Origin: a virus
Reading direction: 5' to 3' (one strand)
DNA length: 60,042 bases
Virus record (IMG/VR): IMGVR_UViG_3300047463_000151
Coordinates: 1-60,042 of that record
The notes below the pieces were generated by a model, which did no database searches, was not told the DNA's origin, and was given only the letters and a program-made list of their open reading frames with translations. The position numbers were made by a program, and so were the translations under genes. Positions 1 to 60,042 of the stretch are shown one piece after another (the stretch's first letter is position 1; every line of letters begins with the position of its first letter).

Positions 1-300
1 TATCGTGTATACGTCAGAGGGCAAGGCTACGCCATAAAAATAGTTTACCGCTTGTGACCGTGTAAACGTGTCCTTGATTTACCGCGCTTTGACCTAGCGT
101 TTTGTTTTTACAAGTTCTGGTCTTGCTAGCAGCGCGTCGTCCGTGCTAGGTTCAGGGTGCGTACAGAGATGTACGTCGGGCCGGCCAGCCCGTGGGGCTT
201 GTTAGCATCATCCCTCCCTCGGAGTGATTAACCCTTCGGGGGAGGCGATGCTGAAAAACCCAAAAGAAGTTGAGTTTTCCCATGCTAACGAGTTTCAAAA
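1..300. other. Gene-free left edge with inverted repeats
   Basis: No convincing gene lies before the primase start. Visible structure: an inverted repeat GTTTAC (43-48) and GTAAAC (62-67) with a 13-base spacer, which could be an operator; a hairpin AGCCC-GTG-GGGCT (187-199); and CCTCCC (213-218) able to pair with GGGAGG (240-245), burying a purine-rich GGGGGAGG run. No good -35/-10 pair was found. The hairpins may end a transcript entering from the left, or form the primase leader. Confidence 0.4.
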
Positions 301-1773
301 ATGTCGAACCAAAACTCCATCGCAAGGTGGACGCAAAGACTTACGCCGAAAAAAGCTAAGTCTGTTTTCCAATTGTGCGCTACCATCCAACGTGATGCCG
401 TCGAAGTGCGTCACGGCTTCGTCGTATTTGAGTCCTCGATAGACTTCGTTCGTCGGGCCAAGGTCGGCGAATACAGTTGGTCTACGGCTCAGACGGTCTA
501 CGCGGATGCTATGCGCCTTATCGGTGCGGCCTCGCTGACTCTTGCGGAGGCCAGAGGCTTCGGCTTTCCTTTGCGTAATGTCGTCGAGGGCAAGCGTCGT
601 GGTGGCCTCTATGCGTTGACCCAGGCGCAGTACGAACGTGTGCTTGACGTATGCGTAGCGCAGCCCGTTAGCGTGTCGGCGCGTGGTCTGGGACCGGAGT
701 TCGTGGCGCTGCGTGTTCGTCGGGTGAAGGGTGTGAAGATTACCGCTCACTGCTCGTTCCATGCCGACCGCCACCCTAGCGTGGCTCTGACGGTTCGCGG
801 TGGCACCGCTTATGGTCAATGCTTTGCATGTGCTCAAAGTCTATTCGCGGTTCGTCGTGGTGAGGATTGGTTCGTTCGTGTTGCTGTGGGTGCGGTGAAT
901 AATCGGCGTATAAAGAGCACCAGAATTTCTGGTACAATAGCTAGAGAACACTCCGCCCCTCGTCGCCTCCCCCTCGCCGACTACAACGTAGACGACGCTT
1001 TCCGCGCCCGGCTTAGCCGGTGCTACACGAAGCTCCGTGGTGCTAACCGGGTCGAGCAAGACTTCGGTATGGAGCAATCCAAAACGCACCAAACACGGCT
1101 TCTCGACGCGCTTATGGAGTCCGACAAGCGAGCCGAACGTAGCCGGGAGTCCGCATACTACGGCCATATCCAGTGGCAAGCGTGCGGCGGTGACTACCGG
1201 CAATACTTACCTGACCGTTTCGTAGCGATGGATATGCTGTATCCGTCTGAATTTATCGACGTAGTAAAGGGCAAAAAGACGTATAAGATGCCCCGCAAAT
1301 TCCGCTCTGCCGGGGTAACGCATGCGCTTATCGACCTCGACGGGTTCACGGCAGCACCGCTGAACAACACCGGCCTAGCGGCGTTGAAAGACCAATTCGT
1401 AGCCTTGGGTAAAGCGCAAGGATGGTCGGGTGAAGTCGCGCTGGTTCGTACTTCGCTTCATGGGATCCATGTGGTATTCGGCCTCGACCGGATGAAGAAG
1501 CCGCAATGGTATGGTGCGCCGGGCGTGCGGGATGCGCTCGTAGAATTGGGCGCTCGATGCCTCGACCTAGTGCGCTCGGTTGGCTTTGAGGGCGGGATGC
1601 ACGATAAGCAAACGCTAGTGGCCGGTCGGCACGTTCGCCGTCCAGGCGCACGCATCGACAAGCGAGGCGAAATCTACGTTAGCCGGTTGGCGTTCGCGGC
1701 CTACGGCGATGTGTCAATTGAACCGCGTAAGCGTAAAGTGGCTCGTAAGGTGTTGGCGACGGTCTGTAACTGA
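301..1773 (+). CDS. Primase: CHC2-like zinc finger plus AEP/PrimPol-like catalytic core
   Basis: A 490-residue protein, probably the replication primase. A CHC2-type zinc site as in DnaG-like primases is seen at C151-x2-H154 and C174-x2-C177, with the family-like sequence FHADRHPS. The C-terminal half carries the three archaeo-eukaryotic primase signatures: acidic motif LIDLDG (D345, D347), TSLHGIH (H390), and a later GRHVRRPGAR segment like the third motif of PrimPol-type enzymes. The zinc finger/AEP combination is seen in phage and plasmid replication proteins. An in-frame stop at 286-288 makes ATG 301 the first start; its ribosome site is weak. No helicase motif is visible, so a separate helicase is expected outside the window. 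The AEP assignment is inferred from motifs only. Confidence 0.6.
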   Translation: MSNQNSIARWTQRLTPKKAKSVFQLCATIQRDAVEVRHGFVVFESSIDFVRRAKVGEYSWSTAQTVYADAMRLIGAASLTLAEARGFGFPLRNVVEGKRRGGLYALTQAQYERVLDVCVAQPVSVSARGLGPEFVALRVRRVKGVKITAHCSFHADRHPSVALTVRGGTAYGQCFACAQSLFAVRRGEDWFVRVAVGAVNNRRIKSTRISGTIAREHSAPRRLPLADYNVDDAFRARLSRCYTKLRGANRVEQDFGMEQSKTHQTRLLDALMESDKRAERSRESAYYGHIQWQACGGDYRQYLPDRFVAMDMLYPSEFIDVVKGKKTYKMPRKFRSAGVTHALIDLDGFTAAPLNNTGLAALKDQFVALGKAQGWSGEVALVRTSLHGIHVVFGLDRMKKPQWYGAPGVRDALVELGARCLDLVRSVGFEGGMHDKQTLVAGRHVRRPGARIDKRGEIYVSRLAFAAYGDVSIEPRKRKVARKVLATVCN

Positions 1774-1828
1774 GGCGGCTAGTGCTGGTCGAACAGTAGT
1801 AGACGATATGAAGAATATGGAGAGTCCA

Positions 1829-2179
1829 ATGATGGTCTATCTCGATGATAGCGAGGAGCAGGATGCGGCGATGAGCGCGTATTTGCGTCGTGCAAATGGA
1901 CTATATAACCACGCGCCTCGCAACTTTGAGGGGTGCGGTAAAGGGTCGCTGGCCGAACCGCCAGAAGTGAAAGAGGGTTGCGTCCTAGTCTACGGCGGCG
2001 GCGCTTGGCAAGACAGTGAATCCAAGTGGGCGCTCGAGCGCGTGAAAAGCAAATTGATGTTCCATACTTGGAACGAAGACTACTTTTACTACGAATCAGT
2101 CGAGGGTCGAGTAAAAGTCAACCGGCACAATTTCCGAGTCGATTGGGATCTCGTCGTGCCGGAAGCCGAAAAGCCATAA
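1829..2179 (+). CDS. Hypothetical protein, 116 aa
   Basis: Acidic small protein of unknown function, beginning MMVYLDDSEEQ. The ATG at 1829 is preceded by GGAG at a suitable distance. The open frame extends further upstream to 1709, but that part overlaps the primase end and looks like out-of-frame primase sequence. The next gene starts 12 bases after the stop, suggesting one transcript. No recognisable domain. Confidence 0.6.
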   Translation: MMVYLDDSEEQDAAMSAYLRRANGLYNHAPRNFEGCGKGSLAEPPEVKEGCVLVYGGGAWQDSESKWALERVKSKLMFHTWNEDYFYYESVEGRVKVNRHNFRVDWDLVVPEAEKP

Positions 2180-2191
2180 GGCGAGGTGCGT

Positions 2192-2995
2192 ATGTCGAAA
2201 CAGCCGAAGCCTGACTACAACACCAAACGACAGTTACTCCCCGAAGAAATCGAGCCTATCCTACAAGAGTGGTGGGATAAACTACACTCCTACGAATGGC
2301 TTTACGCGAACATGCCATGCACGCCAGCCGTTACCAAGCGGATTCTGCGTGGTGAGTTCTACGCCGAAGTCAAAAAGCCGTGGGTAGGCAAAAGCGGGTA
2401 TCGAAAGCGCATACCGCTGGAAACGCGCATCGAGGCTAAGCGCCTGTACTACGAGTGCGGGTGGACCTCTACGCAACTCGCGGAGAAGTTCGGCGGCGAT
2501 GCGAAACTTTGGGCTATCGCAGTGGTCACGCATCCGTTGCCGAAGCCCAGGGACCAGTGGAAGAAGAAGCCGGTCCAGGAGTTCACGGCGCTGACCGATG
2601 AGCAAGTAATAGCAGGCATCGCGCTTTACTACGATACGATGTGCAAAATCAGCGTTATCGCGGAAATGTGGGATTGTACCTATCACCAAGCGCGGGGAGT
2701 GCTGGAGGGCAAGTATTACCCACACTTGGAACGGCCCCGCGATATGCAGGTTCCGTGGGGTCAGCCGCACCCGCGTCAATTCCGCGAAGACAAAGGACCA
2801 GCGGTGAAGCAGGCGCTCCGCGACTATGTGAAGAACGACTGGTCGGTAGGTCAACTCGCACGGGCGTTAGGCACACGGCACTTCGTCGCGGAGGGCATCA
2901 TCAAGGGCACCAAATTCAAGCGCGTTCAGCGGCCTCGTAGTTTGCAAATGCTCATCGAAGAAAAACAACTGTTCGGCGACGATTGGGACGAGTAG
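2192..2995 (+). CDS. Multi-HTH repeat protein (four modules)
   Basis: A 267-residue protein built of about four copies of a 45-55 residue helix-turn-helix-like unit (about residues 15-57, 73-117, 129-186, 198-248). Each runs aromatic-x-x-G-W-T/S, a short helix with LA, a turn, a second helix, then I-x-x-G and a tail V-x-R-P. The same unit recurs in five other genes here (5974-6555, 16945-17136, 17327-18094, 18087-18455, 18452-18796). Units of this kind resemble DNA-binding HTH tails seen on phage HNH endonucleases, but no HNH motif is present. GAGG lies just before ATG 2192; GTG 2186 is an alternative. Likely DNA-binding; target unknown. Confidence 0.65.
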   Translation: MSKQPKPDYNTKRQLLPEEIEPILQEWWDKLHSYEWLYANMPCTPAVTKRILRGEFYAEVKKPWVGKSGYRKRIPLETRIEAKRLYYECGWTSTQLAEKFGGDAKLWAIAVVTHPLPKPRDQWKKKPVQEFTALTDEQVIAGIALYYDTMCKISVIAEMWDCTYHQARGVLEGKYYPHLERPRDMQVPWGQPHPRQFREDKGPAVKQALRDYVKNDWSVGQLARALGTRHFVAEGIIKGTKFKRVQRPRSLQMLIEEKQLFGDDWDE

Positions 2996-3019
2996 TGGCG
3001 ACTAAGGGACGGAGGTCCC

Positions 3020-3364
3020 ATGAAGCGGGTCACGTTCAAGTTCAAGCGCGAAATCGAAATCTCGGCGTTTGTGCCGGATGACTTTGAAGAAGCAGAGGCT
3101 AAGGAAATTGCGGACTCGATGGTTCGCACCAACTTCAAAGATTACAACGTCGCGGACTACCAGGTGTCGTTCTCGGCGCAGTTTGTTCGGGTGACAGCGG
3201 AAGATAGGGCGACTTCGTGGCACCGCGTTCACGGCGTAGACTACGAAAGCATCGTCAAAAATGACTCGCCGCTGCAAACTAATCTCGTCCTCGATGATTG
3301 GGGCACTGGCCTAGTCAACGCTTGCGGCGCTCGCTGGTGGCGCTTGGAAGACGATAATGGATAA
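3020..3364 (+). CDS. Hypothetical protein, 114 aa
   Basis: Unknown. A strong ribosome site GGAGG (3011-3015) precedes ATG 3020. The N-terminal half looks like an alpha-beta segment with charged helices (DFEEAEAKEIAD); the C-terminal half contains DDWGTGLVNACGARWW. It overlaps the next gene by 8 bases, indicating translational coupling. Confidence 0.65.
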   Translation: MKRVTFKFKREIEISAFVPDDFEEAEAKEIADSMVRTNFKDYNVADYQVSFSAQFVRVTAEDRATSWHRVHGVDYESIVKNDSPLQTNLVLDDWGTGLVNACGARWWRLEDDNG

Positions 3365-3560
3365 GAAAGAGACGAACGGTCTGCTGGAAGTGATGCAGTA
3401 CCAGGCGAATCTGATTGTCCAGATGGCCGCGTTGCTGCGTGAAGGCGCGGACATCAACGGCGAAGGTTGGGAGCGGTTGAAACAAATCCACGCGGACGCT
3501 GAAGCGTTGGAAGCCAACATCGAGGCCGCGTGGTTCGGTAATGGTGTCGCGTGCGACTGA
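3357..3560 (+). CDS. Hypothetical protein, 67 aa
   Basis: Small acidic, probably all-helical protein. It overlaps the genes on both sides (8 bases upstream, 10 downstream), a translational-coupling arrangement. No recognised domain and no membrane segment. Confidence 0.55.
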   Translation: MDKKETNGLLEVMQYQANLIVQMAALLREGADINGEGWERLKQIHADAEALEANIEAAWFGNGVACD

Positions 3561-3946
3561 CCGTGACCCTCGACCTTTACGACGAGGATGTAGCCGAGAT
3601 TACGTTGACGCAGGTGCGCTCGTTGCTGCGTGCGTACAACCCCGGCGCGGCCTCAGAATGGCCTGCTATACAGCGGCAGGGCGTACAGGGCATGGCGTGT
3701 ATACCCCGTGACTTGCAAGACGCCTACGAGGCGCTGAGCGCGTGTATCGACGCGGTAGGCGCAGCCACAGCGATGGATGTGGCGCAACGGCTACGGGTGA
3801 CGCGAGCGCAGGCTCAGACTCAGATTTTGCGGGCGCTGCTGGCAATGCGTATGGCGCGTATTCCTTTGGACGTTGAAGGCAGTTGGTCGCATGATATGCA
3901 GACGGTTCTATACCGGAGGGTCAGTGGCGCATCGTCAGCAGTTTGA
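3551..3946 (+). CDS. Hypothetical protein with winged-HTH-like C-terminus, 131 aa
   Basis: GTG start overlapping the previous stop. Residues about 75-115 (AMDVAQRLRVTRAQAQTQIL) look like a winged-helix or HTH segment, suggesting nucleic-acid binding. The N-terminus is beta-rich. The ribosome site is weak, so translation probably depends on coupling. Function unknown. Confidence 0.5.
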   Translation: MRLTVTLDLYDEDVAEITLTQVRSLLRAYNPGAASEWPAIQRQGVQGMACIPRDLQDAYEALSACIDAVGAATAMDVAQRLRVTRAQAQTQILRALLAMRMARIPLDVEGSWSHDMQTVLYRRVSGASSAV

Positions 3947-4460
3947 ATTTGTGGCGACGGTCAAAGCAAAGTACCCTCAGAACTTTGCGCTCTGTCGCGT
4001 GCTGGAAGTGGGAAGCCTCGACATCAATGGTTCGGTACGCTCGCTGTTCCAAGGGTGCCAGTACATCGGCCTCGACGTAGGCCAAGGTCGCGGTGTAGAC
4101 ATTGTGTGTTCGGGGCACGAATATGATGCGCCTGACCATAGCTACGAAACCGTTATAAGTTGCGAATGTTTCGAGCATAATCCGCATTGGATTGAGACAT
4201 TCGCGAATATGCACCGCCTAACCCGCAAGGGTGGGTTAGTAGTTATGACCTGTGCAACGACGGGCAGACCAGAGCACGGAACGACGCGGACGACGCCGAA
4301 GGATTCGCCGCTGACGGTAGCCTTGCAGTGGGACTACTACCAGAACCTCACCGAGCAAGACTTCGTTGAGCGGTTCGGCCTCGACCGCATGTTTTCTGAA
4401 TGGTCATTCAGTGTAAATCCTCGCAGTTGCGACCTGTACTTTTATGGGGTCAGGCGGTAA
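3924..4460 (+). CDS. Class I SAM-dependent methyltransferase (Methyltransf_11-like)
   Basis: 178 residues. The SAM-binding motif I is VLEVGSLDINGS, followed by YIGLDVGQG with the acidic ribose-binding residue, then VDIVC and the motif IV-like segment ETVISCECFEHN, and a strand GGLVVMT. This is the usual Methyltransf_11 order. Such phage proteins may act on small molecules, protein or sugar; the substrate cannot be told. GTG 3924 follows GGAGGG directly; the longer frame from 3873 has no ribosome site and overlaps the preceding gene more. It ends TAATG with the next gene. Confidence 0.75.
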   Translation: MAHRQQFEFVATVKAKYPQNFALCRVLEVGSLDINGSVRSLFQGCQYIGLDVGQGRGVDIVCSGHEYDAPDHSYETVISCECFEHNPHWIETFANMHRLTRKGGLVVMTCATTGRPEHGTTRTTPKDSPLTVALQWDYYQNLTEQDFVERFGLDRMFSEWSFSVNPRSCDLYFYGVRR

Positions 4461-4900
4461 TGCCAGAGCGTAACTTTTGGCGTCAGTGGGCAACGGAACC
4501 TCCTCCGCGTGATGCTCGATGGGGAATCGGCGGTGGATTCTTGCAAGACGGGATCGAGTGGAAGTTTTACCACTTGGAAAGTCGCGTGTGTGATGATGGT
4601 GCGTTGGTATGGACGCATACCGAGCAGCACGGTGACTCTACTTGCACGGTTCAGGGCGAGTACAACGTATGGAAATATGCGGGCGACCCTATGCCGACGC
4701 CGGATGAGCAGCGAAACGGGGTGGTGATATGGGAGTGGAACAGTTCGCCTGGTAGGTTGCGGTCGCTATGTAAGACGAAGGGCCAGTTTATTTGCTTGCT
4801 TCCAGTAGATGTTTATTTGCCTTGGGTTGTACTCAAGACAAATGGAGCAGAGGCAATTGTTTTGGAAGACGGTCGTACCTTGTGCGTGCTGACCGAGTAG
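4460..4900 (+). CDS. Hypothetical protein, 146 aa
   Basis: Starts inside the TAATG overlap with the methyltransferase stop, so it is probably co-translated with it. Rich in Trp and beta-prone segments (WGIGGGFLQDGIEWKFYHLES). No recognised family. Possibly an accessory of the methyltransferase judging only by coupling. Confidence 0.55.
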   Translation: MPERNFWRQWATEPPPRDARWGIGGGFLQDGIEWKFYHLESRVCDDGALVWTHTEQHGDSTCTVQGEYNVWKYAGDPMPTPDEQRNGVVIWEWNSSPGRLRSLCKTKGQFICLLPVDVYLPWVVLKTNGAEAIVLEDGRTLCVLTE

Positions 4901-4915
4901 TGATATGGTGCGCCC

Positions 4916-5152
4916 ATGCCGCCATATACCTGCCCGTTGATTGACCATATCCAGACCCAATTCGCTGACCGGCCTGTGTCGTTGCCGCCGATAGCGTTTC
5001 AAGGCGTCATCCTCGATGACCTTCACTCGATGCTCGAGGCGCTCCGAGTAGCGAACGCTGACCTACGGATTGGGTGTGAACTTGCGTTGGATCTTCAGCG
5101 CGAGAACGACGAACTACGCGACGAGGTAGCGAGGTTGCGTCGGTCGCTATGA
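4916..5152 (+). CDS. Hypothetical protein with C-terminal coiled coil, 78 aa
   Basis: The last 35 residues (LALDLQRENDELRDEVARLR) have clear leucine heptads, so it probably oligomerises. Last gene of the rightward block; its end overlaps the convergent leftward gene by 6 bases. Confidence 0.55.
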   Translation: MPPYTCPLIDHIQTQFADRPVSLPPIAFQGVILDDLHSMLEALRVANADLRIGCELALDLQRENDELRDEVARLRRSL

Positions 5153-5443
5153 CTTCATTTCGCGTTCAGCGGCCTTGCGTGCGTGCTCGAGTCCACGGAG
5201 CGCGGCTTCTTGAATCGACCGCTCTTTGAGCGTGATGTCGGGTGCGTTCGCTGCCAGGCGTGCCGCGATGATAGCGTCGGTGAGCCCGTGTAGTACGACT
5301 TCGTGTTCAGTCCGGTGCCATACGAGTTCGTCGCCGTAACGTAGGCGGAACAGCGCGAGTAGAGCGTCGGTAGCGCCGTCGCGGTTTGTGTGGCGTAGGA
5401 AGTTGACGGCGAAGGGCGCGAGTTTGACGGCGTAAGTTTGCAT
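5147..5443 (-). CDS. Hypothetical protein, 98 aa
   Basis: Alanine- and charge-rich, probably helical. ATG 5443 lies only a few bases after the CCCC end of dyad element copy 1 and has no Shine-Dalgarno, so the element itself may define initiation or a near-leaderless transcript. Last gene of the leftward block. Confidence 0.6.
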   Translation of the reverse strand: MQTYAVKLAPFAVNFLRHTNRDGATDALLALFRLRYGDELVWHRTEHEVVLHGLTDAIIAARLAANAPDITLKERSIQEAALRGLEHARKAAEREMKS

Positions 5444-5500
5444 AGGGGTAGGTCTGGAATTTGGGTTTGGAAACTAAATCGTAGGTAAAAAGCCGATTTC
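5444..5500 (-). promoter_or_regulatory. Dyad element copy 1
   Basis: GGGG at 5445-5448, then dyad AAATCG (5476-5481), 12 bases, CGATTT (5494-5499). This copy has perfect dyad arms. Read leftward it sits immediately before the gene starting at 5443. Five related copies have the same spacing. Confidence 0.75.
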
Positions 5501-5537
5501 GTTTCGTAGACTATCAGCTAAGTGATGACGCTAAGGG

Positions 5538-5786
5538 TTAGACCGGCCATGAAATCGGGAGCGAAGTAGCGTTAGAGGCGTGGTCGGCAATGTCCATGAC
5601 GACCTCGATGGCCCAATTATTTGCCTTGAAGTCGGCGAGGGCTTCTTCGTCGGTGGCGTAGTTGTAGCCTTTGGCTCTACCGGCGCTGCGTTGATGCTCG
5701 ATGGCTTCGTGGAGTGTAGCGATTTGGTACAACGGAGTGCATGTACCGCTCTGCGGGTCGAGCCAGCGGACGTAGCGTTGAAGCAT
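5538..5786 (-). CDS. Hypothetical protein, 82 aa
   Basis: Starts MLQRYVRWLDPQSG after a GAGGA ribosome site; a longer frame from GTG 5861 lacks one. Mixed alpha-beta protein of unknown function. Dyad copy 2 lies 145 bases upstream with a terminator-like hairpin in between. Confidence 0.6.
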   Translation of the reverse strand: MLQRYVRWLDPQSGTCTPLYQIATLHEAIEHQRSAGRAKGYNYATDEEALADFKANNWAIEVVMDIADHASNATSLPISWPV

Positions 5787-5878
5787 GGGTGGTCCTCGCG
5801 TGCAAAGGATCGTCGCGTGGCGGTTATAGCGCGGTTCGTGCGGATTGTGTGGCAGGCGCACGGATTGTATGCAGAAAA

Positions 5879-5903
5879 CCCCCTCGCTGTGACGCTAAGG
5901 GGG
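5879..5903 (-). terminator. Terminator- or attenuator-like hairpin
   Basis: CCCCCT (5879-5884) pairs with AGGGGG (5898-5903). On the minus strand it is followed by GGGTTTTC, a short U-run. It lies between dyad copy 2 and the gene at 5786, so it could attenuate a transcript starting at the element, or end one from the right. Confidence 0.45.
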
Positions 5904-5955
5904 TCGGTTTGGATTTTGGTATGGGAATCTAAATCGTGGCTGAAAAGCCGGTTTT
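5898..5955 (-). promoter_or_regulatory. Dyad element copy 2
   Basis: G-run 5899-5903, then AAATCG (5931-5936), 12 bases, CGGTTT (5949-5954). One arm base differs and would leave a G-T pair in RNA. Inner bases GGCT-GAAA-AGCC could form a nested stem. Confidence 0.7.
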
Positions 5956-5973
5956 GTTTCTATGGCGTCTAGG

Positions 5974-6555
5974 CTACGGGCGACCGGCTTCTAAGTAGGT
6001 TCGGCCTTTTACGATGTCGTTAGCGGCAGACTTCCCTACGCCCAAGTGCTGTGCGAGTAGCCGAGTGGACCAACCGTACTCTTGGCGTAATTCCAGCGCA
6101 GCCTCGACCTGCTGCACGGTGAGCTTGCGGTGTGGATAGTGGTCAGCCCGTTCGGGCCACGGGTACGCAAAGCCCGGTGGGCGTTCTACGTTACGCCAAG
6201 CGCGACCGCTGAGCACCAGCAGGGCCGTGGAGCGACACACACCAGCCAACCGCGAAAACGCTGCGGTTCCCATACGTTTTGCGACGTAAGCGCAAAGGAG
6301 GTCATAGCGTCGTTGCTGACGCTCTTTGGGGCTGAGTCCTTTCCAGGGGACAACGCGGCGAGGTTGACCCTTTGTGCCGTGCCAAGGGTAAGCAAAACCC
6401 CCTGGTCGCGGAACGTGCGGGTAGGACAAACCTTTGAGTAAGCACTTGGCCGCAGCGTTGCCTAACTTGAACCGCCTAGCGAACTGCTGCAAGGTCATAC
6501 GCTCCTCGACGTATTCGGTGAGCATGTCGGATACTTGCGCGTCGGTGAAGCGCAC
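5974..6555 (-). CDS. Multi-HTH repeat protein (three modules)
   Basis: 193 residues with three HTH-like units (about residues 5-58, 85-137, 143-193). The first two end in the family signature V-x-RP-x-GFAYPW. Start: GTG 6555 follows GGAGG by four bases. A longer frame to ATG 6591 would translate the dyad element copy 3 into a Pro/Gly-rich leader and is less likely. Paralogue of the rightward multi-HTH genes. Probably DNA-binding; it is a candidate to read the repeated dyads beside it, but that is inference only. Confidence 0.65.
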   Translation of the reverse strand: MRFTDAQVSDMLTEYVEERMTLQQFARRFKLGNAAAKCLLKGLSYPHVPRPGGFAYPWHGTKGQPRRVVPWKGLSPKERQQRRYDLLCAYVAKRMGTAAFSRLAGVCRSTALLVLSGRAWRNVERPPGFAYPWPERADHYPHRKLTVQQVEAALELRQEYGWSTRLLAQHLGVGKSAANDIVKGRTYLEAGRP

Positions 6556-6567
6556 GGTGCCTCCTTT

Positions 6568-6623
6568 GGGGGTGGGTATGGAAATAGGCATAGGAAAGCA
6601 AATCGTACCTATTTGGCCGATTT
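6568..6623 (-). promoter_or_regulatory. Dyad element copy 3
   Basis: G-run 6568-6572, then AAATCG (6600-6605), 12 bases, CGATTT (6618-6623). Perfect dyad arms. Directly followed leftward by the GGAGG ribosome site and GTG of the multi-HTH gene. Confidence 0.75.
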
Positions 6624-6645
6624 GCCATTGAATAAATCAGGCGGG

Positions 6646-7038
6646 TTACGCTGCTGACCTAGTGTTGAAAAGCCGCCTAGCCTCAGCGATGCCGCCCAAG
6701 CGTTGGATCATCTGGTAAATATCGGGCGCGTGGCCCCAGTCGTAAATTCCGCCCGTGGCTTCTATCAAAAATGAAACCCATCGGCGGTTCCACTCGTCTT
6801 GTTTGGCGCGTGCTGCTAACCGTGCAGCTTCGGCCTTTTCGTCGTCGGCGCGTTTCGCGTTAGCGCGGACCTCGGCGCTGGTAACCTTGAGCATTTTGGC
6901 GGCACAGCTTGTGCCGAAGTAGCGCGTCTCATTCTCGTCCAGGTCGGTTACGGCTATCGTCTTCTTCAGGTCTGAGCGCCCGCAGCAGTCGCACGCGGTC
7001 ACCTCGTCGGTCGTACCTTCGTATTGGTAGCGTAGCAT
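6646..7038 (-). CDS. Zinc-binding hypothetical protein, 130 aa
   Basis: Residues about 15-45 hold CDCCGRSDLKKT and a later FGTSCAAK, a Cys-rich domain often seen in phage proteins of unknown function, followed by a long charged helix and a C-terminal helical part. ATG 7038 follows GGAGG by four bases; dyad copy 4 lies just upstream. Confidence 0.65.
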   Translation of the reverse strand: MLRYQYEGTTDEVTACDCCGRSDLKKTIAVTDLDENETRYFGTSCAAKMLKVTSAEVRANAKRADDEKAEAARLAARAKQDEWNRRWVSFLIEATGGIYDWGHAPDIYQMIQRLGGIAEARRLFNTRSAA

Positions 7039-7050
7039 CGAGCCTCCGAT

Positions 7051-7108
7051 AAGGGGCCGGGTTGGAAATTGGGGAGGGTAAGGCAAATCGTAGGGGATTT
7101 GCCGATTC
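7051..7108 (-). promoter_or_regulatory. Dyad element copy 4
   Basis: GGGG 7053-7056, AAATCG (7085-7090), 12 bases, CGATTC (7103-7108). One base longer between G-run and dyad than copies 1-3. It fills the space between the stop of the gene at 7110 and the ribosome site of the gene at 7038. Confidence 0.75.
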
Positions 7109-7109
7109 G

Positions 7110-7316
7110 TTATCCGACAAGCAGTGAATCCAGACGGTCTAGCGCCAGCCTTACTAGGGCGTCAGTATGCTCGTCTTTACCAATTTCGTGGCTGAGCGCC
7201 TCGTCGCGAAGCTTGGTCCAAACATATACTTTGTGTTCGCGGCGGAATCCGCGACATGTGCCAGTAGTGTAGCGTTCGATAGAAACGAGCAGGTCAAGAA
7301 CTTCATCGGTGTCCAT
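7110..7316 (-). CDS. Hypothetical protein, 68 aa
   Basis: Small helical protein starting MDTDEVLDLLVSIERY. GGAGCC ribosome site before ATG 7316. No recognised domain. Confidence 0.6.
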   Translation of the reverse strand: MDTDEVLDLLVSIERYTTGTCRGFRREHKVYVWTKLRDEALSHEIGKDEHTDALVRLALDRLDSLLVG

Positions 7317-7349
7317 GGTAGGCTCCAGTGGTGGTTAGAGGGCGGCGAG

Positions 7350-7658
7350 CTAGGCCGCGAGCAGCGCAGCGAGTTCGTGGTGGTAGTCAACGCTGACATT
7401 GCCTCCCCACCGGATGTGCATCGTCCCAGTGATTGGATTCCCGCCAATTTCGCCGATTACCTGAACATTCGGCCAGTAGCCTTCGACTAAAACGTATTCG
7501 CCGTCGTAGTCGCTGACTGACGTTACGACGAAACTTGGTACTGTGTCCGCGATTTTTGTGAGTCCGAGGGCTTCTTCCACGCCCCATTCGCTAGGGTGCG
7601 CCATGGCCTCGGAACAGACGGCGCGGAGTTCATCAGTGAGTAGGATTTGGGTGGACAT
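7350..7658 (-). CDS. Hypothetical protein, 102 aa
   Basis: Starts MSTQILLTDEL after AGGAGCC; the frame from 7691 is longer but lacks a ribosome site. The C-terminal half is beta-rich (EYVLVEGYWPNVQVIGEI). Unknown function. Confidence 0.6.
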   Translation of the reverse strand: MSTQILLTDELRAVCSEAMAHPSEWGVEEALGLTKIADTVPSFVVTSVSDYDGEYVLVEGYWPNVQVIGEIGGNPITGTMHIRWGGNVSVDYHHELAALLAA

Positions 7659-7697
7659 GGTGGGCTCCTGTGGGTGGCTAGTGTAGGTCACGAAGGT

Positions 7698-7877
7698 TCA
7701 GCCGTATGGACGGACTGACCACCAGTTTTCCTTTTTGACTTCCGCGCTGCACGACTCACATTTGAGAGCCGACCACGCGAAATGGTAAACGGTCTGCAAT
7801 GCAGCGCATTCAGGGCAACGTACTAGCGTTCCGTCTCGGCGTGCGCGTGTATAGCGAGTGACGGGTGCGATGGTCAT
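7698..7877 (-). CDS. Small zinc-ribbon protein, 59 aa
   Basis: Two CxxC pairs (CPEC and CESC) about 20 residues apart form a probable zinc ribbon. AAAGGGAGA ribosome site before ATG 7877. Leader element B precedes it. Possible nucleic-acid or protein adaptor. Confidence 0.6.
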   Translation of the reverse strand: MTIAPVTRYTRARRDGTLVRCPECAALQTVYHFAWSALKCESCSAEVKKENWWSVRPYG

Positions 7878-7900
7878 GGTTTCTCCCTTTGTTGAAGTCG

Positions 7901-7943
7901 GCCACATACTTAGCCCTAGTGGGGCTGCGGATGGGGTCGGCTA
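7901..7943 (-). promoter_or_regulatory. Leader element B, copy 1
   Basis: A 43-base segment between the stop of the gene at 7941 and the ribosome site of the gene at 7877. It matches the segment at 8208-8250 closely (shared CCACAT, CTTAGCCC, GGGCT, CGGATGGG and TCGGC). Both form a hairpin AGCCC with GGGCT. It may be an intercistronic RNA structure. Confidence 0.6.
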
Positions 7944-8180
7944 TTCCTCATCGTTGCTATCGGTGCGGGCATGATTTGTGGTGCAATTGTCGGGACACTC
8001 GTCAGAGTGTTCACACATACATGCGTTCATGCAGGTTCCGTTGTCGCACAGAAGGCATACCGGCCCCAACTGGTAGGAGGGGTCATCTTCTTGTACGCCC
8101 CTATCGTTCTGACATAGTTTACATTCGCAGGTATTTTCTGCCCGCACGCCGAAGTACCATGCTTGTTTATTGGTATACAT
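7941..8180 (-). CDS. Cysteine-rich protein, 79 aa
   Basis: Ten cysteines in 79 residues (CECKLC, CLLCDNGTC, CMCEHSDEC, CPDNC), so probably a multi-metal-binding or knotted protein. ATG 8180 follows AAAGGGAGA. The longer frame from 8318 overlaps the upstream gene and is unlikely. Function unknown. Confidence 0.6.
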   Translation of the reverse strand: MYTNKQAWYFGVRAENTCECKLCQNDRGVQEDDPSYQLGPVCLLCDNGTCMNACMCEHSDECPDNCTTNHARTDSNDEE

Positions 8181-8207
8181 CGTGTCTCCCTTTGTTTTAT
8201 TGCCAGA

Positions 8208-8250
8208 CCACATGCTTAGCCCGATTAGGGCTACGGATGGGATCGGCCTA
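8208..8250 (-). promoter_or_regulatory. Leader element B, copy 2
   Basis: Second copy of the 43-base segment, again spanning from the stop codon of the upstream leftward gene (8248) toward an AAAGGGAGA ribosome site. The hairpin AGCCC-GATTA-GGGCT is kept although the loop bases differ. Confidence 0.6.
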
Positions 8251-8646
8251 GGTGAATGCGATCTTTCCGCTATCTGTGAAGTAAAGGTAAGATTGGCCGA
8301 ATGCGTGCGCGATCTCACTAAGTTTATCGCCAGCCTCGCCTAATCCACGGTCCCAAAATCCAGTGCCGTGGCCGTTGCGGGTAAGCCAGAAATCGTGACC
8401 CGCCCGCGCCTCGCAGTATTGGTCAGTAAATCTAAAAATACCGTTCGTATCGACAACGTAGAGAAAATTCTTACAGTCCGATACCAAGCGAATTAGCGAA
8501 TCACGGTTGAGATCCGCCCAATCCCAATCCTTTGGAAGATCCTCAGATCCTTCCTCAGTCCATTCGACCGCTTGGATATACGCTTGCATGAAGCGTGAAC
8601 CGCTGATGATGGACCAAAGTTCACTTTTCGTCAGTCGCTTGCTCAT
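8248..8646 (-). CDS. Conserved phage hypothetical protein, 132 aa
   Basis: Contains DFWLTRNGHGTGFWDR near residues 85-105, a signature I recognise from small hypothetical proteins of many phages, followed by a helix and LYFTDSGKI. AGGGGG precedes ATG 8646. Function unknown. Its leader resembles that of the amidoligase operon: both carry a CGATA...TGTAAGGC stretch about 25-45 bases upstream. Confidence 0.7.
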   Translation of the reverse strand: MSKRLTKSELWSIISGSRFMQAYIQAVEWTEEGSEDLPKDWDWADLNRDSLIRLVSDCKNFLYVVDTNGIFRFTDQYCEARAGHDFWLTRNGHGTGFWDRGLGEAGDKLSEIAHAFGQSYLYFTDSGKIAFT

Positions 8647-8770
8647 TGTGGCCCCCTGTTTGTTTGCCTTACACATATACCTTATCGCCACAAACGATCA
8701 CATGTAAAGTGTATTTTGAAGATAGATAGAAAATAGTTGAAACGCTAGTCGCTACCTAGCGAATACGCAT
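8647..8770 (-). promoter_or_regulatory. Leader shared with the amidoligase operon
   Basis: Read leftward it includes GGCGATAAGGTATATG, then TGTAAGGC and the AGGGGG ribosome site. The region before 13363 has GTCGATAGGTTATC then TGTAAGGC and AAGGGG. The match suggests a shared leftward promoter with a -10-like TATATG/TTATCT hexamer. No -35 is clear. Next to dyad copy 5 is a four-codon open frame (MRIR). Confidence 0.35.
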
Positions 8771-8828
8771 ATAGGGGCTGGTTCGGATTTTGCTATGGCA
8801 ATTTGAATCGTAGTCAAAATGCCGATTT
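8771..8828 (-). promoter_or_regulatory. Dyad element copy 5
   Basis: GGGG 8774-8777, GAATCG (8805-8810), 12 bases, CGATTT (8823-8828). It lies 125 bases upstream of the gene at 8646, unlike copies 1, 3 and 4, which sit at the ribosome site. Confidence 0.7.
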
Positions 8829-8872
8829 GAATTAGCGTATCGTTGTCGAGTGGCGTAATCGGCGACCAGGTA

Positions 8873-8931
8873 TAAGGGGCCGGTTTGGAATTTTGAATTC
8901 GGAATTGAAATCGTGGCGGATTTCCCGATTC
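8873..8931 (-). promoter_or_regulatory. Dyad element copy 6
   Basis: GGGG 8876-8879, AAATCG (8908-8913), 12 bases, CGATTC (8926-8931). It is in tandem with copy 5, with no clear gene between them, so a small gene may have been lost here. Confidence 0.7.
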
Positions 8932-9080
8932 AATTTTGCGATAGCCGGGAAAGTTCCGGCGGTGGAACGTGGCCGGGTCGTAGCGCGTGGCCTTAGCCGG
9001 TGGCGGGACTTGCGCCGTAGCTGGTAGGGGCGCTCGACGAGGTAGTGCGTAGCCCGTGGTCGCGGCCCTCGTCGCGTAGG

Positions 9081-9440
9081 CTAGGGGATATGCGGGACTA
9101 GCAGATACGCGGGTTCCCGGCCTACGGTGTCGCGGTATGCGTAGGTAGCGGCAAATACGACGTTTGCGGGTGCTTTGCGGCCTTCGAGGATATGGTATAG
9201 CGCGGCGGCTATGCGCTCGTCGGCGTGGGCGTGGGAAGCGTACCAGCTTGCTAGGCTAGGGTGGAGCGTAGTCCAACGGCGGGACCAAGCGCGGAGCGTA
9301 GCTACGTCGTGCGAGGTTGCGGTATCGTTGCCCTGCCATGCGTGGGCTAGGGCTTCTATGCGGGCGGATACGGTAGGCCACTGTGCAAGGGCGCTAAGCG
9401 GTGCCAACTCTAAGGCGAGAAACGCGGGTAGTGCGTGCAT
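9081..9440 (-). CDS. Hypothetical protein, 119 aa
   Basis: Composition looks protein-like (Ala/Leu-rich helices; ERIAAALYHILEG), unlike the surrounding spurious frames. However, no purine-rich ribosome site precedes ATG 9440 and the DNA is unusually G-rich on the plus strand like the flanking non-coding sequence. No domain recognised. Confidence 0.45.
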   Translation of the reverse strand: MHALPAFLALELAPLSALAQWPTVSARIEALAHAWQGNDTATSHDVATLRAWSRRWTTLHPSLASWYASHAHADERIAAALYHILEGRKAPANVVFAATYAYRDTVGREPAYLLVPHIP

Positions 9441-10233
9441 GGGGGCTAGGTGGTGCGGGTGGTGGTAGTGGTATGTATCCCGCTCGGTGCGTAGGCGGTT
9501 GCGGCGATAGCGTGGCCGTAGAGCTAGGGCGGGACGTAGCCGGTAGCGCGTGGCGACGGCGCTAGGTGGTGAGACTTGGCGGGATTTGTGGCGACTGCCA
9601 GCTAAGCGGAGTCAGGGCGAATCGTCCAGGCGAGCTAGACCGTGGCCCGTGGCGAGGGGCGACGAGGCTTGACGACGGCCAGCCGGTCAATTTTTGATAT
9701 TTTGCCATGTGGCAAATCTTCCCATCGCCGCTCCGATTTCCGTTTCGGGGCGGTTTCCCTAGGGGTCAACGGTCGAAACTTCCGTTTCGCTGGAAACGCG
9801 GAAAGGCGCTGCAAACCTACGCAATACGCAGGCGCGCAAAACGTAGGTCTGACCAGTTGAATGGTTATCGGTGGAAAGTATAGGATGGTTCGTTGTTTAC
9901 CTCCGATGCTTGCTATGGCGTCAAATCGGGCCGTTATGGGGCGATAGGGTATCGAGGCTATCGTTGGTCGCCCGTTGTCGCGGCGCGGCTATACGGGGCG
10001 AATGCGAAGCCGGGAAGGGGAAGCGTAGCCGTGCGGGTGCGGTGCCCCGTAGCGTGCAACCGAGAACGCAGGTTCGCCCACTACGGGTGAAACCGCCGGG
10101 TGTCGGCAACGCGGCACGGGTAGCCGTAGATTCAAACGCGGCGCGGCTATGGGCGGAGCCCGCTCGGAAGGCGGCGGGCGCTACGCGATAGCGCGATGGC
10201 AACGCAAAAAGCCGGACCACCGCTAGGGAAGCC
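9441..10233. other. Gene-poor, hairpin-rich region
   Basis: About 790 bases without a credible gene; the open frames here are Arg/Pro/Ala-rich and lack ribosome sites. The plus strand is G-rich with frequent TAGC and GTAG words. Stable inverted repeats include CCCGTAG (10046-10052) with CTACGGG (10081-10087) enclosing AACC/GGTT, GCGCTA (10178-10183) with TAGCGC (10189-10194), and TTTGCCA/TGGCAAA (9701-9716). It could encode a structured non-coding RNA, a replication or packaging site, or be decayed sequence. Confidence 0.4.
9701..9716. promoter_or_regulatory. Perfect palindrome TTTGCCA-TG-TGGCAAA
   Basis: Seven-base arms separated by two bases, flanked by AT-rich sequence on its left. The size fits an operator for a dimeric repressor. 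No gene start is adjacent. Confidence 0.4.
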
Positions 10234-10269
10234 CGGAAAAAAGGAAACCGGCGGGCATGGTGCCGCCGG
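10234..10269 (-). terminator. Rho-independent terminator of the amidoligase operon
   Basis: On the minus strand CCGGCGG (10263-10269) pairs with CCGCCGG (10248-10254) across an eight-base loop and is followed by TTTCCTTTTTT. It lies 25 bases after the stop of the glutamine amidotransferase gene. Confidence 0.85.
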
Positions 10270-10294
10270 GGTAGCGATAAATTCGTGGAGTTAG

Positions 10295-11383
10295 CTATAT
10301 TTTCATGCGAGACGATACGGCGGTGCCGAATACGGACGCATCCGCATAGCCGTAGTCGTCAAAATAGTCAGCATCGAACGACGAATCATCCCAATTTGCA
10401 TAATCGATAGCGTCTACAACGTCGAAAAACAATTCCTCGCTAAATTCGTCGTTTTCGTTGTATAGAGGATCGTTTTCGTCCAACGGATTGAAATCGTCAT
10501 CCCATACACGGCGAGCACTATTGCGGGATACCCCGTGGCGAACGGCGATACCCTCGGCAATTTTGCGATCCTCGCTATTTTCAATCTCGTCTGTATCGCC
10601 GTCAATTTCGCGAAACGATGCAATGGAAACAGCCTTTTTCGTCGCGTAATTTTTGCCGCCGATATACTCATCGAACGCCGAGAAACCATCGCGCCATGTA
10701 CGGGTGCCGGTTTTCGTGAACGTGAACACATCGCGCCGCGTTAGCGTGATTTTATCGTGCGTAATTTCGTAAATGTGACCCTCATCCATTGCGAATTGGG
10801 ATACCGCGTCAACCCCGGCTGCATGTAGCGCGTCGGCAACCGCCGATAACGTGGATGCGAAAACGATACCGAGATTTGTCCGCACCGCCGCGAATTCGCC
10901 GCCGTTGAATCGTCCAATTTGGATTTTTCCGGGGTTATTGTCATCATGCCATACAACGGTGCCATAACCGTCAAAATCCGAGAATGAATCGCCGATACTT
11001 AGGGCGTGGATTAAATGCATCGAATCGACCGCGAATCGGTGCCCGCGTAGCTTGTCAAGGGTGCCCGAATTGTAAATTACCCCGTTATGTGCGCCGATAA
11101 TCGACCCAAATGTGAACGGGTGCGCGTTGTCGCGGGAAATTGCCCCTTGCGTAGCGTACCGCGTATGGCCGAATCCGTAGCGGGAACGCGCCATATCTAG
11201 CAACGAAACCGCCGTAATTGGCCCTACGTCGCGCTGTACGGTGCCGCCGTGGAACGTGCCCCACGATTGATTGCCGCGTGAGTTCATGCGGTGGGCTAAC
11301 ACCGTCAAAATGACGGAACGTCGCGCTAGATCATCGTTCGATGGTTTCGTTTTTGTCCAGTATGCTCCGAATAGTCCGCACAT
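10295..11383 (-). CDS. Class II (Ntn) glutamine amidotransferase
   Basis: 362 residues. It starts MCGLFGAYW, so Cys2 becomes the N-terminal nucleophile after Met removal. Further class II signatures are present: RGNQSWG, GHTRYAT, HPF and AHNGVIYN. The enzyme class hydrolyses glutamine and passes ammonia to a synthetase; no synthetase domain is fused, so the neighbouring amidoligase is the likely partner. The C-terminal 60 residues are strongly acidic and aromatic (Asp/Glu/Tyr/Phe), unusual for the family. ATG 11383 follows AAAGGGGGATACC; the longer frame from 11449 would hide the catalytic Cys and is rejected. Last gene of the operon. Confidence 0.88.
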   Translation of the reverse strand: MCGLFGAYWTKTKPSNDDLARRSVILTVLAHRMNSRGNQSWGTFHGGTVQRDVGPITAVSLLDMARSRYGFGHTRYATQGAISRDNAHPFTFGSIIGAHNGVIYNSGTLDKLRGHRFAVDSMHLIHALSIGDSFSDFDGYGTVVWHDDNNPGKIQIGRFNGGEFAAVRTNLGIVFASTLSAVADALHAAGVDAVSQFAMDEGHIYEITHDKITLTRRDVFTFTKTGTRTWRDGFSAFDEYIGGKNYATKKAVSIASFREIDGDTDEIENSEDRKIAEGIAVRHGVSRNSARRVWDDDFNPLDENDPLYNENDEFSEELFFDVVDAIDYANWDDSSFDADYFDDYGYADASVFGTAVSSRMKI

Positions 11384-11440
11384 GGTATCCCCCTTTGCCT
11401 CTACGTTATCTTCAAAATATACAAATCGATGCGATAGAAA

Positions 11441-11459
11441 GGGGCACAAAGGGTGCCCC
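11441..11459 (-). terminator. Intercistronic hairpin, possible partial terminator
   Basis: GGGGCAC (11441-11447) pairs perfectly with GTGCCCC (11453-11459). On the minus strand CTTTCTAT follows, a poor U-run. It sits between the amidoligase stop and the amidotransferase start, so it may adjust their ratio. Confidence 0.55.
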
Positions 11460-11474
11460 GTTATAGGCTACGGA

Positions 11475-12869
11475 CTAGGCGAATTTCTCTTTCCGGCGGG
11501 TGAAGTATTGCCGGGAATCCTCGGTAGGGAGAATCCGCATGAGCGCGGCCCACGGCGTCATATCGCGCAATGCCTTTACATCTTCCACGTTATATTTTTT
11601 CGCAGTGTCGAGGATAGCGGTGCAAAGGACCGCCCAATTCGTGATCTTATCGGCGTCCACTGTGCCGGAATGACAACGGAATTCAACGGTTCCATGTTCG
11701 AATGCAGCCTGCAGATTCAGCCCGTAGTAGCGGGAGCCACCGGGTGAATTGCCATATTCGTTTTTTGCATCCTTGAATCTCATGGTATCGATTCGCGATT
11801 TCCGTACATAGGGCAACCCCTTAATCTCGGCCTTGACCTCTCGGATACGCTCGCGTTCCCAATCCTTCCGGCTTGCATATTCGTACTCGCCGCCCACGCG
11901 GTCGCGGGTCTGACGGATAGCCGCCACGAGCATTTGCCGCATATCCGCACCCGTCATTTTACGGGGCTGCCCCGCGTATTCGTTGATCACATAATCGTAA
12001 CGCTGACAATAGGTATTTGATCGGCGCGAATTGGGTAGCGTAGAGTAAACGGCCGATTCAACGTGCGCCCAAATCCAAAGTAAGCGGGCCCACGACGGAT
12101 AATTGAAATCGCGAGCGTCAACGTGCAGGTGCAGACCGCAACGGTTATCGACCTTTGCCGGGTTAGATTCCGCCGCCATATCGCGACAAATCGCGGTAAT
12201 TTGCTTGACGAATGTATCGCCGATTGCGGGTGCGGTATTCAATTCGCATCCGTTCGACACTGAACCGTCAGGTACGACGCTAACGTGCCATTCGTCGAGT
12301 GTTTCATTTGCGCACGATCCACCGCTCGCGATTTCAATCTCGGCGGCGATATAGCGGCGCGAGGGCAGGAACGCGGTGGGTTTACCCGGCCAAAATTTGA
12401 TAGGGTGCTTCCGCATATAGGGTAAGGACGAATCGCTGCAATCGCACCGCTCGGTGCATGTATCGCAATCGCTACAAAAAGGCTCATCCTCGCTATGGTA
12501 TTCGTTACACGTTTCGCAATACCGGCAATCGTGGTGCTCGGTACAGTTATCGCACTGGTCGCATACGCTGAACCAATCGTAATTGTGCCGGGTTTCGCAC
12601 CGTTCGCACCAGAAACAACGGTCGCATGAATCAACGCATCGCGTCATGGATCGTCGGTGTCCACCGTTGCAACCCTCGCAAATTGGCGCGTCATCCTCAT
12701 GGTGAGGCTCATTGCACGATCCACAGTGATATGTATCGTCGCAATAATCCCCTTCCGAATCTACCTCTACATCACACCCGTTAATTCCGCATGTAGGCGC
12801 AGGCTCCGGTTCAACGGGTGTCGCGGTTTCCGTTATGGTGGTTTCGTCGGTAATCGTGTTGGTTTCCAT
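11475..12869 (-). CDS. Cys-rich amidoligase (Amidoligase_2-like)
   Basis: 464 residues in two parts. Residues about 25-150 carry more than 25 cysteines in CxxC-type zinc-ribbon-like repeats (CDQCDNC, CETCNEYH, CSDCDTC). The C-terminal part matches the COOH-NH2 amidoligase family: AAEIEIA, CGLHLHVDARDF, YGLNLQAAFEHGTVEFRCHSGT (in two pieces: YGLNLQ and GTVEFR), and a helix ITNWAVLCTAIL. These enzymes use ATP to join a carboxyl to an amine; phage and bacterial members occur beside class II amidotransferases, as here. The substrate is unknown; cell-wall peptide or protein modification are options. The Cys-rich domain may recognise the target. AAGGGGAAACC precedes ATG 12869. Confidence 0.8.
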   Translation of the reverse strand: METNTITDETTITETATPVEPEPAPTCGINGCDVEVDSEGDYCDDTYHCGSCNEPHHEDDAPICEGCNGGHRRSMTRCVDSCDRCFWCERCETRHNYDWFSVCDQCDNCTEHHDCRYCETCNEYHSEDEPFCSDCDTCTERCDCSDSSLPYMRKHPIKFWPGKPTAFLPSRRYIAAEIEIASGGSCANETLDEWHVSVVPDGSVSNGCELNTAPAIGDTFVKQITAICRDMAAESNPAKVDNRCGLHLHVDARDFNYPSWARLLWIWAHVESAVYSTLPNSRRSNTYCQRYDYVINEYAGQPRKMTGADMRQMLVAAIRQTRDRVGGEYEYASRKDWERERIREVKAEIKGLPYVRKSRIDTMRFKDAKNEYGNSPGGSRYYGLNLQAAFEHGTVEFRCHSGTVDADKITNWAVLCTAILDTAKKYNVEDVKALRDMTPWAALMRILPTEDSRQYFTRRKEKFA

Positions 12870-12905
12870 GGTTTCCCCTTTTTATCTACGGTGTACGGTG
12901 TGAAT

Positions 12906-13025
12906 TTAGCAACCGCCGAAAAGGCGGTGGATAGAATGGGCGTCAATCGTCAAGCTAAGGTACGGCCACATAGCGGGCGGGATTCGGGCGGCGCATACGG
13001 CGCAAATATGGACTAGCGTTTTCAT
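12906..13025 (-). CDS. Micro-protein, 39 aa, CxxC
   Basis: Translates as MKTLVHICAVCAARIPPAMW and 19 further residues ending GGC. ATG 13025 follows CAGGGGGAACG, the same style of ribosome site as its neighbours, and it fits between two operon genes. It contains CAVC and a terminal Cys. Function unknown; possible substrate or partner of the amidoligase. Confidence 0.5.
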   Translation of the reverse strand: MKTLVHICAVCAARIPPAMWPYLSLTIDAHSIHRLFGGC

Positions 13026-13036
13026 CGTTCCCCCTG

Positions 13037-13141
13037 TCAGTTAGAAAAAATGGCCCATGAAAGGATATAAATCGCGTAAAACAATGGGATGCAAAAGGTC
13101 AATCCGATAGCATCCTGTACCTGTTCACGTAGTCCGTACAT
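13037..13141 (-). CDS. Micro-protein, 34 aa, one membrane segment
   Basis: Begins MYGLREQVQDAIG, then a hydrophobic stretch of about 20 residues (FCIPLFYAIYILSWAIF) up to the C-terminus. AAGGGGGACAA precedes ATG 13141. Tightly packed between the 70-residue and 39-residue genes, so probably translated. Confidence 0.55.
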   Translation of the reverse strand: MYGLREQVQDAIGLTFCIPLFYAIYILSWAIFSN

Positions 13142-13150
13142 TTGTCCCCC

Positions 13151-13363
13151 TTATCGGTTAGCGTTGTTTTCGCGGATAGCACCAACGATGCCAACGACGG
13201 CGATAACGGCCAGCGTCGAGATAAAAGCGGCGAATCCATAGTGAAAAATATCCAAACCGCTTGCGCCGTGCTCCATAGCGTACTTCACACCGTATACAGC
13301 GGCGCAATTTGCGGCGATGAAAGCCGGAACAGCGACGATAGGACGATCTAGTTTAGCGTTCAT
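13151..13363 (-). CDS. Small membrane protein, 70 aa
   Basis: Two hydrophobic segments (about residues 8-28 and 42-63: VAVPAFIAANCAAVYGV and GFAAFISTLAVIAVVGIVGA) with a short polar link. ACAAGGGGAACC before ATG 13363. First gene of the leftward amidoligase operon. Its position suggests a membrane anchor or partner for the modifying enzymes; a holin-like role is also possible. Confidence 0.65.
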   Translation of the reverse strand: MNAKLDRPIVAVPAFIAANCAAVYGVKYAMEHGASGLDIFHYGFAAFISTLAVIAVVGIVGAIRENNANR

Positions 13364-14270
13364 TTGGTTCCCCTTGTTTGTCTCGCCTTACAGATAACCT
13401 ATCGACACGGGGCGTACACTCTTTGAGTAAATAATTTGGAACACGATAACATTTTTTATCGCGAATTGCGGTCGCGGATAGTGTCGCCTGGACGTTGTAT
13501 ATGGAAAGGTGGTGTCCGCGAAAATGAAACGGGCTTGTTTTGGGGTTGTTTTGGGAAGGTGGAAGCGTATTGCGTAGGTTCAAAGGACGTTATCGCTAGG
13601 TGATAAAAGTGGAGTTTTGAAGCTGTATATCCGTTTATTCGGATGGATGGATGGAAGTGTTGGGGGTAATCTGGGAGGGTGGGTGGTGGATACTGTTCGT
13701 TCGCCGCCGATTATACAAGTACTGACAGCTTGCACAACAAGAACGGTCCCACCGCGCCCAAAATTCGCCCCGCTTTCCGTTTTGAAAATCCCACCACCGA
13801 ACCACGCTAACGCTTAGCCTCCGATGGTTACTAGCCTCGCTCCACGCTTATCGTCGCGTCAAGCTGCGACTAACCGTAGGCGCTCGGAAGGCATACGTAT
13901 ATATATGGAGCGCATTTTATAGCCGTTCGCGTATATAGCGCGTTGACGCTACGCTTTACCATTCGGCGCTAACCGCCCGAACCGTCACGGCGGGAACCCT
14001 CTAAGACGACGACGGCCTACGCTCGCCGCTCGCTAGCCGCTCGTCGAGCTTGTCAACGCGGACAATCGGCTGAAAGCATAGGTCTAACCTGGTTCGATAA
14101 AGTATTTCATTTATTTTGTGGTCGCACGTTGACGCGTTCACGTTTCGAGTATACGTTGAAGGTGAACCCAACGGAGACAAGCAAAGGCACGCGACCCGAC
14201 CCCTAACGATCATTACCGGGGGTGTATTTCGGTTTTCGCGACCAGGGGAGGGGGTCTTTCGGACCCTTTG

Positions 14271-14298
14271 CCGTTCGATAGATTCCAAATCTACAGCG
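14271..14298. repeat. 28-bp direct repeat, copy 1
   Basis: Starts CCGTTCGATA and ends AATCTACAGCG. Identical at 27 of 28 positions to the copy at 14355-14382, 84 bases away. This copy contains a short palindrome TAGATT-CCA-AATCTA. Confidence 0.7.
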
Positions 14299-14354
14299 AA
14301 CCCGCCTGCTCAGTCCGCCTCATCAGTCCGTTTCGCGCACAAGATATGCCTTCC

Positions 14355-14382
14355 CCGTTCGATACATTCCAAATCTACAGCG
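14355..14382. repeat. 28-bp direct repeat, copy 2
   Basis: Second copy; the single difference (C for G) breaks the palindrome present in copy 1, so direct-repeat rather than hairpin function is more likely. Two copies are too few to call iterons. Confidence 0.7.
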
Positions 14383-14957
14383 CCCCATCCAGCCAAGTCT
14401 CAAATCGAGTCCGCTAGTCCCAGGCATACGGTTCATTCACCGCATTTGGCCTTTACGCCCTCGTTTACAATCCGCCTGGGACAACGCAGGTCCACGTTTA
14501 CCAGCGCCGCAATACGCCCCAATTTATGTATTTATTTCCTAATTTACCGAAGCAAGCGTCAACGGTTGGCTACGGTTGAATTCGATGTGTCCCACTCGTT
14601 CTACTCGGAGTCCACTAAATTAAGGGCGAAATTAACGCGAAACGCTTAAGGGCCATTTCGCGTCTTTCCCGGCGATGCTCCTACACTAAAAAGCGTCAAC
14701 ACGGTCGAATTTGTAGCATTTTGCAAAAACCTACTTCCTAAGCCTATTTCTATTTTTACAATTGCAAGTATCATGCCAGCGATATGTATAAGGTACAACG
14801 CTAACTATACGCGACACACACCCTAATTTGCGTGTTTTGCGACGACTAGTGTTACACGCGGCTAGTGCATACCGGGGGCATAGTTCACCAACCCTAAAAA
14901 AGTACGGTTGAAAAACGCGCCCTCGATTTTTTAATTTACCTTGGTCTGGAGGCCCCT

Positions 14958-15152
14958 TTGTTCATCCGGCTCAGCGTCCTCGACGCGGACTCGTACAACA
15001 CGACCCCGGCAGCGGTAAGTGCGGACGAGGTGTCGTACATACGGCGCTACCCAACGCACACGCTGGTCTTGTTGAAGTGCGGCGTGGAATGGGAAGTGAC
15101 GGAAACGGTGGATGAAATCGTCGCGCAATTGCGCTCGGCGGTGGTGTCGTGA
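14958..15152 (+). CDS. Small FlbD-like hypothetical protein, 64 aa
   Basis: TTG start with a perfect GGAGG five bases upstream. A beta-rich core ending in TLVLLKCGVEWEVTETVDEI resembles the small FlbD-type fold (strand, T-x-V-x-L, G, V-x-E-x-V-x-E-I), a weak similarity. First gene of the large rightward block. Stop overlaps the next start (TGATG). Confidence 0.55.
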   Translation: MFIRLSVLDADSYNTTPAAVSADEVSYIRRYPTHTLVLLKCGVEWEVTETVDEIVAQLRSAVVS

Positions 15153-15424
15153 TGACCCGCTATTTCCTCCACGGCGACTGCCGCCAGACCGACGACTATT
15201 ATTGCCAACGCTGCGACCTATTTGGACCGGCTTCGCACTTCGATACCTGTACGCTCGGCACCGTAGTCAAGCGCGGCGTGCGCTACCGCGAAACTCACGA
15301 ATGGCGGTTTGTTACCTATCGGCGTCGTGCGGTATCGGCGCATAAAGCGTTTGATGACGCGGGAAATTTGTTTCGTACCGGCGACGTAAAGACGCAAAAG
15401 CTACCGCGACTGGAACGCGCTTGA
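15152..15424 (+). CDS. Hypothetical protein, 90 aa, Cys-containing N-terminus
   Basis: Start overlaps the preceding stop. Contains YYCQRCDLFGP and DTC near residues 18-35, a possible small zinc site, and a basic C-terminal part. Overlaps the cytosine methyltransferase start by four bases. Confidence 0.55.
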   Translation: MTRYFLHGDCRQTDDYYCQRCDLFGPASHFDTCTLGTVVKRGVRYRETHEWRFVTYRRRAVSAHKAFDDAGNLFRTGDVKTQKLPRLERA

Positions 15425-16422
15425 CCGCCTATTACAACGAAATCGACCCAAAGGCCGCTGCATGGCTACGGGCGCTTATCGACCGTGGCCTCATCGCACC
15501 CGGCGATGTCGATACCAGGAGCATTGCCGATGTCCAACCAGTTGACCTTGTGGGGTACGACCAATGCCACTTCTTCGCCGGTATCGGTGGATGGTCCTAC
15601 GCGCTGCGACTTGCCGGATGGCCCGACGATAAGCCTGTGTGGACCGGAAGTTGCCCATGCCAGCCGTTTTCAACCGCTGGAAAGCAACGCGGAACCGACG
15701 ACGAGCGGCACCTGTGGCCCGAATTCGCCCGCCTTATCCGCGACTGCCGACCTACAATCTGCTTTGGAGAACAGGTTGCGTCAGCGGCTGGAAGGGATTG
15801 GCTCTCCGCTGTACGCCTTGACTTGGAAAGCATGGGATATGAAGTCGGGTGTGCCGATTTGTGCGCTGCGGGCGTCGGCGCTCCGCACATCCGGCAACGA
15901 CTCTGGTGGGGGGGGTATACCGGATGGGCGACCCCAAGCTCGCGAGATTGGAAGGATTCGCCAGGCATGGCGCTTAGCGCGACAAATCCAGATGGAAGCC
16001 AACGCAATCGACTCGATCAACTGCCCCGGCAGGCCGGTCTTGTTGATGGGCTACCCGACACCGAACGCCCACGACCCCCGGCTAGGCTACCAACGCCGAC
16101 GCGGCGATACGAAGGGCACGCAAAAATCGCTGGAAACGGAAGTGATCGACGCGCTGGATTATCAGAGGGGCAATCCGATGATGAATCAAAATACGAAGGG
16201 AATCTATCGTCTAACGAAGCATGGACAGACGCCGACTATCTCTATGGAAGAGACGGTATCTGGAGGCCAGTTGGACCCGCATCATTCCCGCTGGCTCATG
16301 GGATACCCGCCAGAGTGGTGCGACTGCGCGGTTACGGCAACGCCATCGTTCCGCAAGTCGGCGCAGCGTTCATAGAATCTTTCATGGAGGCTGCGACGGT
16401 CCTGCACACGCCAGGCGAATAG
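15421..16422 (+). CDS. dcm: DNA (cytosine-5) methyltransferase
   Basis: 333 residues. The opening [20 protein letters not shown] and GDVD-RSI-DV are typical of phage Dcm-type enzymes, supporting the TTG start. Motif I is [10 protein letters not shown]; motif IV is [10 protein letters not shown] with the catalytic Cys; motif VI is GEQV (ENV variant); motif VIII is [10 protein letters not shown]; the end motif is GYGNAIVPQ. It methylates cytosine C5, probably to evade host restriction. The stretch after RQRLWW, which should hold the target-recognition domain, is encoded over a second long frame and starts at a run of eight G; it reads unlike usual Dcm there. Activity is therefore less certain than family. 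Confidence 0.88.
15530..16375 (+). CDS. Dual-coded protein overlapping dcm in another frame
   Basis: 281 residues in the +1 frame, wholly inside dcm. ATG 15530 has AGGAG eight bases upstream. It matches a protein type I know from overlaps with phage dcm genes: [39 protein letters not shown] and C-terminal [20 protein letters not shown]. No enzymatic motif is evident. Residues after the G8 run (about 125-160) depart from the type, while the expected [12 protein letters not shown] module appears in the dcm frame instead, so the two reading frames may exchange by slippage or by a homopolymer error. Confidence 0.5.
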
Positions 16423-16437
16423 CAGTCAGGAGGCCAT

Positions 16438-16569
16438 ATGAAACCATCCGACGTTATCCGCGCCGTCTACGACGTAGCGACCACCATCGACGGCGGTGTT
16501 GACTTTCAAGCCGCATGGGCGGGCCTCGTTGTAGCCATTGTGCTGCACACTGCGCCAGCCGACGCTTAG
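16438..16569 (+). CDS. Small hypothetical protein, 43 aa
   Basis: ATG 16438 is preceded by AGGAGG at ideal spacing. Sequence begins MKPSDVIRAVYDVATT; the C-terminal half (FQAAWAGLVVAIVLH) is moderately hydrophobic. One base separates its stop from the next ATG. Confidence 0.55.
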   Translation: MKPSDVIRAVYDVATTIDGGVDFQAAWAGLVVAIVLHTAPADA

Positions 16570-16570
16570 C

Positions 16571-16948
16571 ATGAGCTACGGCTACACCCTTTCTCCATTC
16601 AACACGCAGGGGTCGAAAGTGTCAGGTGGAAGTTATCAATACGCCTATTCGCGTATCCAAATGCTTGGCGATGAAATCGAACTTCGCAATCGCGATATTG
16701 ATTTCACGCCCTACGCCGATGCTCACGTTTGGGACCGCGACAACAAGCGTCAAATCACCGGCGACGAAGCCGCTGCTATCATCGCGTCCGTACCCAAAGA
16801 GCGCGAGTGGTTCATCGGCTTGCTCAACGTCGTCGCCAAGGCCGCGCACGACATCGAGTGGGTCGATTCAGGCGACTACGGCATCGGCGATGAAGTAGCC
16901 GCTATCCGCGAGTGCCGCGCTTATTTGGCAACGGGGCCTAAGCCATGA
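16571..16948 (+). CDS. Hypothetical protein, 125 aa
   Basis: Starts MSYGYTLSPFNTQG directly after the preceding stop. An upstream frame from 16538 only adds out-of-frame sequence. Acidic, mixed alpha-beta, no known family. Ends in an ATGA overlap with the next gene. Confidence 0.6.
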   Translation: MSYGYTLSPFNTQGSKVSGGSYQYAYSRIQMLGDEIELRNRDIDFTPYADAHVWDRDNKRQITGDEAAAIIASVPKEREWFIGLLNVVAKAAHDIEWVDSGDYGIGDEVAAIRECRAYLATGPKP

Positions 16949-17136
16949 GCAAACACAAACAGCGCCGTCGTGTGAGTGAAGCACAGCTCGCCGAAGCCTA
17001 CCAACTCGCCAAAGACCAGGGATGGACCGTGACGAAGTTCGCCCGTCACCTTGGCTTGTCGATAAGCGGCGGGTGGTATTTATATCACGGATTTATTTAT
17101 AAAGACGTTGCTAGGCCGAATTTGGAGGCGCAATGA
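16945..17136 (+). CDS. Single-module HTH protein, 63 aa
   Basis: One HTH-like unit (about residues 10-58): QGWTVTKFARHLGLS followed by a second helix and the family tail KDVARP. The smallest member of the multi-HTH family, coupled by ATGA at both ends. Confidence 0.65.
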   Translation: MSKHKQRRRVSEAQLAEAYQLAKDQGWTVTKFARHLGLSISGGWYLYHGFIYKDVARPNLEAQ

Positions 17137-17324
17137 CCGACTACGAACGCGGCAAACAAGACGCGCTCTCCGCTTTCATCACATGGGCGCAAGCGATGGC
17201 CGACGCCACGAAAGAGCAGGCTCGCGTATGGCAGAATGAACAACTCCGCGAACGCGCCAATATTTATCAATCTTGCGCCGACGCAGCCCGCCTTCTAGTG
17301 GCTAGTGAGCCGTCAGGAGACTGA
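17133..17324 (+). CDS. Hypothetical protein, 63 aa
   Basis: Helical, charged (EQARVWQNEQLRERANIY), no recognised domain. ATGA overlap with the HTH gene before it. Confidence 0.55.
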   Translation: MTDYERGKQDALSAFITWAQAMADATKEQARVWQNEQLRERANIYQSCADAARLLVASEPSGD

Positions 17325-17326
17325 CG

Positions 17327-18094
17327 ATGGATGAAATGACGGTTCGTGAAGCCCTAGAAGCGGCTCTGAAATCTGGTTCAATCGACAAAAAAGCCATTCT
17401 ATGCGCTCATATCAAGCATAGATCGAAAGAGTATGTGCTGGTCGAGAACTACACGCCTATTCAGGCTAAGAAGTTCTGGGCCTCGTTGGAATTCGTACCG
17501 GAGTTCAGCGAACTATCCGGCAACGTGTGGCTCACGCACAATCGCTGGCTGCACCATACATGGGACAGCGACGGCCTAGAGCATTGGGAACTCCACGAAC
17601 CGCCCGTTGTACCCGATGTATGCAGACCCGAAGATACCGACGTATCCGATGCGAAGTGGCGTTCTGACGCGCTCGCCGAATACGTCAAGCACAGGATGAC
17701 CCCCAAGCAATTTGCCGCTCATGTAGGGGTGACGCGAACGCAGGCGTACAACATTCTACGCGGTCAATCGTGGCGCGACATCGGGCGTCCCGATGGGTTC
17801 AAATTTCCGTGGAAATCACAAAAAACGAACCGGCAACTGTGCGCCGAACGCACCGAAATCTACCGTGAAGGCGTGCGTCTGTGGGCTGAGAACGGCTGGA
17901 CGTTCCGTCAACTGGCTGAGCACATGGGCGTACCGGCCTATACGGCGTGGACCGCTGTGCAGCGCGAATATAAGGCCGTTGGTAAAGCCGAGGTCGATGC
18001 CGTGGTGCGCTGGCTGCGTGTGGTTGCAACAAACGAACCGCAAGCCGAGGTCTTCGCAGACCTTATCGAGCGCGGTGAGTACAAAGATGCCTAA
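17327..18094 (+). CDS. Multi-HTH protein with extra N-terminal domain, 255 aa
   Basis: Residues 1-105 form an unknown domain rich in Trp and His (SGNVWLTHNRWLHHTWD). Two HTH units follow (about 112-165 and 178-215). The first carries the full signature YVKHRMTPKQFAAHVGV, then RDIGRPDGFKFPW. Overlaps the next paralogue by eight bases. Confidence 0.65.
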   Translation: MDEMTVREALEAALKSGSIDKKAILCAHIKHRSKEYVLVENYTPIQAKKFWASLEFVPEFSELSGNVWLTHNRWLHHTWDSDGLEHWELHEPPVVPDVCRPEDTDVSDAKWRSDALAEYVKHRMTPKQFAAHVGVTRTQAYNILRGQSWRDIGRPDGFKFPWKSQKTNRQLCAERTEIYREGVRLWAENGWTFRQLAEHMGVPAYTAWTAVQREYKAVGKAEVDAVVRWLRVVATNEPQAEVFADLIERGEYKDA

Positions 18095-18455
18095 GTTCCT
18101 CGACCATGATTTCGTGCGTTCGTGCTTGGAGGACTACGTTAAAGAGCGTATGTCTCCCTACGAACTCGCAGAACACATGGGCGTAAGCACCGATTCAGCG
18201 TATGAATTGCTATGGGGCCGAACCTGGAAGAAGGTTCCACGCCCCGAAGGCTTCCAATACCCGTGGCCCGAACGGCAAGAATTTATGGTCAAACAGAACT
18301 TTAAGAAGCGCCTGCCACGCTATCGTGCGGGCATCAAGCGTTATGAAACCGAAGGGTGGACGTTGCACCAACTCGCCGACCACCTTGGCATCGCCAAAGG
18401 TAACGCTTGGGAACTTGTCGCCCGTGTGCGTGCGCTAGATAAGGTGAAGCCATGA
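18087..18455 (+). CDS. Multi-HTH protein (two modules), 122 aa
   Basis: Starts MPKFLDHDFVRSCLEDYV inside the end of the preceding gene. Unit 1 has YVKERMSPYELAEHMGVS and VPRPEGFQYPW; unit 2 has EGWTLHQLADHLGI. The longer frame from 17793 is out-of-frame sequence of the previous gene. Close paralogue of its two neighbours: tandem duplication. Confidence 0.7.
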   Translation: MPKFLDHDFVRSCLEDYVKERMSPYELAEHMGVSTDSAYELLWGRTWKKVPRPEGFQYPWPERQEFMVKQNFKKRLPRYRAGIKRYETEGWTLHQLADHLGIAKGNAWELVARVRALDKVKP

Positions 18456-18796
18456 ATGACGATAATGACCGGGGTTGGCGAGCGGAATGCCTACAAGACT
18501 ATGTAGACAAACGTATGACGCCCAAAGATTTCGCTGAGCACATCGGCGTCAGCCTGACGACCGCTCACCGTATTTTGAGTGGTCGAGGCTGGCAAGACAT
18601 ACCGCGTCCCGATGGGTTTGAGCATCCGTGGCCGAAGCAGGACCGGCGCGCTGATTTGATCGAGCAGCACCCGTTGTATCGGAAGGGACTACAACTGTTC
18701 AAAGACCTGCGCTGGACGCATCATCAACTTGGTCTGTATTTAGGCGTATCTGCTGATGCCGCATACCGCGCTACGTTGCGCGAGGGCATCGAATGA
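18452..18796 (+). CDS. Multi-HTH protein (two modules), 114 aa
   Basis: Unit 1 YVDKRMTPKDFAEHIGVS with IPRPDGFEHPWP, unit 2 LRWTHHQLGLYLGVS. ATGA-coupled at both ends. Third in a row of paralogues. Confidence 0.7.
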   Translation: MNDDNDRGWRAECLQDYVDKRMTPKDFAEHIGVSLTTAHRILSGRGWQDIPRPDGFEHPWPKQDRRADLIEQHPLYRKGLQLFKDLRWTHHQLGLYLGVSADAAYRATLREGIE

Positions 18797-18951
18797 GCCG
18801 CTATACAACGGGGCGCGTGGCGCTGCGCGGTATCGGCTTGCCGACGACCTACGATCCGGCGCTGACGCTAGTGCTGACGGGCGATATAGTAGTAGATTTG
18901 GCATCTATCGAAGAATACAAGCGTGCGACGAAGGAGAAAGACCGTGGGTGA
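18793..18951 (+). CDS. Small hypothetical protein, 52 aa
   Basis: Begins MSRYTTGRVALRGIGLPTTY; ATGA overlap with the HTH gene, and overlaps the next GTG start by eight bases. A lysine/glutamate-rich end encodes the ribosome site of the next gene. No domain. Confidence 0.55.
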   Translation: MSRYTTGRVALRGIGLPTTYDPALTLVLTGDIVVDLASIEEYKRATKEKDRG

Positions 18952-19297
18952 GTTCCAAATGCTGCGCGGTTTTGAGTTCAAGCCTGGGATGCTGGTCAAG
19001 GACCGACAGACCGGGTTCCTTTGGCGTGTGCCCGACGACTACGGCTGGACGGCGACGTATTGGCAGCGCCCGGTGGTAGAAGACGCGGCTACGGGTGGCA
19101 TTCTGTTGACCTTGCTTGGCCCTAGCGCGAACGTCGAAGCACCTTGGCGAAAGGATGGTCGCTGGCACGCGCAAGTGGCCCTAGCAGACCGCAACGTGCG
19201 TCTAAGCGGTGGCACATTGGGCGAAGCCTGCGCTGCGGTTGCTGAGGCCATAGGATACTGGCCTGGTGGAGCGACGACGGCTGCTAACCCCGGCTAG
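18944..19297 (+). CDS. Hypothetical protein, 117 aa
   Basis: GTG 18944 follows AAGGAG at good spacing. Beta-rich start (FKPGMLVKDRQTGFLWRV) and an Ala-rich C-terminal helix. No recognised family. Confidence 0.6.
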   Translation: MGEFQMLRGFEFKPGMLVKDRQTGFLWRVPDDYGWTATYWQRPVVEDAATGGILLTLLGPSANVEAPWRKDGRWHAQVALADRNVRLSGGTLGEACAAVAEAIGYWPGGATTAANPG

Positions 19298-19315
19298 TAG
19301 AAGTCGGAGGGCACG

Positions 19316-19567
19316 ATGGGAGACATCGTAGACGAAGTGAAACGCCGCCGATTGGAGTGGCTGACACGAATGCCGCCTCAGTTGACGAACGGTGAGATGC
19401 GCGTCCTACGCGAAATGGGCGGCGACTTTACCATTCCGCAGTGGGCGCGAAGAATGAATGTGACGATGCTGGAAATCGAGCGTGCTTTGGCGTGGCTTGA
19501 TGTAGAAGCACAAACCTTGGCCGATAGGTCGGCAGCGCGTAGTACACGCGAATGGGCGGAAGAATGA
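19316..19567 (+). CDS. Winged-HTH-like hypothetical protein, 83 aa
   Basis: GGAGG ribosome site before ATG 19316. Residues 24-65 (NGEMRVLREMGGDFTIPQWA) read like a winged helix: helix, turn, recognition helix. Possible small DNA-binding regulator, distinct from the multi-HTH family. Confidence 0.55.
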   Translation: MGDIVDEVKRRRLEWLTRMPPQLTNGEMRVLREMGGDFTIPQWARRMNVTMLEIERALAWLDVEAQTLADRSAARSTREWAEE

Positions 19568-19800
19568 CGGAAGAACAGGACCGTAGTAACGAAATCACCC
19601 GTGCGTTGGTCGCTACCCTGACCGCGTATGACTCGACTATCAGCTTGCAGGAAGTCCTCGACGGCGTGCGTGACCTTGTGGCTTCGCTGCTTATCAGCGA
19701 GCGCGTGGAGGCTGAGAGCTTCTTCAAGGCCGTGCGTATCCGTATCCCCGAAGTGCGACGTATCGCTCAACTCCACGGAATCGAAAAAGAGGAGAACTAG
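19564..19800 (+). CDS. Hypothetical protein, 78 aa
   Basis: ATGA overlap with the preceding gene. Helical throughout (ISLQEVLDGVRDLVASLLIS). No recognised domain. Confidence 0.55.
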   Translation: MTEEQDRSNEITRALVATLTAYDSTISLQEVLDGVRDLVASLLISERVEAESFFKAVRIRIPEVRRIAQLHGIEKEEN

Positions 19801-19802
19801 GC

Positions 19803-20066
19803 ATGATTGCGACCCTTTGTATCCGTACCGCTCGCCGCGTTTACAACGGTTCCAGCAAGATAGAATCATACAGCGATGAAGACCTCGCCGAAGCGTTTAC
19901 GACCGCTTACAACAGCGACCCGAACATTTGGAAATGGAAGGTCAGCCACGACGATAGCGAACTTCCCGTAATCGTGCGCGGTATGCACGGCGACATTGAC
20001 TATGACCGCTCCAACGCGGTTTCTAACAAAATGCTGCTTGCGTTGTCGCGAGTAGCTGTAGCGTGA
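19803..20066 (+). CDS. Hypothetical protein, 87 aa
   Basis: AGAGGAG before ATG 19803. Central acidic segment SYSDEDLAEAFTTAYNSDPN. Unknown. Confidence 0.55.
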   Translation: MIATLCIRTARRVYNGSSKIESYSDEDLAEAFTTAYNSDPNIWKWKVSHDDSELPVIVRGMHGDIDYDRSNAVSNKMLLALSRVAVA

Positions 20067-20070
20067 GACA

Positions 20071-20349
20071 ATGAAAAACGTACTGAAATACGAAGAAGTT
20101 GAAGAACTCGTTAGCGAACTTCCGATTCATCGCAAGGCAAGGTTGCTGAGCCACGACGCGGCTTTGCGCTATGCGGCGCGGAATGCTGGCAACGGTGACG
20201 CTATCGAAGCGCAAACGAGGGCAACTATTGTCGCGTATCTGCGCGAAACCGCTGGCGATGGAACGACTGTACGAGCGAAGCACGCGCTGAAACTTGCAGA
20301 CGCTATTGAGCGCGGCGACGATAAGGTACAAGAAGCCAACGCCGCTTAG
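20071..20349 (+). CDS. Hypothetical protein, 92 aa
   Basis: Helical, charged protein (YEEVEELVSELPIHRKARLL). It starts four bases after the previous stop. Unknown. Confidence 0.55.
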   Translation: MKNVLKYEEVEELVSELPIHRKARLLSHDAALRYAARNAGNGDAIEAQTRATIVAYLRETAGDGTTVRAKHALKLADAIERGDDKVQEANAA

Positions 20350-20360
20350 TGAGGTGCTCC

Positions 20361-20528
20361 ATGATGTCTGCGATCAACGAACCGATGCCACGCATGGAGC
20401 CTATCAAGCGAACGACAACGGCCCCGGTGCGCTCTGTGGGGTTAGTCCCGCCGAGTACATCGGAGGCCGTCAAAATTATATTGTCCGCTGAGGTTCAGTG
20501 GATGAAAAGTAAAGGTATAATCCGATGA
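20361..20528 (+). CDS. Small hypothetical protein, 55 aa
   Basis: Translates from a double ATG (MMSAINEPMPRMEP) after GAGG and ends in an ATGA overlap with thyX. Basic, proline-containing N-terminus and a short helix. The coupling to thyX supports translation. Confidence 0.55.
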   Translation: MMSAINEPMPRMEPIKRTTTAPVRSVGLVPPSTSEAVKIILSAEVQWMKSKGIIR

Positions 20529-21187
20529 GTTGTGCGATAGACGCGGTGTATGCACGACAAGAGCGGCTGAATCACTGTGAACTGATTGGCTACTACGGTG
20601 ACGACGAGACACACGCGCTTTCAGCGTGGACCAGTACATCACGCGACCTCACACCGGATAAGCGCGAACGCATCCCGGCATTGTTGAAGATGCTCGCCGA
20701 GAACGGGCACCACACGCCGTTTGAAAAGTCGGCGCTTCACTTCTTAGTGACGGTCGATACCGCTACGCATATTCACCTATTGAAGCACCGTATTGGCGTT
20801 TCGATCAATGGCGAGTCGGCGCGTTACAAGGAATTGAAGGGCAACAAGGGCTATGTGCCCGAAGATTGGCCGGATGGTGAGCGGCTGGAACTGCTCGCGT
20901 TCTTGGAAGACGCCTGGCAACGCTACCATGCTTGCATCGAACGTCTAGAAGCGCAGGGCGTATCTCGCAAGCGAGCGAAAGAGTCTGCGCGGTTCTACTT
21001 GCCCTATGCGAATCAAATTGTGATGGACGTACAGTTCAATTGGCGTTCATTCCATCATTTCTTGGCGCTACGAAAGAAGCCAGAGGCGCAAGTTGAGGTT
21101 CGCGACATAGCCGCAACGATGCTTGCGCTAGTGCGCGAATTACCAAATCGTCCTTTTGAACATACGATTGCTGCGTTTGGGTATTGA
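20525..21187 (+). CDS. thyX: Flavin-dependent thymidylate synthase ThyX
   Basis: 220 residues, near the family's usual length. The ThyX motif is present as KHRIGVSINGESARY (residues 87-101), with K in place of the usual first Arg. Upstream HTPFEKSALHFLV and downstream QVEVRDIA also fit. It makes dTMP from dUMP with FAD, NADPH and methylene-tetrahydrofolate, supplying phage DNA synthesis. Coupled by ATGA to the 55-residue gene and followed directly by the DNA methyltransferase. Confidence 0.95.
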   Translation: MSCAIDAVYARQERLNHCELIGYYGDDETHALSAWTSTSRDLTPDKRERIPALLKMLAENGHHTPFEKSALHFLVTVDTATHIHLLKHRIGVSINGESARYKELKGNKGYVPEDWPDGERLELLAFLEDAWQRYHACIERLEAQGVSRKRAKESARFYLPYANQIVMDVQFNWRSFHHFLALRKKPEAQVEVRDIAATMLALVRELPNRPFEHTIAAFGY

Positions 21188-21188
21188 T

Positions 21189-24100
21189 ATGGAAGACATG
21201 CCGTTATTTGCGTCGGTAAAGACTGAGGCGCGTCCGTATACTTTGCTTCATGGCGATTGCTTGGAGGTTCTGAAAACGCTCCCCGATGCGAGTGTAGATG
21301 CGGTTGTCTGTGATCCGCCGTATCTACTTGCCGACACCAGCAAGAGCAATCTCAACTGCCTGTCGCGGATTCTTGCGGAAGTCCAGTTCCCAAAGGACAA
21401 GGGTTGTAATGTTCAATCTGGACAGCAGGGCGACCTTAGCTGCCCAACGATCCAGAGTTCTAATTTGAGCGGGCTTGAGTCCCGTTTCGGGGTAGACGCG
21501 GGGATCTGCGTGCCAAAAAGTGCCATTGACCTCCAAAACACGTCCGTCATCCAGCAAGAAATCTACGCATGCACCGAAGCGTCCTGTGATGGGATCGCGC
21601 ACGCCGACTTGCCGTTGAAAGCCGATTCCAATTTCGCTGAGGATGGCAGCGACTTTATTCTCCAGTCCGCTCACGGCGGGGATACGACCTTCTGCGATGG
21701 CGCGTGTAGTTGTTTCACGGAGCCGTGCTTTGGTCACATCTCTGTGCTTGTCCGTTCCATTCGCTCGACGCATGGCCCAAGTGCGTTGGGCGGCCATAGG
21801 GTTGGGAGGGGCGATTCTTTTGTAGGGCTTAGTGACGACGCGATGTGTCATACCCTTCCTCCTCCCTGCGTAGTGGCAGACGCGGGAACAGTAGATACCT
21901 TCGTGCTTCGACTTGATTTGCGCGGGGGAACGGGTGAACTCCGCGCCGCAATTGGAGCAGACGCACAAAATCCTATTTTCGAGTTGTATCCCTGTCAATT
22001 TCCCACCACACGAACGCGAACAGGTCTTTCCTGCACCGTGCCGCTCAAGACGTACAGGATCAACCAAGTACATAACGAAGCAAATCGGACATTCACGCTC
22101 TATCTTCCTAGCCATGTAACAGACCTCCTCTCAGGCATAACCCGAGGGGGTTTTATGGGCAAGAAATGGGACGGACAAGAGACGCCCCAAGCGAGTTACC
22201 GTTTTCATCGCATGTGGGCTACCGAAGCCCTCCGCGTCCTCAAGCCGGGCGGTCACTTGCTCGCATTCGGGGGAACGCGAACTTACCATCGCCTCGCATC
22301 CGCTGTAGAGGACGCGGGATTTGAGATTAGAGACTCTGTGATTTGGTGCTATGGCTGTTTGTCCGAGGATAGTGAGGCATTGACGAAACGCGGGTGGGTT
22401 AAAGGGCCAGAACTCAGGCACGACGACGAGGTGCTTCAATGGGATGCGCCCAGCGACACGTTCTCGTGGGTCGTTCCTACGAACATCACGCTCGCGCCGT
22501 ATTCGGGTTCGATGATGCGGTTGCTCAACCGGAACACGGATCAATTGTTGACACCGAACCACCGCGTTTACGCGCGCGTGCGAAAGCATAGTCGGAACGA
22601 GTACGATGCGACCTATACGGTGTACGACGCCGAGACGTTAGCCAATCGTTCACAGGCTTGGCATGTCACGCTACCTTGCGCGTCCACTCTGGATGAAGGT
22701 CGCGAAATCGACCCCGAGTACGCCTACATTGTGGGCTGGTGGCTGACCGACGCATGGCCGCACGCTGACGGGAAAGCGTGCATGTTTTCGCAGTCAAAGC
22801 CCGAAACTTTGGAGAAATTACGGGCTGCCTTAGCCCCCCACGGTCCTTCGGAGTACGTCAGACCGGGCAGAAAGCCGACTCATGCCGAAGAACACACGTT
22901 CTATTTGACCGGCCCGTTGGCAAATCGACTGCGGACGGAGTTCCCAGATCGTCGTTTGTCGTGGGACGTTCTCAGTTGGAGTGCCGAAGCGCGGAGGTCA
23001 CTCTACCAAGGGCTTATGGACGGTGACGGTTCACAACCCGAAATCCAACACGCCCACACGTTCTGGACGAAAGACGCAGAGCGCCGTGACGTTTTTCTCG
23101 CGCTCGCGACGACCCTCGGCTACCGCAGTTGTATCGGGGCGACTAAGGACTGTGTTTACGTCAACACCAACACGGCAACAACAGAAGTACAGGGCAAACA
23201 TCGGACAGATTCGCTTGCGTATGAAGGCATGGTCTGGTGTGTGACCGTGCCTTCGGGTGCGTTTCTGGCCCGCCGCGCCGGTAAGCCGTTCATCACCGGG
23301 AATAGTGGATTCCCGAAAAGCCTAGATATATCCAAGGCTATCGACAAACGCGGTGGCGTCATACCGTGGCAGAAGGAATTTGCGAAACACTTGAAGGCGA
23401 CAAGGCCGAAAACGCTCAGTGTGCAGTTTATCAACGACCATGTATCTAACGGTACAAAATCTAACTTCTGGGGCCATTTTATCGACACAACTTCTCAGCC
23501 GTTACTACCTACGGTCGAACAGTACCGTAAATTGCGCGAAATCCTCCCCATCGATCCGTCATGGGATGCACATTTCTTGGTTTCGGCAGACCGCGAAGTA
23601 GTAGGCTATAAGACAGCGGGAATCGCAAACCCGGACGAAGGCAAGCGACACACAATAGGCGCAAGTCAAAGTGTTACGGTCGAAATTACCGCTCCATCTA
23701 CTGACGCCGCCCGACAATGGGAAGGATGGGGAACTGCGCTTAAGCCAGCACACGAGCCAATTGTGGTTGCCCGAAAGCCGTTGGTCGGAACCGTCGCCGC
23801 GAACGTGTTGAAGCATGGAACGGGCGGGTTGAACATTGACGGATGCCGCGTATCGTGGTCAAGCGTTGGCGATCTTGAGCGCGCTAAAATCAATGGCACC
23901 AGTTATGACAAAGCAAGGGCGCGCAATGCTTTAAATAAAAGCGCGTCAATCGGAACAGAAAGCAGAGGTCCATCGGACACCTACGATCCCGCTGAAGGCC
24001 GTTGGCCCGCAAACCTCATGCTCTCGCACTCTGAGTGTTGTGTGCGCGTGGACTCGGATGAGGACACAGACCTGTACGCTTGCGTGCCGGGTTGCCCGAT

Positions 24101-24560
24101 TCGGGCGATGGACGCGCAGAGCGGCCCGTCCGGTGGTTGTGCTCCCGCATCCGGTCCTACGCTTGGTAAGATGGGGAAGCACGGTATCTATGGTAAAGCC
24201 AAGGGTGAGAACATGGAGAGCGTCGCCTTTCATGGAAAGGTTGACGGAGCTTCGCGTTTCTTCATGCGCTTTGACCCCTACGACGCGCCCTTTATCTATG
24301 CGGCGAAGTCCAGTACAAAAGATAGAAGCGCAGGCTTAGAAGAACGCAATTCCCATCCTACGGTCAAGAGCCAACCCTTGATGAAATACTTATGCCGCCT
24401 TGTGACTCCGCCCGGTGGTGTCGTCCTCGACCCGTTCATGGGTTCAGGCTCAACCGGCGTTGCTGCGATTAGCGAAGGCTTCCGCTTTATCGGTATCGAG
24501 CGCGAAGCAGAGTATTTCGACATCGCGAGCAAGCGACTTGCACACGCTGCGAGGGCTTAG
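21189..24560 (+). CDS. DNA methyltransferase (beta-class, N6A/N4C) with intein and antisense insertion
   Basis: 1123 codons. The enzyme pieces are DPPY (D42-Y45, motif IV), a conserved core FMGKKWDG, VLKPGGHLLAFGGTRTYHRL and SGFPKSLDISKAID, then DPFMGSGSTG (from residue 1081, motif I). Motif IV before I means the beta class; DPPY favours N6-adenine. Two insertions interrupt it. Residues about 46-309 cover an antisense homing-endonuclease gene (21324-22115). Residues 390-705 are a LAGLIDADG intein. Host families join DPPY to FMGKKWD with a short link, so the first insertion would put about 260 foreign residues next to the catalytic site unless it is removed. Start ATG 21189; ATG 21198 is an alternative. 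Confidence 0.85.
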   Translation: MEDMPLFASVKTEARPYTLLHGDCLEVLKTLPDASVDAVVCDPPYLLADTSKSNLNCLSRILAEVQFPKDKGCNVQSGQQGDLSCPTIQSSNLSGLESRFGVDAGICVPKSAIDLQNTSVIQQEIYACTEASCDGIAHADLPLKADSNFAEDGSDFILQSAHGGDTTFCDGACSCFTEPCFGHISVLVRSIRSTHGPSALGGHRVGRGDSFVGLSDDAMCHTLPPPCVVADAGTVDTFVLRLDLRGGTGELRAAIGADAQNPIFELYPCQFPTTRTRTGLSCTVPLKTYRINQVHNEANRTFTLYLPSHVTDLLSGITRGGFMGKKWDGQETPQASYRFHRMWATEALRVLKPGGHLLAFGGTRTYHRLASAVEDAGFEIRDSVIWCYGCLSEDSEALTKRGWVKGPELRHDDEVLQWDAPSDTFSWVVPTNITLAPYSGSMMRLLNRNTDQLLTPNHRVYARVRKHSRNEYDATYTVYDAETLANRSQAWHVTLPCASTLDEGREIDPEYAYIVGWWLTDAWPHADGKACMFSQSKPETLEKLRAALAPHGPSEYVRPGRKPTHAEEHTFYLTGPLANRLRTEFPDRRLSWDVLSWSAEARRSLYQGLMDGDGSQPEIQHAHTFWTKDAERRDVFLALATTLGYRSCIGATKDCVYVNTNTATTEVQGKHRTDSLAYEGMVWCVTVPSGAFLARRAGKPFITGNSGFPKSLDISKAIDKRGGVIPWQKEFAKHLKATRPKTLSVQFINDHVSNGTKSNFWGHFIDTTSQPLLPTVEQYRKLREILPIDPSWDAHFLVSADREVVGYKTAGIANPDEGKRHTIGASQSVTVEITAPSTDAARQWEGWGTALKPAHEPIVVARKPLVGTVAANVLKHGTGGLNIDGCRVSWSSVGDLERAKINGTSYDKARARNALNKSASIGTESRGPSDTYDPAEGRWPANLMLSHSECCVRVDSDEDTDLYACVPGCPIRAMDAQSGPSGGCAPASGPTLGKMGKHGIYGKAKGENMESVAFHGKVDGASRFFMRFDPYDAPFIYAAKSSTKDRSAGLEERNSHPTVKSQPLMKYLCRLVTPPGGVVLDPFMGSGSTGVAAISEGFRFIGIEREAEYFDIASKRLAHAARA
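21324..22115 (-). CDS. VSR-like (EDxHD-type) homing endonuclease, antisense in the methyltransferase gene
   Basis: 263 residues with its own AGGAGG ribosome site eight bases before ATG 22115. The N-terminus holds two zinc-finger-like units: CPICF...CSRSC and CSNCG...CSRVC. The C-terminus has the very-short-patch-repair nuclease fold pattern: SGLENKV, CVDFLLDDGRVLEVNG, TFWHADP, LDRWAAKVALL and LVLWELDF. Such proteins are free-standing or intron-encoded homing endonucleases of phages. Only about 35 bases of non-coding sequence surround it within the inserted stretch. Transcription is opposite to all neighbours, so its expression needs a leftward promoter near 22130. Confidence 0.8.
   Translation of the reverse strand: MARKIERECPICFVMYLVDPVRLERHGAGKTCSRSCGGKLTGIQLENRILCVCSNCGAEFTRSPAQIKSKHEGIYCSRVCHYAGRRKGMTHRVVTKPYKRIAPPNPMAAQRTWAMRRANGTDKHRDVTKARLRETTTRAIAEGRIPAVSGLENKVAAILSEIGIGFQRQVGVRDPITGRFGACVDFLLDDGRVLEVNGTFWHADPRVYPETGLKPAQIRTLDRWAAKVALLSRLNITTLVLWELDFRKNPRQAVEIALAGVGK
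22356..23303 (+). mobile_element. Intein with LAGLIDADG endonuclease domain (316 aa)
   Basis: Inserted between CYG and SGFPKS of the methyltransferase. Block A starts with Cys1 (CLSEDSEALT). Block B is LLTPNHRVYAR. LAGLIDADG-like motifs are YIVGWWLTDAW and LYQGLMDGDGS. Block F is VWCVTVPSGAFLARR, and block G ends KPFITGN before Ser+1. The penultimate residue is Gly rather than the usual His; the terminal Asn and +1 Ser are intact, so splicing is plausible. Confidence 0.9.
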
Positions 24561-24627
24561 ATAGCGATTCTGACACGATGCTAGCGAGCGCCGTGGTAAC
24601 ACACGACATGTACCCTTTGGAGGGCGT

Positions 24628-25299
24628 GTGTCCCGGCGCTGCGAACTCGACTCCGACGACGTAGCCAGTCTGGACGACACGGATTTCCGAAGCGTGCCGT
24701 ACACAGAGGGCTGCGTCGTAGAAGCAGGCTCCCGATTTCGACTGCTAAACCCGTTGAAAGACGAGGATACCATGCCTGCACCGGACGAAATGGCGCACGA
24801 AGCGCCGATGCCTGAGCACCAAGATTCTGCCCCTGCTGAACCGATGGAACACGCGGCAGGTGCGGCGGAAATGCGAGAGCATATCGAAGTGCCCGCAGGG
24901 CCATCGACAGCGGACTTGTCGGGCCTGAAAGATATGGCCGGTGATAATCCGATGGTCATGGTGGCATTGGCTGGTATCGCTGTTCTCGGTGGTTCTGCTG
25001 GTTGGAAGCATTGGAACAAGCTTTCAGAGCAGAAGCACGAAGAGAAAATGAAAGTGCTGGAAATGCAGGCGAACGCTCAGGGTATGAACGGCGCTCAGCC
25101 GCCTCCGTGCCAGGCGGTAACGCTCAAGACCGAGGCCGAAATCAAGGCCCTGCAAGCACTGGTCGCCGAACAGGGCGAACGTATGGCGAAGATGGAAAAA
25201 CGTACACTGGCGCTTTCGGCTTCGGATTTTGATCCCGAAGAACTCGAAAGTTGGCGGGTAAAAGTAGATAAAAAGCTCAAATCTATTACCGCACGCTAG
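24628..25299 (+). CDS. Membrane-anchored hypothetical protein, 223 aa
   Basis: GTG 24628 follows GGAGG by four bases. An alternative ATG 24772 (MPAPDEMAHEAPMPEH) follows GAGGATACC and would give a 175-residue protein; both are credible. Acidic Pro/Ala/Glu-rich N-terminus, one hydrophobic segment NPMVMVALAGIAVLGGSAG, then a coiled coil (EAEIKALQALVAEQGERMAK). It precedes the endolysin, so a lysis role (holin- or spanin-like accessory) is possible but unproven. Confidence 0.6.
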   Translation: MSRRCELDSDDVASLDDTDFRSVPYTEGCVVEAGSRFRLLNPLKDEDTMPAPDEMAHEAPMPEHQDSAPAEPMEHAAGAAEMREHIEVPAGPSTADLSGLKDMAGDNPMVMVALAGIAVLGGSAGWKHWNKLSEQKHEEKMKVLEMQANAQGMNGAQPPPCQAVTLKTEAEIKALQALVAEQGERMAKMEKRTLALSASDFDPEELESWRVKVDKKLKSITAR

Positions 25300-25307
25300 A
25301 GGTACAC

Positions 25308-25778
25308 ATGCCTACCGCTCTTGATTTCAAACTTTCCCCTCACTTTACTTGGGGCGAAATGACCCGCACGGGTCAGTCGGCCTTGCAGGACAAGAACCGT
25401 GCTGAAGCCGAACAGTTCAAACCGGCCATCACCGCCCTCTGCCAGACCCTGATGGAACCAGTCAGAATGAAGTTTGGCCCGTTGAGAATTAACAGTTGCT
25501 TCAGGGGGCCAGCCGTTAATTCTGCAATTGGGGGGAGCAAGACCAGTCAACACATGATCGGAGAAGCCTGCGATTTCGTTCCTATGGACGACAAAATCGC
25601 GTTGATGACCATTGTTGATTGGGTCCGTAAGGAAAGCGGATTGAAGTGGGGCCAGCTTATCAACGAGCATCCCGGCAACAGCAAGTGGATTCACCTCTCG
25701 TTGGGCGCTCCGTGGCGTGCCGCGAACAACATGCAAGTGCTGGATTTCGACGGGAAATCCTACACGCCCATCAAGTAA
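25308..25778 (+). CDS. Peptidase M15-type endolysin
   Basis: 156 residues, the length of M15A L-alanyl-D-glutamate or D-Ala-D-Ala peptidases. The start SPHFTWGEMTRTGQSAL and SCFRGPAVNSAIGGSKTSQH are typical. Zinc ligands are H82 and D89 (SQHMIGEACD) and H129 (WIHLS). It cleaves cell-wall peptide cross-links at lysis. No signal peptide, so export should need a holin. AGAGG precedes ATG 25308; the next gene starts immediately after the stop. Confidence 0.88.
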   Translation: MPTALDFKLSPHFTWGEMTRTGQSALQDKNRAEAEQFKPAITALCQTLMEPVRMKFGPLRINSCFRGPAVNSAIGGSKTSQHMIGEACDFVPMDDKIALMTIVDWVRKESGLKWGQLINEHPGNSKWIHLSLGAPWRAANNMQVLDFDGKSYTPIK

Positions 25779-26834
25779 ATGCCTTGGCCTGTGCTAGACC
25801 TCTCCCCGCCGCCGACAGGTAGCGGGTGGGTTTACCAGTCTGCGCCGCAAGTCGCGCCGTGGTCCATCTACGGTGCGTCGGCGTACAGCACGAACACGCT
25901 GCGCTACAACGGCGACGTAATCGTGCCGCACTTGCTTACCTCGACCTTTGGCGTGTCTGCGCTGCGGGGTAACGCGATGCTCAGACTGGACGCACAGGCC
26001 GGTACGGCATGGCAAGGTATCAGCGGTTTATACAATCCACGCCTCACCGTAGGCTTTCAGAAGCAGGGACTTGTGGCGCGAGCATCCGTCACGGTCCCGC
26101 TAACAACCGCTGATGCTCTTTTGGGCGCGCCGGGAATGACGGCTGACCTTAGCGCCTCCTACGGTACAGAAGCCTACCGAGCGACCTACGGCGTGGTCTA
26201 TCGGGCCAATCCGTCTGAGTGGTGGCAAGCATCGGCTTATGGCGTAGCCGGTGTCCGCTATAAGGGTGTCGGCGTCGAGGTCCGATACGAACGTCAACTA
26301 AACGCGGTCGCGCATGGTGAAGCAATAGCGTCCTACAAGTGGCGCAAAGGCTGTTATACGGTGCTTCCGTTCGCGTCGGCAGGCTTTACCTTCTCGCCTG
26401 GTAGTCCGCTCTATCGAGCCGGTTTCACGCTGGAACGATCGTGTACGGATAAACAGTCGCAACCCGTCTACGTCGTTATCAAGTCACCGTCTGCGTTGGA
26501 GCAGGTCATCGAACTTCGCGGCCCTCATCGTTGGCTTAACGCAGAACCGATTTTCCAAGCGCAGCCAAGTGAAGTCTATAAGACCCCGAAAGAAAGCATT
26601 GGTGGGTTTCTCAGCGCGAATCCCAATGTCATTGTGCTAGTTCGGACAAACCTTCCGCAAGCGCAATACGACCGTGTAATCGGCGTTCTAATCGCAAAAG
26701 GACTGCCGATGAATCAAGTAGAGCGGACGGAGTTTATGCCATACGTCGCTGACGAGACGTACTATGTGGACTTCATCGTGATCAAGGGCAACAAAGAGGC
26801 TAGTCATGCGCCCGTGGATGTGGTGCCCCGATGA
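25779..26834 (+). CDS. Beta-barrel-like hypothetical protein, 351 aa
   Basis: Residues about 30-225 are a series of amphipathic strands with Gly and Tyr/Trp at turns and rims (PRLTVGFQKQGLVARASVTV, GVGVEVRYERQL, FASAGFTF), like outer-membrane or porin-type barrels. Residues 230-340 form a separate alpha-beta domain (PVYVVIKSP, VIVLVRTNLP). No signal peptide is evident at the N-terminus. It begins right after the endolysin stop. It could act in lysis or alter the host envelope; a virion protein is also possible. Confidence 0.5.
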   Translation: MPWPVLDLSPPPTGSGWVYQSAPQVAPWSIYGASAYSTNTLRYNGDVIVPHLLTSTFGVSALRGNAMLRLDAQAGTAWQGISGLYNPRLTVGFQKQGLVARASVTVPLTTADALLGAPGMTADLSASYGTEAYRATYGVVYRANPSEWWQASAYGVAGVRYKGVGVEVRYERQLNAVAHGEAIASYKWRKGCYTVLPFASAGFTFSPGSPLYRAGFTLERSCTDKQSQPVYVVIKSPSALEQVIELRGPHRWLNAEPIFQAQPSEVYKTPKESIGGFLSANPNVIVLVRTNLPQAQYDRVIGVLIAKGLPMNQVERTEFMPYVADETYYVDFIVIKGNKEASHAPVDVVPR

Positions 26835-27108
26835 AAAATGCTGGTTGAGAACAGCGAATAATCATGCCATCGTGGCTCGGATACGGCCTCCACAAGAAGA
26901 TAGAAGTAAGGCAAACGCGACGGTATACCTGCATGACCGCGCTCTCGGCATGAACGCGGGTAGCGTCCAAGAGTGCGCGGATTGGTGCGACCAGCAACTT
27001 GTAAGCATCGCTTACAGGTTGGACTTGGAGAACGACCGCATGACGCGCAAGGTGATGTACGAAGGCCTTTCGTGGGTATGGTTGCGGGTGAATAGCAATC
27101 GGCGTTAG
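26806..27108 (+). CDS. Hypothetical protein, 100 aa
   Basis: Starts MRPWMWCPDEKCWLRT after AGAGG, overlapping the previous gene by 29 bases. Two close cysteines (CPDEKC) and a second pair (CADWC) may bind metal. Unknown. Confidence 0.6.
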   Translation: MRPWMWCPDEKCWLRTANNHAIVARIRPPQEDRSKANATVYLHDRALGMNAGSVQECADWCDQQLVSIAYRLDLENDRMTRKVMYEGLSWVWLRVNSNRR

Positions 27109-27125
27109 TGTCCCGTTAGAGGTAC

Positions 27126-27449
27126 ATGATGCCCTACACCATACGAGACTTCGGCGAGCACCGCGTCGTGATGAACCCCAAGCCGTTGACGCCGCAAGCT
27201 GGTAACACGCTGCTGTCGACGGTAACCGTGGCTGGTCCTGACGAAGATGGCGACCGCCGCGTTTACTTCCCGGCCAAAATGCTTCGTCGGCTGTTGGAAA
27301 TCGCGGAATCTAGTCCCACGCAACAAGCGCGACTCGACCGTGCCGGTGTTCGTATTGAACGCTGGAAAGACGCGAACGGTGCGGCCTTTGAGGTATGGCA
27401 CCTGACGGGCGTTGACCCGCGACCCGAACGGTTCCTGGGGATGCTGTGA
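27126..27449 (+). CDS. Hypothetical protein before terminase, 107 aa
   Basis: AGAGG before a double ATG. Overlaps the terminase GTG by four bases. The position is where a terminase small subunit often lies, but no HTH is visible, so that role is only a guess. Confidence 0.55.
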   Translation: MMPYTIRDFGEHRVVMNPKPLTPQAGNTLLSTVTVAGPDEDGDRRVYFPAKMLRRLLEIAESSPTQQARLDRAGVRIERWKDANGAAFEVWHLTGVDPRPERFLGML

Positions 27450-29167
27450 TTGAAAACTATCGCGGCCTGCTCGGCTCATTGGTCAAAGACCATCCCGTGC
27501 TTGAAATCGCCGTCGTTCACCACAAGAACCTGCGTGGTGAGCCGATTTCGTTTCAAGACATGCCGTACTTGGTCGAACTCTATACCGACGCGGCGAAACT
27601 CGAGGATTGGGTCATTCGCAAGTGCGTTCAGACCGGATTTTCCGAGTGGGGTATCCAGTTCGCACTACAACGTGCCGGATGGTCGAACCGCATCGTGGCG
27701 TATGTGCTTCCAACGTACAATACCCGTGGCCGCTTCGTTCAGCAGCGTATCAATCCATTGTTGCAAGGCGTTCCGGCTTACCGAGAGCGACAGTCCAGTA
27801 GCAATAAAGCGTTCGCCCATGTGGCCGTGAATGGCGTCGGTAAGAAGAATACCGACAATCTCAGCCTCAAAAAGTTCAACGGTGGCGGTTCGATTCTGTT
27901 TCTGGGGTCCAATACGGACAGCGATTTTGTTGAGTTTTCTTGCGACTTGCTAGTGATTGACGAGTACGACGAGTGCGACGGCGGTAATCTCGCTAAGGCT
28001 CGCGACCGTTTGCGTGCATCGCCGTATGCTCAGATGCTGCGCGTTGGTAACCCAACGCTGCCCCGTGTAGGGATTTCGCGTCTTTACGACGAGTCCGATG
28101 GTCGGCGGTGGTTTCACCAGTGCCAGCGATGTGGCTATCGGCAACCGCTCGATTGGTTTCTGAACGTGGTTCAACGCGCCGACGATGGCAGTTGGATTCC
28201 TCGCGATACGCAAAGATATAAATTCCATAAGGTCGGGACTGAGAAGGTTACGCGGCTGAACGACATTCGGCCCGTTTGCGTGCGGTGTCACCAGCCTTGG
28301 GATCGCGTAGCAGACGGTTCGCTATGGGTGCCAGAACGGCCCGAATACAAGACGACCCGTGGCTATACCTGCTCGCGTATGGACGTTCTCTACGAACCGC
28401 TGGTCGGGCTTTACCGCGAATGGAACAAGGTACAGGGCGACCCCGAAGCCCTCGGCACGTTCCATTGCTCCGTGCTCGGTGTGCCGTATGAGTTTGAAGG
28501 CGCGAAGCTCTCGTCAGGCGACTTGGAACTGTGTTGTACGGGCGACCCGGTGGATTGGGCAGGTGGCGAGCAATACCGCAATATGACGGTCGTTGCCGGG
28601 GTAGACGTTGGCTCCGTGCTGCATGTGACTATCGACGTAATCACGAAGGTTACGGATGAAGGTGAGCCATACCGAAGTGCTCGTTTGGTCTGCACCTGTC
28701 GCACGTTTGAAGAAGTGGGCGACATTTTGCGCCGCTACTTCGTGTCGGTGTGCGTCATCGACTCGATGCCTGAAATCCATAAGGCGCAGGAACTCCGTGA
28801 CGAGTTCTTGGAAAGCGGGGAGTGCTCGATATGGCTCTGCCGGTTCACGAATGCGCCGCGAGCAGGTCAAGCGAAGTACGGCATGAAACTCGATTACGCA
28901 TCGCAGACGGCAAACGTAGACCGTACCGCACTGATGGACGTTGCCTACCAAGACATTCGACAAGGCCGACGCGAGTTCCCCGAAGACGCCTGGTCTGTGC
29001 TTGGATGGTCTGAGCAGATGCGGGCTCCGGTTCGCGTGCTGGACGAAGAAAAAAGCCGCATTGTTTGGGTCGAAGGCAACGCAGCGGACCACTATCGGCT
29101 GTCCGATACCTACGCTCGGCTTGCGTATGACCTCTGCCAAATCGGTGGCAGTTACGTTAGCGTGTGA
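27446..29167 (+). CDS. terL: Terminase large subunit (GpA-like)
   Basis: 573 residues. ATPase: a degenerate Walker A-like loop KCVQTGFSEWG (from K59) and Walker B LLVIDEYDE (D172-E173). A zinc-binding insert follows (CQRCGY and CVRCHQPW), as in lambda GpA-type terminases. Nuclease domain: VVAGVDVGS, VCVIDSMPE and a late DHYRLSDTYARLAYDL with acidic metal ligands. It cuts concatemers and pumps DNA through the portal. GTG start overlaps the previous stop; GGGGA upstream. Confidence 0.9.
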   Translation: MIENYRGLLGSLVKDHPVLEIAVVHHKNLRGEPISFQDMPYLVELYTDAAKLEDWVIRKCVQTGFSEWGIQFALQRAGWSNRIVAYVLPTYNTRGRFVQQRINPLLQGVPAYRERQSSSNKAFAHVAVNGVGKKNTDNLSLKKFNGGGSILFLGSNTDSDFVEFSCDLLVIDEYDECDGGNLAKARDRLRASPYAQMLRVGNPTLPRVGISRLYDESDGRRWFHQCQRCGYRQPLDWFLNVVQRADDGSWIPRDTQRYKFHKVGTEKVTRLNDIRPVCVRCHQPWDRVADGSLWVPERPEYKTTRGYTCSRMDVLYEPLVGLYREWNKVQGDPEALGTFHCSVLGVPYEFEGAKLSSGDLELCCTGDPVDWAGGEQYRNMTVVAGVDVGSVLHVTIDVITKVTDEGEPYRSARLVCTCRTFEEVGDILRRYFVSVCVIDSMPEIHKAQELRDEFLESGECSIWLCRFTNAPRAGQAKYGMKLDYASQTANVDRTALMDVAYQDIRQGRREFPEDAWSVLGWSEQMRAPVRVLDEEKSRIVWVEGNAADHYRLSDTYARLAYDLCQIGGSYVSV

Positions 29168-29208
29168 CGAAACGGCTCCGTGAGGGCGACTAAGGCGTAG
29201 GAGGTCAA

Positions 29209-29721
29209 ATGGCAGACCCGGCTGAGGCGCTACACCATGCCTATGGGCTCGTTCTGAATCTAAGCGGCCACGACCAAAGGATTCTGCTCCGAGCCGTGAT
29301 TGCGTTCCACTACGCCGCATTTGTGCCGCAAATCACGCAGCGCGTAACGAAGTGCAACGTGCGTGACCGGACGCAGGCGGTCATTGAGTGGCTAAAAACC
29401 TACGACGACGACCGCGACAATTTGGAGCCTCACGCAGCGAACTATGAATGGGTGCTGCAACAAGTGATGCGCTTGCCTCCAAACCAACAGCGCATGGTGC
29501 TTCGCAAAATAGGCGACCGCGCTTGGGAAGAATACGGCGGAAAGGTCGGTGAGAAACGAGCGTGCGATGCGTTTGCTACGCTGATGGCCTCGCTGATGAC
29601 GATGGAGGTGGAGCACCTCGCGAACTGTTCCGGCTGGCTATGTACCGGCGTCACTTACGATTCAAAAAGGAAGGCAAAAGATGAAGTCCGTGCTCGACTT
29701 GGCAAAGGAGGGATGCGGTGA
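29209..29721 (+). CDS. Hypothetical protein, 170 aa
   Basis: TAGGAGG before ATG 29209. Mostly helical (DPAEALHHAYGLVLNLSG). It sits between terminase and portal and overlaps the next gene by 41 bases. No family recognised. Confidence 0.65.
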   Translation: MADPAEALHHAYGLVLNLSGHDQRILLRAVIAFHYAAFVPQITQRVTKCNVRDRTQAVIEWLKTYDDDRDNLEPHAANYEWVLQQVMRLPPNQQRMVLRKIGDRAWEEYGGKVGEKRACDAFATLMASLMTMEVEHLANCSGWLCTGVTYDSKRKAKDEVRARLGKGGMR

Positions 29722-29899
29722 GTGTGGGGAAATTGTGCAAGATGCGGCGGCTCTTTACCCTGCCGCTATCAGCTATGCGCTCGCTGCCGACCGTACTCTT
29801 TGGACTAAGCCTCGCGTCGTGTTGCTTTGTCGCCAGTGTGCGGCAAAAAACATCGTGACGGATAAGGGCGAGGCCGAAGGTGGCTATTACTCCGAATAG
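29681..29899 (+). CDS. Small zinc-ribbon-like protein, 72 aa
   Basis: AAGGAAGG before ATG 29681. CGEC near residue 12 and CRQC near residue 50 could bind zinc. Translationally coupled to the gene before. Unknown role. Confidence 0.55.
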   Translation: MKSVLDLAKEGCGECGEIVQDAAALYPAAISYALAADRTLWTKPRVVLLCRQCAAKNIVTDKGEAEGGYYSE

Positions 29900-29924
29900 C
29901 CGCTAGTATCGGATGGGAGGCTTC

Positions 29925-32672
29925 ATGCGCGTTATTGGTTCCGTCACGCCTGCTGTGACGATTCGCAAAGAAGAGCCGCGAGTCGGCGGGTGGTTGGCGG
30001 TTCGTCAGCCAGGCGGTGAAGAGCGCGCACGCTACGGAAAGCAGGTCGTAGCGAACCTCTTTGGTGGTTCGTCAGGCGCGATGGCCTACGCACAGCGAAG
30101 CCAGCGTCTTTTGACCGCCGAACAGCTTTGGCAAGTGTATCAGCGTACCGCTGACGTTCGTGCCGCAGTCGATGGTGTCGCTCGTCGTGTTTCGACTTGG
30201 GATTGGATTGTAGAACCGACCGACGCATTCTCACATGACCCCGTAGCACAGCAAATGTGTGAGGACTACACGCGATTTCTTGCCGTTCCGAATGAAGACG
30301 GGGAAACATGGCAAGAGGTCATTCATAAGATCGCGCTTGATCAACTTATCTATGATGTCGGTGTGATTGAGCACGTTTTTGATACGGTGATTGTCGACGG
30401 CGAGCCGAAGCCGGGCACGAACCTGAAAGAACTGACGGCTCTGCGCGGCGCTAACGTACACAAGATCCTCGATAATCATGGGAAGCTACTGCGTTACGTC
30501 CAAGACCAGTTCATCAACACTGGATTTGGGCTGACCGCCGACTACGATAGCGCAACGGCGACCTTCTTTGAGCCGCGTCAGATTTCGTTCTTCCCGTTGA
30601 CGCCGAATACGACGACGCCCGAAGCGGTGCCGTTGATCGAGGCTATCGTCAACGAGGTCATCACGATTCTGAACTCCGCTGAACACGCGATGCTGGCGTT
30701 TGACTCGGACGAACTTCCGCCCGGTATCGTGTTCTTGGCGGGTATTGCGGGTAAGGCCGCTGAGGCTGCTAAGGCTGACCTTCAGAATATGCGCGGCAAA
30801 GACCATAAGGTTCGCGTCATGACCAGCGCGGACCCGCAAGCCAGCGGTGCTAAGTGGGTGGAGTTCCGTCGTTCGCAAAAGGACGTTGACTTTGTGAACG
30901 TGGTCAAGGAAATCCGCCGCACGATTTGGCGCGTATTTGGCGTATTGCCGGTTGAAATGGGTGCGACCGAGAACGTGCCGAAGGCGGTTGGACAGGTCCA
31001 ACTCGACGTATCGGCCTCGCATTTGATTGGTCCGATGTTGGAGCACATCGAAAACAAGGTTAATGCGCGTATTTTGCCATTGCTCGCAGGCGACCCGCTA
31101 CGTGCGCGTATGGTGCGCTTCCGCTTCGACCGTGAAGCCAAACTGACGCCAGCAGAAGAACAGGACCGTAGCCAAGCGATTGGCGCTCTCGTTGATCGTG
31201 GCATCATCACCCGCAACGAAGCTCGCCGACGTATGGGCGAGTCTCCGGTGCTTGGCGGCGACGTAGTGACGCTGACGACGGGCCAAGGCGTTCTGTTACT
31301 GACGGACATCGTGGGCCTTACCGGGCCATTGAGTCCCGGTGGAGGCGATGGCGGTGCTCCACCGCAGCCCATCACGCCTCAGAATCTCTACCCAGATACG
31401 GCTGAGATGGCTGTGGGGGATACAGACCCCACAAATTTTCCCAAGCGGGGCGATGACCGAAAGGTTTCGCTCCGCAATAGCGACTATGGCGTGTTTGACC
31501 CTGACTTTGCCGAAGACCTCCGTACCAACTGGCCGGAAATCTGGAAGCGCGGTGGCAACATTCTTGGCAATACGCAGTATCGACGGCTGAAACCCGTTGT
31601 AGAGCGTGGCGGTGCCGTGGAAACGACGACCGAAGAACAAGCGGTGCGCTTACGAGAAGCATGGTCAGCTCGTCACTTTGGCGACCATCGTTTGCCGGGT
31701 GTTGTCGCGCTTATCAAGTGGTTCACGGTTGGCGAAATCGGCGAACTGGAAATGAAGGCGGTTATCCGTGCTGAAAAGCAACGGCTGCAAAAGCGTTCCG
31801 TGGAGCGTGCGTTGCCGTCTGCGTGGCGTGGCGATGGTCCATTCGCCGATGTGCGGACGCTGGACCTGGAAGAACTTTCTGACCTCGTAGACGCCTACCA
31901 AGACGAAGTAGACGGACTTTGGGAAGAAACGACTGCTGCAGTGGCGGCTATCTTCTTGGCCTATTGGACTCGCGGCGGGATTACCCCCGATGCGGCTACT
32001 CAAGCGCAACAACGCATCGCCGCTGAATTGGCGAAGTTGGAAGATAAGTGGTCGCTCGTTACGCAGTCCTACTACCGTGAAGCCGCTGCCGTAGGCGGTG
32101 ATGCGGCGATGGCGTGGACGGGTGGCTCGCAAGATGCCAACATTGACGGTGCGGCGGAACTCTACCACCAGCAAGCAATGTCGTGGCTCCGTAGTCCAGG
32201 CGGTCTAATGATGGACGTTGAGTCCCGCATCCTCGAAACGCTGTCTAGCCTGACGCGCAGTAGCGACGTACCGTTGTCGGGCTTTGATACCGAAGATAGC
32301 GCGGCGCTGGCTACGACTGCGGTTGTAGCAGCACTAGCAGCTAATGCTTTCCGCGTTCACAATTACAGCGGCAAGCTGGTCCTCGTTGCGAATGAGGCCG
32401 CTAACCGCGTCGTCGGTGCGAATCCGAGCATCGTAGATGGCGAAAATGGCGCAGTAGCCGGTGAGTGGTTCGTCCAGTGGGTGGCGGTTGCTGATGATCG
32501 AACTTGCCCCGACTGCATGGAACAGCACGGTTTACCGGCGCGTCCAGTTTCCGAGCTTGTGACATATCCCGGTGGAGATACGCGCTGTGGTGCGCGTTGC
32601 CGCTGCGTCCTCGTTTATTGGACGAAAGACGAAGTAGACGCTGGAATGGCTGCGGATTTTCAAATCGAATAG
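29925..32672 (+). CDS. Portal protein fused to MuF-like minor head protein
   Basis: 915 residues. Residues about 1-440 are the portal: TAEQLWQVYQRTADVRAAVD, a wing and stem region, and VKEIRRTIWRVFGVLPVEMG. A conserved insert at about 512-620 (EIWKRGGNILGN, REAWSARHF, GVVALIKW) recurs in other phage head proteins but I cannot name it. The end is a Mu gpF-type C-terminus, with CPDC (C861, C864) and CGARCRCVLVYW. The portal is the dodecameric DNA gate; MuF proteins are few-copy head proteins, so a full fusion is notable. GGAGG is four bases before ATG 29925. Confidence 0.85.
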   Translation: MRVIGSVTPAVTIRKEEPRVGGWLAVRQPGGEERARYGKQVVANLFGGSSGAMAYAQRSQRLLTAEQLWQVYQRTADVRAAVDGVARRVSTWDWIVEPTDAFSHDPVAQQMCEDYTRFLAVPNEDGETWQEVIHKIALDQLIYDVGVIEHVFDTVIVDGEPKPGTNLKELTALRGANVHKILDNHGKLLRYVQDQFINTGFGLTADYDSATATFFEPRQISFFPLTPNTTTPEAVPLIEAIVNEVITILNSAEHAMLAFDSDELPPGIVFLAGIAGKAAEAAKADLQNMRGKDHKVRVMTSADPQASGAKWVEFRRSQKDVDFVNVVKEIRRTIWRVFGVLPVEMGATENVPKAVGQVQLDVSASHLIGPMLEHIENKVNARILPLLAGDPLRARMVRFRFDREAKLTPAEEQDRSQAIGALVDRGIITRNEARRRMGESPVLGGDVVTLTTGQGVLLLTDIVGLTGPLSPGGGDGGAPPQPITPQNLYPDTAEMAVGDTDPTNFPKRGDDRKVSLRNSDYGVFDPDFAEDLRTNWPEIWKRGGNILGNTQYRRLKPVVERGGAVETTTEEQAVRLREAWSARHFGDHRLPGVVALIKWFTVGEIGELEMKAVIRAEKQRLQKRSVERALPSAWRGDGPFADVRTLDLEELSDLVDAYQDEVDGLWEETTAAVAAIFLAYWTRGGITPDAATQAQQRIAAELAKLEDKWSLVTQSYYREAAAVGGDAAMAWTGGSQDANIDGAAELYHQQAMSWLRSPGGLMMDVESRILETLSSLTRSSDVPLSGFDTEDSAALATTAVVAALAANAFRVHNYSGKLVLVANEAANRVVGANPSIVDGENGAVAGEWFVQWVAVADDRTCPDCMEQHGLPARPVSELVTYPGGDTRCGARCRCVLVYWTKDEVDAGMAADFQIE

Positions 32673-32764
32673 TGCCGTAGCCATTTGACGAATACCCTTG
32701 TATAGCGGTAGCCTAAGGAAGATTGTGCAGTGACACGCTGCGCCTATCGTACTAAGGGTTGCCC

Positions 32765-34633
32765 ATGACGACGGAAAACTTCAAATTCTTGAACGACCTC
32801 GATGTGGCAAAGCCTGACGAGGTTCTGGAAAACGGTAGCAAGGTCTATACAGTCCGCTGCCGTCACCCGTTCTCTGGTTTGGACTTCATTCAGACGCGCC
32901 GCATGGAAACCCCGGCCAAGGCTGAGCGGGTCATCATCGACAGCGGCGAAGGCGAAAAACTCGACCCGTCTGCGACCAAGAATCCGAACCGCGATGAAGT
33001 GGATTTGGAGAACCCGGTCCTTTTTGGTACGTCGTCCTCGACCAGCGTTGACTTCTACGGCACCGAAATGTCGAAGGATGCGCTGGAACAGATGGCGCAG
33101 CAAATGTCCCGTGAAGGCGGTATTCCGTACCTTCCACGCCATAATAACGGCATGAACGGTGCTGTGGAGTGGGACGAAGTGATGGGCCGCACGGTGGGCG
33201 CGAAGGTCGTTCGCGTCGATGGCGTCAAGTCTGCTTTCAATGCCTCCGAGGACCAGTATGTGCTTCAGACCGAAGTGCTGCTGTTCAAGGACGACCCCTA
33301 CGCGCAAAAAATGATTCGCGCCTTGGGTCGCGGCGACAAGATTGGTCAGTCCATCGGTGGCTGGTTCACCCAGTTGCAGTTCGTTCAGAACAGCGACAAA
33401 GAAATTGAGAGGGTTATCGTGCGCGGCATTGAACTCGATCATTTGGCGGCGACCCGTGCGCCTGCGAATCCTGACTCTAACGATCTCGCGATGCTGCGGG
33501 CTGCGGCTCGTAGCGTGCTTTCGCAGTTGCCGAAACCGCAATCCGAACGCGCTATTACGGATTATGCGGACTTCCCGCTTGCTCCTGAGAATACGCCGTG
33601 GTCTTGGGTTGCGGCTGACCAAGATGCGGTTCTCGGCCCGAACATGGATTGGGAACGATACAAGCGCGTCCATGCGTACTACGATCCGCAGCAAGCAGAC
33701 TTGAAGCAAGGCTACAAGTTGCCGTTTGCTAAGGTTATCGATGGTCGAATTCATGCAGTTTGGCGTGGCGTGGCGGCGGTCATGGGTATCCTGTTGGGGG
33801 CTCGTGGTGGGGTGGACATCAGCGATGCCGACCGTCGCCGCGCCTACGACCTTATGGTTCGTTACTACGAGCGTTTTGGGAAAACGCCACCGGAGTTCCG
33901 TACTCGCACTGAGCCGGAAATCCGTCACATTCTCGCTATCGAAGACCACCCTGACCACTATTGGGTCAAGTTCGCGAAGATGGCGGAAGGCGAGCAGCAA
34001 GACCCGATGATGGACAGCCCCGCTGCTGATGAGCAGGCGGCGAACGACCCGGCTGAAGATATGGCCGAAGGCGAGGTCGAAGCGCAGCCTAAGATTGAAG
34101 TTTCCGTTGAAGTTTACAGCGTAGGGGCAGATGCCCCGGTTGTTGAGAACTCCCGCAATTTCGCGGGTGATACCCAAGTGGAGCGCAAGATGTCTGACAT
34201 CAACATCGATGCCCTCGCCGCCCTTCTCGATAGCAAACTGGCTCCGCTTGCCGAGCGTGTCGCCCAGCTTGAAGTCGCGAAGGCTCCGAAGGCTGAATCC
34301 GTTGAGGACCGTCTCGCTGCTGCGGAGGCTCGCGCCGCCGCTGCGGAAGGCAAACTCAATACCATCCTTACCTCGTCTCACCGCGTTGGTCGTTCGATGC
34401 CGGGTCAGGTCGGTGGCGGCTTGCAGGCTGCTCACGGTCTGAAGGGCGTTGTCGAGGCGAACCGTGCGAAGAACTCGCTGGTTGCGACCGTCGCCGAACA
34501 CATGGTCGATGGCCTCAACAAGCGCGGCGAGCACATCCCCGCTGACCTTCCGATGCAGCTTGGCAACCTTTTGGAAGCCGCTGTTGCCGAAGGGTTGATT
34601 ACCACCCCCGAAACCCGCTCTGCGTGGTCGTGA
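32765..34633 (+). CDS. Prohead serine protease with C-terminal scaffold
   Basis: 622 residues. The HK97-like prohead protease has catalytic His in YLPRHNN (H126) and Ser in GQSIGG (S196), followed by HLAATRAPANP typical of the family. Residues about 270-410 (KRVHAYYDP, YKLPFAKVIDG, ARGGVDI) are a domain often attached to such proteases. The last 147 residues are a charged coiled coil expected of a scaffold. It matures the procapsid by cleaving scaffold and capsid delta regions. AAGGG lies before ATG 32765. Confidence 0.85.
   Translation: MTTENFKFLNDLDVAKPDEVLENGSKVYTVRCRHPFSGLDFIQTRRMETPAKAERVIIDSGEGEKLDPSATKNPNRDEVDLENPVLFGTSSSTSVDFYGTEMSKDALEQMAQQMSREGGIPYLPRHNNGMNGAVEWDEVMGRTVGAKVVRVDGVKSAFNASEDQYVLQTEVLLFKDDPYAQKMIRALGRGDKIGQSIGGWFTQLQFVQNSDKEIERVIVRGIELDHLAATRAPANPDSNDLAMLRAAARSVLSQLPKPQSERAITDYADFPLAPENTPWSWVAADQDAVLGPNMDWERYKRVHAYYDPQQADLKQGYKLPFAKVIDGRIHAVWRGVAAVMGILLGARGGVDISDADRRRAYDLMVRYYERFGKTPPEFRTRTEPEIRHILAIEDHPDHYWVKFAKMAEGEQQDPMMDSPAADEQAANDPAEDMAEGEVEAQPKIEVSVEVYSVGADAPVVENSRNFAGDTQVERKMSDINIDALAALLDSKLAPLAERVAQLEVAKAPKAESVEDRLAAAEARAAAAEGKLNTILTSSHRVGRSMPGQVGGGLQAAHGLKGVVEANRAKNSLVATVAEHMVDGLNKRGEHIPADLPMQLGNLLEAAVAEGLITTPETRSAWS
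34190..34633 (+). CDS. Internal in-frame scaffold protein, 147 aa
   Basis: An in-frame ATG at 34190 (MSDINIDALAALLDSKLAPL) has GGAG six bases upstream inside the protease gene. Its product would be exactly the coiled-coil part (LAERVAQLEVAK, VEDRLAAAEARAAAAEGK). Lambda makes its scaffold Nu3 from an internal start in the protease gene C in the same way. Confidence 0.6.
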   Translation: MSDINIDALAALLDSKLAPLAERVAQLEVAKAPKAESVEDRLAAAEARAAAAEGKLNTILTSSHRVGRSMPGQVGGGLQAAHGLKGVVEANRAKNSLVATVAEHMVDGLNKRGEHIPADLPMQLGNLLEAAVAEGLITTPETRSAWS

Positions 34634-34640
34634 GGCAACA

Positions 34641-35624
34641 ATGAAAAGCGAATTCCAATGGGCGTCGTTTGACCCCTCTCGCCGTGAAGCGTTTGAGCGT
34701 GCCATCACCGTTTCCGGTGCGGGCAACGTGCTTCTCCAGACCTTCATCAACAAAACCGTTCAGCAAATCTCGAACCGCGAAGAAGGCGTCTACTCGACCC
34801 TCGCTCGTCGTCCGGGTCAGGGCAACGGTGCCTATATCAATCAGCGTTCTGAGCCGGGCACGCTCGCTCAGTGGGTGAATGATACGGACTCGATCAGTGA
34901 GTTCACCGGCGCTTACGCTCAGAAGTCCTTCCTGTACCGCACGCTCGCGACCAAGGGTCGTGTGACGCGCTACATGCAGGCTCAGGGCCGTAGCTACGGC
35001 GACATCCTCGCTGGCGAAATGGCGGCTAAGGCCGCTGACTTCGCTGCCGCGATGGAATCCGCCCTCGTTATCGGCAACAACGCGGCGACCCCGAAGCAGT
35101 TTGATGGCCTCATCACGCTCGCCCAGGAAACCTCGTCGCAAATCATCCTTCAGACGACCGCTGCCGGTGGTGATGCGTTCACCCTCGAAAAGTTGGATGA
35201 AGCGATTGACGCGGTGAAGGGTTCGGGCTCCCGCTCGGACATCCTTATCTTCGCGTCCCGCAAGGGTCGTCGCTTGATCAATGCGGCTCTCCAGAGCCAG
35301 CAGATGTTCAACGACATGACGGAAATCGCGGCGGGCTTCCGAGTTCGCACCTACGACGGTATCCCGTTGGTCACGACCACCGGAATGCCCGACACCCTGA
35401 CCTTCAACGGGTCTAAGGTGTCTGCGTTCTCGGGCGCTGCGACCACCGCCATCTGCGTCGTCAATACCCGCGACATCTACATCGAAGAACTGACCCCGCT
35501 GACGGTTATGCCGCTTGCGAAGTCGTCCTCGCAGTACGATGAATTCGATATGTTTGCGGACGCGGTGCTTGTCGCTGCGAACCCGCTTGCCATGTCGGTG
35601 CTCGTCGGTATCGACGCGGCCTGA
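34641..35624 (+). CDS. Major capsid protein (HK97 fold)
   Basis: 327 residues in the expected place after protease/scaffold. Features fitting the fold: an N-terminal arm, a long spine helix (SYGDILAGEMAAKAADFAAA), a glycine-rich loop region, and the C-terminal strand region with GIPLVTTTGMP and a terminal SVLVGIDAA. GAGG precedes ATG. A strong terminator follows, consistent with high expression. Assignment rests on context and pattern. Confidence 0.85.
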   Translation: MKSEFQWASFDPSRREAFERAITVSGAGNVLLQTFINKTVQQISNREEGVYSTLARRPGQGNGAYINQRSEPGTLAQWVNDTDSISEFTGAYAQKSFLYRTLATKGRVTRYMQAQGRSYGDILAGEMAAKAADFAAAMESALVIGNNAATPKQFDGLITLAQETSSQIILQTTAAGGDAFTLEKLDEAIDAVKGSGSRSDILIFASRKGRRLINAALQSQQMFNDMTEIAAGFRVRTYDGIPLVTTTGMPDTLTFNGSKVSAFSGAATTAICVVNTRDIYIEELTPLTVMPLAKSSSQYDEFDMFADAVLVAANPLAMSVLVGIDAA

Positions 35625-35655
35625 TAGGCTGCTGGCGCACCCAAGCAAGTGCGGA

Positions 35656-35690
35656 GGCTCGGTGGTTATCCCACCGGGCCTTTTGCATAT
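35656..35690 (+). terminator. Rho-independent terminator after the capsid gene
   Basis: GGCTCGGTGG (35656-35665) pairs with CCACCGGGCC (35671-35680) with one G-T pair and a five-base loop, then TTTTGCATAT. A weak promoter-like pair TTGCAT, 18 bases, TATTGT (35683-35712) follows. Confidence 0.85.
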
Positions 35691-35729
35691 TTGGGGCCTT
35701 TGTGGTTATTGTAGCGGTGGAGGTACGAG

Positions 35730-36200
35730 ATGCCCGTGGTTACGCCTGTCCAGATTCCGAATCCGCAAACGTGGAGCCGTGCGCTTCGTCGCTACGACCG
35801 CGACCCGCGCCATCCGTATCTGTACTCTGGCTATGACTGCGCGGTAAAAGCGAAGCCCGTTGAAATCGAAGGCACGCTCGCGCCGACACTATTCTTTCCA
35901 CTTGGCAAAGAAGAATCCGCTAAACGTGCAGCGAAGCTCGGATGGATTGATGAAACCGACCGCGTGCGTGCCGAAGGGTTCAAGTTCGTTCACCTCCAAG
36001 GGACTGCGTTGGTGGACTTTTTGGAAACGCTCGGGTGGAATGAAATCCGCAAGCTCGGGAAGGCCCTCGGCGTCGTCGGGACACATGAACGCGGTGCGCT
36101 GACGGCCCTCGTCGTTGACTTGGTTGACAAGCGCGGTGGTATCCGTGCAATAGACTGTTTGCACACCGAAGCCTTGGCTGCTGAGGCCGTCGCTCCGTAA
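35730..36200 (+). CDS. Hypothetical head-region protein, 156 aa
   Basis: GGAGG before ATG. The end (WNEIRKLGKALGVVGTHERG) looks like a short helix-extended-helix segment of SAP-like type, weakly. It follows the capsid gene, so a head decoration or connector-related role is possible. Confidence 0.55.
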   Translation: MPVVTPVQIPNPQTWSRALRRYDRDPRHPYLYSGYDCAVKAKPVEIEGTLAPTLFFPLGKEESAKRAAKLGWIDETDRVRAEGFKFVHLQGTALVDFLETLGWNEIRKLGKALGVVGTHERGALTALVVDLVDKRGGIRAIDCLHTEALAAEAVAP

Positions 36201-36211
36201 CTGAGGTCCGT

Positions 36212-36826
36212 ATGCCGTTCGCTGAACTCGCTGTGTTGAAGACCATGATGCGGATTCCGTCGTCCGATACGACACGGGATAGCGAACTGCAATTGTACGT
36301 TGATTATGCAAATAGCTATATCTATGACTGTTTCGGCGGTATTTCGGATAGCGTCGTTACGTCCTATACCGACGTTATCAGCGTGGATGATTCACAGCAG
36401 AACTCGCTATGGCTTCGTCGCTATCCGCTGGTATCGGTGACGAGTCTGACTCAAAATGGAAACGTGCTGGACCCGTCGCAATACAGTTACACCGACCTCG
36501 GTTGTATCCGAATGGTGGATGGACTGACGTATTTCCCATTTGGGACGGCGACGGTCAGCGTAACCTACACGGCGGGATTCGCGGTAGGCAATCCCGCGTT
36601 GGGCGAACTGCGCTTGGCAGCGGTTACGCTCGCGGCCTATGCAGCAAACATCGCGGCGAGGTCAGGTATTTCGTCCGAAAAGATTGGTCAGTACAGCTAC
36701 GACATTGGCGCTGCGATGGGTGGCCTCGGTAATACCGCCGCTGGCGGATTCGGTATGCCGCCAATTGTTGAGCGCGTTTTGGCTAAATGGGACCGTCAAT
36801 TCATGGTATTCCCGAATACACACTGA
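36212..36826 (+). CDS. Head-tail connector (gp6-like)
   Basis: 204 residues. Pattern of the HK97 gp6/SPP1 gp15 adaptor type: an N-terminal helical part (LKTMMRIPSSDTTRDSELQL), then RRYPLVSVTSLTQNG and VTYTAGFAVGNPALGELRLA. It would form a ring under the portal. Position fits. Confidence 0.72.
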   Translation: MPFAELAVLKTMMRIPSSDTTRDSELQLYVDYANSYIYDCFGGISDSVVTSYTDVISVDDSQQNSLWLRRYPLVSVTSLTQNGNVLDPSQYSYTDLGCIRMVDGLTYFPFGTATVSVTYTAGFAVGNPALGELRLAAVTLAAYAANIAARSGISSEKIGQYSYDIGAAMGGLGNTAAGGFGMPPIVERVLAKWDRQFMVFPNTH

Positions 36827-36833
36827 GGTAGAT

Positions 36834-37112
36834 ATGCGCTTAGTTCGCCCCTATGTTCGTGGTGAGAAACTGTTTGTAGCGACTCCGACTGAGCGCGTGG
36901 TTTGCTCGGTCGAGGGCAATCTGCTCGTAGCCAACGCCAACACCCGTAACGCGCAACTGTTGCTTCAAAAGATCCACGGCTTCGTGGTTGATGAAGTAGT
37001 CGAGGCCCCTCCGGTTATCGCCGAAGAGCCGAAGCCAAAGAAGCCTGCGAAGAAAAAGGCTGACTTGTCAAAAGTTATGGCTGACGTTGCTGCTGCGACG
37101 AGTGAAGAATAA
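36834..37112 (+). CDS. Hypothetical head-tail region protein, 92 aa
   Basis: Beta-rich N-terminus (VRPYVRGEKLFVATPTERVV) and a Lys/Pro-rich tail (EEPKPKKPAKKKADLS). GAGG upstream; its stop overlaps the next ATG (TAATG). A small structural or decoration protein by context. Confidence 0.55.
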   Translation: MRLVRPYVRGEKLFVATPTERVVCSVEGNLLVANANTRNAQLLLQKIHGFVVDEVVEAPPVIAEEPKPKKPAKKKADLSKVMADVAAATSEE

Positions 37113-37642
37113 TGCGCGTCGGAATCGTTGGTTCGCTGACCGATAGCCGCTGCACGCTGTTTCACTACCATGATTTCTTGTTGACGCGGGACGCTGAAGC
37201 GCCTGCGCGGTGGGGTCGCCCTCGGGTAGTGTCGCTGGCTATTCCAGGTATCTTTCGTCGTGATGGCTTGTGCATCGTTCATGGGCCTACACTGGAAAGC
37301 GTAGCGCACCTGTTGAACGCGGATACGACTCCTGACCCGACAGTAGCCATTGTACTCGCGCAGGAGCCCCTTAAAGACGCTGCTGCGTCAGCGGTAGCCT
37401 ATGCCTACCCCGGCCAGACCGTGCGCCTAATAGCGGTCAAGGACGGCGTTGTTTACGAGGCGGGCGACGGGATGATTATCGACCGCAGCAAAGAGCCAAA
37501 ACGCGACGACTACGAAGGCCCGCCTGTAAAGCGTTTGGATCTTCCGCTGGTGGCGGTAAAGCCAAAGAAGAAGGCTGAACCAGCGCCTATCGAAGCGCCT
37601 CCAGAACTCGCGCCACCAGTTGAAGAGAATCCGTCAAGCTAA
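37112..37642 (+). CDS. Hypothetical structural-region protein, 176 aa
   Basis: N-terminal alpha-beta core (MRVGIVGSLTDSR, VAIVLAQEPLKD), then a Lys/Pro/Glu-rich C-terminal tail (KPKKKAEPAPIEAPPELAPP) like that of its neighbour. Convergent overlap of 56 bases with the leftward gene. Confidence 0.6.
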   Translation: MRVGIVGSLTDSRCTLFHYHDFLLTRDAEAPARWGRPRVVSLAIPGIFRRDGLCIVHGPTLESVAHLLNADTTPDPTVAIVLAQEPLKDAAASAVAYAYPGQTVRLIAVKDGVVYEAGDGMIIDRSKEPKRDDYEGPPVKRLDLPLVAVKPKKKAEPAPIEAPPELAPPVEENPSS

Positions 37643-37832
37643 GGTCGCCGTCGTCGGTGCGGACCTCGATGTAGCTATCCATGTACGATGCGACGATTTC
37701 ACCGCTTGCGTAGTAGCGGTTGTTGTTGACGACGACCCAGAACGCATCTTCTACGTCGCCCTTGGTCAGCGAGCGTCCGCATAGGTCCGAAAGAGCGTCT
37801 ACCGCCGACGTAAGGTGAATGAGTGCCCGCAT
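37587..37832 (-). CDS. Leftward small protein inside the structural block, 81 aa
   Basis: MRALIHLTSAVDALSDLCG start with GGAGG four bases before ATG 37832; contains DAFWVVVNNNRYYASGEIV. The only leftward gene in the head/tail region apart from the homing endonuclease, so it must have its own promoter; CTATACAAA upstream is -10-like. A moron-like cargo gene is a fair guess; function unknown. Confidence 0.65.
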   Translation of the reverse strand: MRALIHLTSAVDALSDLCGRSLTKGDVEDAFWVVVNNNRYYASGEIVASYMDSYIEVRTDDGDLSLTDSLQLVARVLEALR

Positions 37833-37918
37833 GATGCCTCCGCTCTTTGTATAGCCGTGCGCTGGTAAATGCGTCGTGGTATGGTGCCGCCAGATGCCCG
37901 CAGAGGCACGGAGGTAGC

Positions 37919-40435
37919 ATGTATGAGCTTGGCATTGTGCTGGTAGGCACAGACGCGAATGACCTTGGAACCGCTTTTTACCAAGTTCTGAACTCAAAGC
38001 TACCTTCGTTTGCAGTGATGTACGTTCCGGCGGGTTTCGCCGACGAAGCGTGGATGTTCTCGACGCTGACGCAGCAAGCGCCGCATCCGGCACGGTGGAG
38101 CTGCTACGAGCGCAAGGCAAACGATACGCAGGCGCAGTCCATCGGTCGTGCTCTGAATGAATTGCACGAAGTCTACGGGACGACCATCAAGCACTACGCG
38201 GTGATTTCTGCCGACGTTTTGACTGCTTCCGATTGGTTCGACGGTATGCGAGCGGCGCTCGACGCAAAGACCGTTCGTAACGAGGCGGGCGAATTCAAGT
38301 GTTTGCTCTATGGGCGACCGGCCTACGTTGGCCCTGTATCGGATGGTATTGCGTTGCCAGCACAGCACCTTGACCTCGACAAAGCGGACACGGACCTCGG
38401 CGTACAAGGCTACGCAGCACATCGAGCAAAACACCTACACGGCGTAGCAGGTATCGCGGATACGCTAGACCCATGTTTCGTGCTTGGTTCATCCGAAGAT
38501 ATGGTTCGTCTATCTAATCACTTGTCCGGTGAGGCTACGAGCGACCGTTACCGATGGTCGCAAGCGTGGCAAGACGACACCAAAGAAGCCCGCGCTATTG
38601 TCGCTGAGGGCGTCTATGCAGCACGAACGAAACCCAATCGTCCAGGCGCATGGACTCCCGGCGATGGTCTAGCGCGACTCGATGATGCAACGCGCTACGT
38701 CGACGCCAGAAGCCCTCAGCGTGTCGTCGCGACCATTGTGGCTACGTTGGATACGGCGCGGTCCATCGACCTCCTAAAAGCCTGTCTGGCGTCCTGCGCT
38801 GGCGTAGTTGATGGTATTGCCCTTGTGATCGACGGCGACCCTACGCAGGCCCTAGACGAAGCCATAGCGGCCAAGGTTTCGTTGCAGCCTGACGACGAGA
38901 AGATGCTCAAGGGTTGTGTCGGCGTATTGGCCGAAGCGATGAGCGCACGGGTCACGACTTGGGCGAAGCGAATTGCGCTCGCGGTGACGGGGAACAAGGA
39001 ATTCGTGTGCGAGGCCAGCGTCTACGGTGGCCCTGACGCACTAGAAGCACGCCAACGCGCCTATGATCTCGCCGACTCGCTTGGCGCACGCTGGTTGCTG
39101 TTTCTGGAAGGCGACGAAATGCTCGATACCTCGGTGTCGCGTGCGTACATTCAGCGCCTTGCGAACCATCCAGACCGTAGTGTTCTGGCCTACGACTTTG
39201 GGTTCATCACGCACTACAACTCGCCGATTCAAATCCGCGTAGATGGAGCACGCGGAACGACGATGGAGCGCGGACCCAGCGGCATCCGTATGGTTCGGAA
39301 TCTTGGCGGGAACCGCACGCAGCCCGGATTTTCAGTAAACGGTGGACTGACGATAGCGCCGCTGTTCAGCGAAGAATCGGTACGCGCTGCGAATGTGCGT
39401 ATCCGCAAGTTTGACCTAATGCGTCCACAAGACCGGCTCCACGTTAGCGAAACGGCTGAATCTGTGTCGGTTTACGCCTACCATGACCAGACGCGAATGG
39501 GGTTTCACTGTCTCGCGTATCCTCGCGAAAACCTTGATGACGTTGGCCGCTGGCTCGACTACGCCACTGGTATTTGCGACGACGCCGTGTTGGTGTGGAC
39601 AGATGAAGCAGAGCCATCACCCGAATGGAAGAGGCTTGCTGCCATATACCAGGCGCGCATTGTCCACCATCCGTTGCGCGATAACCTTGCCGCTGCACGC
39701 AACGCAGGCATCGACGCGCTCAGTGAGAACAAGTCGCTAACGTGGGCGTGGTTCGTAGACCCCGATGAATGGTTCGATAAGCCGCTACACGACGCGCAGG
39801 CGATGCGCCGTATGGCTGAATCCGTGCGTTATGGGTATCTCGTCCAAACGTGCAATTATCGCCAGAGTGGACCGCCTTCGGTGAGCGATAGCGTGCGTAT
39901 TTCGCGTCTATTGCCAACGATTCGCATGGATGGTCGCGTACACGAAGGGTTTTCAGATGCTTGGAAGCGATTGCAGGCCGCTGGCATTCACCCTCGACTC
40001 GTCTATGCGCCTTTCATGGTTCAGCATCGCGGCATGGCGTTCAGCGCCGACAGGATGCGTGAAAAGCTCGAAAAGTACGAGCATCTTTTGCGCTTGGAAC
40101 TTGCCGATAGACCAGAAAACCCCGGCGCGTGGACCTCGCTCGCTATGCACTTCATGAACGACGGGCACAAAGACCTCGCCGTAGAGTGCTTGCGTCGTGG
40201 CGTGGCTTGCGCGGGTACGAGCTATCTGCCCTACCGCGAACTCGCCTATTGGCACCTCCGCGAAGCACAGGCCCTATTAGACCAGTCCATCGACCGTTTG
40301 TCCGAAGGTCATCAGTGGTACAAAATGGCGGCTGAGTTGCAAAGAGTGCTACGCAAGCATGTAGAGCCTGCGTCTATCGTTGCACCCATTAGTGATAGGC
40401 CAGTTGCATCGTTGCCGAAGTTCCGTGATAGTTAG
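37919..40435 (+). CDS. Large multidomain glycosyltransferase
   Basis: 838 residues. Three GT-A/GT2-like segments in a row: an N-terminal one (residues 1-200), a second with LVIDGDP and RWLLFLEGDEMLD near 300-400, and a third with NLAAARNAGIDA and AWFVDPDEWF near 590-620. A TPR-like helical tail lies near 735-790 (NPGAWTSLAMHFMNDGH). The D-x-D-like acidic pairs are expected metal and nucleotide-sugar ligands. GGAGGTAGC precedes ATG 37919. Placed among head-tail genes, it may glycosylate virion proteins; host surface or DNA are other targets. Confidence 0.72.
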   Translation: MYELGIVLVGTDANDLGTAFYQVLNSKLPSFAVMYVPAGFADEAWMFSTLTQQAPHPARWSCYERKANDTQAQSIGRALNELHEVYGTTIKHYAVISADVLTASDWFDGMRAALDAKTVRNEAGEFKCLLYGRPAYVGPVSDGIALPAQHLDLDKADTDLGVQGYAAHRAKHLHGVAGIADTLDPCFVLGSSEDMVRLSNHLSGEATSDRYRWSQAWQDDTKEARAIVAEGVYAARTKPNRPGAWTPGDGLARLDDATRYVDARSPQRVVATIVATLDTARSIDLLKACLASCAGVVDGIALVIDGDPTQALDEAIAAKVSLQPDDEKMLKGCVGVLAEAMSARVTTWAKRIALAVTGNKEFVCEASVYGGPDALEARQRAYDLADSLGARWLLFLEGDEMLDTSVSRAYIQRLANHPDRSVLAYDFGFITHYNSPIQIRVDGARGTTMERGPSGIRMVRNLGGNRTQPGFSVNGGLTIAPLFSEESVRAANVRIRKFDLMRPQDRLHVSETAESVSVYAYHDQTRMGFHCLAYPRENLDDVGRWLDYATGICDDAVLVWTDEAEPSPEWKRLAAIYQARIVHHPLRDNLAAARNAGIDALSENKSLTWAWFVDPDEWFDKPLHDAQAMRRMAESVRYGYLVQTCNYRQSGPPSVSDSVRISRLLPTIRMDGRVHEGFSDAWKRLQAAGIHPRLVYAPFMVQHRGMAFSADRMREKLEKYEHLLRLELADRPENPGAWTSLAMHFMNDGHKDLAVECLRRGVACAGTSYLPYRELAYWHLREAQALLDQSIDRLSEGHQWYKMAAELQRVLRKHVEPASIVAPISDRPVASLPKFRDS

Positions 40436-40438
40436 TCT

Positions 40439-40942
40439 ATGCTCAAACTCCGTAAATCCAGCCTCGATAAAGCCGTCGCCACGATGAAACGTCTTGGCGA
40501 GCAAGGCCGTATCGGGGCCATCGACGGCGTACAGCGTGGCGGCAAGCATCTGGCGAAAAAGGTGCGGGACAATATGTCCTATGCAGACCATACGCTAGAA
40601 GACCTGCGACGGCTCGACCATCCCTACGCCGACAGGCATCCGGGCATCCAAATCCACAAAGGTTCAACCGCTGACCTACGCGACGGAACTGCTGCGATTC
40701 ACAAGCACACGGGAACGCTGCTTGCATCAATTGAGGACCGCCCTGTGGACGGCACGCGAGGGCATACCTACCGCATAGAGGCTAACGAAAACAAGGCTGA
40801 CTACGCCAAGCGTGTTCTCGGTGGAACGGAGATTATGCACCCTCGCAACGTGTTCCTTGAAACCGCAGAAGCGCCCGGCGTCAAAAAGGATATAGTCAAC
40901 GGCGTTACCGAGGCGATCATCGCCGCCATCGCGAAGGTCTGA
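40439..40942 (+). CDS. Neck/minor tail protein (HK97 gp10-like)
   Basis: 167 residues. It has an N-terminal basic helix, then HKHTGTLLASIEDRPV, RIEANENKADYAKRVLGGTEIMHPRNVF, and a C-terminal helix. This order is typical of HK97 gp10/virion-morphogenesis proteins at the head-tail joint. Confidence 0.68.
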   Translation: MLKLRKSSLDKAVATMKRLGEQGRIGAIDGVQRGGKHLAKKVRDNMSYADHTLEDLRRLDHPYADRHPGIQIHKGSTADLRDGTAAIHKHTGTLLASIEDRPVDGTRGHTYRIEANENKADYAKRVLGGTEIMHPRNVFLETAEAPGVKKDIVNGVTEAIIAAIAKV

Positions 40943-40943
40943 A

Positions 40944-41363
40944 ATGCCTAGCCAACTCGCCGTCACCAAACAATTGCTTCGTCAAACACTGCTGAATGAC
41001 GCTACGCTGCGTGCTTTGGTGGATGGTAAAGTGTTACCCGCTCACTTGCAGAGCGCGGAAGCAGCCACGGTATTGCGCGACAAGCCCATCATCATCGTTG
41101 AAATGACGGGTGGGTTCATGCGCTATTTCACCCAACTACAAGACGTTACGTTCGATATTTGGGTTTACAGCAAGAACAGCAGCGATGAGTGCAACCAAGT
41201 CTACGACGTTGCGTTTCCGCTACTCCAACAGACGCGGCTCCATGTAGACGACATTGATATGTGCGGCCTCGCCCGTGAACTCATGCGACCCGAAGTAGGT
41301 TGGAACGAAGTCGTCCATGCACACTACGTCCGTGCGAAATGGACGATGAAAGCAACGAGTTAG
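40944..41363 (+). CDS. Tail completion/terminator-like protein
   Basis: 139 residues. A helical start (VTKQLLRQTLLNDATLRALV), VLRDKPIIIVEMT and FDIWVYSKNSSDECNQVYDV fit small tail-terminator proteins of siphoviruses, and the position before the tail tube gene agrees. Confidence 0.6.
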   Translation: MPSQLAVTKQLLRQTLLNDATLRALVDGKVLPAHLQSAEAATVLRDKPIIIVEMTGGFMRYFTQLQDVTFDIWVYSKNSSDECNQVYDVAFPLLQQTRLHVDDIDMCGLARELMRPEVGWNEVVHAHYVRAKWTMKATS

Positions 41364-41371
41364 GAGTTACC

Positions 41372-41584
41372 GTGTTGAGTTATCCAGGCATCGCTACGTT
41401 TACTATGCATCGACCGACGCATATCCAGTGTTCGGCGTGTGGCCTAAACGTCTATGAAATGAAGCCTTATGAGGCTGTGTACCCGCGTGGAAGCGTAGGA
41501 CGCGCTATGGGGCAGACCAAAATCGTAAAAGGAGAATGTAAATGCGGGTGCGCGTACCAGTTCCCGGTCACTCAGACGGTGTAA
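41372..41584 (+). CDS. Small zinc-ribbon protein, 70 aa
   Basis: GTG 41372 follows AGGAG by five bases. CSAC and CKCGC form a likely zinc ribbon. It overlaps the next zinc protein by 43 bases, so the two are coupled. Confidence 0.6.
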   Translation: MLSYPGIATFTMHRPTHIQCSACGLNVYEMKPYEAVYPRGSVGRAMGQTKIVKGECKCGCAYQFPVTQTV

Positions 41585-41916
41585 ACGAAAGCGCACACGT
41601 TGCGCTGACTTTGCGCCAATTGGAACAAGACATTCAGAAGCTGGCGCGGATTGTCGCTGAGCAGTCGGAGAAGCATCGCGACGAGGATCGAGCCACAGGT
41701 GCGACTACGGACGCCGTATGGCAGTGTCGCAAGTGTTCGTACTTCTTGGGATTCTATGACATTCGCTCCGAAGTGCTGCGGGTGCGCTATAAAGAGCATC
41801 TAATGTACGTTCGCGTTGGCCTTGGTGGATTTGTACAGGTCTTTTGCCGTTCGTGTGGCGAGGCGAACACGCAAGAGTTCGTCGCACAGGATGCGAATAG
41901 GGGCGAAAGACACTAG
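41542..41916 (+). CDS. Zinc-ribbon protein, Com-like, 124 aa
   Basis: GGAG before ATG 41542. Helical N-terminus, then WQCRKCSYFLGFYD and VFCRSCGEANT. CxxC-x-x-LG with a later CxxCG resembles the zinc ribbon of Mu Com-type translational regulators. It directly precedes the tail tube gene. Regulation of that gene is a possibility, not shown. Confidence 0.55.
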   Translation: MRVRVPVPGHSDGVNESAHVALTLRQLEQDIQKLARIVAEQSEKHRDEDRATGATTDAVWQCRKCSYFLGFYDIRSEVLRVRYKEHLMYVRVGLGGFVQVFCRSCGEANTQEFVAQDANRGERH

Positions 41917-41999
41917 GCTAGTCAACGGTACTATGTTACCGTCGTTGCAAGCCGTCCGTGAGGCGCAGCGACCTACCCTTTACCGCACAGGAGTCTGTC

Positions 42000-42548
42000 G
42001 TGGCGCTTAATATTCCTTCCGTTTCCCGTGATGATATTTCCTTCGGTCCCGCCGTTATGTACCTCGGCGCGGCTGGTGCTACCCCGACCGTTGACGTTGG
42101 CGCTATCTCTGAAGACGGCGTTTCCATTGAGATCGCGACTGAGCAGCGCGACATCATGCAGGGCAATCCCCGCATCATCGAAATGTCGTTCAACCAGCAG
42201 CAGTCGGCCACGGTCAAAGTGACCAGCATCCAGTGGAACTACTCGAACCTCCAGTACGTCCTTGGCGGCGCGGTTTCGACCACGGCGACTTGGGAGAAGT
42301 TCGACTTCGGTGGTGACCCGTGCCCGTCTGAGGTTGCGATCAAGATTGTTCACCAGATGTGTTCGGGCGACACCATCAACGTCCATGTGTGGCGTGCGAT
42401 GGGCGAAGGCAACCTCTCCATCCCGTTCGGTCAGGACGAGCACAGCTTTGAATTGTCGTTCAAGGCCATGCGTGCGACGACTTCGTGGGCTGGCGCTACG
42501 CTGTCTGCGGACGCGCAGTTGCTCCAAATCTACCGTCAGCTCGCCTAA
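42000..42548 (+). CDS. Major tail (tube) protein
   Basis: 182 residues from GTG 42000 after AGGAG. A beta-rich tube-type pattern: SFGPAVMYLGAAG, DGVSIEIATEQRDIMQGN, QQQSATVKVTSIQWNY, then a helix/loop and SFKAMRATT. Followed by a terminator and then the tail chaperones and tape measure, the standard siphovirus order. Confidence 0.8.
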   Translation: MALNIPSVSRDDISFGPAVMYLGAAGATPTVDVGAISEDGVSIEIATEQRDIMQGNPRIIEMSFNQQQSATVKVTSIQWNYSNLQYVLGGAVSTTATWEKFDFGGDPCPSEVAIKIVHQMCSGDTINVHVWRAMGEGNLSIPFGQDEHSFELSFKAMRATTSWAGATLSADAQLLQIYRQLA

Positions 42549-42572
42549 TAGTCCTTTTCATTAGGACCACTG

Positions 42573-42604
42573 AACCCGTCGAGGTCTAGCCTTGGCGGGT
42601 TTTG
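42573..42604 (+). terminator. Terminator after the tail tube gene
   Basis: AACCCG (42573-42578) pairs with CGGGTT (42596-42601), with an inner AGG/CCT pairing, followed by TTTTG. A smaller hairpin GTCCT/AGGAC lies just before it. Confidence 0.7.
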
Positions 42605-42621
42605 TGTATTTGGAGTATGCT
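42592..42621 (+). promoter_or_regulatory. Promoter-like pair before the tail chaperones
   Basis: TTGGCG, 18 bases, TATGCT (42616-42621), 26 bases before the chaperone ATG. It overlaps the terminator stem. A weak match to bacterial sigma-70 type. Confidence 0.25.
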
Positions 42622-42646
42622 ACGCGGCAGAGGCCCAGGAGGCACA

Positions 42647-43159
42647 ATGTCAGACGTAGACCAGAATGATAAACCGATGGAAGCGGCGCGTAACGCAGTC
42701 GATGCAATCCGCGACCTGTTCGCAACCATCGACCCGCCAGCGGAAATCGAAGTCGTCAACGTGTACGGCGGTTCGACTAAAATCCGCTCGTCGGTTCCGG
42801 CACGGAATCAGATTCGTGCGATGCGTGAGCTTGAAAAGCTGACGGCGCTCGCGGCTACGGAAGAAATGCAGGCGCTCGCAAAAAACGTCGGTTCTGGCAT
42901 TGGTGGTGTGGTCGGGTTTCTGGTCCGTGCAGCGATGCGTGAAGACGTACTCGACGCGCTGTGTGCTTCTTTTGCGGAAGCGCACCCGGCAGCGTTGGAA
43001 GCAGCACGCGCTGATGCGAAAGCGGCTGGCGTGAAGGGTGCGGACAAACTCGGTGTCGCTGATTTGTTCGGCGTCGAGGAGGTCGCTAGTGGCCTCGTCC
43101 CTTTTTTGTTGAGGATGCTCCAAAAGGCGGCGTCAGCACTGAGCCAGTTGTCGAAGTAA
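42647..43159 (+). CDS. Tail assembly chaperone (gpG-like)
   Basis: 170 residues, GGAGG before ATG 42647. Helical chaperone of the tape measure. The position between tail tube and tape measure and the -1 frameshift site near the end identify it. C-terminus in the unshifted product: LLRMLQKAASALSQLSK. Confidence 0.78.
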   Translation: MSDVDQNDKPMEAARNAVDAIRDLFATIDPPAEIEVVNVYGGSTKIRSSVPARNQIRAMRELEKLTALAATEEMQALAKNVGSGIGGVVGFLVRAAMREDVLDALCASFAEAHPAALEAARADAKAAGVKGADKLGVADLFGVEEVASGLVPFLLRMLQKAASALSQLSK

Positions 43160-43512
43160 AGGCTGTCAGCGCAGACGAAATCGAAGAAACGCTCGGGACG
43201 CTTATCTCTTGTGGGTATGACCTCGAGCGTATTGTCGCGGCGTATTCGTTTGAGCAAATTGGTTTGATGGCCCGATGCGTGCTGCGTTCGCGTGCAGCGA
43301 TGCTGAATGCTGTTGTAGGCCCCGTACTGGGCGCTACGACGGGCGCGGAATGGAAAGGGCATAGTGTATCGGGTAGCGGTAAAGCGGCCCGTAAAAAGAC
43401 CAGCACGGGGCAGAACCACCGGGTTTGGCAGTCGTCGGATGCGCCTACGCCAGAGGCCAAGGACAAGGGACTGATGAATGCCTTGTCACGCGCCGGGTTC
43501 GCTATCCGGTAG
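42647..43512 (+). CDS. Tail chaperone frameshift product (gpGT-like), 288 aa
   Basis: A -1 shift at 43099-43108 joins the gpG frame to an open frame ending at 43512, reading VPF then FVEDAPKGG. The second part has no own start near its beginning and ends KGLMNALSRAGFAIR. As in lambda G/GT, the rare longer product links chaperone and tape measure to the tube. Confidence 0.75.
43099..43108 (+). promoter_or_regulatory. -1 ribosomal frameshift site CCCTTTTTTG
   Basis: Two canonical X-XXY-YYZ heptamers overlap here in the gpG frame: C-CCT-TTT and T-TTT-TTG. Both give the same fusion. Confidence 0.8.
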
Positions 43513-43567
43513 GTATGGGACGCAAAAAGTCAAAAACACGATACACTGGCCCTAGTATGGGGGCCTT

Positions 43568-46500
43568 ATGGCGGCTGACAAGACACTTGGCGATTTGATC
43601 TTCGATCTCGTTATCGACGACTCCAAGTTCCAGGCAACAATCGATTCTTCGATAAAGAAGATTCGCAGTCTAAACAGCGCATTCGCATCCGTAGCGCGTA
43701 ATGCAGCAAAGGCCAGTGCTGGTGGAACTGGCGGCGGTGGCGCAACAGAGCCTACTGAGCAGTCGCGTTCATCGGCTATCAAACAGCTTCTCGCTTTTGG
43801 TCGGATGGTGAAGCAAGCGCAAGCGGAAAGCGACGCAGCGGTTCGTAAAGAAGAGGCTAACGAGCAGAAACGGCGGATGCTATTCGGAAGTCGCTTAACA
43901 GCATACGGAAAGATGCTGGCCCAAGAGACGGTGAAGCGTGACGCGGCGCTTCGTAGTCAGGAGGTTGCGGAACAGAAAACACGAATGATGTTCAGTGGCC
44001 GTCTTGCATCTTACGGAAAGATGATTCAGCGCGAGGTTGCTGCGGTAGCAAAGGCAGAAGAGGCTAAGCGCAAGGAAGAGGCCAAAACCGCTGCTGCCGC
44101 TATTGCTGCATTGGCTAAACAAGAGGCGGCACGAAAGAAAGCTGATGCTGCCGCATTGAAGGCGATTAAGGATCGAACCGACGCACAGGAAAGCGTATTC
44201 AAAACGCTTGGTTCAGCCGGTACGGACGTAGCCTCTACGATCATGTCTGCGTTCAAGATTGCCACTACCGCGGTCGCAGCGGTCGGGACCGCCATTACTG
44301 TTCTCGGCGCGAAGTTTGAGCAGACCATCAACACTGTGTCGGTGCTTAGTGATGGTTCGCTGCCTGAATTGACTAAGGCCGCACGCCAATTTGGCATGGA
44401 AAGCAAGTTCTCCGCGCAAGAAGCCGCTGATGCGATGTTGAACTTCGCTCAGGCCGGTATGACTGCTGAGCAGAACATCGCGGCTACTGGCGCTGCTATC
44501 AAGCTCGCAGCGGCTTCCGGTTCCGACCTGACGCTCACGACATCGATTATGTCGGATGCGATTTCGCAGTTCAGTCTGTCTACGAACGATGCGTCGAACC
44601 TTGCGGATATTTTTACCTATGCGTTGAACGACTCTAAACTCGGAATGGAAGACCTCTCTGTGTCGATGCGCTACGCAGGCACGGTCGGCGCTGGCTTCGG
44701 TATGTCGGTTCAGGAGACAACCGCCGCGCTTATGATGTTTTCGAGCCTCGGTTTGAAGGGAAGCAAGGCTGGTACGGTATTCCGTCAGACGATGAATGCT
44801 GCTGCGAATACAACACGAGAAGCGGAGAAGGCTCTTGCTGCTTATGGATTAACACAGGCCGACATTAGCCCGCTTACTAAGAAATTCGGTGAGATCCTAA
44901 ATACAGTTGCCGATGCTGGAATTACGGTCGATGACGCACTGAAAATCTTTGGCACCACCGCAGGCGCTAACGTCGTCGCCCTCGCGAAGATGCAAAAGGA
45001 ATCAGCTGGTACGGCGAAGTCGTTTGAGTCTTTGGTAGCGGGCATGGATGCCGCAATTAGTCGTGGCGATGCGGCTATCAAAGCAACACAGATGATGGAC
45101 AACGTGGCCGGTCAGTTCACGTTGCTTATCGCACGGCTACGCGAAATTGGACTGTCGATTTACGATGCTTACTCGGGTCCACTGAAAGCCATTATCACTG
45201 AGGCTGGTGGTGTCGCATCCGACATCATTTCCGTGTTTGGATATGCCTCGACCTCGATAAGCGAGGGCGTCGGCGGCGCTCTATCCGACCTTGCCTCCTA
45301 TATCCGAGACAACCGTGCTCAGATTGTTGGGATGGTTGTAGCGTTTATTGAAGGATTCTCGCGACTGACGGCGCAGATTCTTTCATTGATGCCAACGTTT
45401 GCTGGTCTAGTTTCTATTGCGCTGGACTTCGGTAACGCAATCTTCACAGTCGGCGATGCCGTCGCGGCGCTCATTCCAGGTGTGACTAATGCGGCTGGTG
45501 TTTTTGCGACTCTATTCTTAGTTGGTGAGGCGTTAGCGTTCGTTGCTGCGATCTCAAAGATTAGTGCCGCAATCAGAGATTTGCAGAAAGCATTAGTAGG
45601 CGCTGAAATGTCTGCCGCAGCCGCTACGGGTGGCCTAACGGCTCTCGTAATGATCGGCGGTATGCTCGTCGGTTGGCTCGCTCAGTATGTGACGGCTAAC
45701 GACGAAGCCGCTGCGTCCGTAGACCGGCTCCGCGCTGCGGAAGAGCACCGCAAACTGGTCAACGACAAGGCGTATGCCGCCGAAGTAGCGCGTGTCAGTA
45801 AATTGCTGGATGCCTCTAAGGCGCAGGCGCAAGAAGCGTTGAAGAACGGAAAGACGCTGACGGATGAACAACGCCGACAAGCCGAGGCCACGCTACGGCT
45901 GACGAAAGAACAAGCGTTACTCGAAATGCAGAGCGGTCGCCTGGTTGCGATTAAGGGTCGGCTCGCTACGGTTTCCGAAGTCGCGGCGATGGCGTCTAAG
46001 GGCGAATCTGCTGCGTTGCAGACGATGTATCGTGAACAGGCAAAAGAAGAAGCAGCAGCGGCAGACCAATTAGAAAGGCTTCGTAGAGCAAAAGCAGACG
46101 CAGATAAAGGATTTAAAACAGCTGTTCGTGGTAGTTTCATACCAGGCGCACCATCGCAAGAAGATGTACGTCAAAATCTCGCGCAGACAGGTGGAGGCCA
46201 AGTACAGAGTTACGAAGAACTCACACTGGCTATCGCTGATGCTGAAAAGGCACTTGAACGGATCCAAGGCCGTGACGAGGCGTTCCGTAACGAGCTTTTC
46301 TTAGCGCAACACGCCGTCGATAAGACCACTGGCTCAATGAAGAAATTGCAGGGTCCGACGAAAGAAGCCGCTAAGGCTACGGATGAACTTGCAGCCGCAA
46401 TGCGTGGTCTTATCGCGGATGCACAGAAGCGGTACGACGAGGTTCTAAAAGCCTTTGAGGAGGCCAATACATCCGAAGGCGAGCTACAAGCAAAGCGTCT

Positions 46501-48304
46501 TGAAGAACAGATTGCAACGGATAATGCGACATACCAGGCCGCTGCAATTGCTGCCGCGAAACTGAATGATGCAAGCGTAGATTGGGAAAAACGTCGGCTT
46601 GAGTCTGAGAAGATGGTTCGTGCGGTTTACCGCAAAGGTCTGCTCGATGAATCCAAGGCGTTCTTAGAGAAGGAAGTCGCTGAGGCGAACAACGCGATTT
46701 GGGATGAGGCAGAGCGCCGCGCTGCGGGACGACAAAAAGAGATTGAGGCTATTCTTGCATTCTACCGCGAGAAATTAGCCGCAGCGGCGAATGACGCGGA
46801 TGCTACTAAGCAGCTTCTAGATGACCGTGATGCTGCACTAGACGCTGCCGGTGCAAAGTTCCGCGCAGAAGACCTAGCCGCTGAGGAGGACTACCAAGCT
46901 AGGCTCTCCGAAATTCGTAAAACTGCTGCCGAGCGTTTGGGTAATGAGGTCAACACTATTGAAGAGGCAAAACTGTCGGCCTCTGAAAAGATCCGCAAAG
47001 ACGCCAATGATAAGGTCAAAGGCATCATTGACGACGGCGTAAAGGCGTATCGTGAGGCGAATAAAGATCGCGAAGTGTCAGACCTTGAAGCATTCACCTA
47101 TGCGCTATCGCTGTTGCAACAGAACAAAGAAGCGGTCGGCGCGATCTTTGAGGATGCCGATAAGCGTGCTCGCGAGGCTGCTACGCCTTACGAGAAACTG
47201 CGAGCTACTTTCGTAAAGGTCTTCGGCGAAGGTGCTGGCAAGTCGCTAGACGACCTCAAAAAGAAACTGGAAGAGACGGGCGGCACCGCTAAGCGTATCG
47301 CTGGTATCATTGGCAAGGCATTTGGCGGCGCATTCAAAGGCATCAAAGCTGGATTCGACGCTATTATGGGTGTGGTTCAATCCATCAGTGGATTCAGCCT
47401 CAACATTCTCGGCACCATCCAACAGGCAGTCGGAGAGGCAACACAAGCCCAAGACGCCGCAATGGCCGACGCTGGCGAGCGTGCGAAGGCGGCGGGCTTC
47501 GACCCTAACGTAGCGGCTAGACGCGCTGCAAACACCATCGACGGTGGCGTAATCGCTACGCAGTTCGTGGAGGGCTTGTTTGCCAACGCGCTACGTATGA
47601 CCGAGTTCTTCTTGGCGGCTGTTGGGCCTACGCTTGCGGCGCTCGCAGCGGGTCTGCCTGACTTGTTTACGGCGGTTGCTGATGCGTTGCCGGGTATTGC
47701 TACGGCGCTCGCGCAGAACATTGGGCCTGTCATCCAGGCGATTGTAGACGGCGTTCCGAAGGTTGCTATCGCACTGATTCAGTCGCTTCCGACGATTGTT
47801 ACGGCACTAGTTCAAGCAATTTATACGGAACTAATACCGCAACTTCCAATAATTGCGTTTGAACTTATGAAGGCTATTGCGTTGGCCTTTTGGGAAATCG
47901 TAGGCGACTTGGCAAAAATGCTTTGGGATGCTTTACGAGGCCGCGGTGGAAAGGAGGATACAGGCAACGCCGCCGCCTATTCCGGCATCGACTACGTTCC
48001 GTCCACCATGCGTGCCACGCTCCACCAAGGCGAAGCCGTTATCCCCGCAGACCGCAATGCACGACGTATGCGCGGCGCTACGGCCCCGGCACCCGCAGGA
48101 GCAGACCAGAACTACGGTGGACGCAGCGGCGGCGGTAATGGCCCCGTGGAAGTGTCTGTGATCGCAGAGGGCCGCTTGTTAGAAGCCGTCCAACTAAGGG
48201 CACAGGATATGGGGCGTGCTACTGGTATGAGCAAGCGCATTCGCAAAGCAGCGGGAGTACAGGTAGGTTTCTCTCGCGGTCAGTTCAATCCGTGGTCGTA
48301 CTGA
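43568..48304 (+). CDS. Tape measure protein
   Basis: 1578 residues. A TP901-type core spans about residues 215-480 (MESKFSAQEAADAMLNFAQAG in two pieces: MESKFSAQ and MLNFAQAG; MEDLSVSMRYAGTVG; LMMFSSLGLKGSKAGTVFRQ). It is followed by hydrophobic stretches (LVSIALDFGNAIFTVGDAVA), long coiled coils and late membrane-like segments (PGIATALAQNIGPVIQAIV). By the usual tape-measure rule of about 0.15 nm per residue, the tail would be roughly 230 nm. Confidence 0.93.
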   Translation: MAADKTLGDLIFDLVIDDSKFQATIDSSIKKIRSLNSAFASVARNAAKASAGGTGGGGATEPTEQSRSSAIKQLLAFGRMVKQAQAESDAAVRKEEANEQKRRMLFGSRLTAYGKMLAQETVKRDAALRSQEVAEQKTRMMFSGRLASYGKMIQREVAAVAKAEEAKRKEEAKTAAAAIAALAKQEAARKKADAAALKAIKDRTDAQESVFKTLGSAGTDVASTIMSAFKIATTAVAAVGTAITVLGAKFEQTINTVSVLSDGSLPELTKAARQFGMESKFSAQEAADAMLNFAQAGMTAEQNIAATGAAIKLAAASGSDLTLTTSIMSDAISQFSLSTNDASNLADIFTYALNDSKLGMEDLSVSMRYAGTVGAGFGMSVQETTAALMMFSSLGLKGSKAGTVFRQTMNAAANTTREAEKALAAYGLTQADISPLTKKFGEILNTVADAGITVDDALKIFGTTAGANVVALAKMQKESAGTAKSFESLVAGMDAAISRGDAAIKATQMMDNVAGQFTLLIARLREIGLSIYDAYSGPLKAIITEAGGVASDIISVFGYASTSISEGVGGALSDLASYIRDNRAQIVGMVVAFIEGFSRLTAQILSLMPTFAGLVSIALDFGNAIFTVGDAVAALIPGVTNAAGVFATLFLVGEALAFVAAISKISAAIRDLQKALVGAEMSAAAATGGLTALVMIGGMLVGWLAQYVTANDEAAASVDRLRAAEEHRKLVNDKAYAAEVARVSKLLDASKAQAQEALKNGKTLTDEQRRQAEATLRLTKEQALLEMQSGRLVAIKGRLATVSEVAAMASKGESAALQTMYREQAKEEAAAADQLERLRRAKADADKGFKTAVRGSFIPGAPSQEDVRQNLAQTGGGQVQSYEELTLAIADAEKALERIQGRDEAFRNELFLAQHAVDKTTGSMKKLQGPTKEAAKATDELAAAMRGLIADAQKRYDEVLKAFEEANTSEGELQAKRLEEQIATDNATYQAAAIAAAKLNDASVDWEKRRLESEKMVRAVYRKGLLDESKAFLEKEVAEANNAIWDEAERRAAGRQKEIEAILAFYREKLAAAANDADATKQLLDDRDAALDAAGAKFRAEDLAAEEDYQARLSEIRKTAAERLGNEVNTIEEAKLSASEKIRKDANDKVKGIIDDGVKAYREANKDREVSDLEAFTYALSLLQQNKEAVGAIFEDADKRAREAATPYEKLRATFVKVFGEGAGKSLDDLKKKLEETGGTAKRIAGIIGKAFGGAFKGIKAGFDAIMGVVQSISGFSLNILGTIQQAVGEATQAQDAAMADAGERAKAAGFDPNVAARRAANTIDGGVIATQFVEGLFANALRMTEFFLAAVGPTLAALAAGLPDLFTAVADALPGIATALAQNIGPVIQAIVDGVPKVAIALIQSLPTIVTALVQAIYTELIPQLPIIAFELMKAIALAFWEIVGDLAKMLWDALRGRGGKEDTGNAAAYSGIDYVPSTMRATLHQGEAVIPADRNARRMRGATAPAPAGADQNYGGRSGGGNGPVEVSVIAEGRLLEAVQLRAQDMGRATGMSKRIRKAAGVQVGFSRGQFNPWSY

Positions 48305-48312
48305 GGTAAACG

Positions 48313-51300
48313 ATGACTTGTGCAGGCAAACCAGAGGCATATTTCGTCGTTCCTGACGGGTTTGTGCCCGAAGTTTACAGCGCGTCGTCGCAGGCTGGGG
48401 TTTATCCTGGTCTGACTACCTCAACCTCGATGGGTCGTTTGGTTCCGATGCAGTCGGGTGATTCGATTACGAGCAGCGTAGGGACGAGCTACGACTACGG
48501 GATTGTGCGTGCTGGTGGCACGAATACGGCGGAATGGGTCTGGGCGCGCACAGGAGATTCGTTCAAAGGCAAGGACGACATTCGGAATTGGTGGGGTACA
48601 CACGTTCCGTTAGCGGTTAGCCCGTGGTCCTCTAACAACAGCACGATGTTTCACGCGCCGTCGCGTCGTCTCTTCGTGTGCGGCGCATCGGGTTCAAGCA
48701 CTTCCGTTGTCTTTTACTACCGCAACGTAGACACCGACCGATACGACGTATGGACTAGCGCGTATACGGTTACGCTGCGCCAAGCGACACACGCAACGGA
48801 CATTTCCGGCATCGCGCTTGTTGCGCTTTATGATGGCACTTGCTTGATGATTGTGAGAAATGCGTCGGCTAACGACTTCGACGTTTACGCATCTACAGAT
48901 CCAACGGTGGGATCGAGTTGGAAGCTCGTTAGCCGCGATATTTTGCTTCGGTTCAATGGGACTACGATAGCGCAAGGTGTGAAGGCGCATATCAAGGTGG
49001 CGGCGTCTGGAGATTATGTTCGGTTAGTATTTGCGTTGCCTGCATCTGCGGGTTCTTGCACGCTCCGCACCTTCGTCTCGCAAGATCGTGGAGCCACTTG
49101 GGTCGAGTCGATCAGCAGTCCAGTTAGAACGGTTCCCGCAATAGCTGGAACCACAGACGACTATGCTCCGTTTGACGTAGTAGGATTGGGACAGACGGGT
49201 AGTTTCGCGATTGCTCAGTATTTCTACTCTGTTTCGCACTTTCTAACGGTAAATACAGCATTTGGAACAGATGCTTGGTCGACCGCGAGTTATGGCGCAT
49301 ATATTTGTCCACAAGCCGTTCAAACTGTAATTTTAGGTAGTAACGAATCTTTCGCCTATGTATTCGGCCTATGGTCTGATCGTGGTACATCCAATGCCGA
49401 TGGATGGGTGATGGGTCGTGCCGATGTGGCAACCTATTCTAGCGATCACACACCATGGGCTTTCACAACGGCCACTTCGATCAATGGCTATGACGGCATG
49501 GACTACCTCGCTTGCCGCGCAAAGATGGTGTGGGCAGGCAATGCTTGGTTCGTCTACAGTGCCCGCAAAGCCGAAGCTGGTGGCGCTTCCGGCCAAGACC
49601 CTTTCGGTTGGTACTTCGGCGACTGGACGCTGCGTAGTCTAGGTCAGTTTGGCCCATCGCAAAATCCAACGGCGATGACGAATACGATGTGGGATTTGGC
49701 CTGGTATTATAGCCACAATCAGCCTCAGGACGGCGCTGGAACGAGTTGGACAAGAGTACTCAGCGGTACGGGTTCTGGCTCATATACAGCGCCAGGAATA
49801 TACCTCACGCGAAATACTACCGGATATGTCTCATATAACCATCCAGAAACTACCGTTGGTACATGGTTTACAAGCGGTGGCGTATGGAAATGGTCAGTCA
49901 GACTAGATAGCGGAGGCACTGGTTCCGCTATGCACTTGGTAAATATAACCATGTGCAACGCAGCAATTACGCAAGCCTATGATGTCTACATACGGCTCAC
50001 AGCGACACAGGCTGAAATATATGATGTTGGCACATCCAGCGTATTAGCTACAATTTCTGGCCTGAATCTTGCGACTGGAAGTTCTGGGGCATTTCACGAA
50101 ATGCGCTTCGTTGCTGGCCCCGGTGGAATGTCCTGCCGTCTTGAAATCTTAGATACGGCAAGTGGTATCTGGTATACGAGTTCTACAGTAAATCTGACAT
50201 TAAACGTCGCTGTTCTTACTCCAAGAGTGCGATTTGGAATAGCTTATTTCTTCGCGACTACTGGCATCCAGTCCTCTTGGTGGAGAGATTTTTGCTGCAC
50301 GATGGATGGCACGACACTCAATCGAGCTAGTGCAAATATGGTCAACGCGGGCACCATAACGGACGCGGCTAACTTACTGTATGGTCAACCCTGCTCGCCA
50401 GCGCCGCAATACTTGGAACAAGGGCTCTACGTCTCTTGGACCGGCATGTACGGCACGGAAGGCGACGAGTGGAACGGTACGCTGGCCTACTCCTACCCAA
50501 AGGAAGCTATCCTCGTTGACTCGCCGCGTATCCCTTGGCGCACAGTCGATGCGAGCACCACTGGTAGCATCATTCTCTATATTGGCTCGTCAGTAGACCG
50601 ATTTTATCACGACGCTATCGCGCTTTTCGGCTGCAATAATCGATATGCGCTTGTGGATTACGATACCAATACAGCGTTTAGCTCACCATCGGCTACGCAG
50701 ACCGTGGACTTCACGGTTTACGGCAGCGGTACAACACCGCTCGTCGTGTCTGCGCTGACCGGCAACGCTATCGGAATCACAGGGACTACGTTCAAGTGGA
50801 CCACTGGCGAACTCGTCGGTTGCTACGTCCGTATGTTGACGGGGACCGCTGCTGGAAAGACATTCAAGATTACGCGACATCCAGCGATAAACCGCGTGCA
50901 TTTCGACGGCGAAACGACGTTGCTTTCGACACAAGGCGTAGCGGTTAGCAATACATTTTGTATCTTCTCGTCTAGCGGTGTGTTGAAGTACAGTGGCGCT
51001 GTCGGTGTAGAAACCTACATGCGAATCCGCCTTGCAGATACCGACACCGCCGAAGGCTACCACCAACTCGGCACCGTCGTAGCAGGCACATCGGTCGCCG
51101 TAGACGTTCCACTCGATTGGGCGCATACGGACGACGAGCAACCCAACGTAACGACCTATCGAACTAAGTCAGGTATCGCGTGGGCATTTGCGGAGGGTCC
51201 ATCGCAGCGCACCTATACAGGTCGCGTTGTCGGTGACGCGGAGCGATGGCGTGAAAAGTTCCGTGCGATGCTCCGTCAGATTTCCTACGAAGGCAAGCCC

Positions 51301-51459
51301 ATTGCGTTCGTGATGAACTCCGACCAATCGCCTGAAACGCTGATGCTTGGTCGCGTGAAGTCCGGTGGTGCGCTCGACAATGCCGGGTGGTATCAAGACT
51401 CGGCAGGCATCATGCGTACCGCTGGCGACCTCTCGCTGACGTTCGTTGAGGAGAAGTAA
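48313..51459 (+). CDS. Distal tail protein with sialidase-like Asp-box region
   Basis: 1048 residues. The first 450 contain repeated beta-blade patterns including a canonical Asp box SQDRGATW (from 49078) and a looser one (STDPTVGSSW), as in sialidase-type propellers. The middle (540-660) is a jelly-roll-like sugar-binding pattern. The last 150 residues (RTYTGRVVGDAERWREKFRA, KPIAFVMNSD) look like a distal-tail ring domain. It may bind or trim host glycans. GAGG before ATG. Confidence 0.62.
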   Translation: MTCAGKPEAYFVVPDGFVPEVYSASSQAGVYPGLTTSTSMGRLVPMQSGDSITSSVGTSYDYGIVRAGGTNTAEWVWARTGDSFKGKDDIRNWWGTHVPLAVSPWSSNNSTMFHAPSRRLFVCGASGSSTSVVFYYRNVDTDRYDVWTSAYTVTLRQATHATDISGIALVALYDGTCLMIVRNASANDFDVYASTDPTVGSSWKLVSRDILLRFNGTTIAQGVKAHIKVAASGDYVRLVFALPASAGSCTLRTFVSQDRGATWVESISSPVRTVPAIAGTTDDYAPFDVVGLGQTGSFAIAQYFYSVSHFLTVNTAFGTDAWSTASYGAYICPQAVQTVILGSNESFAYVFGLWSDRGTSNADGWVMGRADVATYSSDHTPWAFTTATSINGYDGMDYLACRAKMVWAGNAWFVYSARKAEAGGASGQDPFGWYFGDWTLRSLGQFGPSQNPTAMTNTMWDLAWYYSHNQPQDGAGTSWTRVLSGTGSGSYTAPGIYLTRNTTGYVSYNHPETTVGTWFTSGGVWKWSVRLDSGGTGSAMHLVNITMCNAAITQAYDVYIRLTATQAEIYDVGTSSVLATISGLNLATGSSGAFHEMRFVAGPGGMSCRLEILDTASGIWYTSSTVNLTLNVAVLTPRVRFGIAYFFATTGIQSSWWRDFCCTMDGTTLNRASANMVNAGTITDAANLLYGQPCSPAPQYLEQGLYVSWTGMYGTEGDEWNGTLAYSYPKEAILVDSPRIPWRTVDASTTGSIILYIGSSVDRFYHDAIALFGCNNRYALVDYDTNTAFSSPSATQTVDFTVYGSGTTPLVVSALTGNAIGITGTTFKWTTGELVGCYVRMLTGTAAGKTFKITRHPAINRVHFDGETTLLSTQGVAVSNTFCIFSSSGVLKYSGAVGVETYMRIRLADTDTAEGYHQLGTVVAGTSVAVDVPLDWAHTDDEQPNVTTYRTKSGIAWAFAEGPSQRTYTGRVVGDAERWREKFRAMLRQISYEGKPIAFVMNSDQSPETLMLGRVKSGGALDNAGWYQDSAGIMRTAGDLSLTFVEEK

Positions 51460-53270
51460 TGGCGGGTGAGGTCATCATCGCCGCTCCGTTTCGCCAGTGG
51501 GCGCTTACGGACCCCGTACAACGCACGGCGCGTGTACCTTCGTCGTCGTGGCTAACGGGGCCTAATGGCCTCACCTACGCAGACGCTATCATGGTAGTTG
51601 ACGTAGTGCTCGGCTCGCAGACTCGTGGCGCTCGGTTTCGCATTGCGTCGGAACCGCTAACGTCGGCCAACGGCACGGATGACAAGAGCGCACGCGCAGG
51701 CATTATCGAAGAACCGCCTATCGTCGCGTCGTATTCGCTAGGTGATGGTTCGTCGCAAGCCCGTTCATTCGCGTTGTCGATTCACCCGCTGTCGGGTCTT
51801 GATTTGCCGACGATGCTGGCGCAAGGGTTATTGCCAACAGGGATAGCGGAAATCTCGCTGGAATGGCGCAACCAGGACGGAACGCCTAGCGACTACATGA
51901 AGCGCGTTGTCGTGTGTCGTGGCATCGTCAATGGCATCTCGTTCGGTGGCCGCTATCCATCGCCGGCAGAAACCAGTGAAGACCGCATGTGGCGCGGGAC
52001 TGAAATCGTGGAGTTTGAGGTCATCGACCCCCGCGACGTATGCCAAACGTGGATGCCGCCCCAAGTCGTAGACAGCCAAGGCATTCGGTTCGCAAATCCG
52101 CATCCTGACGCTATCGGGCAGCGGCTACCGCTCGTCTACAATGGATTCGGAAGCATCCCGGCGCTGCGTGTGACGCGGAATGTGTCTACCGTGGTCAGCG
52201 TGACGAGCAACAACACCTTCGTATTCGCGCTCGGTCACGGATGGACGGTTGACCAAGTGAAAGTGAATGGAGTTACCCGTCTAGCCACGGATACTACCTA
52301 TCCTTGGTCGCTTTACGAAGGCATAGATGGCCTTGGTACAGCGTATTCCGCAATCCTTTTCGATACGGATTCTGGAACAGTCGACAACCAATATAATCTC
52401 GGTGGATATGTTCGATATACGACGAGCACCGTAGTTGTTTGGGAAGAGTCCGACGCTGTTCATGTTTCATGTTCACGCACCACGAACTTGCGCTCCATCG
52501 TTATGGTCGCCCAAGCAATACTCAGCGACTTCTCTGCCGTTGGTTCGCAAGGTCTGCACCCGCGTCTATTCGCCGACGCTGACGCCAAACTCGCAGGCAT
52601 GGGACTCCCCAAAGTGCTTATCAATGGGTCCGACAGTGGTAGCGCAGCGAATGCTCTGGACTTCGTGGAAACGGGCCTGCTCGCGTCGTACCCGATGGTG
52701 TCGATGGTATGGGAAGAAGGCGCGTATGGTCCGGTAGTGACCGACTTCCGCTCGATGCCCGTAGCCAAACTCGTCGCTGGTGCGGTTCCGCTTCTCGACC
52801 GCGTAAGTCTGATTACAACGTCGCAAACATCGGAAATCTTCAACCGCTTTACGCTCAAATATGCCTACGATTCCTTCGCTGACACCTACTCCAAGGTCGT
52901 TATTCGCGACCGCACGAACAGCGGCCTATGCGAGTACAGCGAAGACAACATCGGTCGGCGTGACCATGATGTAATCGAGTCGCCGTATATCCAAGACGAC
53001 GCGACCGCGAACGCAGTCATTGACTGGCTTGTAGCGCACAAATCGCTTCCGTCGTACCTCGTTGAATACGAGGCATTGCCGGTGGCGTTCTTCACCTTGC
53101 GCCGTGGCGACACCGTGCTTTTGTCCGACGATGAGTTTTCATGGACAGACCAGCGTGCGACGGTTGAGCAAATCGAATACCGACGCGGCTATTGCAAGGT
53201 CACGCTTCGCGTGTGGGTGCGCTACGTTGACCTTGGCGGTGCTGCCTATTCCGCACCCACGGGGGCATAA
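51459..53270 (+). CDS. Tail hub/baseplate protein
   Basis: 603 residues, mostly beta. Position after the distal tail protein and TAATG coupling on both sides suggest the central hub (Tal-like). A segment VRYTTSTVVVWEESDAV and the C-terminal LRRGDTVLLSDDEFSWTDQR fit hub-type domains only loosely. Confidence 0.6.
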   Translation: MAGEVIIAAPFRQWALTDPVQRTARVPSSSWLTGPNGLTYADAIMVVDVVLGSQTRGARFRIASEPLTSANGTDDKSARAGIIEEPPIVASYSLGDGSSQARSFALSIHPLSGLDLPTMLAQGLLPTGIAEISLEWRNQDGTPSDYMKRVVVCRGIVNGISFGGRYPSPAETSEDRMWRGTEIVEFEVIDPRDVCQTWMPPQVVDSQGIRFANPHPDAIGQRLPLVYNGFGSIPALRVTRNVSTVVSVTSNNTFVFALGHGWTVDQVKVNGVTRLATDTTYPWSLYEGIDGLGTAYSAILFDTDSGTVDNQYNLGGYVRYTTSTVVVWEESDAVHVSCSRTTNLRSIVMVAQAILSDFSAVGSQGLHPRLFADADAKLAGMGLPKVLINGSDSGSAANALDFVETGLLASYPMVSMVWEEGAYGPVVTDFRSMPVAKLVAGAVPLLDRVSLITTSQTSEIFNRFTLKYAYDSFADTYSKVVIRDRTNSGLCEYSEDNIGRRDHDVIESPYIQDDATANAVIDWLVAHKSLPSYLVEYEALPVAFFTLRRGDTVLLSDDEFSWTDQRATVEQIEYRRGYCKVTLRVWVRYVDLGGAAYSAPTGA

Positions 53271-54355
53271 TGTCGATTTGGCTCATGGCAGACCGCAGAG
53301 TGACCGTTTATCGGCTTTCTGACTATGTATTGGATAGCGTAGCGGCTACTACCGCTGGGCTTGCGCCTTCGCGTCAACCTGCGAAGCCTGCGTGCATTGA
53401 AGTCCGTTCTACAGGTGGAGCGGGTGGTACGGTAACCGTACAAGGCATCGTCGCGGGTTCCGCCGATAGCGAAACTCTGACCTTTGCGGGGCCGGACGTG
53501 CTGACGACACGCAAGGTGTTCCAGTCGCTCAATTCAACCATCGCGTTTGCGGTTACGGGCATGGCCGGGGCTACGCTGTCCGCGTCGGCGACAGGTTCAG
53601 ATGGTTCTGCGATCCAAACGGTAACGGGTGCCGTAGCAACCGATTGGCCGATGCGTATGGACCGTGGCTTCTCTAAGTGGCCTGGCAAATATACTCAGGG
53701 TGTCGCGCAAACCGAAGAAACACGCTTCTACATGGAATATGCGTCATGGTCGCCGCGTGAAAACGACGTATTTGTAGACGGACTGACCAGCGAACAGTTC
53801 ATGGTCATCGGCGTTCCGACGTACCACGGCGGCGGCATGTATTTACCGCACCATACGGAGGTTCGCGTCGTTCGTCGTGAAGGTTCCATTACAGGCACCG
53901 GAGGCGGTGGCGGTGGTAGTGGAGGCGGTGGTGGAGGTGGAGGCGTTCCATCGACCGCTACCTATACGACTATCGACGCCGTACAGGCGGGCGACGTACT
54001 CGCGTTTACGCAAGATGGTAAAGTGCGGCTCGCGAACAATACTTGGACGCTTTCCCCGCCACGGTATTTCGCTCGCCTCGTTGCCTACGAGTCCGCTGCC
54101 GCGAATACGCCGGTCAAGTGCTACGTCGTCGCCGGTACACAGGTCAATGTTCGGTTCGCGTCGGCTCCACCGTCGTCTGCTAACGGCAATCCCGCGTATC
54201 TATCCGCGACCAGTGGCCTCGCTACGCACGCTATTCCGTCTGCGGGTGGACAGGTCATTTGTCAGATAGGTGCGATTCTCGACGCCGATGGTAGTAAAAC
54301 CACATGCCAGGTCGTATTGTTGTTCAGCGATATGCCTGTTCAAATTCCGGTGTAA
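53270..54355 (+). CDS. Tail protein with poly-glycine linker, 361 aa
   Basis: The N-terminal beta domain (1-205) is joined to a C-terminal module by about 18 residues of almost pure Gly (209-226). The C-terminal module (AGDVLAF..., NPAYLSATSGLATHAIP, VICQIGAILDADG) is related to the end of the fibre at 54671-57604, suggesting a shared trimer-tip or adaptor. Confidence 0.65.
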   Translation: MSIWLMADRRVTVYRLSDYVLDSVAATTAGLAPSRQPAKPACIEVRSTGGAGGTVTVQGIVAGSADSETLTFAGPDVLTTRKVFQSLNSTIAFAVTGMAGATLSASATGSDGSAIQTVTGAVATDWPMRMDRGFSKWPGKYTQGVAQTEETRFYMEYASWSPRENDVFVDGLTSEQFMVIGVPTYHGGGMYLPHHTEVRVVRREGSITGTGGGGGGSGGGGGGGGVPSTATYTTIDAVQAGDVLAFTQDGKVRLANNTWTLSPPRYFARLVAYESAAANTPVKCYVVAGTQVNVRFASAPPSSANGNPAYLSATSGLATHAIPSAGGQVICQIGAILDADGSKTTCQVVLLFSDMPVQIPV

Positions 54356-54357
54356 AG

Positions 54358-54585
54358 ATGCAGCGTAACTACATCACCTCTGAAATCTCGTTCGCGGCCT
54401 ATCTGCTCGCCAACGGATGCACGATTTCTGAGGTCGTGCGAGAAGGTAGGAAAGTCCGATGGAGATTCGTGATTGACGCTGACCGCTTGTCACACCTAGA
54501 AGCCTCTTGGCCTACCTCGGTGGACGCACGTTTCTGGAACGTGTACCAGACTCTCAAGGGGCAACTCCAACTGCGAAAGGATTAG
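54358..54585 (+). CDS. DUF5659-like small protein, 75 aa
   Basis: MQRNYITSEISFAAYLLANG and the end WNVYQTLKGQL match a small domain found beside phage and bacterial genes (DUF5659 type). The real start is ATG 54358, two bases after the previous stop. Function unknown. Confidence 0.65.
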   Translation: MQRNYITSEISFAAYLLANGCTISEVVREGRKVRWRFVIDADRLSHLEASWPTSVDARFWNVYQTLKGQLQLRKD

Positions 54586-54612
54586 GCCGCAGACCAAATG
54601 CCTAACCGTAGA

Positions 54613-54663
54613 TCCTGCTGGTAGCAGATGAACCAGATTTATCCTTTACTTTGCAGCAGGAGA
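54613..54663 (+). promoter_or_regulatory. Ribosome-site-masking inverted repeat before the fibre gene
   Basis: TCCTGCTG (54613-54620) is perfectly complementary to CAGCAGGA (54654-54661), which contains the AGGAG ribosome site of the fibre gene. A competing local hairpin CTGCT-GGT-AGCAG (54615-54627) would free it. Confidence 0.5.
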
Positions 54664-54670
54664 TACTACG

Positions 54671-57604
54671 ATGCCTTCCGTTGGTTCACTTCTCAGTCTT
54701 TCGTCGCTCGGTCTTCCGCAGCGCACTAGCAGCGATGCGAATGCCACTCTGTCCGGTGACATCTCGGGCCTTGGCTCGTTGTCATCCTCGTCGCTGACCG
54801 CTTCTGGCGCGGTGACCGGTGGTTCGTTGGCCGTGTCGGGCGCTTCCGTTATCCACGCTCTGACCGCTGATGGCATTACCGCGCAGTCGCTTTCTGCTTC
54901 TGGTTCGCTTTCTGCTGGAACGACTCTTGCCGTGACTGGTGCGGCTACCCTGTCCAGCACCCTTGGTGTCACGGGTGCATCGACCCTCGGCGTGCTGAAC
55001 GCTGGTGCGTCTACCCTTGCTTCGGCGTCGGTGACGAACGCCCTTAGCGCGGGTAGCTTCTCGGTGAGTGGCGCTTCGGTTGTTCATGCGCTCACAGCGG
55101 ACGGCATCACCGCTCAGTCGCTGTCGGCTTCGGGCAATGGTAGCTTCGGTGGCACCCTCGCGGTGACGGGGCTCTCGACCCTCGCCGATGTGAACGCCGC
55201 GAACATGGACCTCAGCGGCGACCTCGATGTTACTGGTGCGGCTTCATTCAGCGGCGCGATTACTGCTGATGACATTAGCGCGGCGGATTTTTCCGCTTCG
55301 GGTAACGTCTCGGTTTCCGGCACGCTGTCGGTTGACCTTGGCTCGACACTGCACGCCGTTAGCGCGACCGATATTGACGCTTCGTCGGTGTCGGCGACTG
55401 GCGATGTTTCGTCGGACACCCTGCACGTTACCTCGCTCTCGGACCTCCACGACGTTGATATGTCGGGCGATCTCGACGTAACCGGCTCGTCGAACTTCCA
55501 AGGCGCGATGACCGCCGCTGCGATCACAGCGTCGGGTGCGGTATCGTTCTCGTCCACCTTGGGTGTTAGCGGATTGCTCTCTGCGGTCAATGCGAATTTC
55601 AGCGACGATGTGGTCATTCAAGGCGACCTCACGGTGCAGGGAACGACAATCAGCACGCAGTCTGACCTTGCATTGGCGGATCGTTTCATCGTTCAGAACT
55701 ACACGCTCACCAATCCTTCGGCTGGTTATCAGACGGCGGGTGGCGTGTACGTCGTCAAGGCTCACAGCGCTCAATACACCGTCACCTCGGTTGATGGCGC
55801 GTTGGAGCGGTTCATTGTTTCCGCTGACCCGCAAAACGACGTTGCGGTGGACGACGTTATCTCCGTGTACGGCTTGGCTCAGCCGACCAACAATGGTCTG
55901 TTCCAGGTCGCCGCTGTCGGTGCCAACTACATTCAGGTGAAGAACGGCACAGGCGCTCTCGTTGGTATCGTAGACTCGTCCAATCTCACCAGCGAAACCG
56001 CTCCGGCGAACTGCAAGCTCGCGAACGTCGAATTCAAGGTGCTCCGCGCCGACGCCAACGGGACTTCGTTCTCGCTCGGCTATGGCTACAGCGCTTCTTC
56101 GATGGTGTTTGACGAAATCACCCCGGCCAGCGCGATTACGCTGCAACAGGCGTACAACAACGGCGCGGAAATCGCGACCTCTGGCTCGGTCAACGTCCTC
56201 GTCAGCGGGACTGAGGCCCTGGAAGTTACCGCGAACGGTGGTATCCTCTCCAATAGCCTCGACCTGTCCAGCACGCTCGACGTTGGCGGTGCGGCTTCCT
56301 TCGCCAACAACATCACGCAGTCGAACGCGGCCTCCAGCATCTCGTTTGCGGCTCCGCTTTCCACCACCAATACCGCCTCGTTCGGCGGCAATACCTCGGT
56401 GGCCGGTACGCTTACGCAGACGGGTGGTGGCGATGTCCACTTCTCGGGCGATGTGACCGCACAACTCGACCTCGATGTACTCGGTGACACTGCGTTGACC
56501 GGCGCTTTGTCGGGCTCTTCGGCTACGTTCTCGGGCGCGTTGTCGTCCGGTGCGGCTACCCTGCTCAGCGCGGATGTTACCAATAACCTCGATGTGGGCG
56601 GTGACGCCGATGTGGTTGGGTCGCTCTCTTCCGGTGCGGCTACCGTCGCTTCGTTGGCGGTTAGCGCGAATGCGACCGTTACAGGCGACCTCAGCGTTAC
56701 CGGGTTGTCGCACTTCACGGGTGCGATGGATGGCTCTGTTGCTATCTTCAGCAGCTACATCGAAGCGGACTCTGCCTCCTTCGCTGGTGAAATGGCTTCG
56801 GCCTCTATCGACGTAAGCGGTAACGCCGACATCGGTGGAAGCGCGGTGGTTTTGGGCACGTTCCAGTCGGGCGCGGCGACTCTCGCTTCTGCGTCTGTGA
56901 CCAACAATGCCTCCGTTGGCGGCACGCTGTCGGTGACTGGCACAACTACGCTCTCCGATGCGCTTGGCGGTACTTCCGCTTCGTTCTCCGGTGCGCTCGA
57001 TGCTGACTCTGCCAGCTTCGATAACGCGGTCGGCGCGGCTTCTGCGTCGATCTCGGGTGAAATGGCGGCTGGTTCCGGTGTATTCTCCGACGCGGGAACG
57101 GCGCTTCAGGTTGACCACGACGCAAACATCGACGGTAACCTCGCGGTCGGCGGGAACCTGACGGTTGGCGGCGACATTGCGCTCGATGAACTCACCGTGC
57201 TTCGCATGGGCGTTACATGCACGGCAGCGGAAGCCATCGCGGCGGGCAGCATCGTTTGCCTCAGCAGCGGCACCAAGAAGGTCAGCAAGTCCCTCGCAGA
57301 CGACGCGGTTCTCCCGGCCTTCCGTCGCGCCTTTGGTGTATGCCGTGACTCGCTGTCGTCCAATGGTTCTGGCTACGTCGCCATCGCGGGCTTCGCCTCC
57401 GTGAACCTTGCGTCGTCGCAGTCGGGTACAGCCGGTGCGCCGGTTTACCTCTCGGCGGATACGGCGGGCGCTTGTACGCTTTCCGCTCCGAATGGCGCGG
57501 GTAACGCGGTTGTCCAAGTGGGCTACCTCGCGGAAGATATTAGCAGCGTCACAGCGGCGGTTGTCGCTCTCGCGCCGCAGTTCATCGCGCAAATCCCGGC
57601 CTAG
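54671..57604 (+). CDS. Repetitive tail fibre, 977 aa
   Basis: Long tandem repeats of about 28-32 residues with the theme SASGSLSAGTTLAVTGAATL, Gly/Ala/Ser/Thr-rich with regular Val/Leu, expected to form a beta-helical or spiral shaft. A globular insert lies near residues 330-510 (VVKAHSAQYTVTSVDGALE). The C-terminal module (GAPVYLSADTAGACTLS, VVQVGYLAED) resembles that of the 53270 gene. AGGAG before ATG. Probably receptor-binding fibre shaft. Confidence 0.75.
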   Translation: MPSVGSLLSLSSLGLPQRTSSDANATLSGDISGLGSLSSSSLTASGAVTGGSLAVSGASVIHALTADGITAQSLSASGSLSAGTTLAVTGAATLSSTLGVTGASTLGVLNAGASTLASASVTNALSAGSFSVSGASVVHALTADGITAQSLSASGNGSFGGTLAVTGLSTLADVNAANMDLSGDLDVTGAASFSGAITADDISAADFSASGNVSVSGTLSVDLGSTLHAVSATDIDASSVSATGDVSSDTLHVTSLSDLHDVDMSGDLDVTGSSNFQGAMTAAAITASGAVSFSSTLGVSGLLSAVNANFSDDVVIQGDLTVQGTTISTQSDLALADRFIVQNYTLTNPSAGYQTAGGVYVVKAHSAQYTVTSVDGALERFIVSADPQNDVAVDDVISVYGLAQPTNNGLFQVAAVGANYIQVKNGTGALVGIVDSSNLTSETAPANCKLANVEFKVLRADANGTSFSLGYGYSASSMVFDEITPASAITLQQAYNNGAEIATSGSVNVLVSGTEALEVTANGGILSNSLDLSSTLDVGGAASFANNITQSNAASSISFAAPLSTTNTASFGGNTSVAGTLTQTGGGDVHFSGDVTAQLDLDVLGDTALTGALSGSSATFSGALSSGAATLLSADVTNNLDVGGDADVVGSLSSGAATVASLAVSANATVTGDLSVTGLSHFTGAMDGSVAIFSSYIEADSASFAGEMASASIDVSGNADIGGSAVVLGTFQSGAATLASASVTNNASVGGTLSVTGTTTLSDALGGTSASFSGALDADSASFDNAVGAASASISGEMAAGSGVFSDAGTALQVDHDANIDGNLAVGGNLTVGGDIALDELTVLRMGVTCTAAEAIAAGSIVCLSSGTKKVSKSLADDAVLPAFRRAFGVCRDSLSSNGSGYVAIAGFASVNLASSQSGTAGAPVYLSADTAGACTLSAPNGAGNAVVQVGYLAEDISSVTAAVVALAPQFIAQIPA

Positions 57605-57614
57605 TGTCGGTTTA

Positions 57615-57653
57615 GGGTGGCCCGGTTGGCTCCTTTGAGTCGCCGGGTCGCCC
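57615..57653 (+). terminator. Strong terminator-like hairpin between fibre genes
   Basis: A 17-base-pair stem with one bulged T: GGGTGGCCCGG (from 57615) pairs with CCGGGTCGCCC (ending 57653), loop CTTT. A weak U-run (GTTTTATT) follows ten bases later. Confidence 0.65.
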
Positions 57654-57714
57654 TCCCTGTACCGTTTTATTCGCGCTTTTTGTCCGCCCTTTCAACCTCC
57701 ACTGAGGTACGCAC

Positions 57715-60042
57715 ATGGCTACGCAGACCAACAACTTCATCTTGCTTGAGAAAGACCCATCGAGTCCGATTCGCGGCCAACAACGGTCGGTGGATGCGGC
57801 AGACGACCTGGTTCTGTCGCCTGCAAGCGTAGCCCTTGCGCCTACGGGTAACGTGACGCTGAACTCGACCTCGGGTTCGATTGGTATCGGTAGCTCCGCT
57901 TCGACTCAACCGATCAACATCGGTACGGCTGGTGCGCGTATCGTCACCTTGGGTCAGGGCATCGGAACCGGGCCGACCATCATTCTCAACGGCGTGACGA
58001 ACACCACGACCTTTGAAGGCTTCGGCGCTCTCGGTATCGGGTCGAACTACACGGGTGCGGAAACCATCACGCTCGGTTCGGCAGCGGGCGGTTCGCTGGG
58101 TTACTTCCGCGATATTTACATCGGTTCGACCAACTCTACATCGTCCACGAACCTGTACGCCGGTTCGGCGGGCTTGAACCTCAACGGTCAAATCAACCTT
58201 TCGGCGACCACGAACGCGCTGAACATTACGTCGTCGTCGGGCGCGATTACCATCGATGGCACGACCACCGGCACGATTTCGATGGGTACGGTCGGCACTG
58301 GCACCATCACCATCGGTAACACGACCACGGCGCGTACCATCACGATTTCCAACGGTGTCGCGGGTGCGATCAACATCGGTAACGATGCTTCGTCTACGGG
58401 CGCTATCGCGATTGCGGGTGCTTCGGCCACCGGCGCACGAACCATTACCATCGGTACGGGCGGAACCGGGGCGAAGACGGTTCAAATCGGTGAAAGCACC
58501 GTTGCGACTTCTACGGTTTCAATCCAAGCGGGTACGACGGGCATCAACATTGGAACGAATGCCGTTGCAACCCCTGTCAACATCGCGACCGCCGCGACAG
58601 CCGGAGCCGTCTCTATTGGAACTGGAAACGCAACTCAGGCGATCTATATGGGCTACACCGGATTTGGCGGTGGAGGCACAAAGACGGTCGTACTCGGATC
58701 TCAATTTCTTACATCGTCTACTGTGGTGCAGGGTGGTTCTGGTGTGACGGCAACAACTGGCGTAGCGATTGTCGCGACAGGCTGGTTGAACCTCGGCAAC
58801 GATACCGGAACCGGCCAAATCAACATCGCCGCCGCCAATGCGACGGGTGCACGCACTATCCTCATCGGCACCGGGGCCACGGGCGCTAAGACCGTTACCC
58901 TCGGTGAAGCGACGGTTGCGGGTTCCGCGACGACCATCAACGGTGGTTCGACGGGTGGTGTGACCATCGCCTCGGTTGCTCTGACGAATACGCCGGTCAA
59001 TATCGCCACTTCGACCGGCACGCAGACGGTTTCGATTGGTACGGGCGGCACGGGCGCGAAAACCCTGACCATCGGTTCGCTTGCCTCGACTTCCGCGACG
59101 ACGATTCAGACCGGCACCGGGGCAATGACCTTTACCGCCGGTGCGGCCTATACGGTCAACGCGGTCGGAAACATTACGCTTTCCACCGGGGCGAACGCTG
59201 GCACCATTTCGTTGACAAACACAAGTTCCGCGGCGATCAATATCGGTGCGGATGCGGGTACGGGGCAAATCAACATCGCAGGAACAGGATCGCGTACCGT
59301 CAATATTGCTACGTTAGGAGTTGGCTACAAAACCGTAAATATCGGTGCAAACACTGTCGCAGAGACAGCAGTATCCATTGATGCGGGTACAATCGGTGGA
59401 ATTACAATCGGCAGCGGAGGCGCAGCCACACCCATCAACATCGCCAATGCGGCAACGGCAGGCACGGTCAACATCGGCAGTGGCGCATCCGCCTCCGCGA
59501 CCCAGACCCTGAACTTCGGTACGGGCGCGGGCGTCAAAACCACAACGCTCGGCTCTACCAATACGACCTCCACGACGACCGTCAACGCGGGAACGGGCGG
59601 GCTCGTTCTAGCCAGCACCGGCGCCGGTGTCGTGTGGCTCGGCAACAACACCGCGACGGGCAACATCGAAATCGCCGGTGGTAACGCCACGGGCGCGCGA
59701 ACGGTCAACGTGGCGACCGGCGGGACCGGAGCCAAGACGCTCAACCTCGGTTCGACGGCCACGGGCTCGACCACGACCTTGAACGCGGGCGTGGCGCAGG
59801 TCGCCGTATCGGCCTCGGGGGCGGTGTTCGGCGTCGCAGGCTCGGCGGTTCTTCCGGGTTGTATCGTCATCACCAACACTGAAGGCAGCGCGGTATCCAA
59901 GGGCGATGTCCTCTGCATCAACACCGCCTCGACCTCGGGTATCGGTCAGCCGTCCGTCTACAAGGCGAACTGCAAGACCGCGGGCAAGAAGGGATTTGCC
60001 GGTATCGTGGTCGATGCCTCCATCGCCAACGCGGCCACGGGC
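57715..60042 (+). CDS. Second repetitive fibre protein, partial at window end
   Basis: ATG 57715 after GAGG; 776 codons open to the end without a stop. After a 30-residue head (NNFILLEKDPSSPIRGQQRS) the chain repeats Gly/Thr/Ile units (TITIGTGGTGAKT, PINIGT, TTLNAG) of a beta-solenoid type. Near the end a new module starts (PGCIVITNTEGSAVSKGDVL), like the C-terminal modules of the two other tail proteins. Truncated by the window. Confidence 0.78.
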   Translation, partial: MATQTNNFILLEKDPSSPIRGQQRSVDAADDLVLSPASVALAPTGNVTLNSTSGSIGIGSSASTQPINIGTAGARIVTLGQGIGTGPTIILNGVTNTTTFEGFGALGIGSNYTGAETITLGSAAGGSLGYFRDIYIGSTNSTSSTNLYAGSAGLNLNGQINLSATTNALNITSSSGAITIDGTTTGTISMGTVGTGTITIGNTTTARTITISNGVAGAINIGNDASSTGAIAIAGASATGARTITIGTGGTGAKTVQIGESTVATSTVSIQAGTTGINIGTNAVATPVNIATAATAGAVSIGTGNATQAIYMGYTGFGGGGTKTVVLGSQFLTSSTVVQGGSGVTATTGVAIVATGWLNLGNDTGTGQINIAAANATGARTILIGTGATGAKTVTLGEATVAGSATTINGGSTGGVTIASVALTNTPVNIATSTGTQTVSIGTGGTGAKTLTIGSLASTSATTIQTGTGAMTFTAGAAYTVNAVGNITLSTGANAGTISLTNTSSAAINIGADAGTGQINIAGTGSRTVNIATLGVGYKTVNIGANTVAETAVSIDAGTIGGITIGSGGAATPINIANAATAGTVNIGSGASASATQTLNFGTGAGVKTTTLGSTNTTSTTTVNAGTGGLVLASTGAGVVWLGNNTATGNIEIAGGNATGARTVNVATGGTGAKTLNLGSTATGSTTTLNAGVAQVAVSASGAVFGVAGSAVLPGCIVITNTEGSAVSKGDVLCINTASTSGIGQPSVYKANCKTAGKKGFAGIVVDASIANAATG

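What the first reader, a model, noticed from the sequence alone, without database searches (positions are those of the whole stretch)
5444..8931. Six rigidly spaced copies of an undescribed dyad element in a leftward gene block
GGGG, then 27-28 bases, AAATCG, exactly 12 bases, CGATTT, is found six times (dyads at 5476, 5931, 6600, 7085, 8805, 8908). Copies 1, 3 and 4 sit directly at the ribosome site of a leftward gene; copy 2 lies 145 bases upstream. Bases between the blocks vary while the spacing is kept, implying recognition by a protein or by RNA structure. The layout recalls the start-associated SAS/ESAS repeats of cluster K mycobacteriophages, but the sequence and geometry differ. It could be a phage promoter class, a repressor array or a translation element.
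Basis: partly seen in the sequence, partly recalled or inferred. Interest (0 to 1): 0.85.

Follow-up and report, generated by a model that had tools for sequence, protein, structure and literature searches.

The report
Repeated 61-bp phage control element
An uncultured virus of bacteria carries six copies of a 61-base DNA signal in front of a small block of its genes, all pointing the same way; it is most likely a private on/off switch for those genes, of a general sort known from other phages but with a sequence found nowhere else.

Summary
Six copies of one composite element lie at 5445-5505, 5900-5960, 6569-6629, 7053-7114, 8774-8834 and 8876-8937. All are on the minus strand, reading the same way as the leftward genes, and all are intergenic. 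It is a 36-37 bp imperfect dyad (rAAnnnAAATCGGS-N9-ACGATTYnnnTTnC), then a C-rich block (TCCnnnCCnnCCCC) that shifts by 0 or 1 bp. Identity between copies is 65-78% inside and 25% (random) outside. Profile scores are 39-47 bits against 13.8 for the next site. No array was found in 2.9 million viral contigs, 85,000 genomes, 50,697 phages or 72,556 plasmids. Relatives exist (84% terminase), but only as fragments lacking this block, so conservation is untested.

The dyad arms do not covary, which gives no support for an RNA hairpin. The best reading is a double-stranded DNA operator/promoter cassette for each leftward gene cluster. It resembles the ESAS elements of cluster K mycobacteriophages in layout but fails their sequence tests (no SAS, no TTGACA). 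Transcript starts and the binding protein are unknown. A three-HTH protein encoded behind copy 3 is a candidate binder. This is a new variant of a known kind, of moderate interest.

The parts
5445..5505 (-). Copy 1 of the element (dyad 5476-5499; C-rich block ending CCCC at 5445-5448); abuts ATG of gene 5147-5443
5900..5960 (-). Copy 2 (dyad 5931-5954); 112 bases before ATG 5787
6569..6629 (-). Copy 3 (dyad 6600-6623); followed by AAAGGAGG and GTG 6555 of the three-HTH gene
7053..7114 (-). Copy 4 (dyad 7085-7108; 1-bp longer form); left end overlaps the TAA stop of gene 7110-7316; followed by CGGAGG and ATG 7038
8774..8834 (-). Copy 5 (dyad 8805-8828), upstream of gene 8248-8646
8876..8937 (-). 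Copy 6 (dyad 8908-8931; 1-bp longer form), 103 bp upstream of copy 5
5147..5443 (-). 98-aa gene of unknown function; coding by codon usage; its ATG follows the element by one base, with no Shine-Dalgarno
5538..5787 (-). Small gene downstream of copy 2
   Evidence: start codon read from the sequence
5974..6555 (-). 193-aa protein with three predicted tri-helical HTH modules; candidate DNA binder, downstream of copy 3
6646..7038 (-). Gene downstream of copy 4
8248..8646 (-). First gene after copies 5 and 6; phrog_1915 family, relatives in many phages
5875..5904 (-). Terminator-like hairpin (ACCCCCUUAGCG...GCGAGGGGGU then UUU) whose left arm uses the CCCCC of copy 2

Best explanation
Each copy is a phage-specific operator/promoter cassette read as double-stranded DNA. 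A sequence-specific protein (probably phage-encoded and dimeric or multi-domain) binds the dyad. The adjacent C-rich block, held at a fixed distance within 1 bp, is the part that sets where leftward transcription starts, just before the downstream gene. Two tandem copies head the leftward block, and single copies sit in the intergenic gaps inside it, so one regulator can switch all its gene clusters together. Shown: the six copies, their orientation, their intergenic position, sharp conservation edges, and no arm covariation. Inferred: that protein binding happens, that it acts on transcription, and the sign of the effect. Unknown: the transcript start. It could be just after CCCC, which would make the gene behind copy 1 leaderless, or just after TACGATTT, which would give a conserved C-rich leader.
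For: Six copies and no others in 60 kb, far above chance. All lie in intergenic DNA in the genes' orientation. Identity is 65-78% inside and 24-25% in both 60-bp flanks, so this is selection on the site rather than a recent duplication. Conserved positions are primary sequence, and arms pair no better with their own partner than with another copy's. A 0/1-bp shift between two conserved blocks is typical of promoter or operator spacing (general knowledge). Cluster K ESAS elements have a comparable build: an inverted repeat with a 12-14 bp spacer, 46-47 bp in all, intergenic in front of non-structural genes, with a putative promoter inside (PMC3203893, PMC11373665). In our element a weak -10-like YACGAT sits at the inner end of the right arm, as TACTGT does in ESAS (sequence reading). 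The phage encodes several multi-HTH proteins.
Against: No sigma-70 -35/-10 pair is present in the element. Copy 2 is followed at once by a terminator-like hairpin built from its own CCCCC, which would attenuate a transcript starting in the element. A 9/12 sigma-70-like match (GTCACA-N18-TACAAT) lies just downstream of copy 2 instead, and a separate promoter-like motif lies between copy 5 and gene 8646. No second genome with the element was found, so conservation is untested. Nothing here shows binding or transcription.
Confidence: 0.5

Rival explanations
1. An RNA-level leader element: the transcribed dyad folds into a hairpin and the G-poor, C-rich tail is a protein- or small-RNA-binding leader that controls translation or termination of the next gene.
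For: Copies 1, 3 and 4 lie exactly where a translation leader would lie. Single folds are more stable than shuffles for five of six copies (z -2.1 to -2.8). The C-rich tail is nearly free of G in copies 1-3 (sequence). Copy 2 runs into a terminator-like hairpin.
Against: The six folds are not the same structure. Arms do not covary, p about 0.2. There is no Rfam match even at E 1. Copies 5 and 6 lie well upstream of any start codon.
Confidence: 0.2
2. A DNA-binding site with a role other than starting transcription, for example genome organisation, replication, recombination, or a mobile intergenic cassette that promotes gene shuffling as proposed for the PeSL cassettes of T4-like phages.
For: The copies are dispersed in gaps of a block of small orphan genes, and the left end of copy 4 overlaps the upstream stop codon. 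A sigma-70-like match lies outside copy 2.
Against: All six copies share one orientation and their 3' ends sit at gene starts in three of six. Flanks show no trace of transferred neighbours. Other intergenic gaps of the same block have none.
Confidence: 0.15
3. A promoter for a phage-encoded RNA polymerase or sigma-like factor, with no separate operator; the whole 61 bp is contacted by that enzyme and its activator.
For: No host-type promoter hexamers are present in the element. The element has a fixed geometry and ends at gene starts, with copy 1 implying a leaderless message.
Against: No polymerase or sigma factor was recognised among the window proteins scanned, though the record is probably incomplete. 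61 bp is long for a single-subunit polymerase promoter.
Confidence: 0.12
4. A conserved proline-rich peptide or upstream part of the downstream proteins, i.e. coding sequence.
For: In copies 3 and 4 the right half is open and in frame with the gene, reading MPISIPTPKGG and MPYPPQFPTRPLIGG.
Against: Copies 1 and 2 have an in-frame TAG before the block, the frame changes with the 1-bp insertion in copies 4 and 6, and variation is not at third positions (sequence).
Confidence: 0.01

Closest known systems
Extended start-associated sequences (ESAS) of cluster K mycobacteriophages (Anayavirus and kin)
   Same: Intergenic composite of imperfect inverted repeat with a 12-14 bp spacer, total length constant within 1 bp, several copies in one orientation in front of non-structural genes; arms do not covary, so a DNA-binding site was proposed (PMC3203893); each contains a putative promoter (PMC11373665).
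   Different: No sequence similarity (best profile score in Anaya 10.3 against 35-40 for true copies); no TTGACA/TACTGT pair in the arms; no 13-bp SAS next to the start codon; an extra conserved C-rich block follows the dyad; different phage lineage.
SAS of cluster K mycobacteriophages
   Same: Conserved sequence immediately before start codons.
   Different: SAS is GGGATAGGAGCCC and includes a Shine-Dalgarno core; here the conserved part contains none and copy 1 has none at all.
PeSL promoter/stem-loop cassettes of T4-like phages
   Same: Repeated intergenic regulatory cassette with a dyad among small non-essential genes.
   Different: PeSLs join a terminator stem-loop to a host-type early promoter (background knowledge; cited in PMC4503421); here the dyad is no terminator and no sigma-70 promoter is present.
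Stoperators of cluster A mycobacteriophages (L5)
   Same: Repeated repressor-type sites spread through one genome.
   Different: Those are short asymmetric 13-bp sites; this is a 61-bp composite.

Membership tests
ESAS (cluster K mycobacteriophages) | Imperfect inverted repeat (15-17 bp arms, 12-14 bp spacer), intergenic, in gene orientation | tested here: met
   12-bp imperfect arms, 12-bp spacer, all six intergenic and in gene orientation; arms are shorter than in ESAS
ESAS (cluster K mycobacteriophages) | TTGACA -35 and TACTGT-like -10 spaced 17-18 bp inside the repeat | tested here: not met
   No TTGACA-like hexamer in the left arm; only a weak YACGAT in the right arm
ESAS (cluster K mycobacteriophages) | Linked to a downstream SAS (GGGATAGGAGCCC) | tested here: not met
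   No match within 2 mismatches anywhere in the window
ESAS (cluster K mycobacteriophages) | Sequence similarity to ESAS | tested here: not met
   Profile of our left block scores at most 10.3 in Anaya
Structured RNA leader of a known family | Match to an Rfam covariance model | tested here: not met
   No match at gathering score or at E up to 1
Structured RNA leader of a known family | Compensatory changes between the arms | tested here: inconclusive
   Own-arm pairing 23 versus 20.2 +/- 2.8 for permuted arms; no support found, but with only six copies the power is low
PeSL | Terminator stem-loop followed by a sigma-70 early promoter | tested here: not met
   No terminator scored on the dyad on the minus strand and no promoter in the element
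Host sigma-70 promoter | TTGACA/TATAAT-like hexamers at 16-18 bp | tested here: not met
Phage repressor operator (stoperator-like) | Bound by a phage repressor | not testable with these tools
   needs binding experiments

The most novel reading that the evidence does not exclude
The 61-bp unit is read module by module by the phage's own tandem-HTH proteins (three or more HTH units in a row, one encoded directly behind copy 3). It would be a new kind of phage transcription switch that launches nearly leaderless messages without a host-type promoter.
Probability: 0.1. Interest if true: 0.7.

Novelty: new variant of a known kind. Interest (0 to 1): 0.42.

Why it matters
Long, precisely spaced intergenic elements repeated only in the non-structural block of a phage mark genes that are probably switched together, and they usually point to an unknown regulator. 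Here both the sequence and the lineage are new, the copies give an immediate consensus for finding the binding protein, and copy 1 offers a clean test of leaderless starts. It also suggests that the ESAS-like layout has a parallel, apparently unrelated by sequence, outside mycobacteriophages.

Tried and rejected
RNA hairpin: folded all copies and ran an arm-swap test; no common fold, no covariation. Coding peptide in the right half: stops in copies 1 and 2, and frame changes. Sigma-70 promoter inside the element: none. A rightward promoter on the other strand (TTTGGA...TAAATC, or an alphaproteobacterial GCTANAWC-like read) was considered by eye: only copies 1 and 2 fit, and it would run against the genes.

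Relatives by motif: strict pattern in viral contigs 0; loose left half gave 7 single, unrelated hits without the C-rich block; genome contigs gave 2 chance hits without the left arm; blastn of a consensus in phages and plasmids gave only partial hits at E 1 to 4. Relatives by protein: terminase found four fragments; the HTH, amidoligase and 301-1773 proteins found none; the DNA methylase found 80 unrelated phages, none with the element. One first-pass pattern of mine was mis-specified and found nothing. A script meant as a control on ESAS arm pairing mis-set the arms and was not used. A PDB fold search of the three-HTH protein gave no significant match.

Full report
WHAT THE WINDOW IS. The window is a whole IMG/VR virus record of 60,042 bases with no end repeats, 56% G+C. 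It holds terminase, portal, head and tail genes, ThyX, DNA methylases, an amidoligase/glutamine amidotransferase pair and many small unknown genes. No close isolate was found: terminase identity to the isolates listed is below 30%. The capsid protein is distantly like those of Caulobacter phages and a few cyanophages, so the host is not known.

THE OBSERVATION. The six dyads are real and at the stated places. Aligned on the minus strand, the unit reads rAAnnnRAAYCGGS-N9-ACGATTYnnnTTnC-N5/6-CnAWWTCCnnnCCnnCCCC, 61 bp (copies 1, 2, 3, 5) or 62 bp (copies 4, 6). A pattern of the right two thirds matches these six places and nothing else, against 0 in 100 shuffles. Left-block profile scores are 39-47 bits; the next site in the window scores 13.8, while shuffled sequence reaches 18.1. 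Mean pairwise identity is 0.65 in the left block, 0.78 in the right block, and 0.25 and 0.24 in the 60 bp on either side. The edges are therefore sharp, and the copies are not young duplications of larger segments.

SURROUNDINGS. All copies face the way of the leftward genes of the block from 8646 down to 5147. That block ends against the convergent rightward genes. Copies 6 and 5 stand in tandem upstream of gene 8248-8646. Copies 4, 3, 2 and 1 fill the gaps before genes 7038, 6555, 5787 and 5443. Copies 3 and 4 are followed by good Shine-Dalgarno sequences (AAAGGAGG, CGGAGG). Copy 1 ends at CCCCT-ATG with no Shine-Dalgarno, although the gene is clearly coding by codon usage (0.26 per codon against negative values in most other frames). 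Right after copy 2 the minus strand carries ACCCCCUUAGCGUCACAGCGAGGGGGUUUU, a terminator-like hairpin that uses the element's own CCCCC.

DNA OR RNA. The dyad could fold as RNA and several copies fold better than shuffles, but not into one shared structure. A simple test is whether each copy's arms fit each other better than they fit another copy's arms. They do not: 23 pairs against 20.2 +/- 2.8, p about 0.2. With six copies the power is low, but nothing points to a conserved hairpin. Rfam has no match. Conserved primary sequence in both arms with neutral spacers is what a DNA-binding protein would leave.

RELATIVES. The strict pattern has no match in 2.9 million viral contigs and two chance matches in 257 billion bases of prokaryote genomes, neither with the left arm. 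A loose pattern of the left block alone gives seven isolated single hits without the C-rich block. Four records share the terminase at 84% but are 6-13 kb pieces that do not reach this block.

BEST EXPLANATION. I favour a double-stranded DNA operator/promoter cassette that lets one regulator control every gene cluster of the leftward block (confidence 0.5). Shown are the anatomy, the orientation, the sharp conservation and the lack of detectable covariation. Inferred are binding and the link to transcription. The transcript start is not known. After CCCC it would make the copy 1 gene leaderless. After the weak -10-like YACGAT at the inner end of the right arm it would leave a conserved C-rich leader. 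No sigma-70 pair exists in the element. A phage factor, or a host factor of unknown specificity, would then be needed. The window encodes several proteins built from repeated HTH units; a model of the one behind copy 3 has three tri-helical modules (mean pLDDT 74). It is a candidate binder, nothing more.

AGAINST IT. The hairpin after copy 2 would attenuate a transcript from that copy. A 9/12 sigma-70 match lies after copy 2, and a motif shared by the leaders of genes 8646 and 13363 (GTGKCGATARGKTATMTG) may be the real promoter of the first gene. In that case copies 5 and 6 would be operators or upstream sites rather than promoters.

COMPARISON. The nearest known kind is the ESAS of cluster K mycobacteriophages: inverted repeats with a 12-14 bp spacer, 46-47 bp in all, intergenic, before non-structural genes, arms without covariation, and a putative promoter inside (PMC3203893, PMC11373665). 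I fetched Anaya and read its ESAS: TTGACA begins the left arm and TACTGT the right arm, followed by SAS. Our element has the same plan but no such hexamers, no SAS and no similarity. It may work like an ESAS; it is not a member. It also differs from PeSL cassettes (no terminator stem, no host promoter) and from stoperators (short asymmetric sites).

VERDICT. A real, strong, undescribed cis-element of one uncultured phage; a new variant of a known kind; function inferred, not shown.

Noticed in passing
7882-7940 and 8184-8250, minus strand: A second leader repeat, about 63 nt at 78% identity (GCCGAYCCCATCCGYAGCCC..GGGCTAAGYATGTGG..AACAAAGGGAGA), directly before two adjacent small genes; contains a short hairpin AGCCC/GGGCT.
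   Followed up: partly
8674-8691 and 13391-13408, minus strand: GTGKCGATARGKTATMTG followed by GTAAGGC..ACAAAC..GGGG is shared upstream of genes 8646 and 13363; looks like a promoter plus leader of two leftward units.
   Followed up: partly
14265-14399 and 18892-18912: Two tandem 51-nt repeats in a non-coding stretch hold the 21-mer GTAGATTTGGMATSTATCGAA; a third copy with one difference lies inside a gene on the other strand.
   Followed up: no
8938-10294 and 13364-14957: Two long stretches mostly without convincing genes; the first has strong GC skew (0.24 at 9001-10000), apart from a possible 119-aa gene at 9081-9440.
   Followed up: partly
2186-2995 (+), 5974-6555 (-), 17327-18796 (+): A family of paralogous proteins made of repeated HTH units with the motif RPxGFxxPW between units; no HNH nuclease domain reported with them by Pfam.
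   Followed up: partly
10295-12869, minus strand: Amidoligase next to a glutamine amidotransferase-like protein, a possible peptide-modifying or nucleotide-modifying pair.
   Followed up: no
20525-24560: ThyX gene overlapping a 1134-aa DNA methylase whose matches are split at the two ends, with a weak thymidylate synthase match in between; an insertion such as an intein is possible.
   Followed up: no
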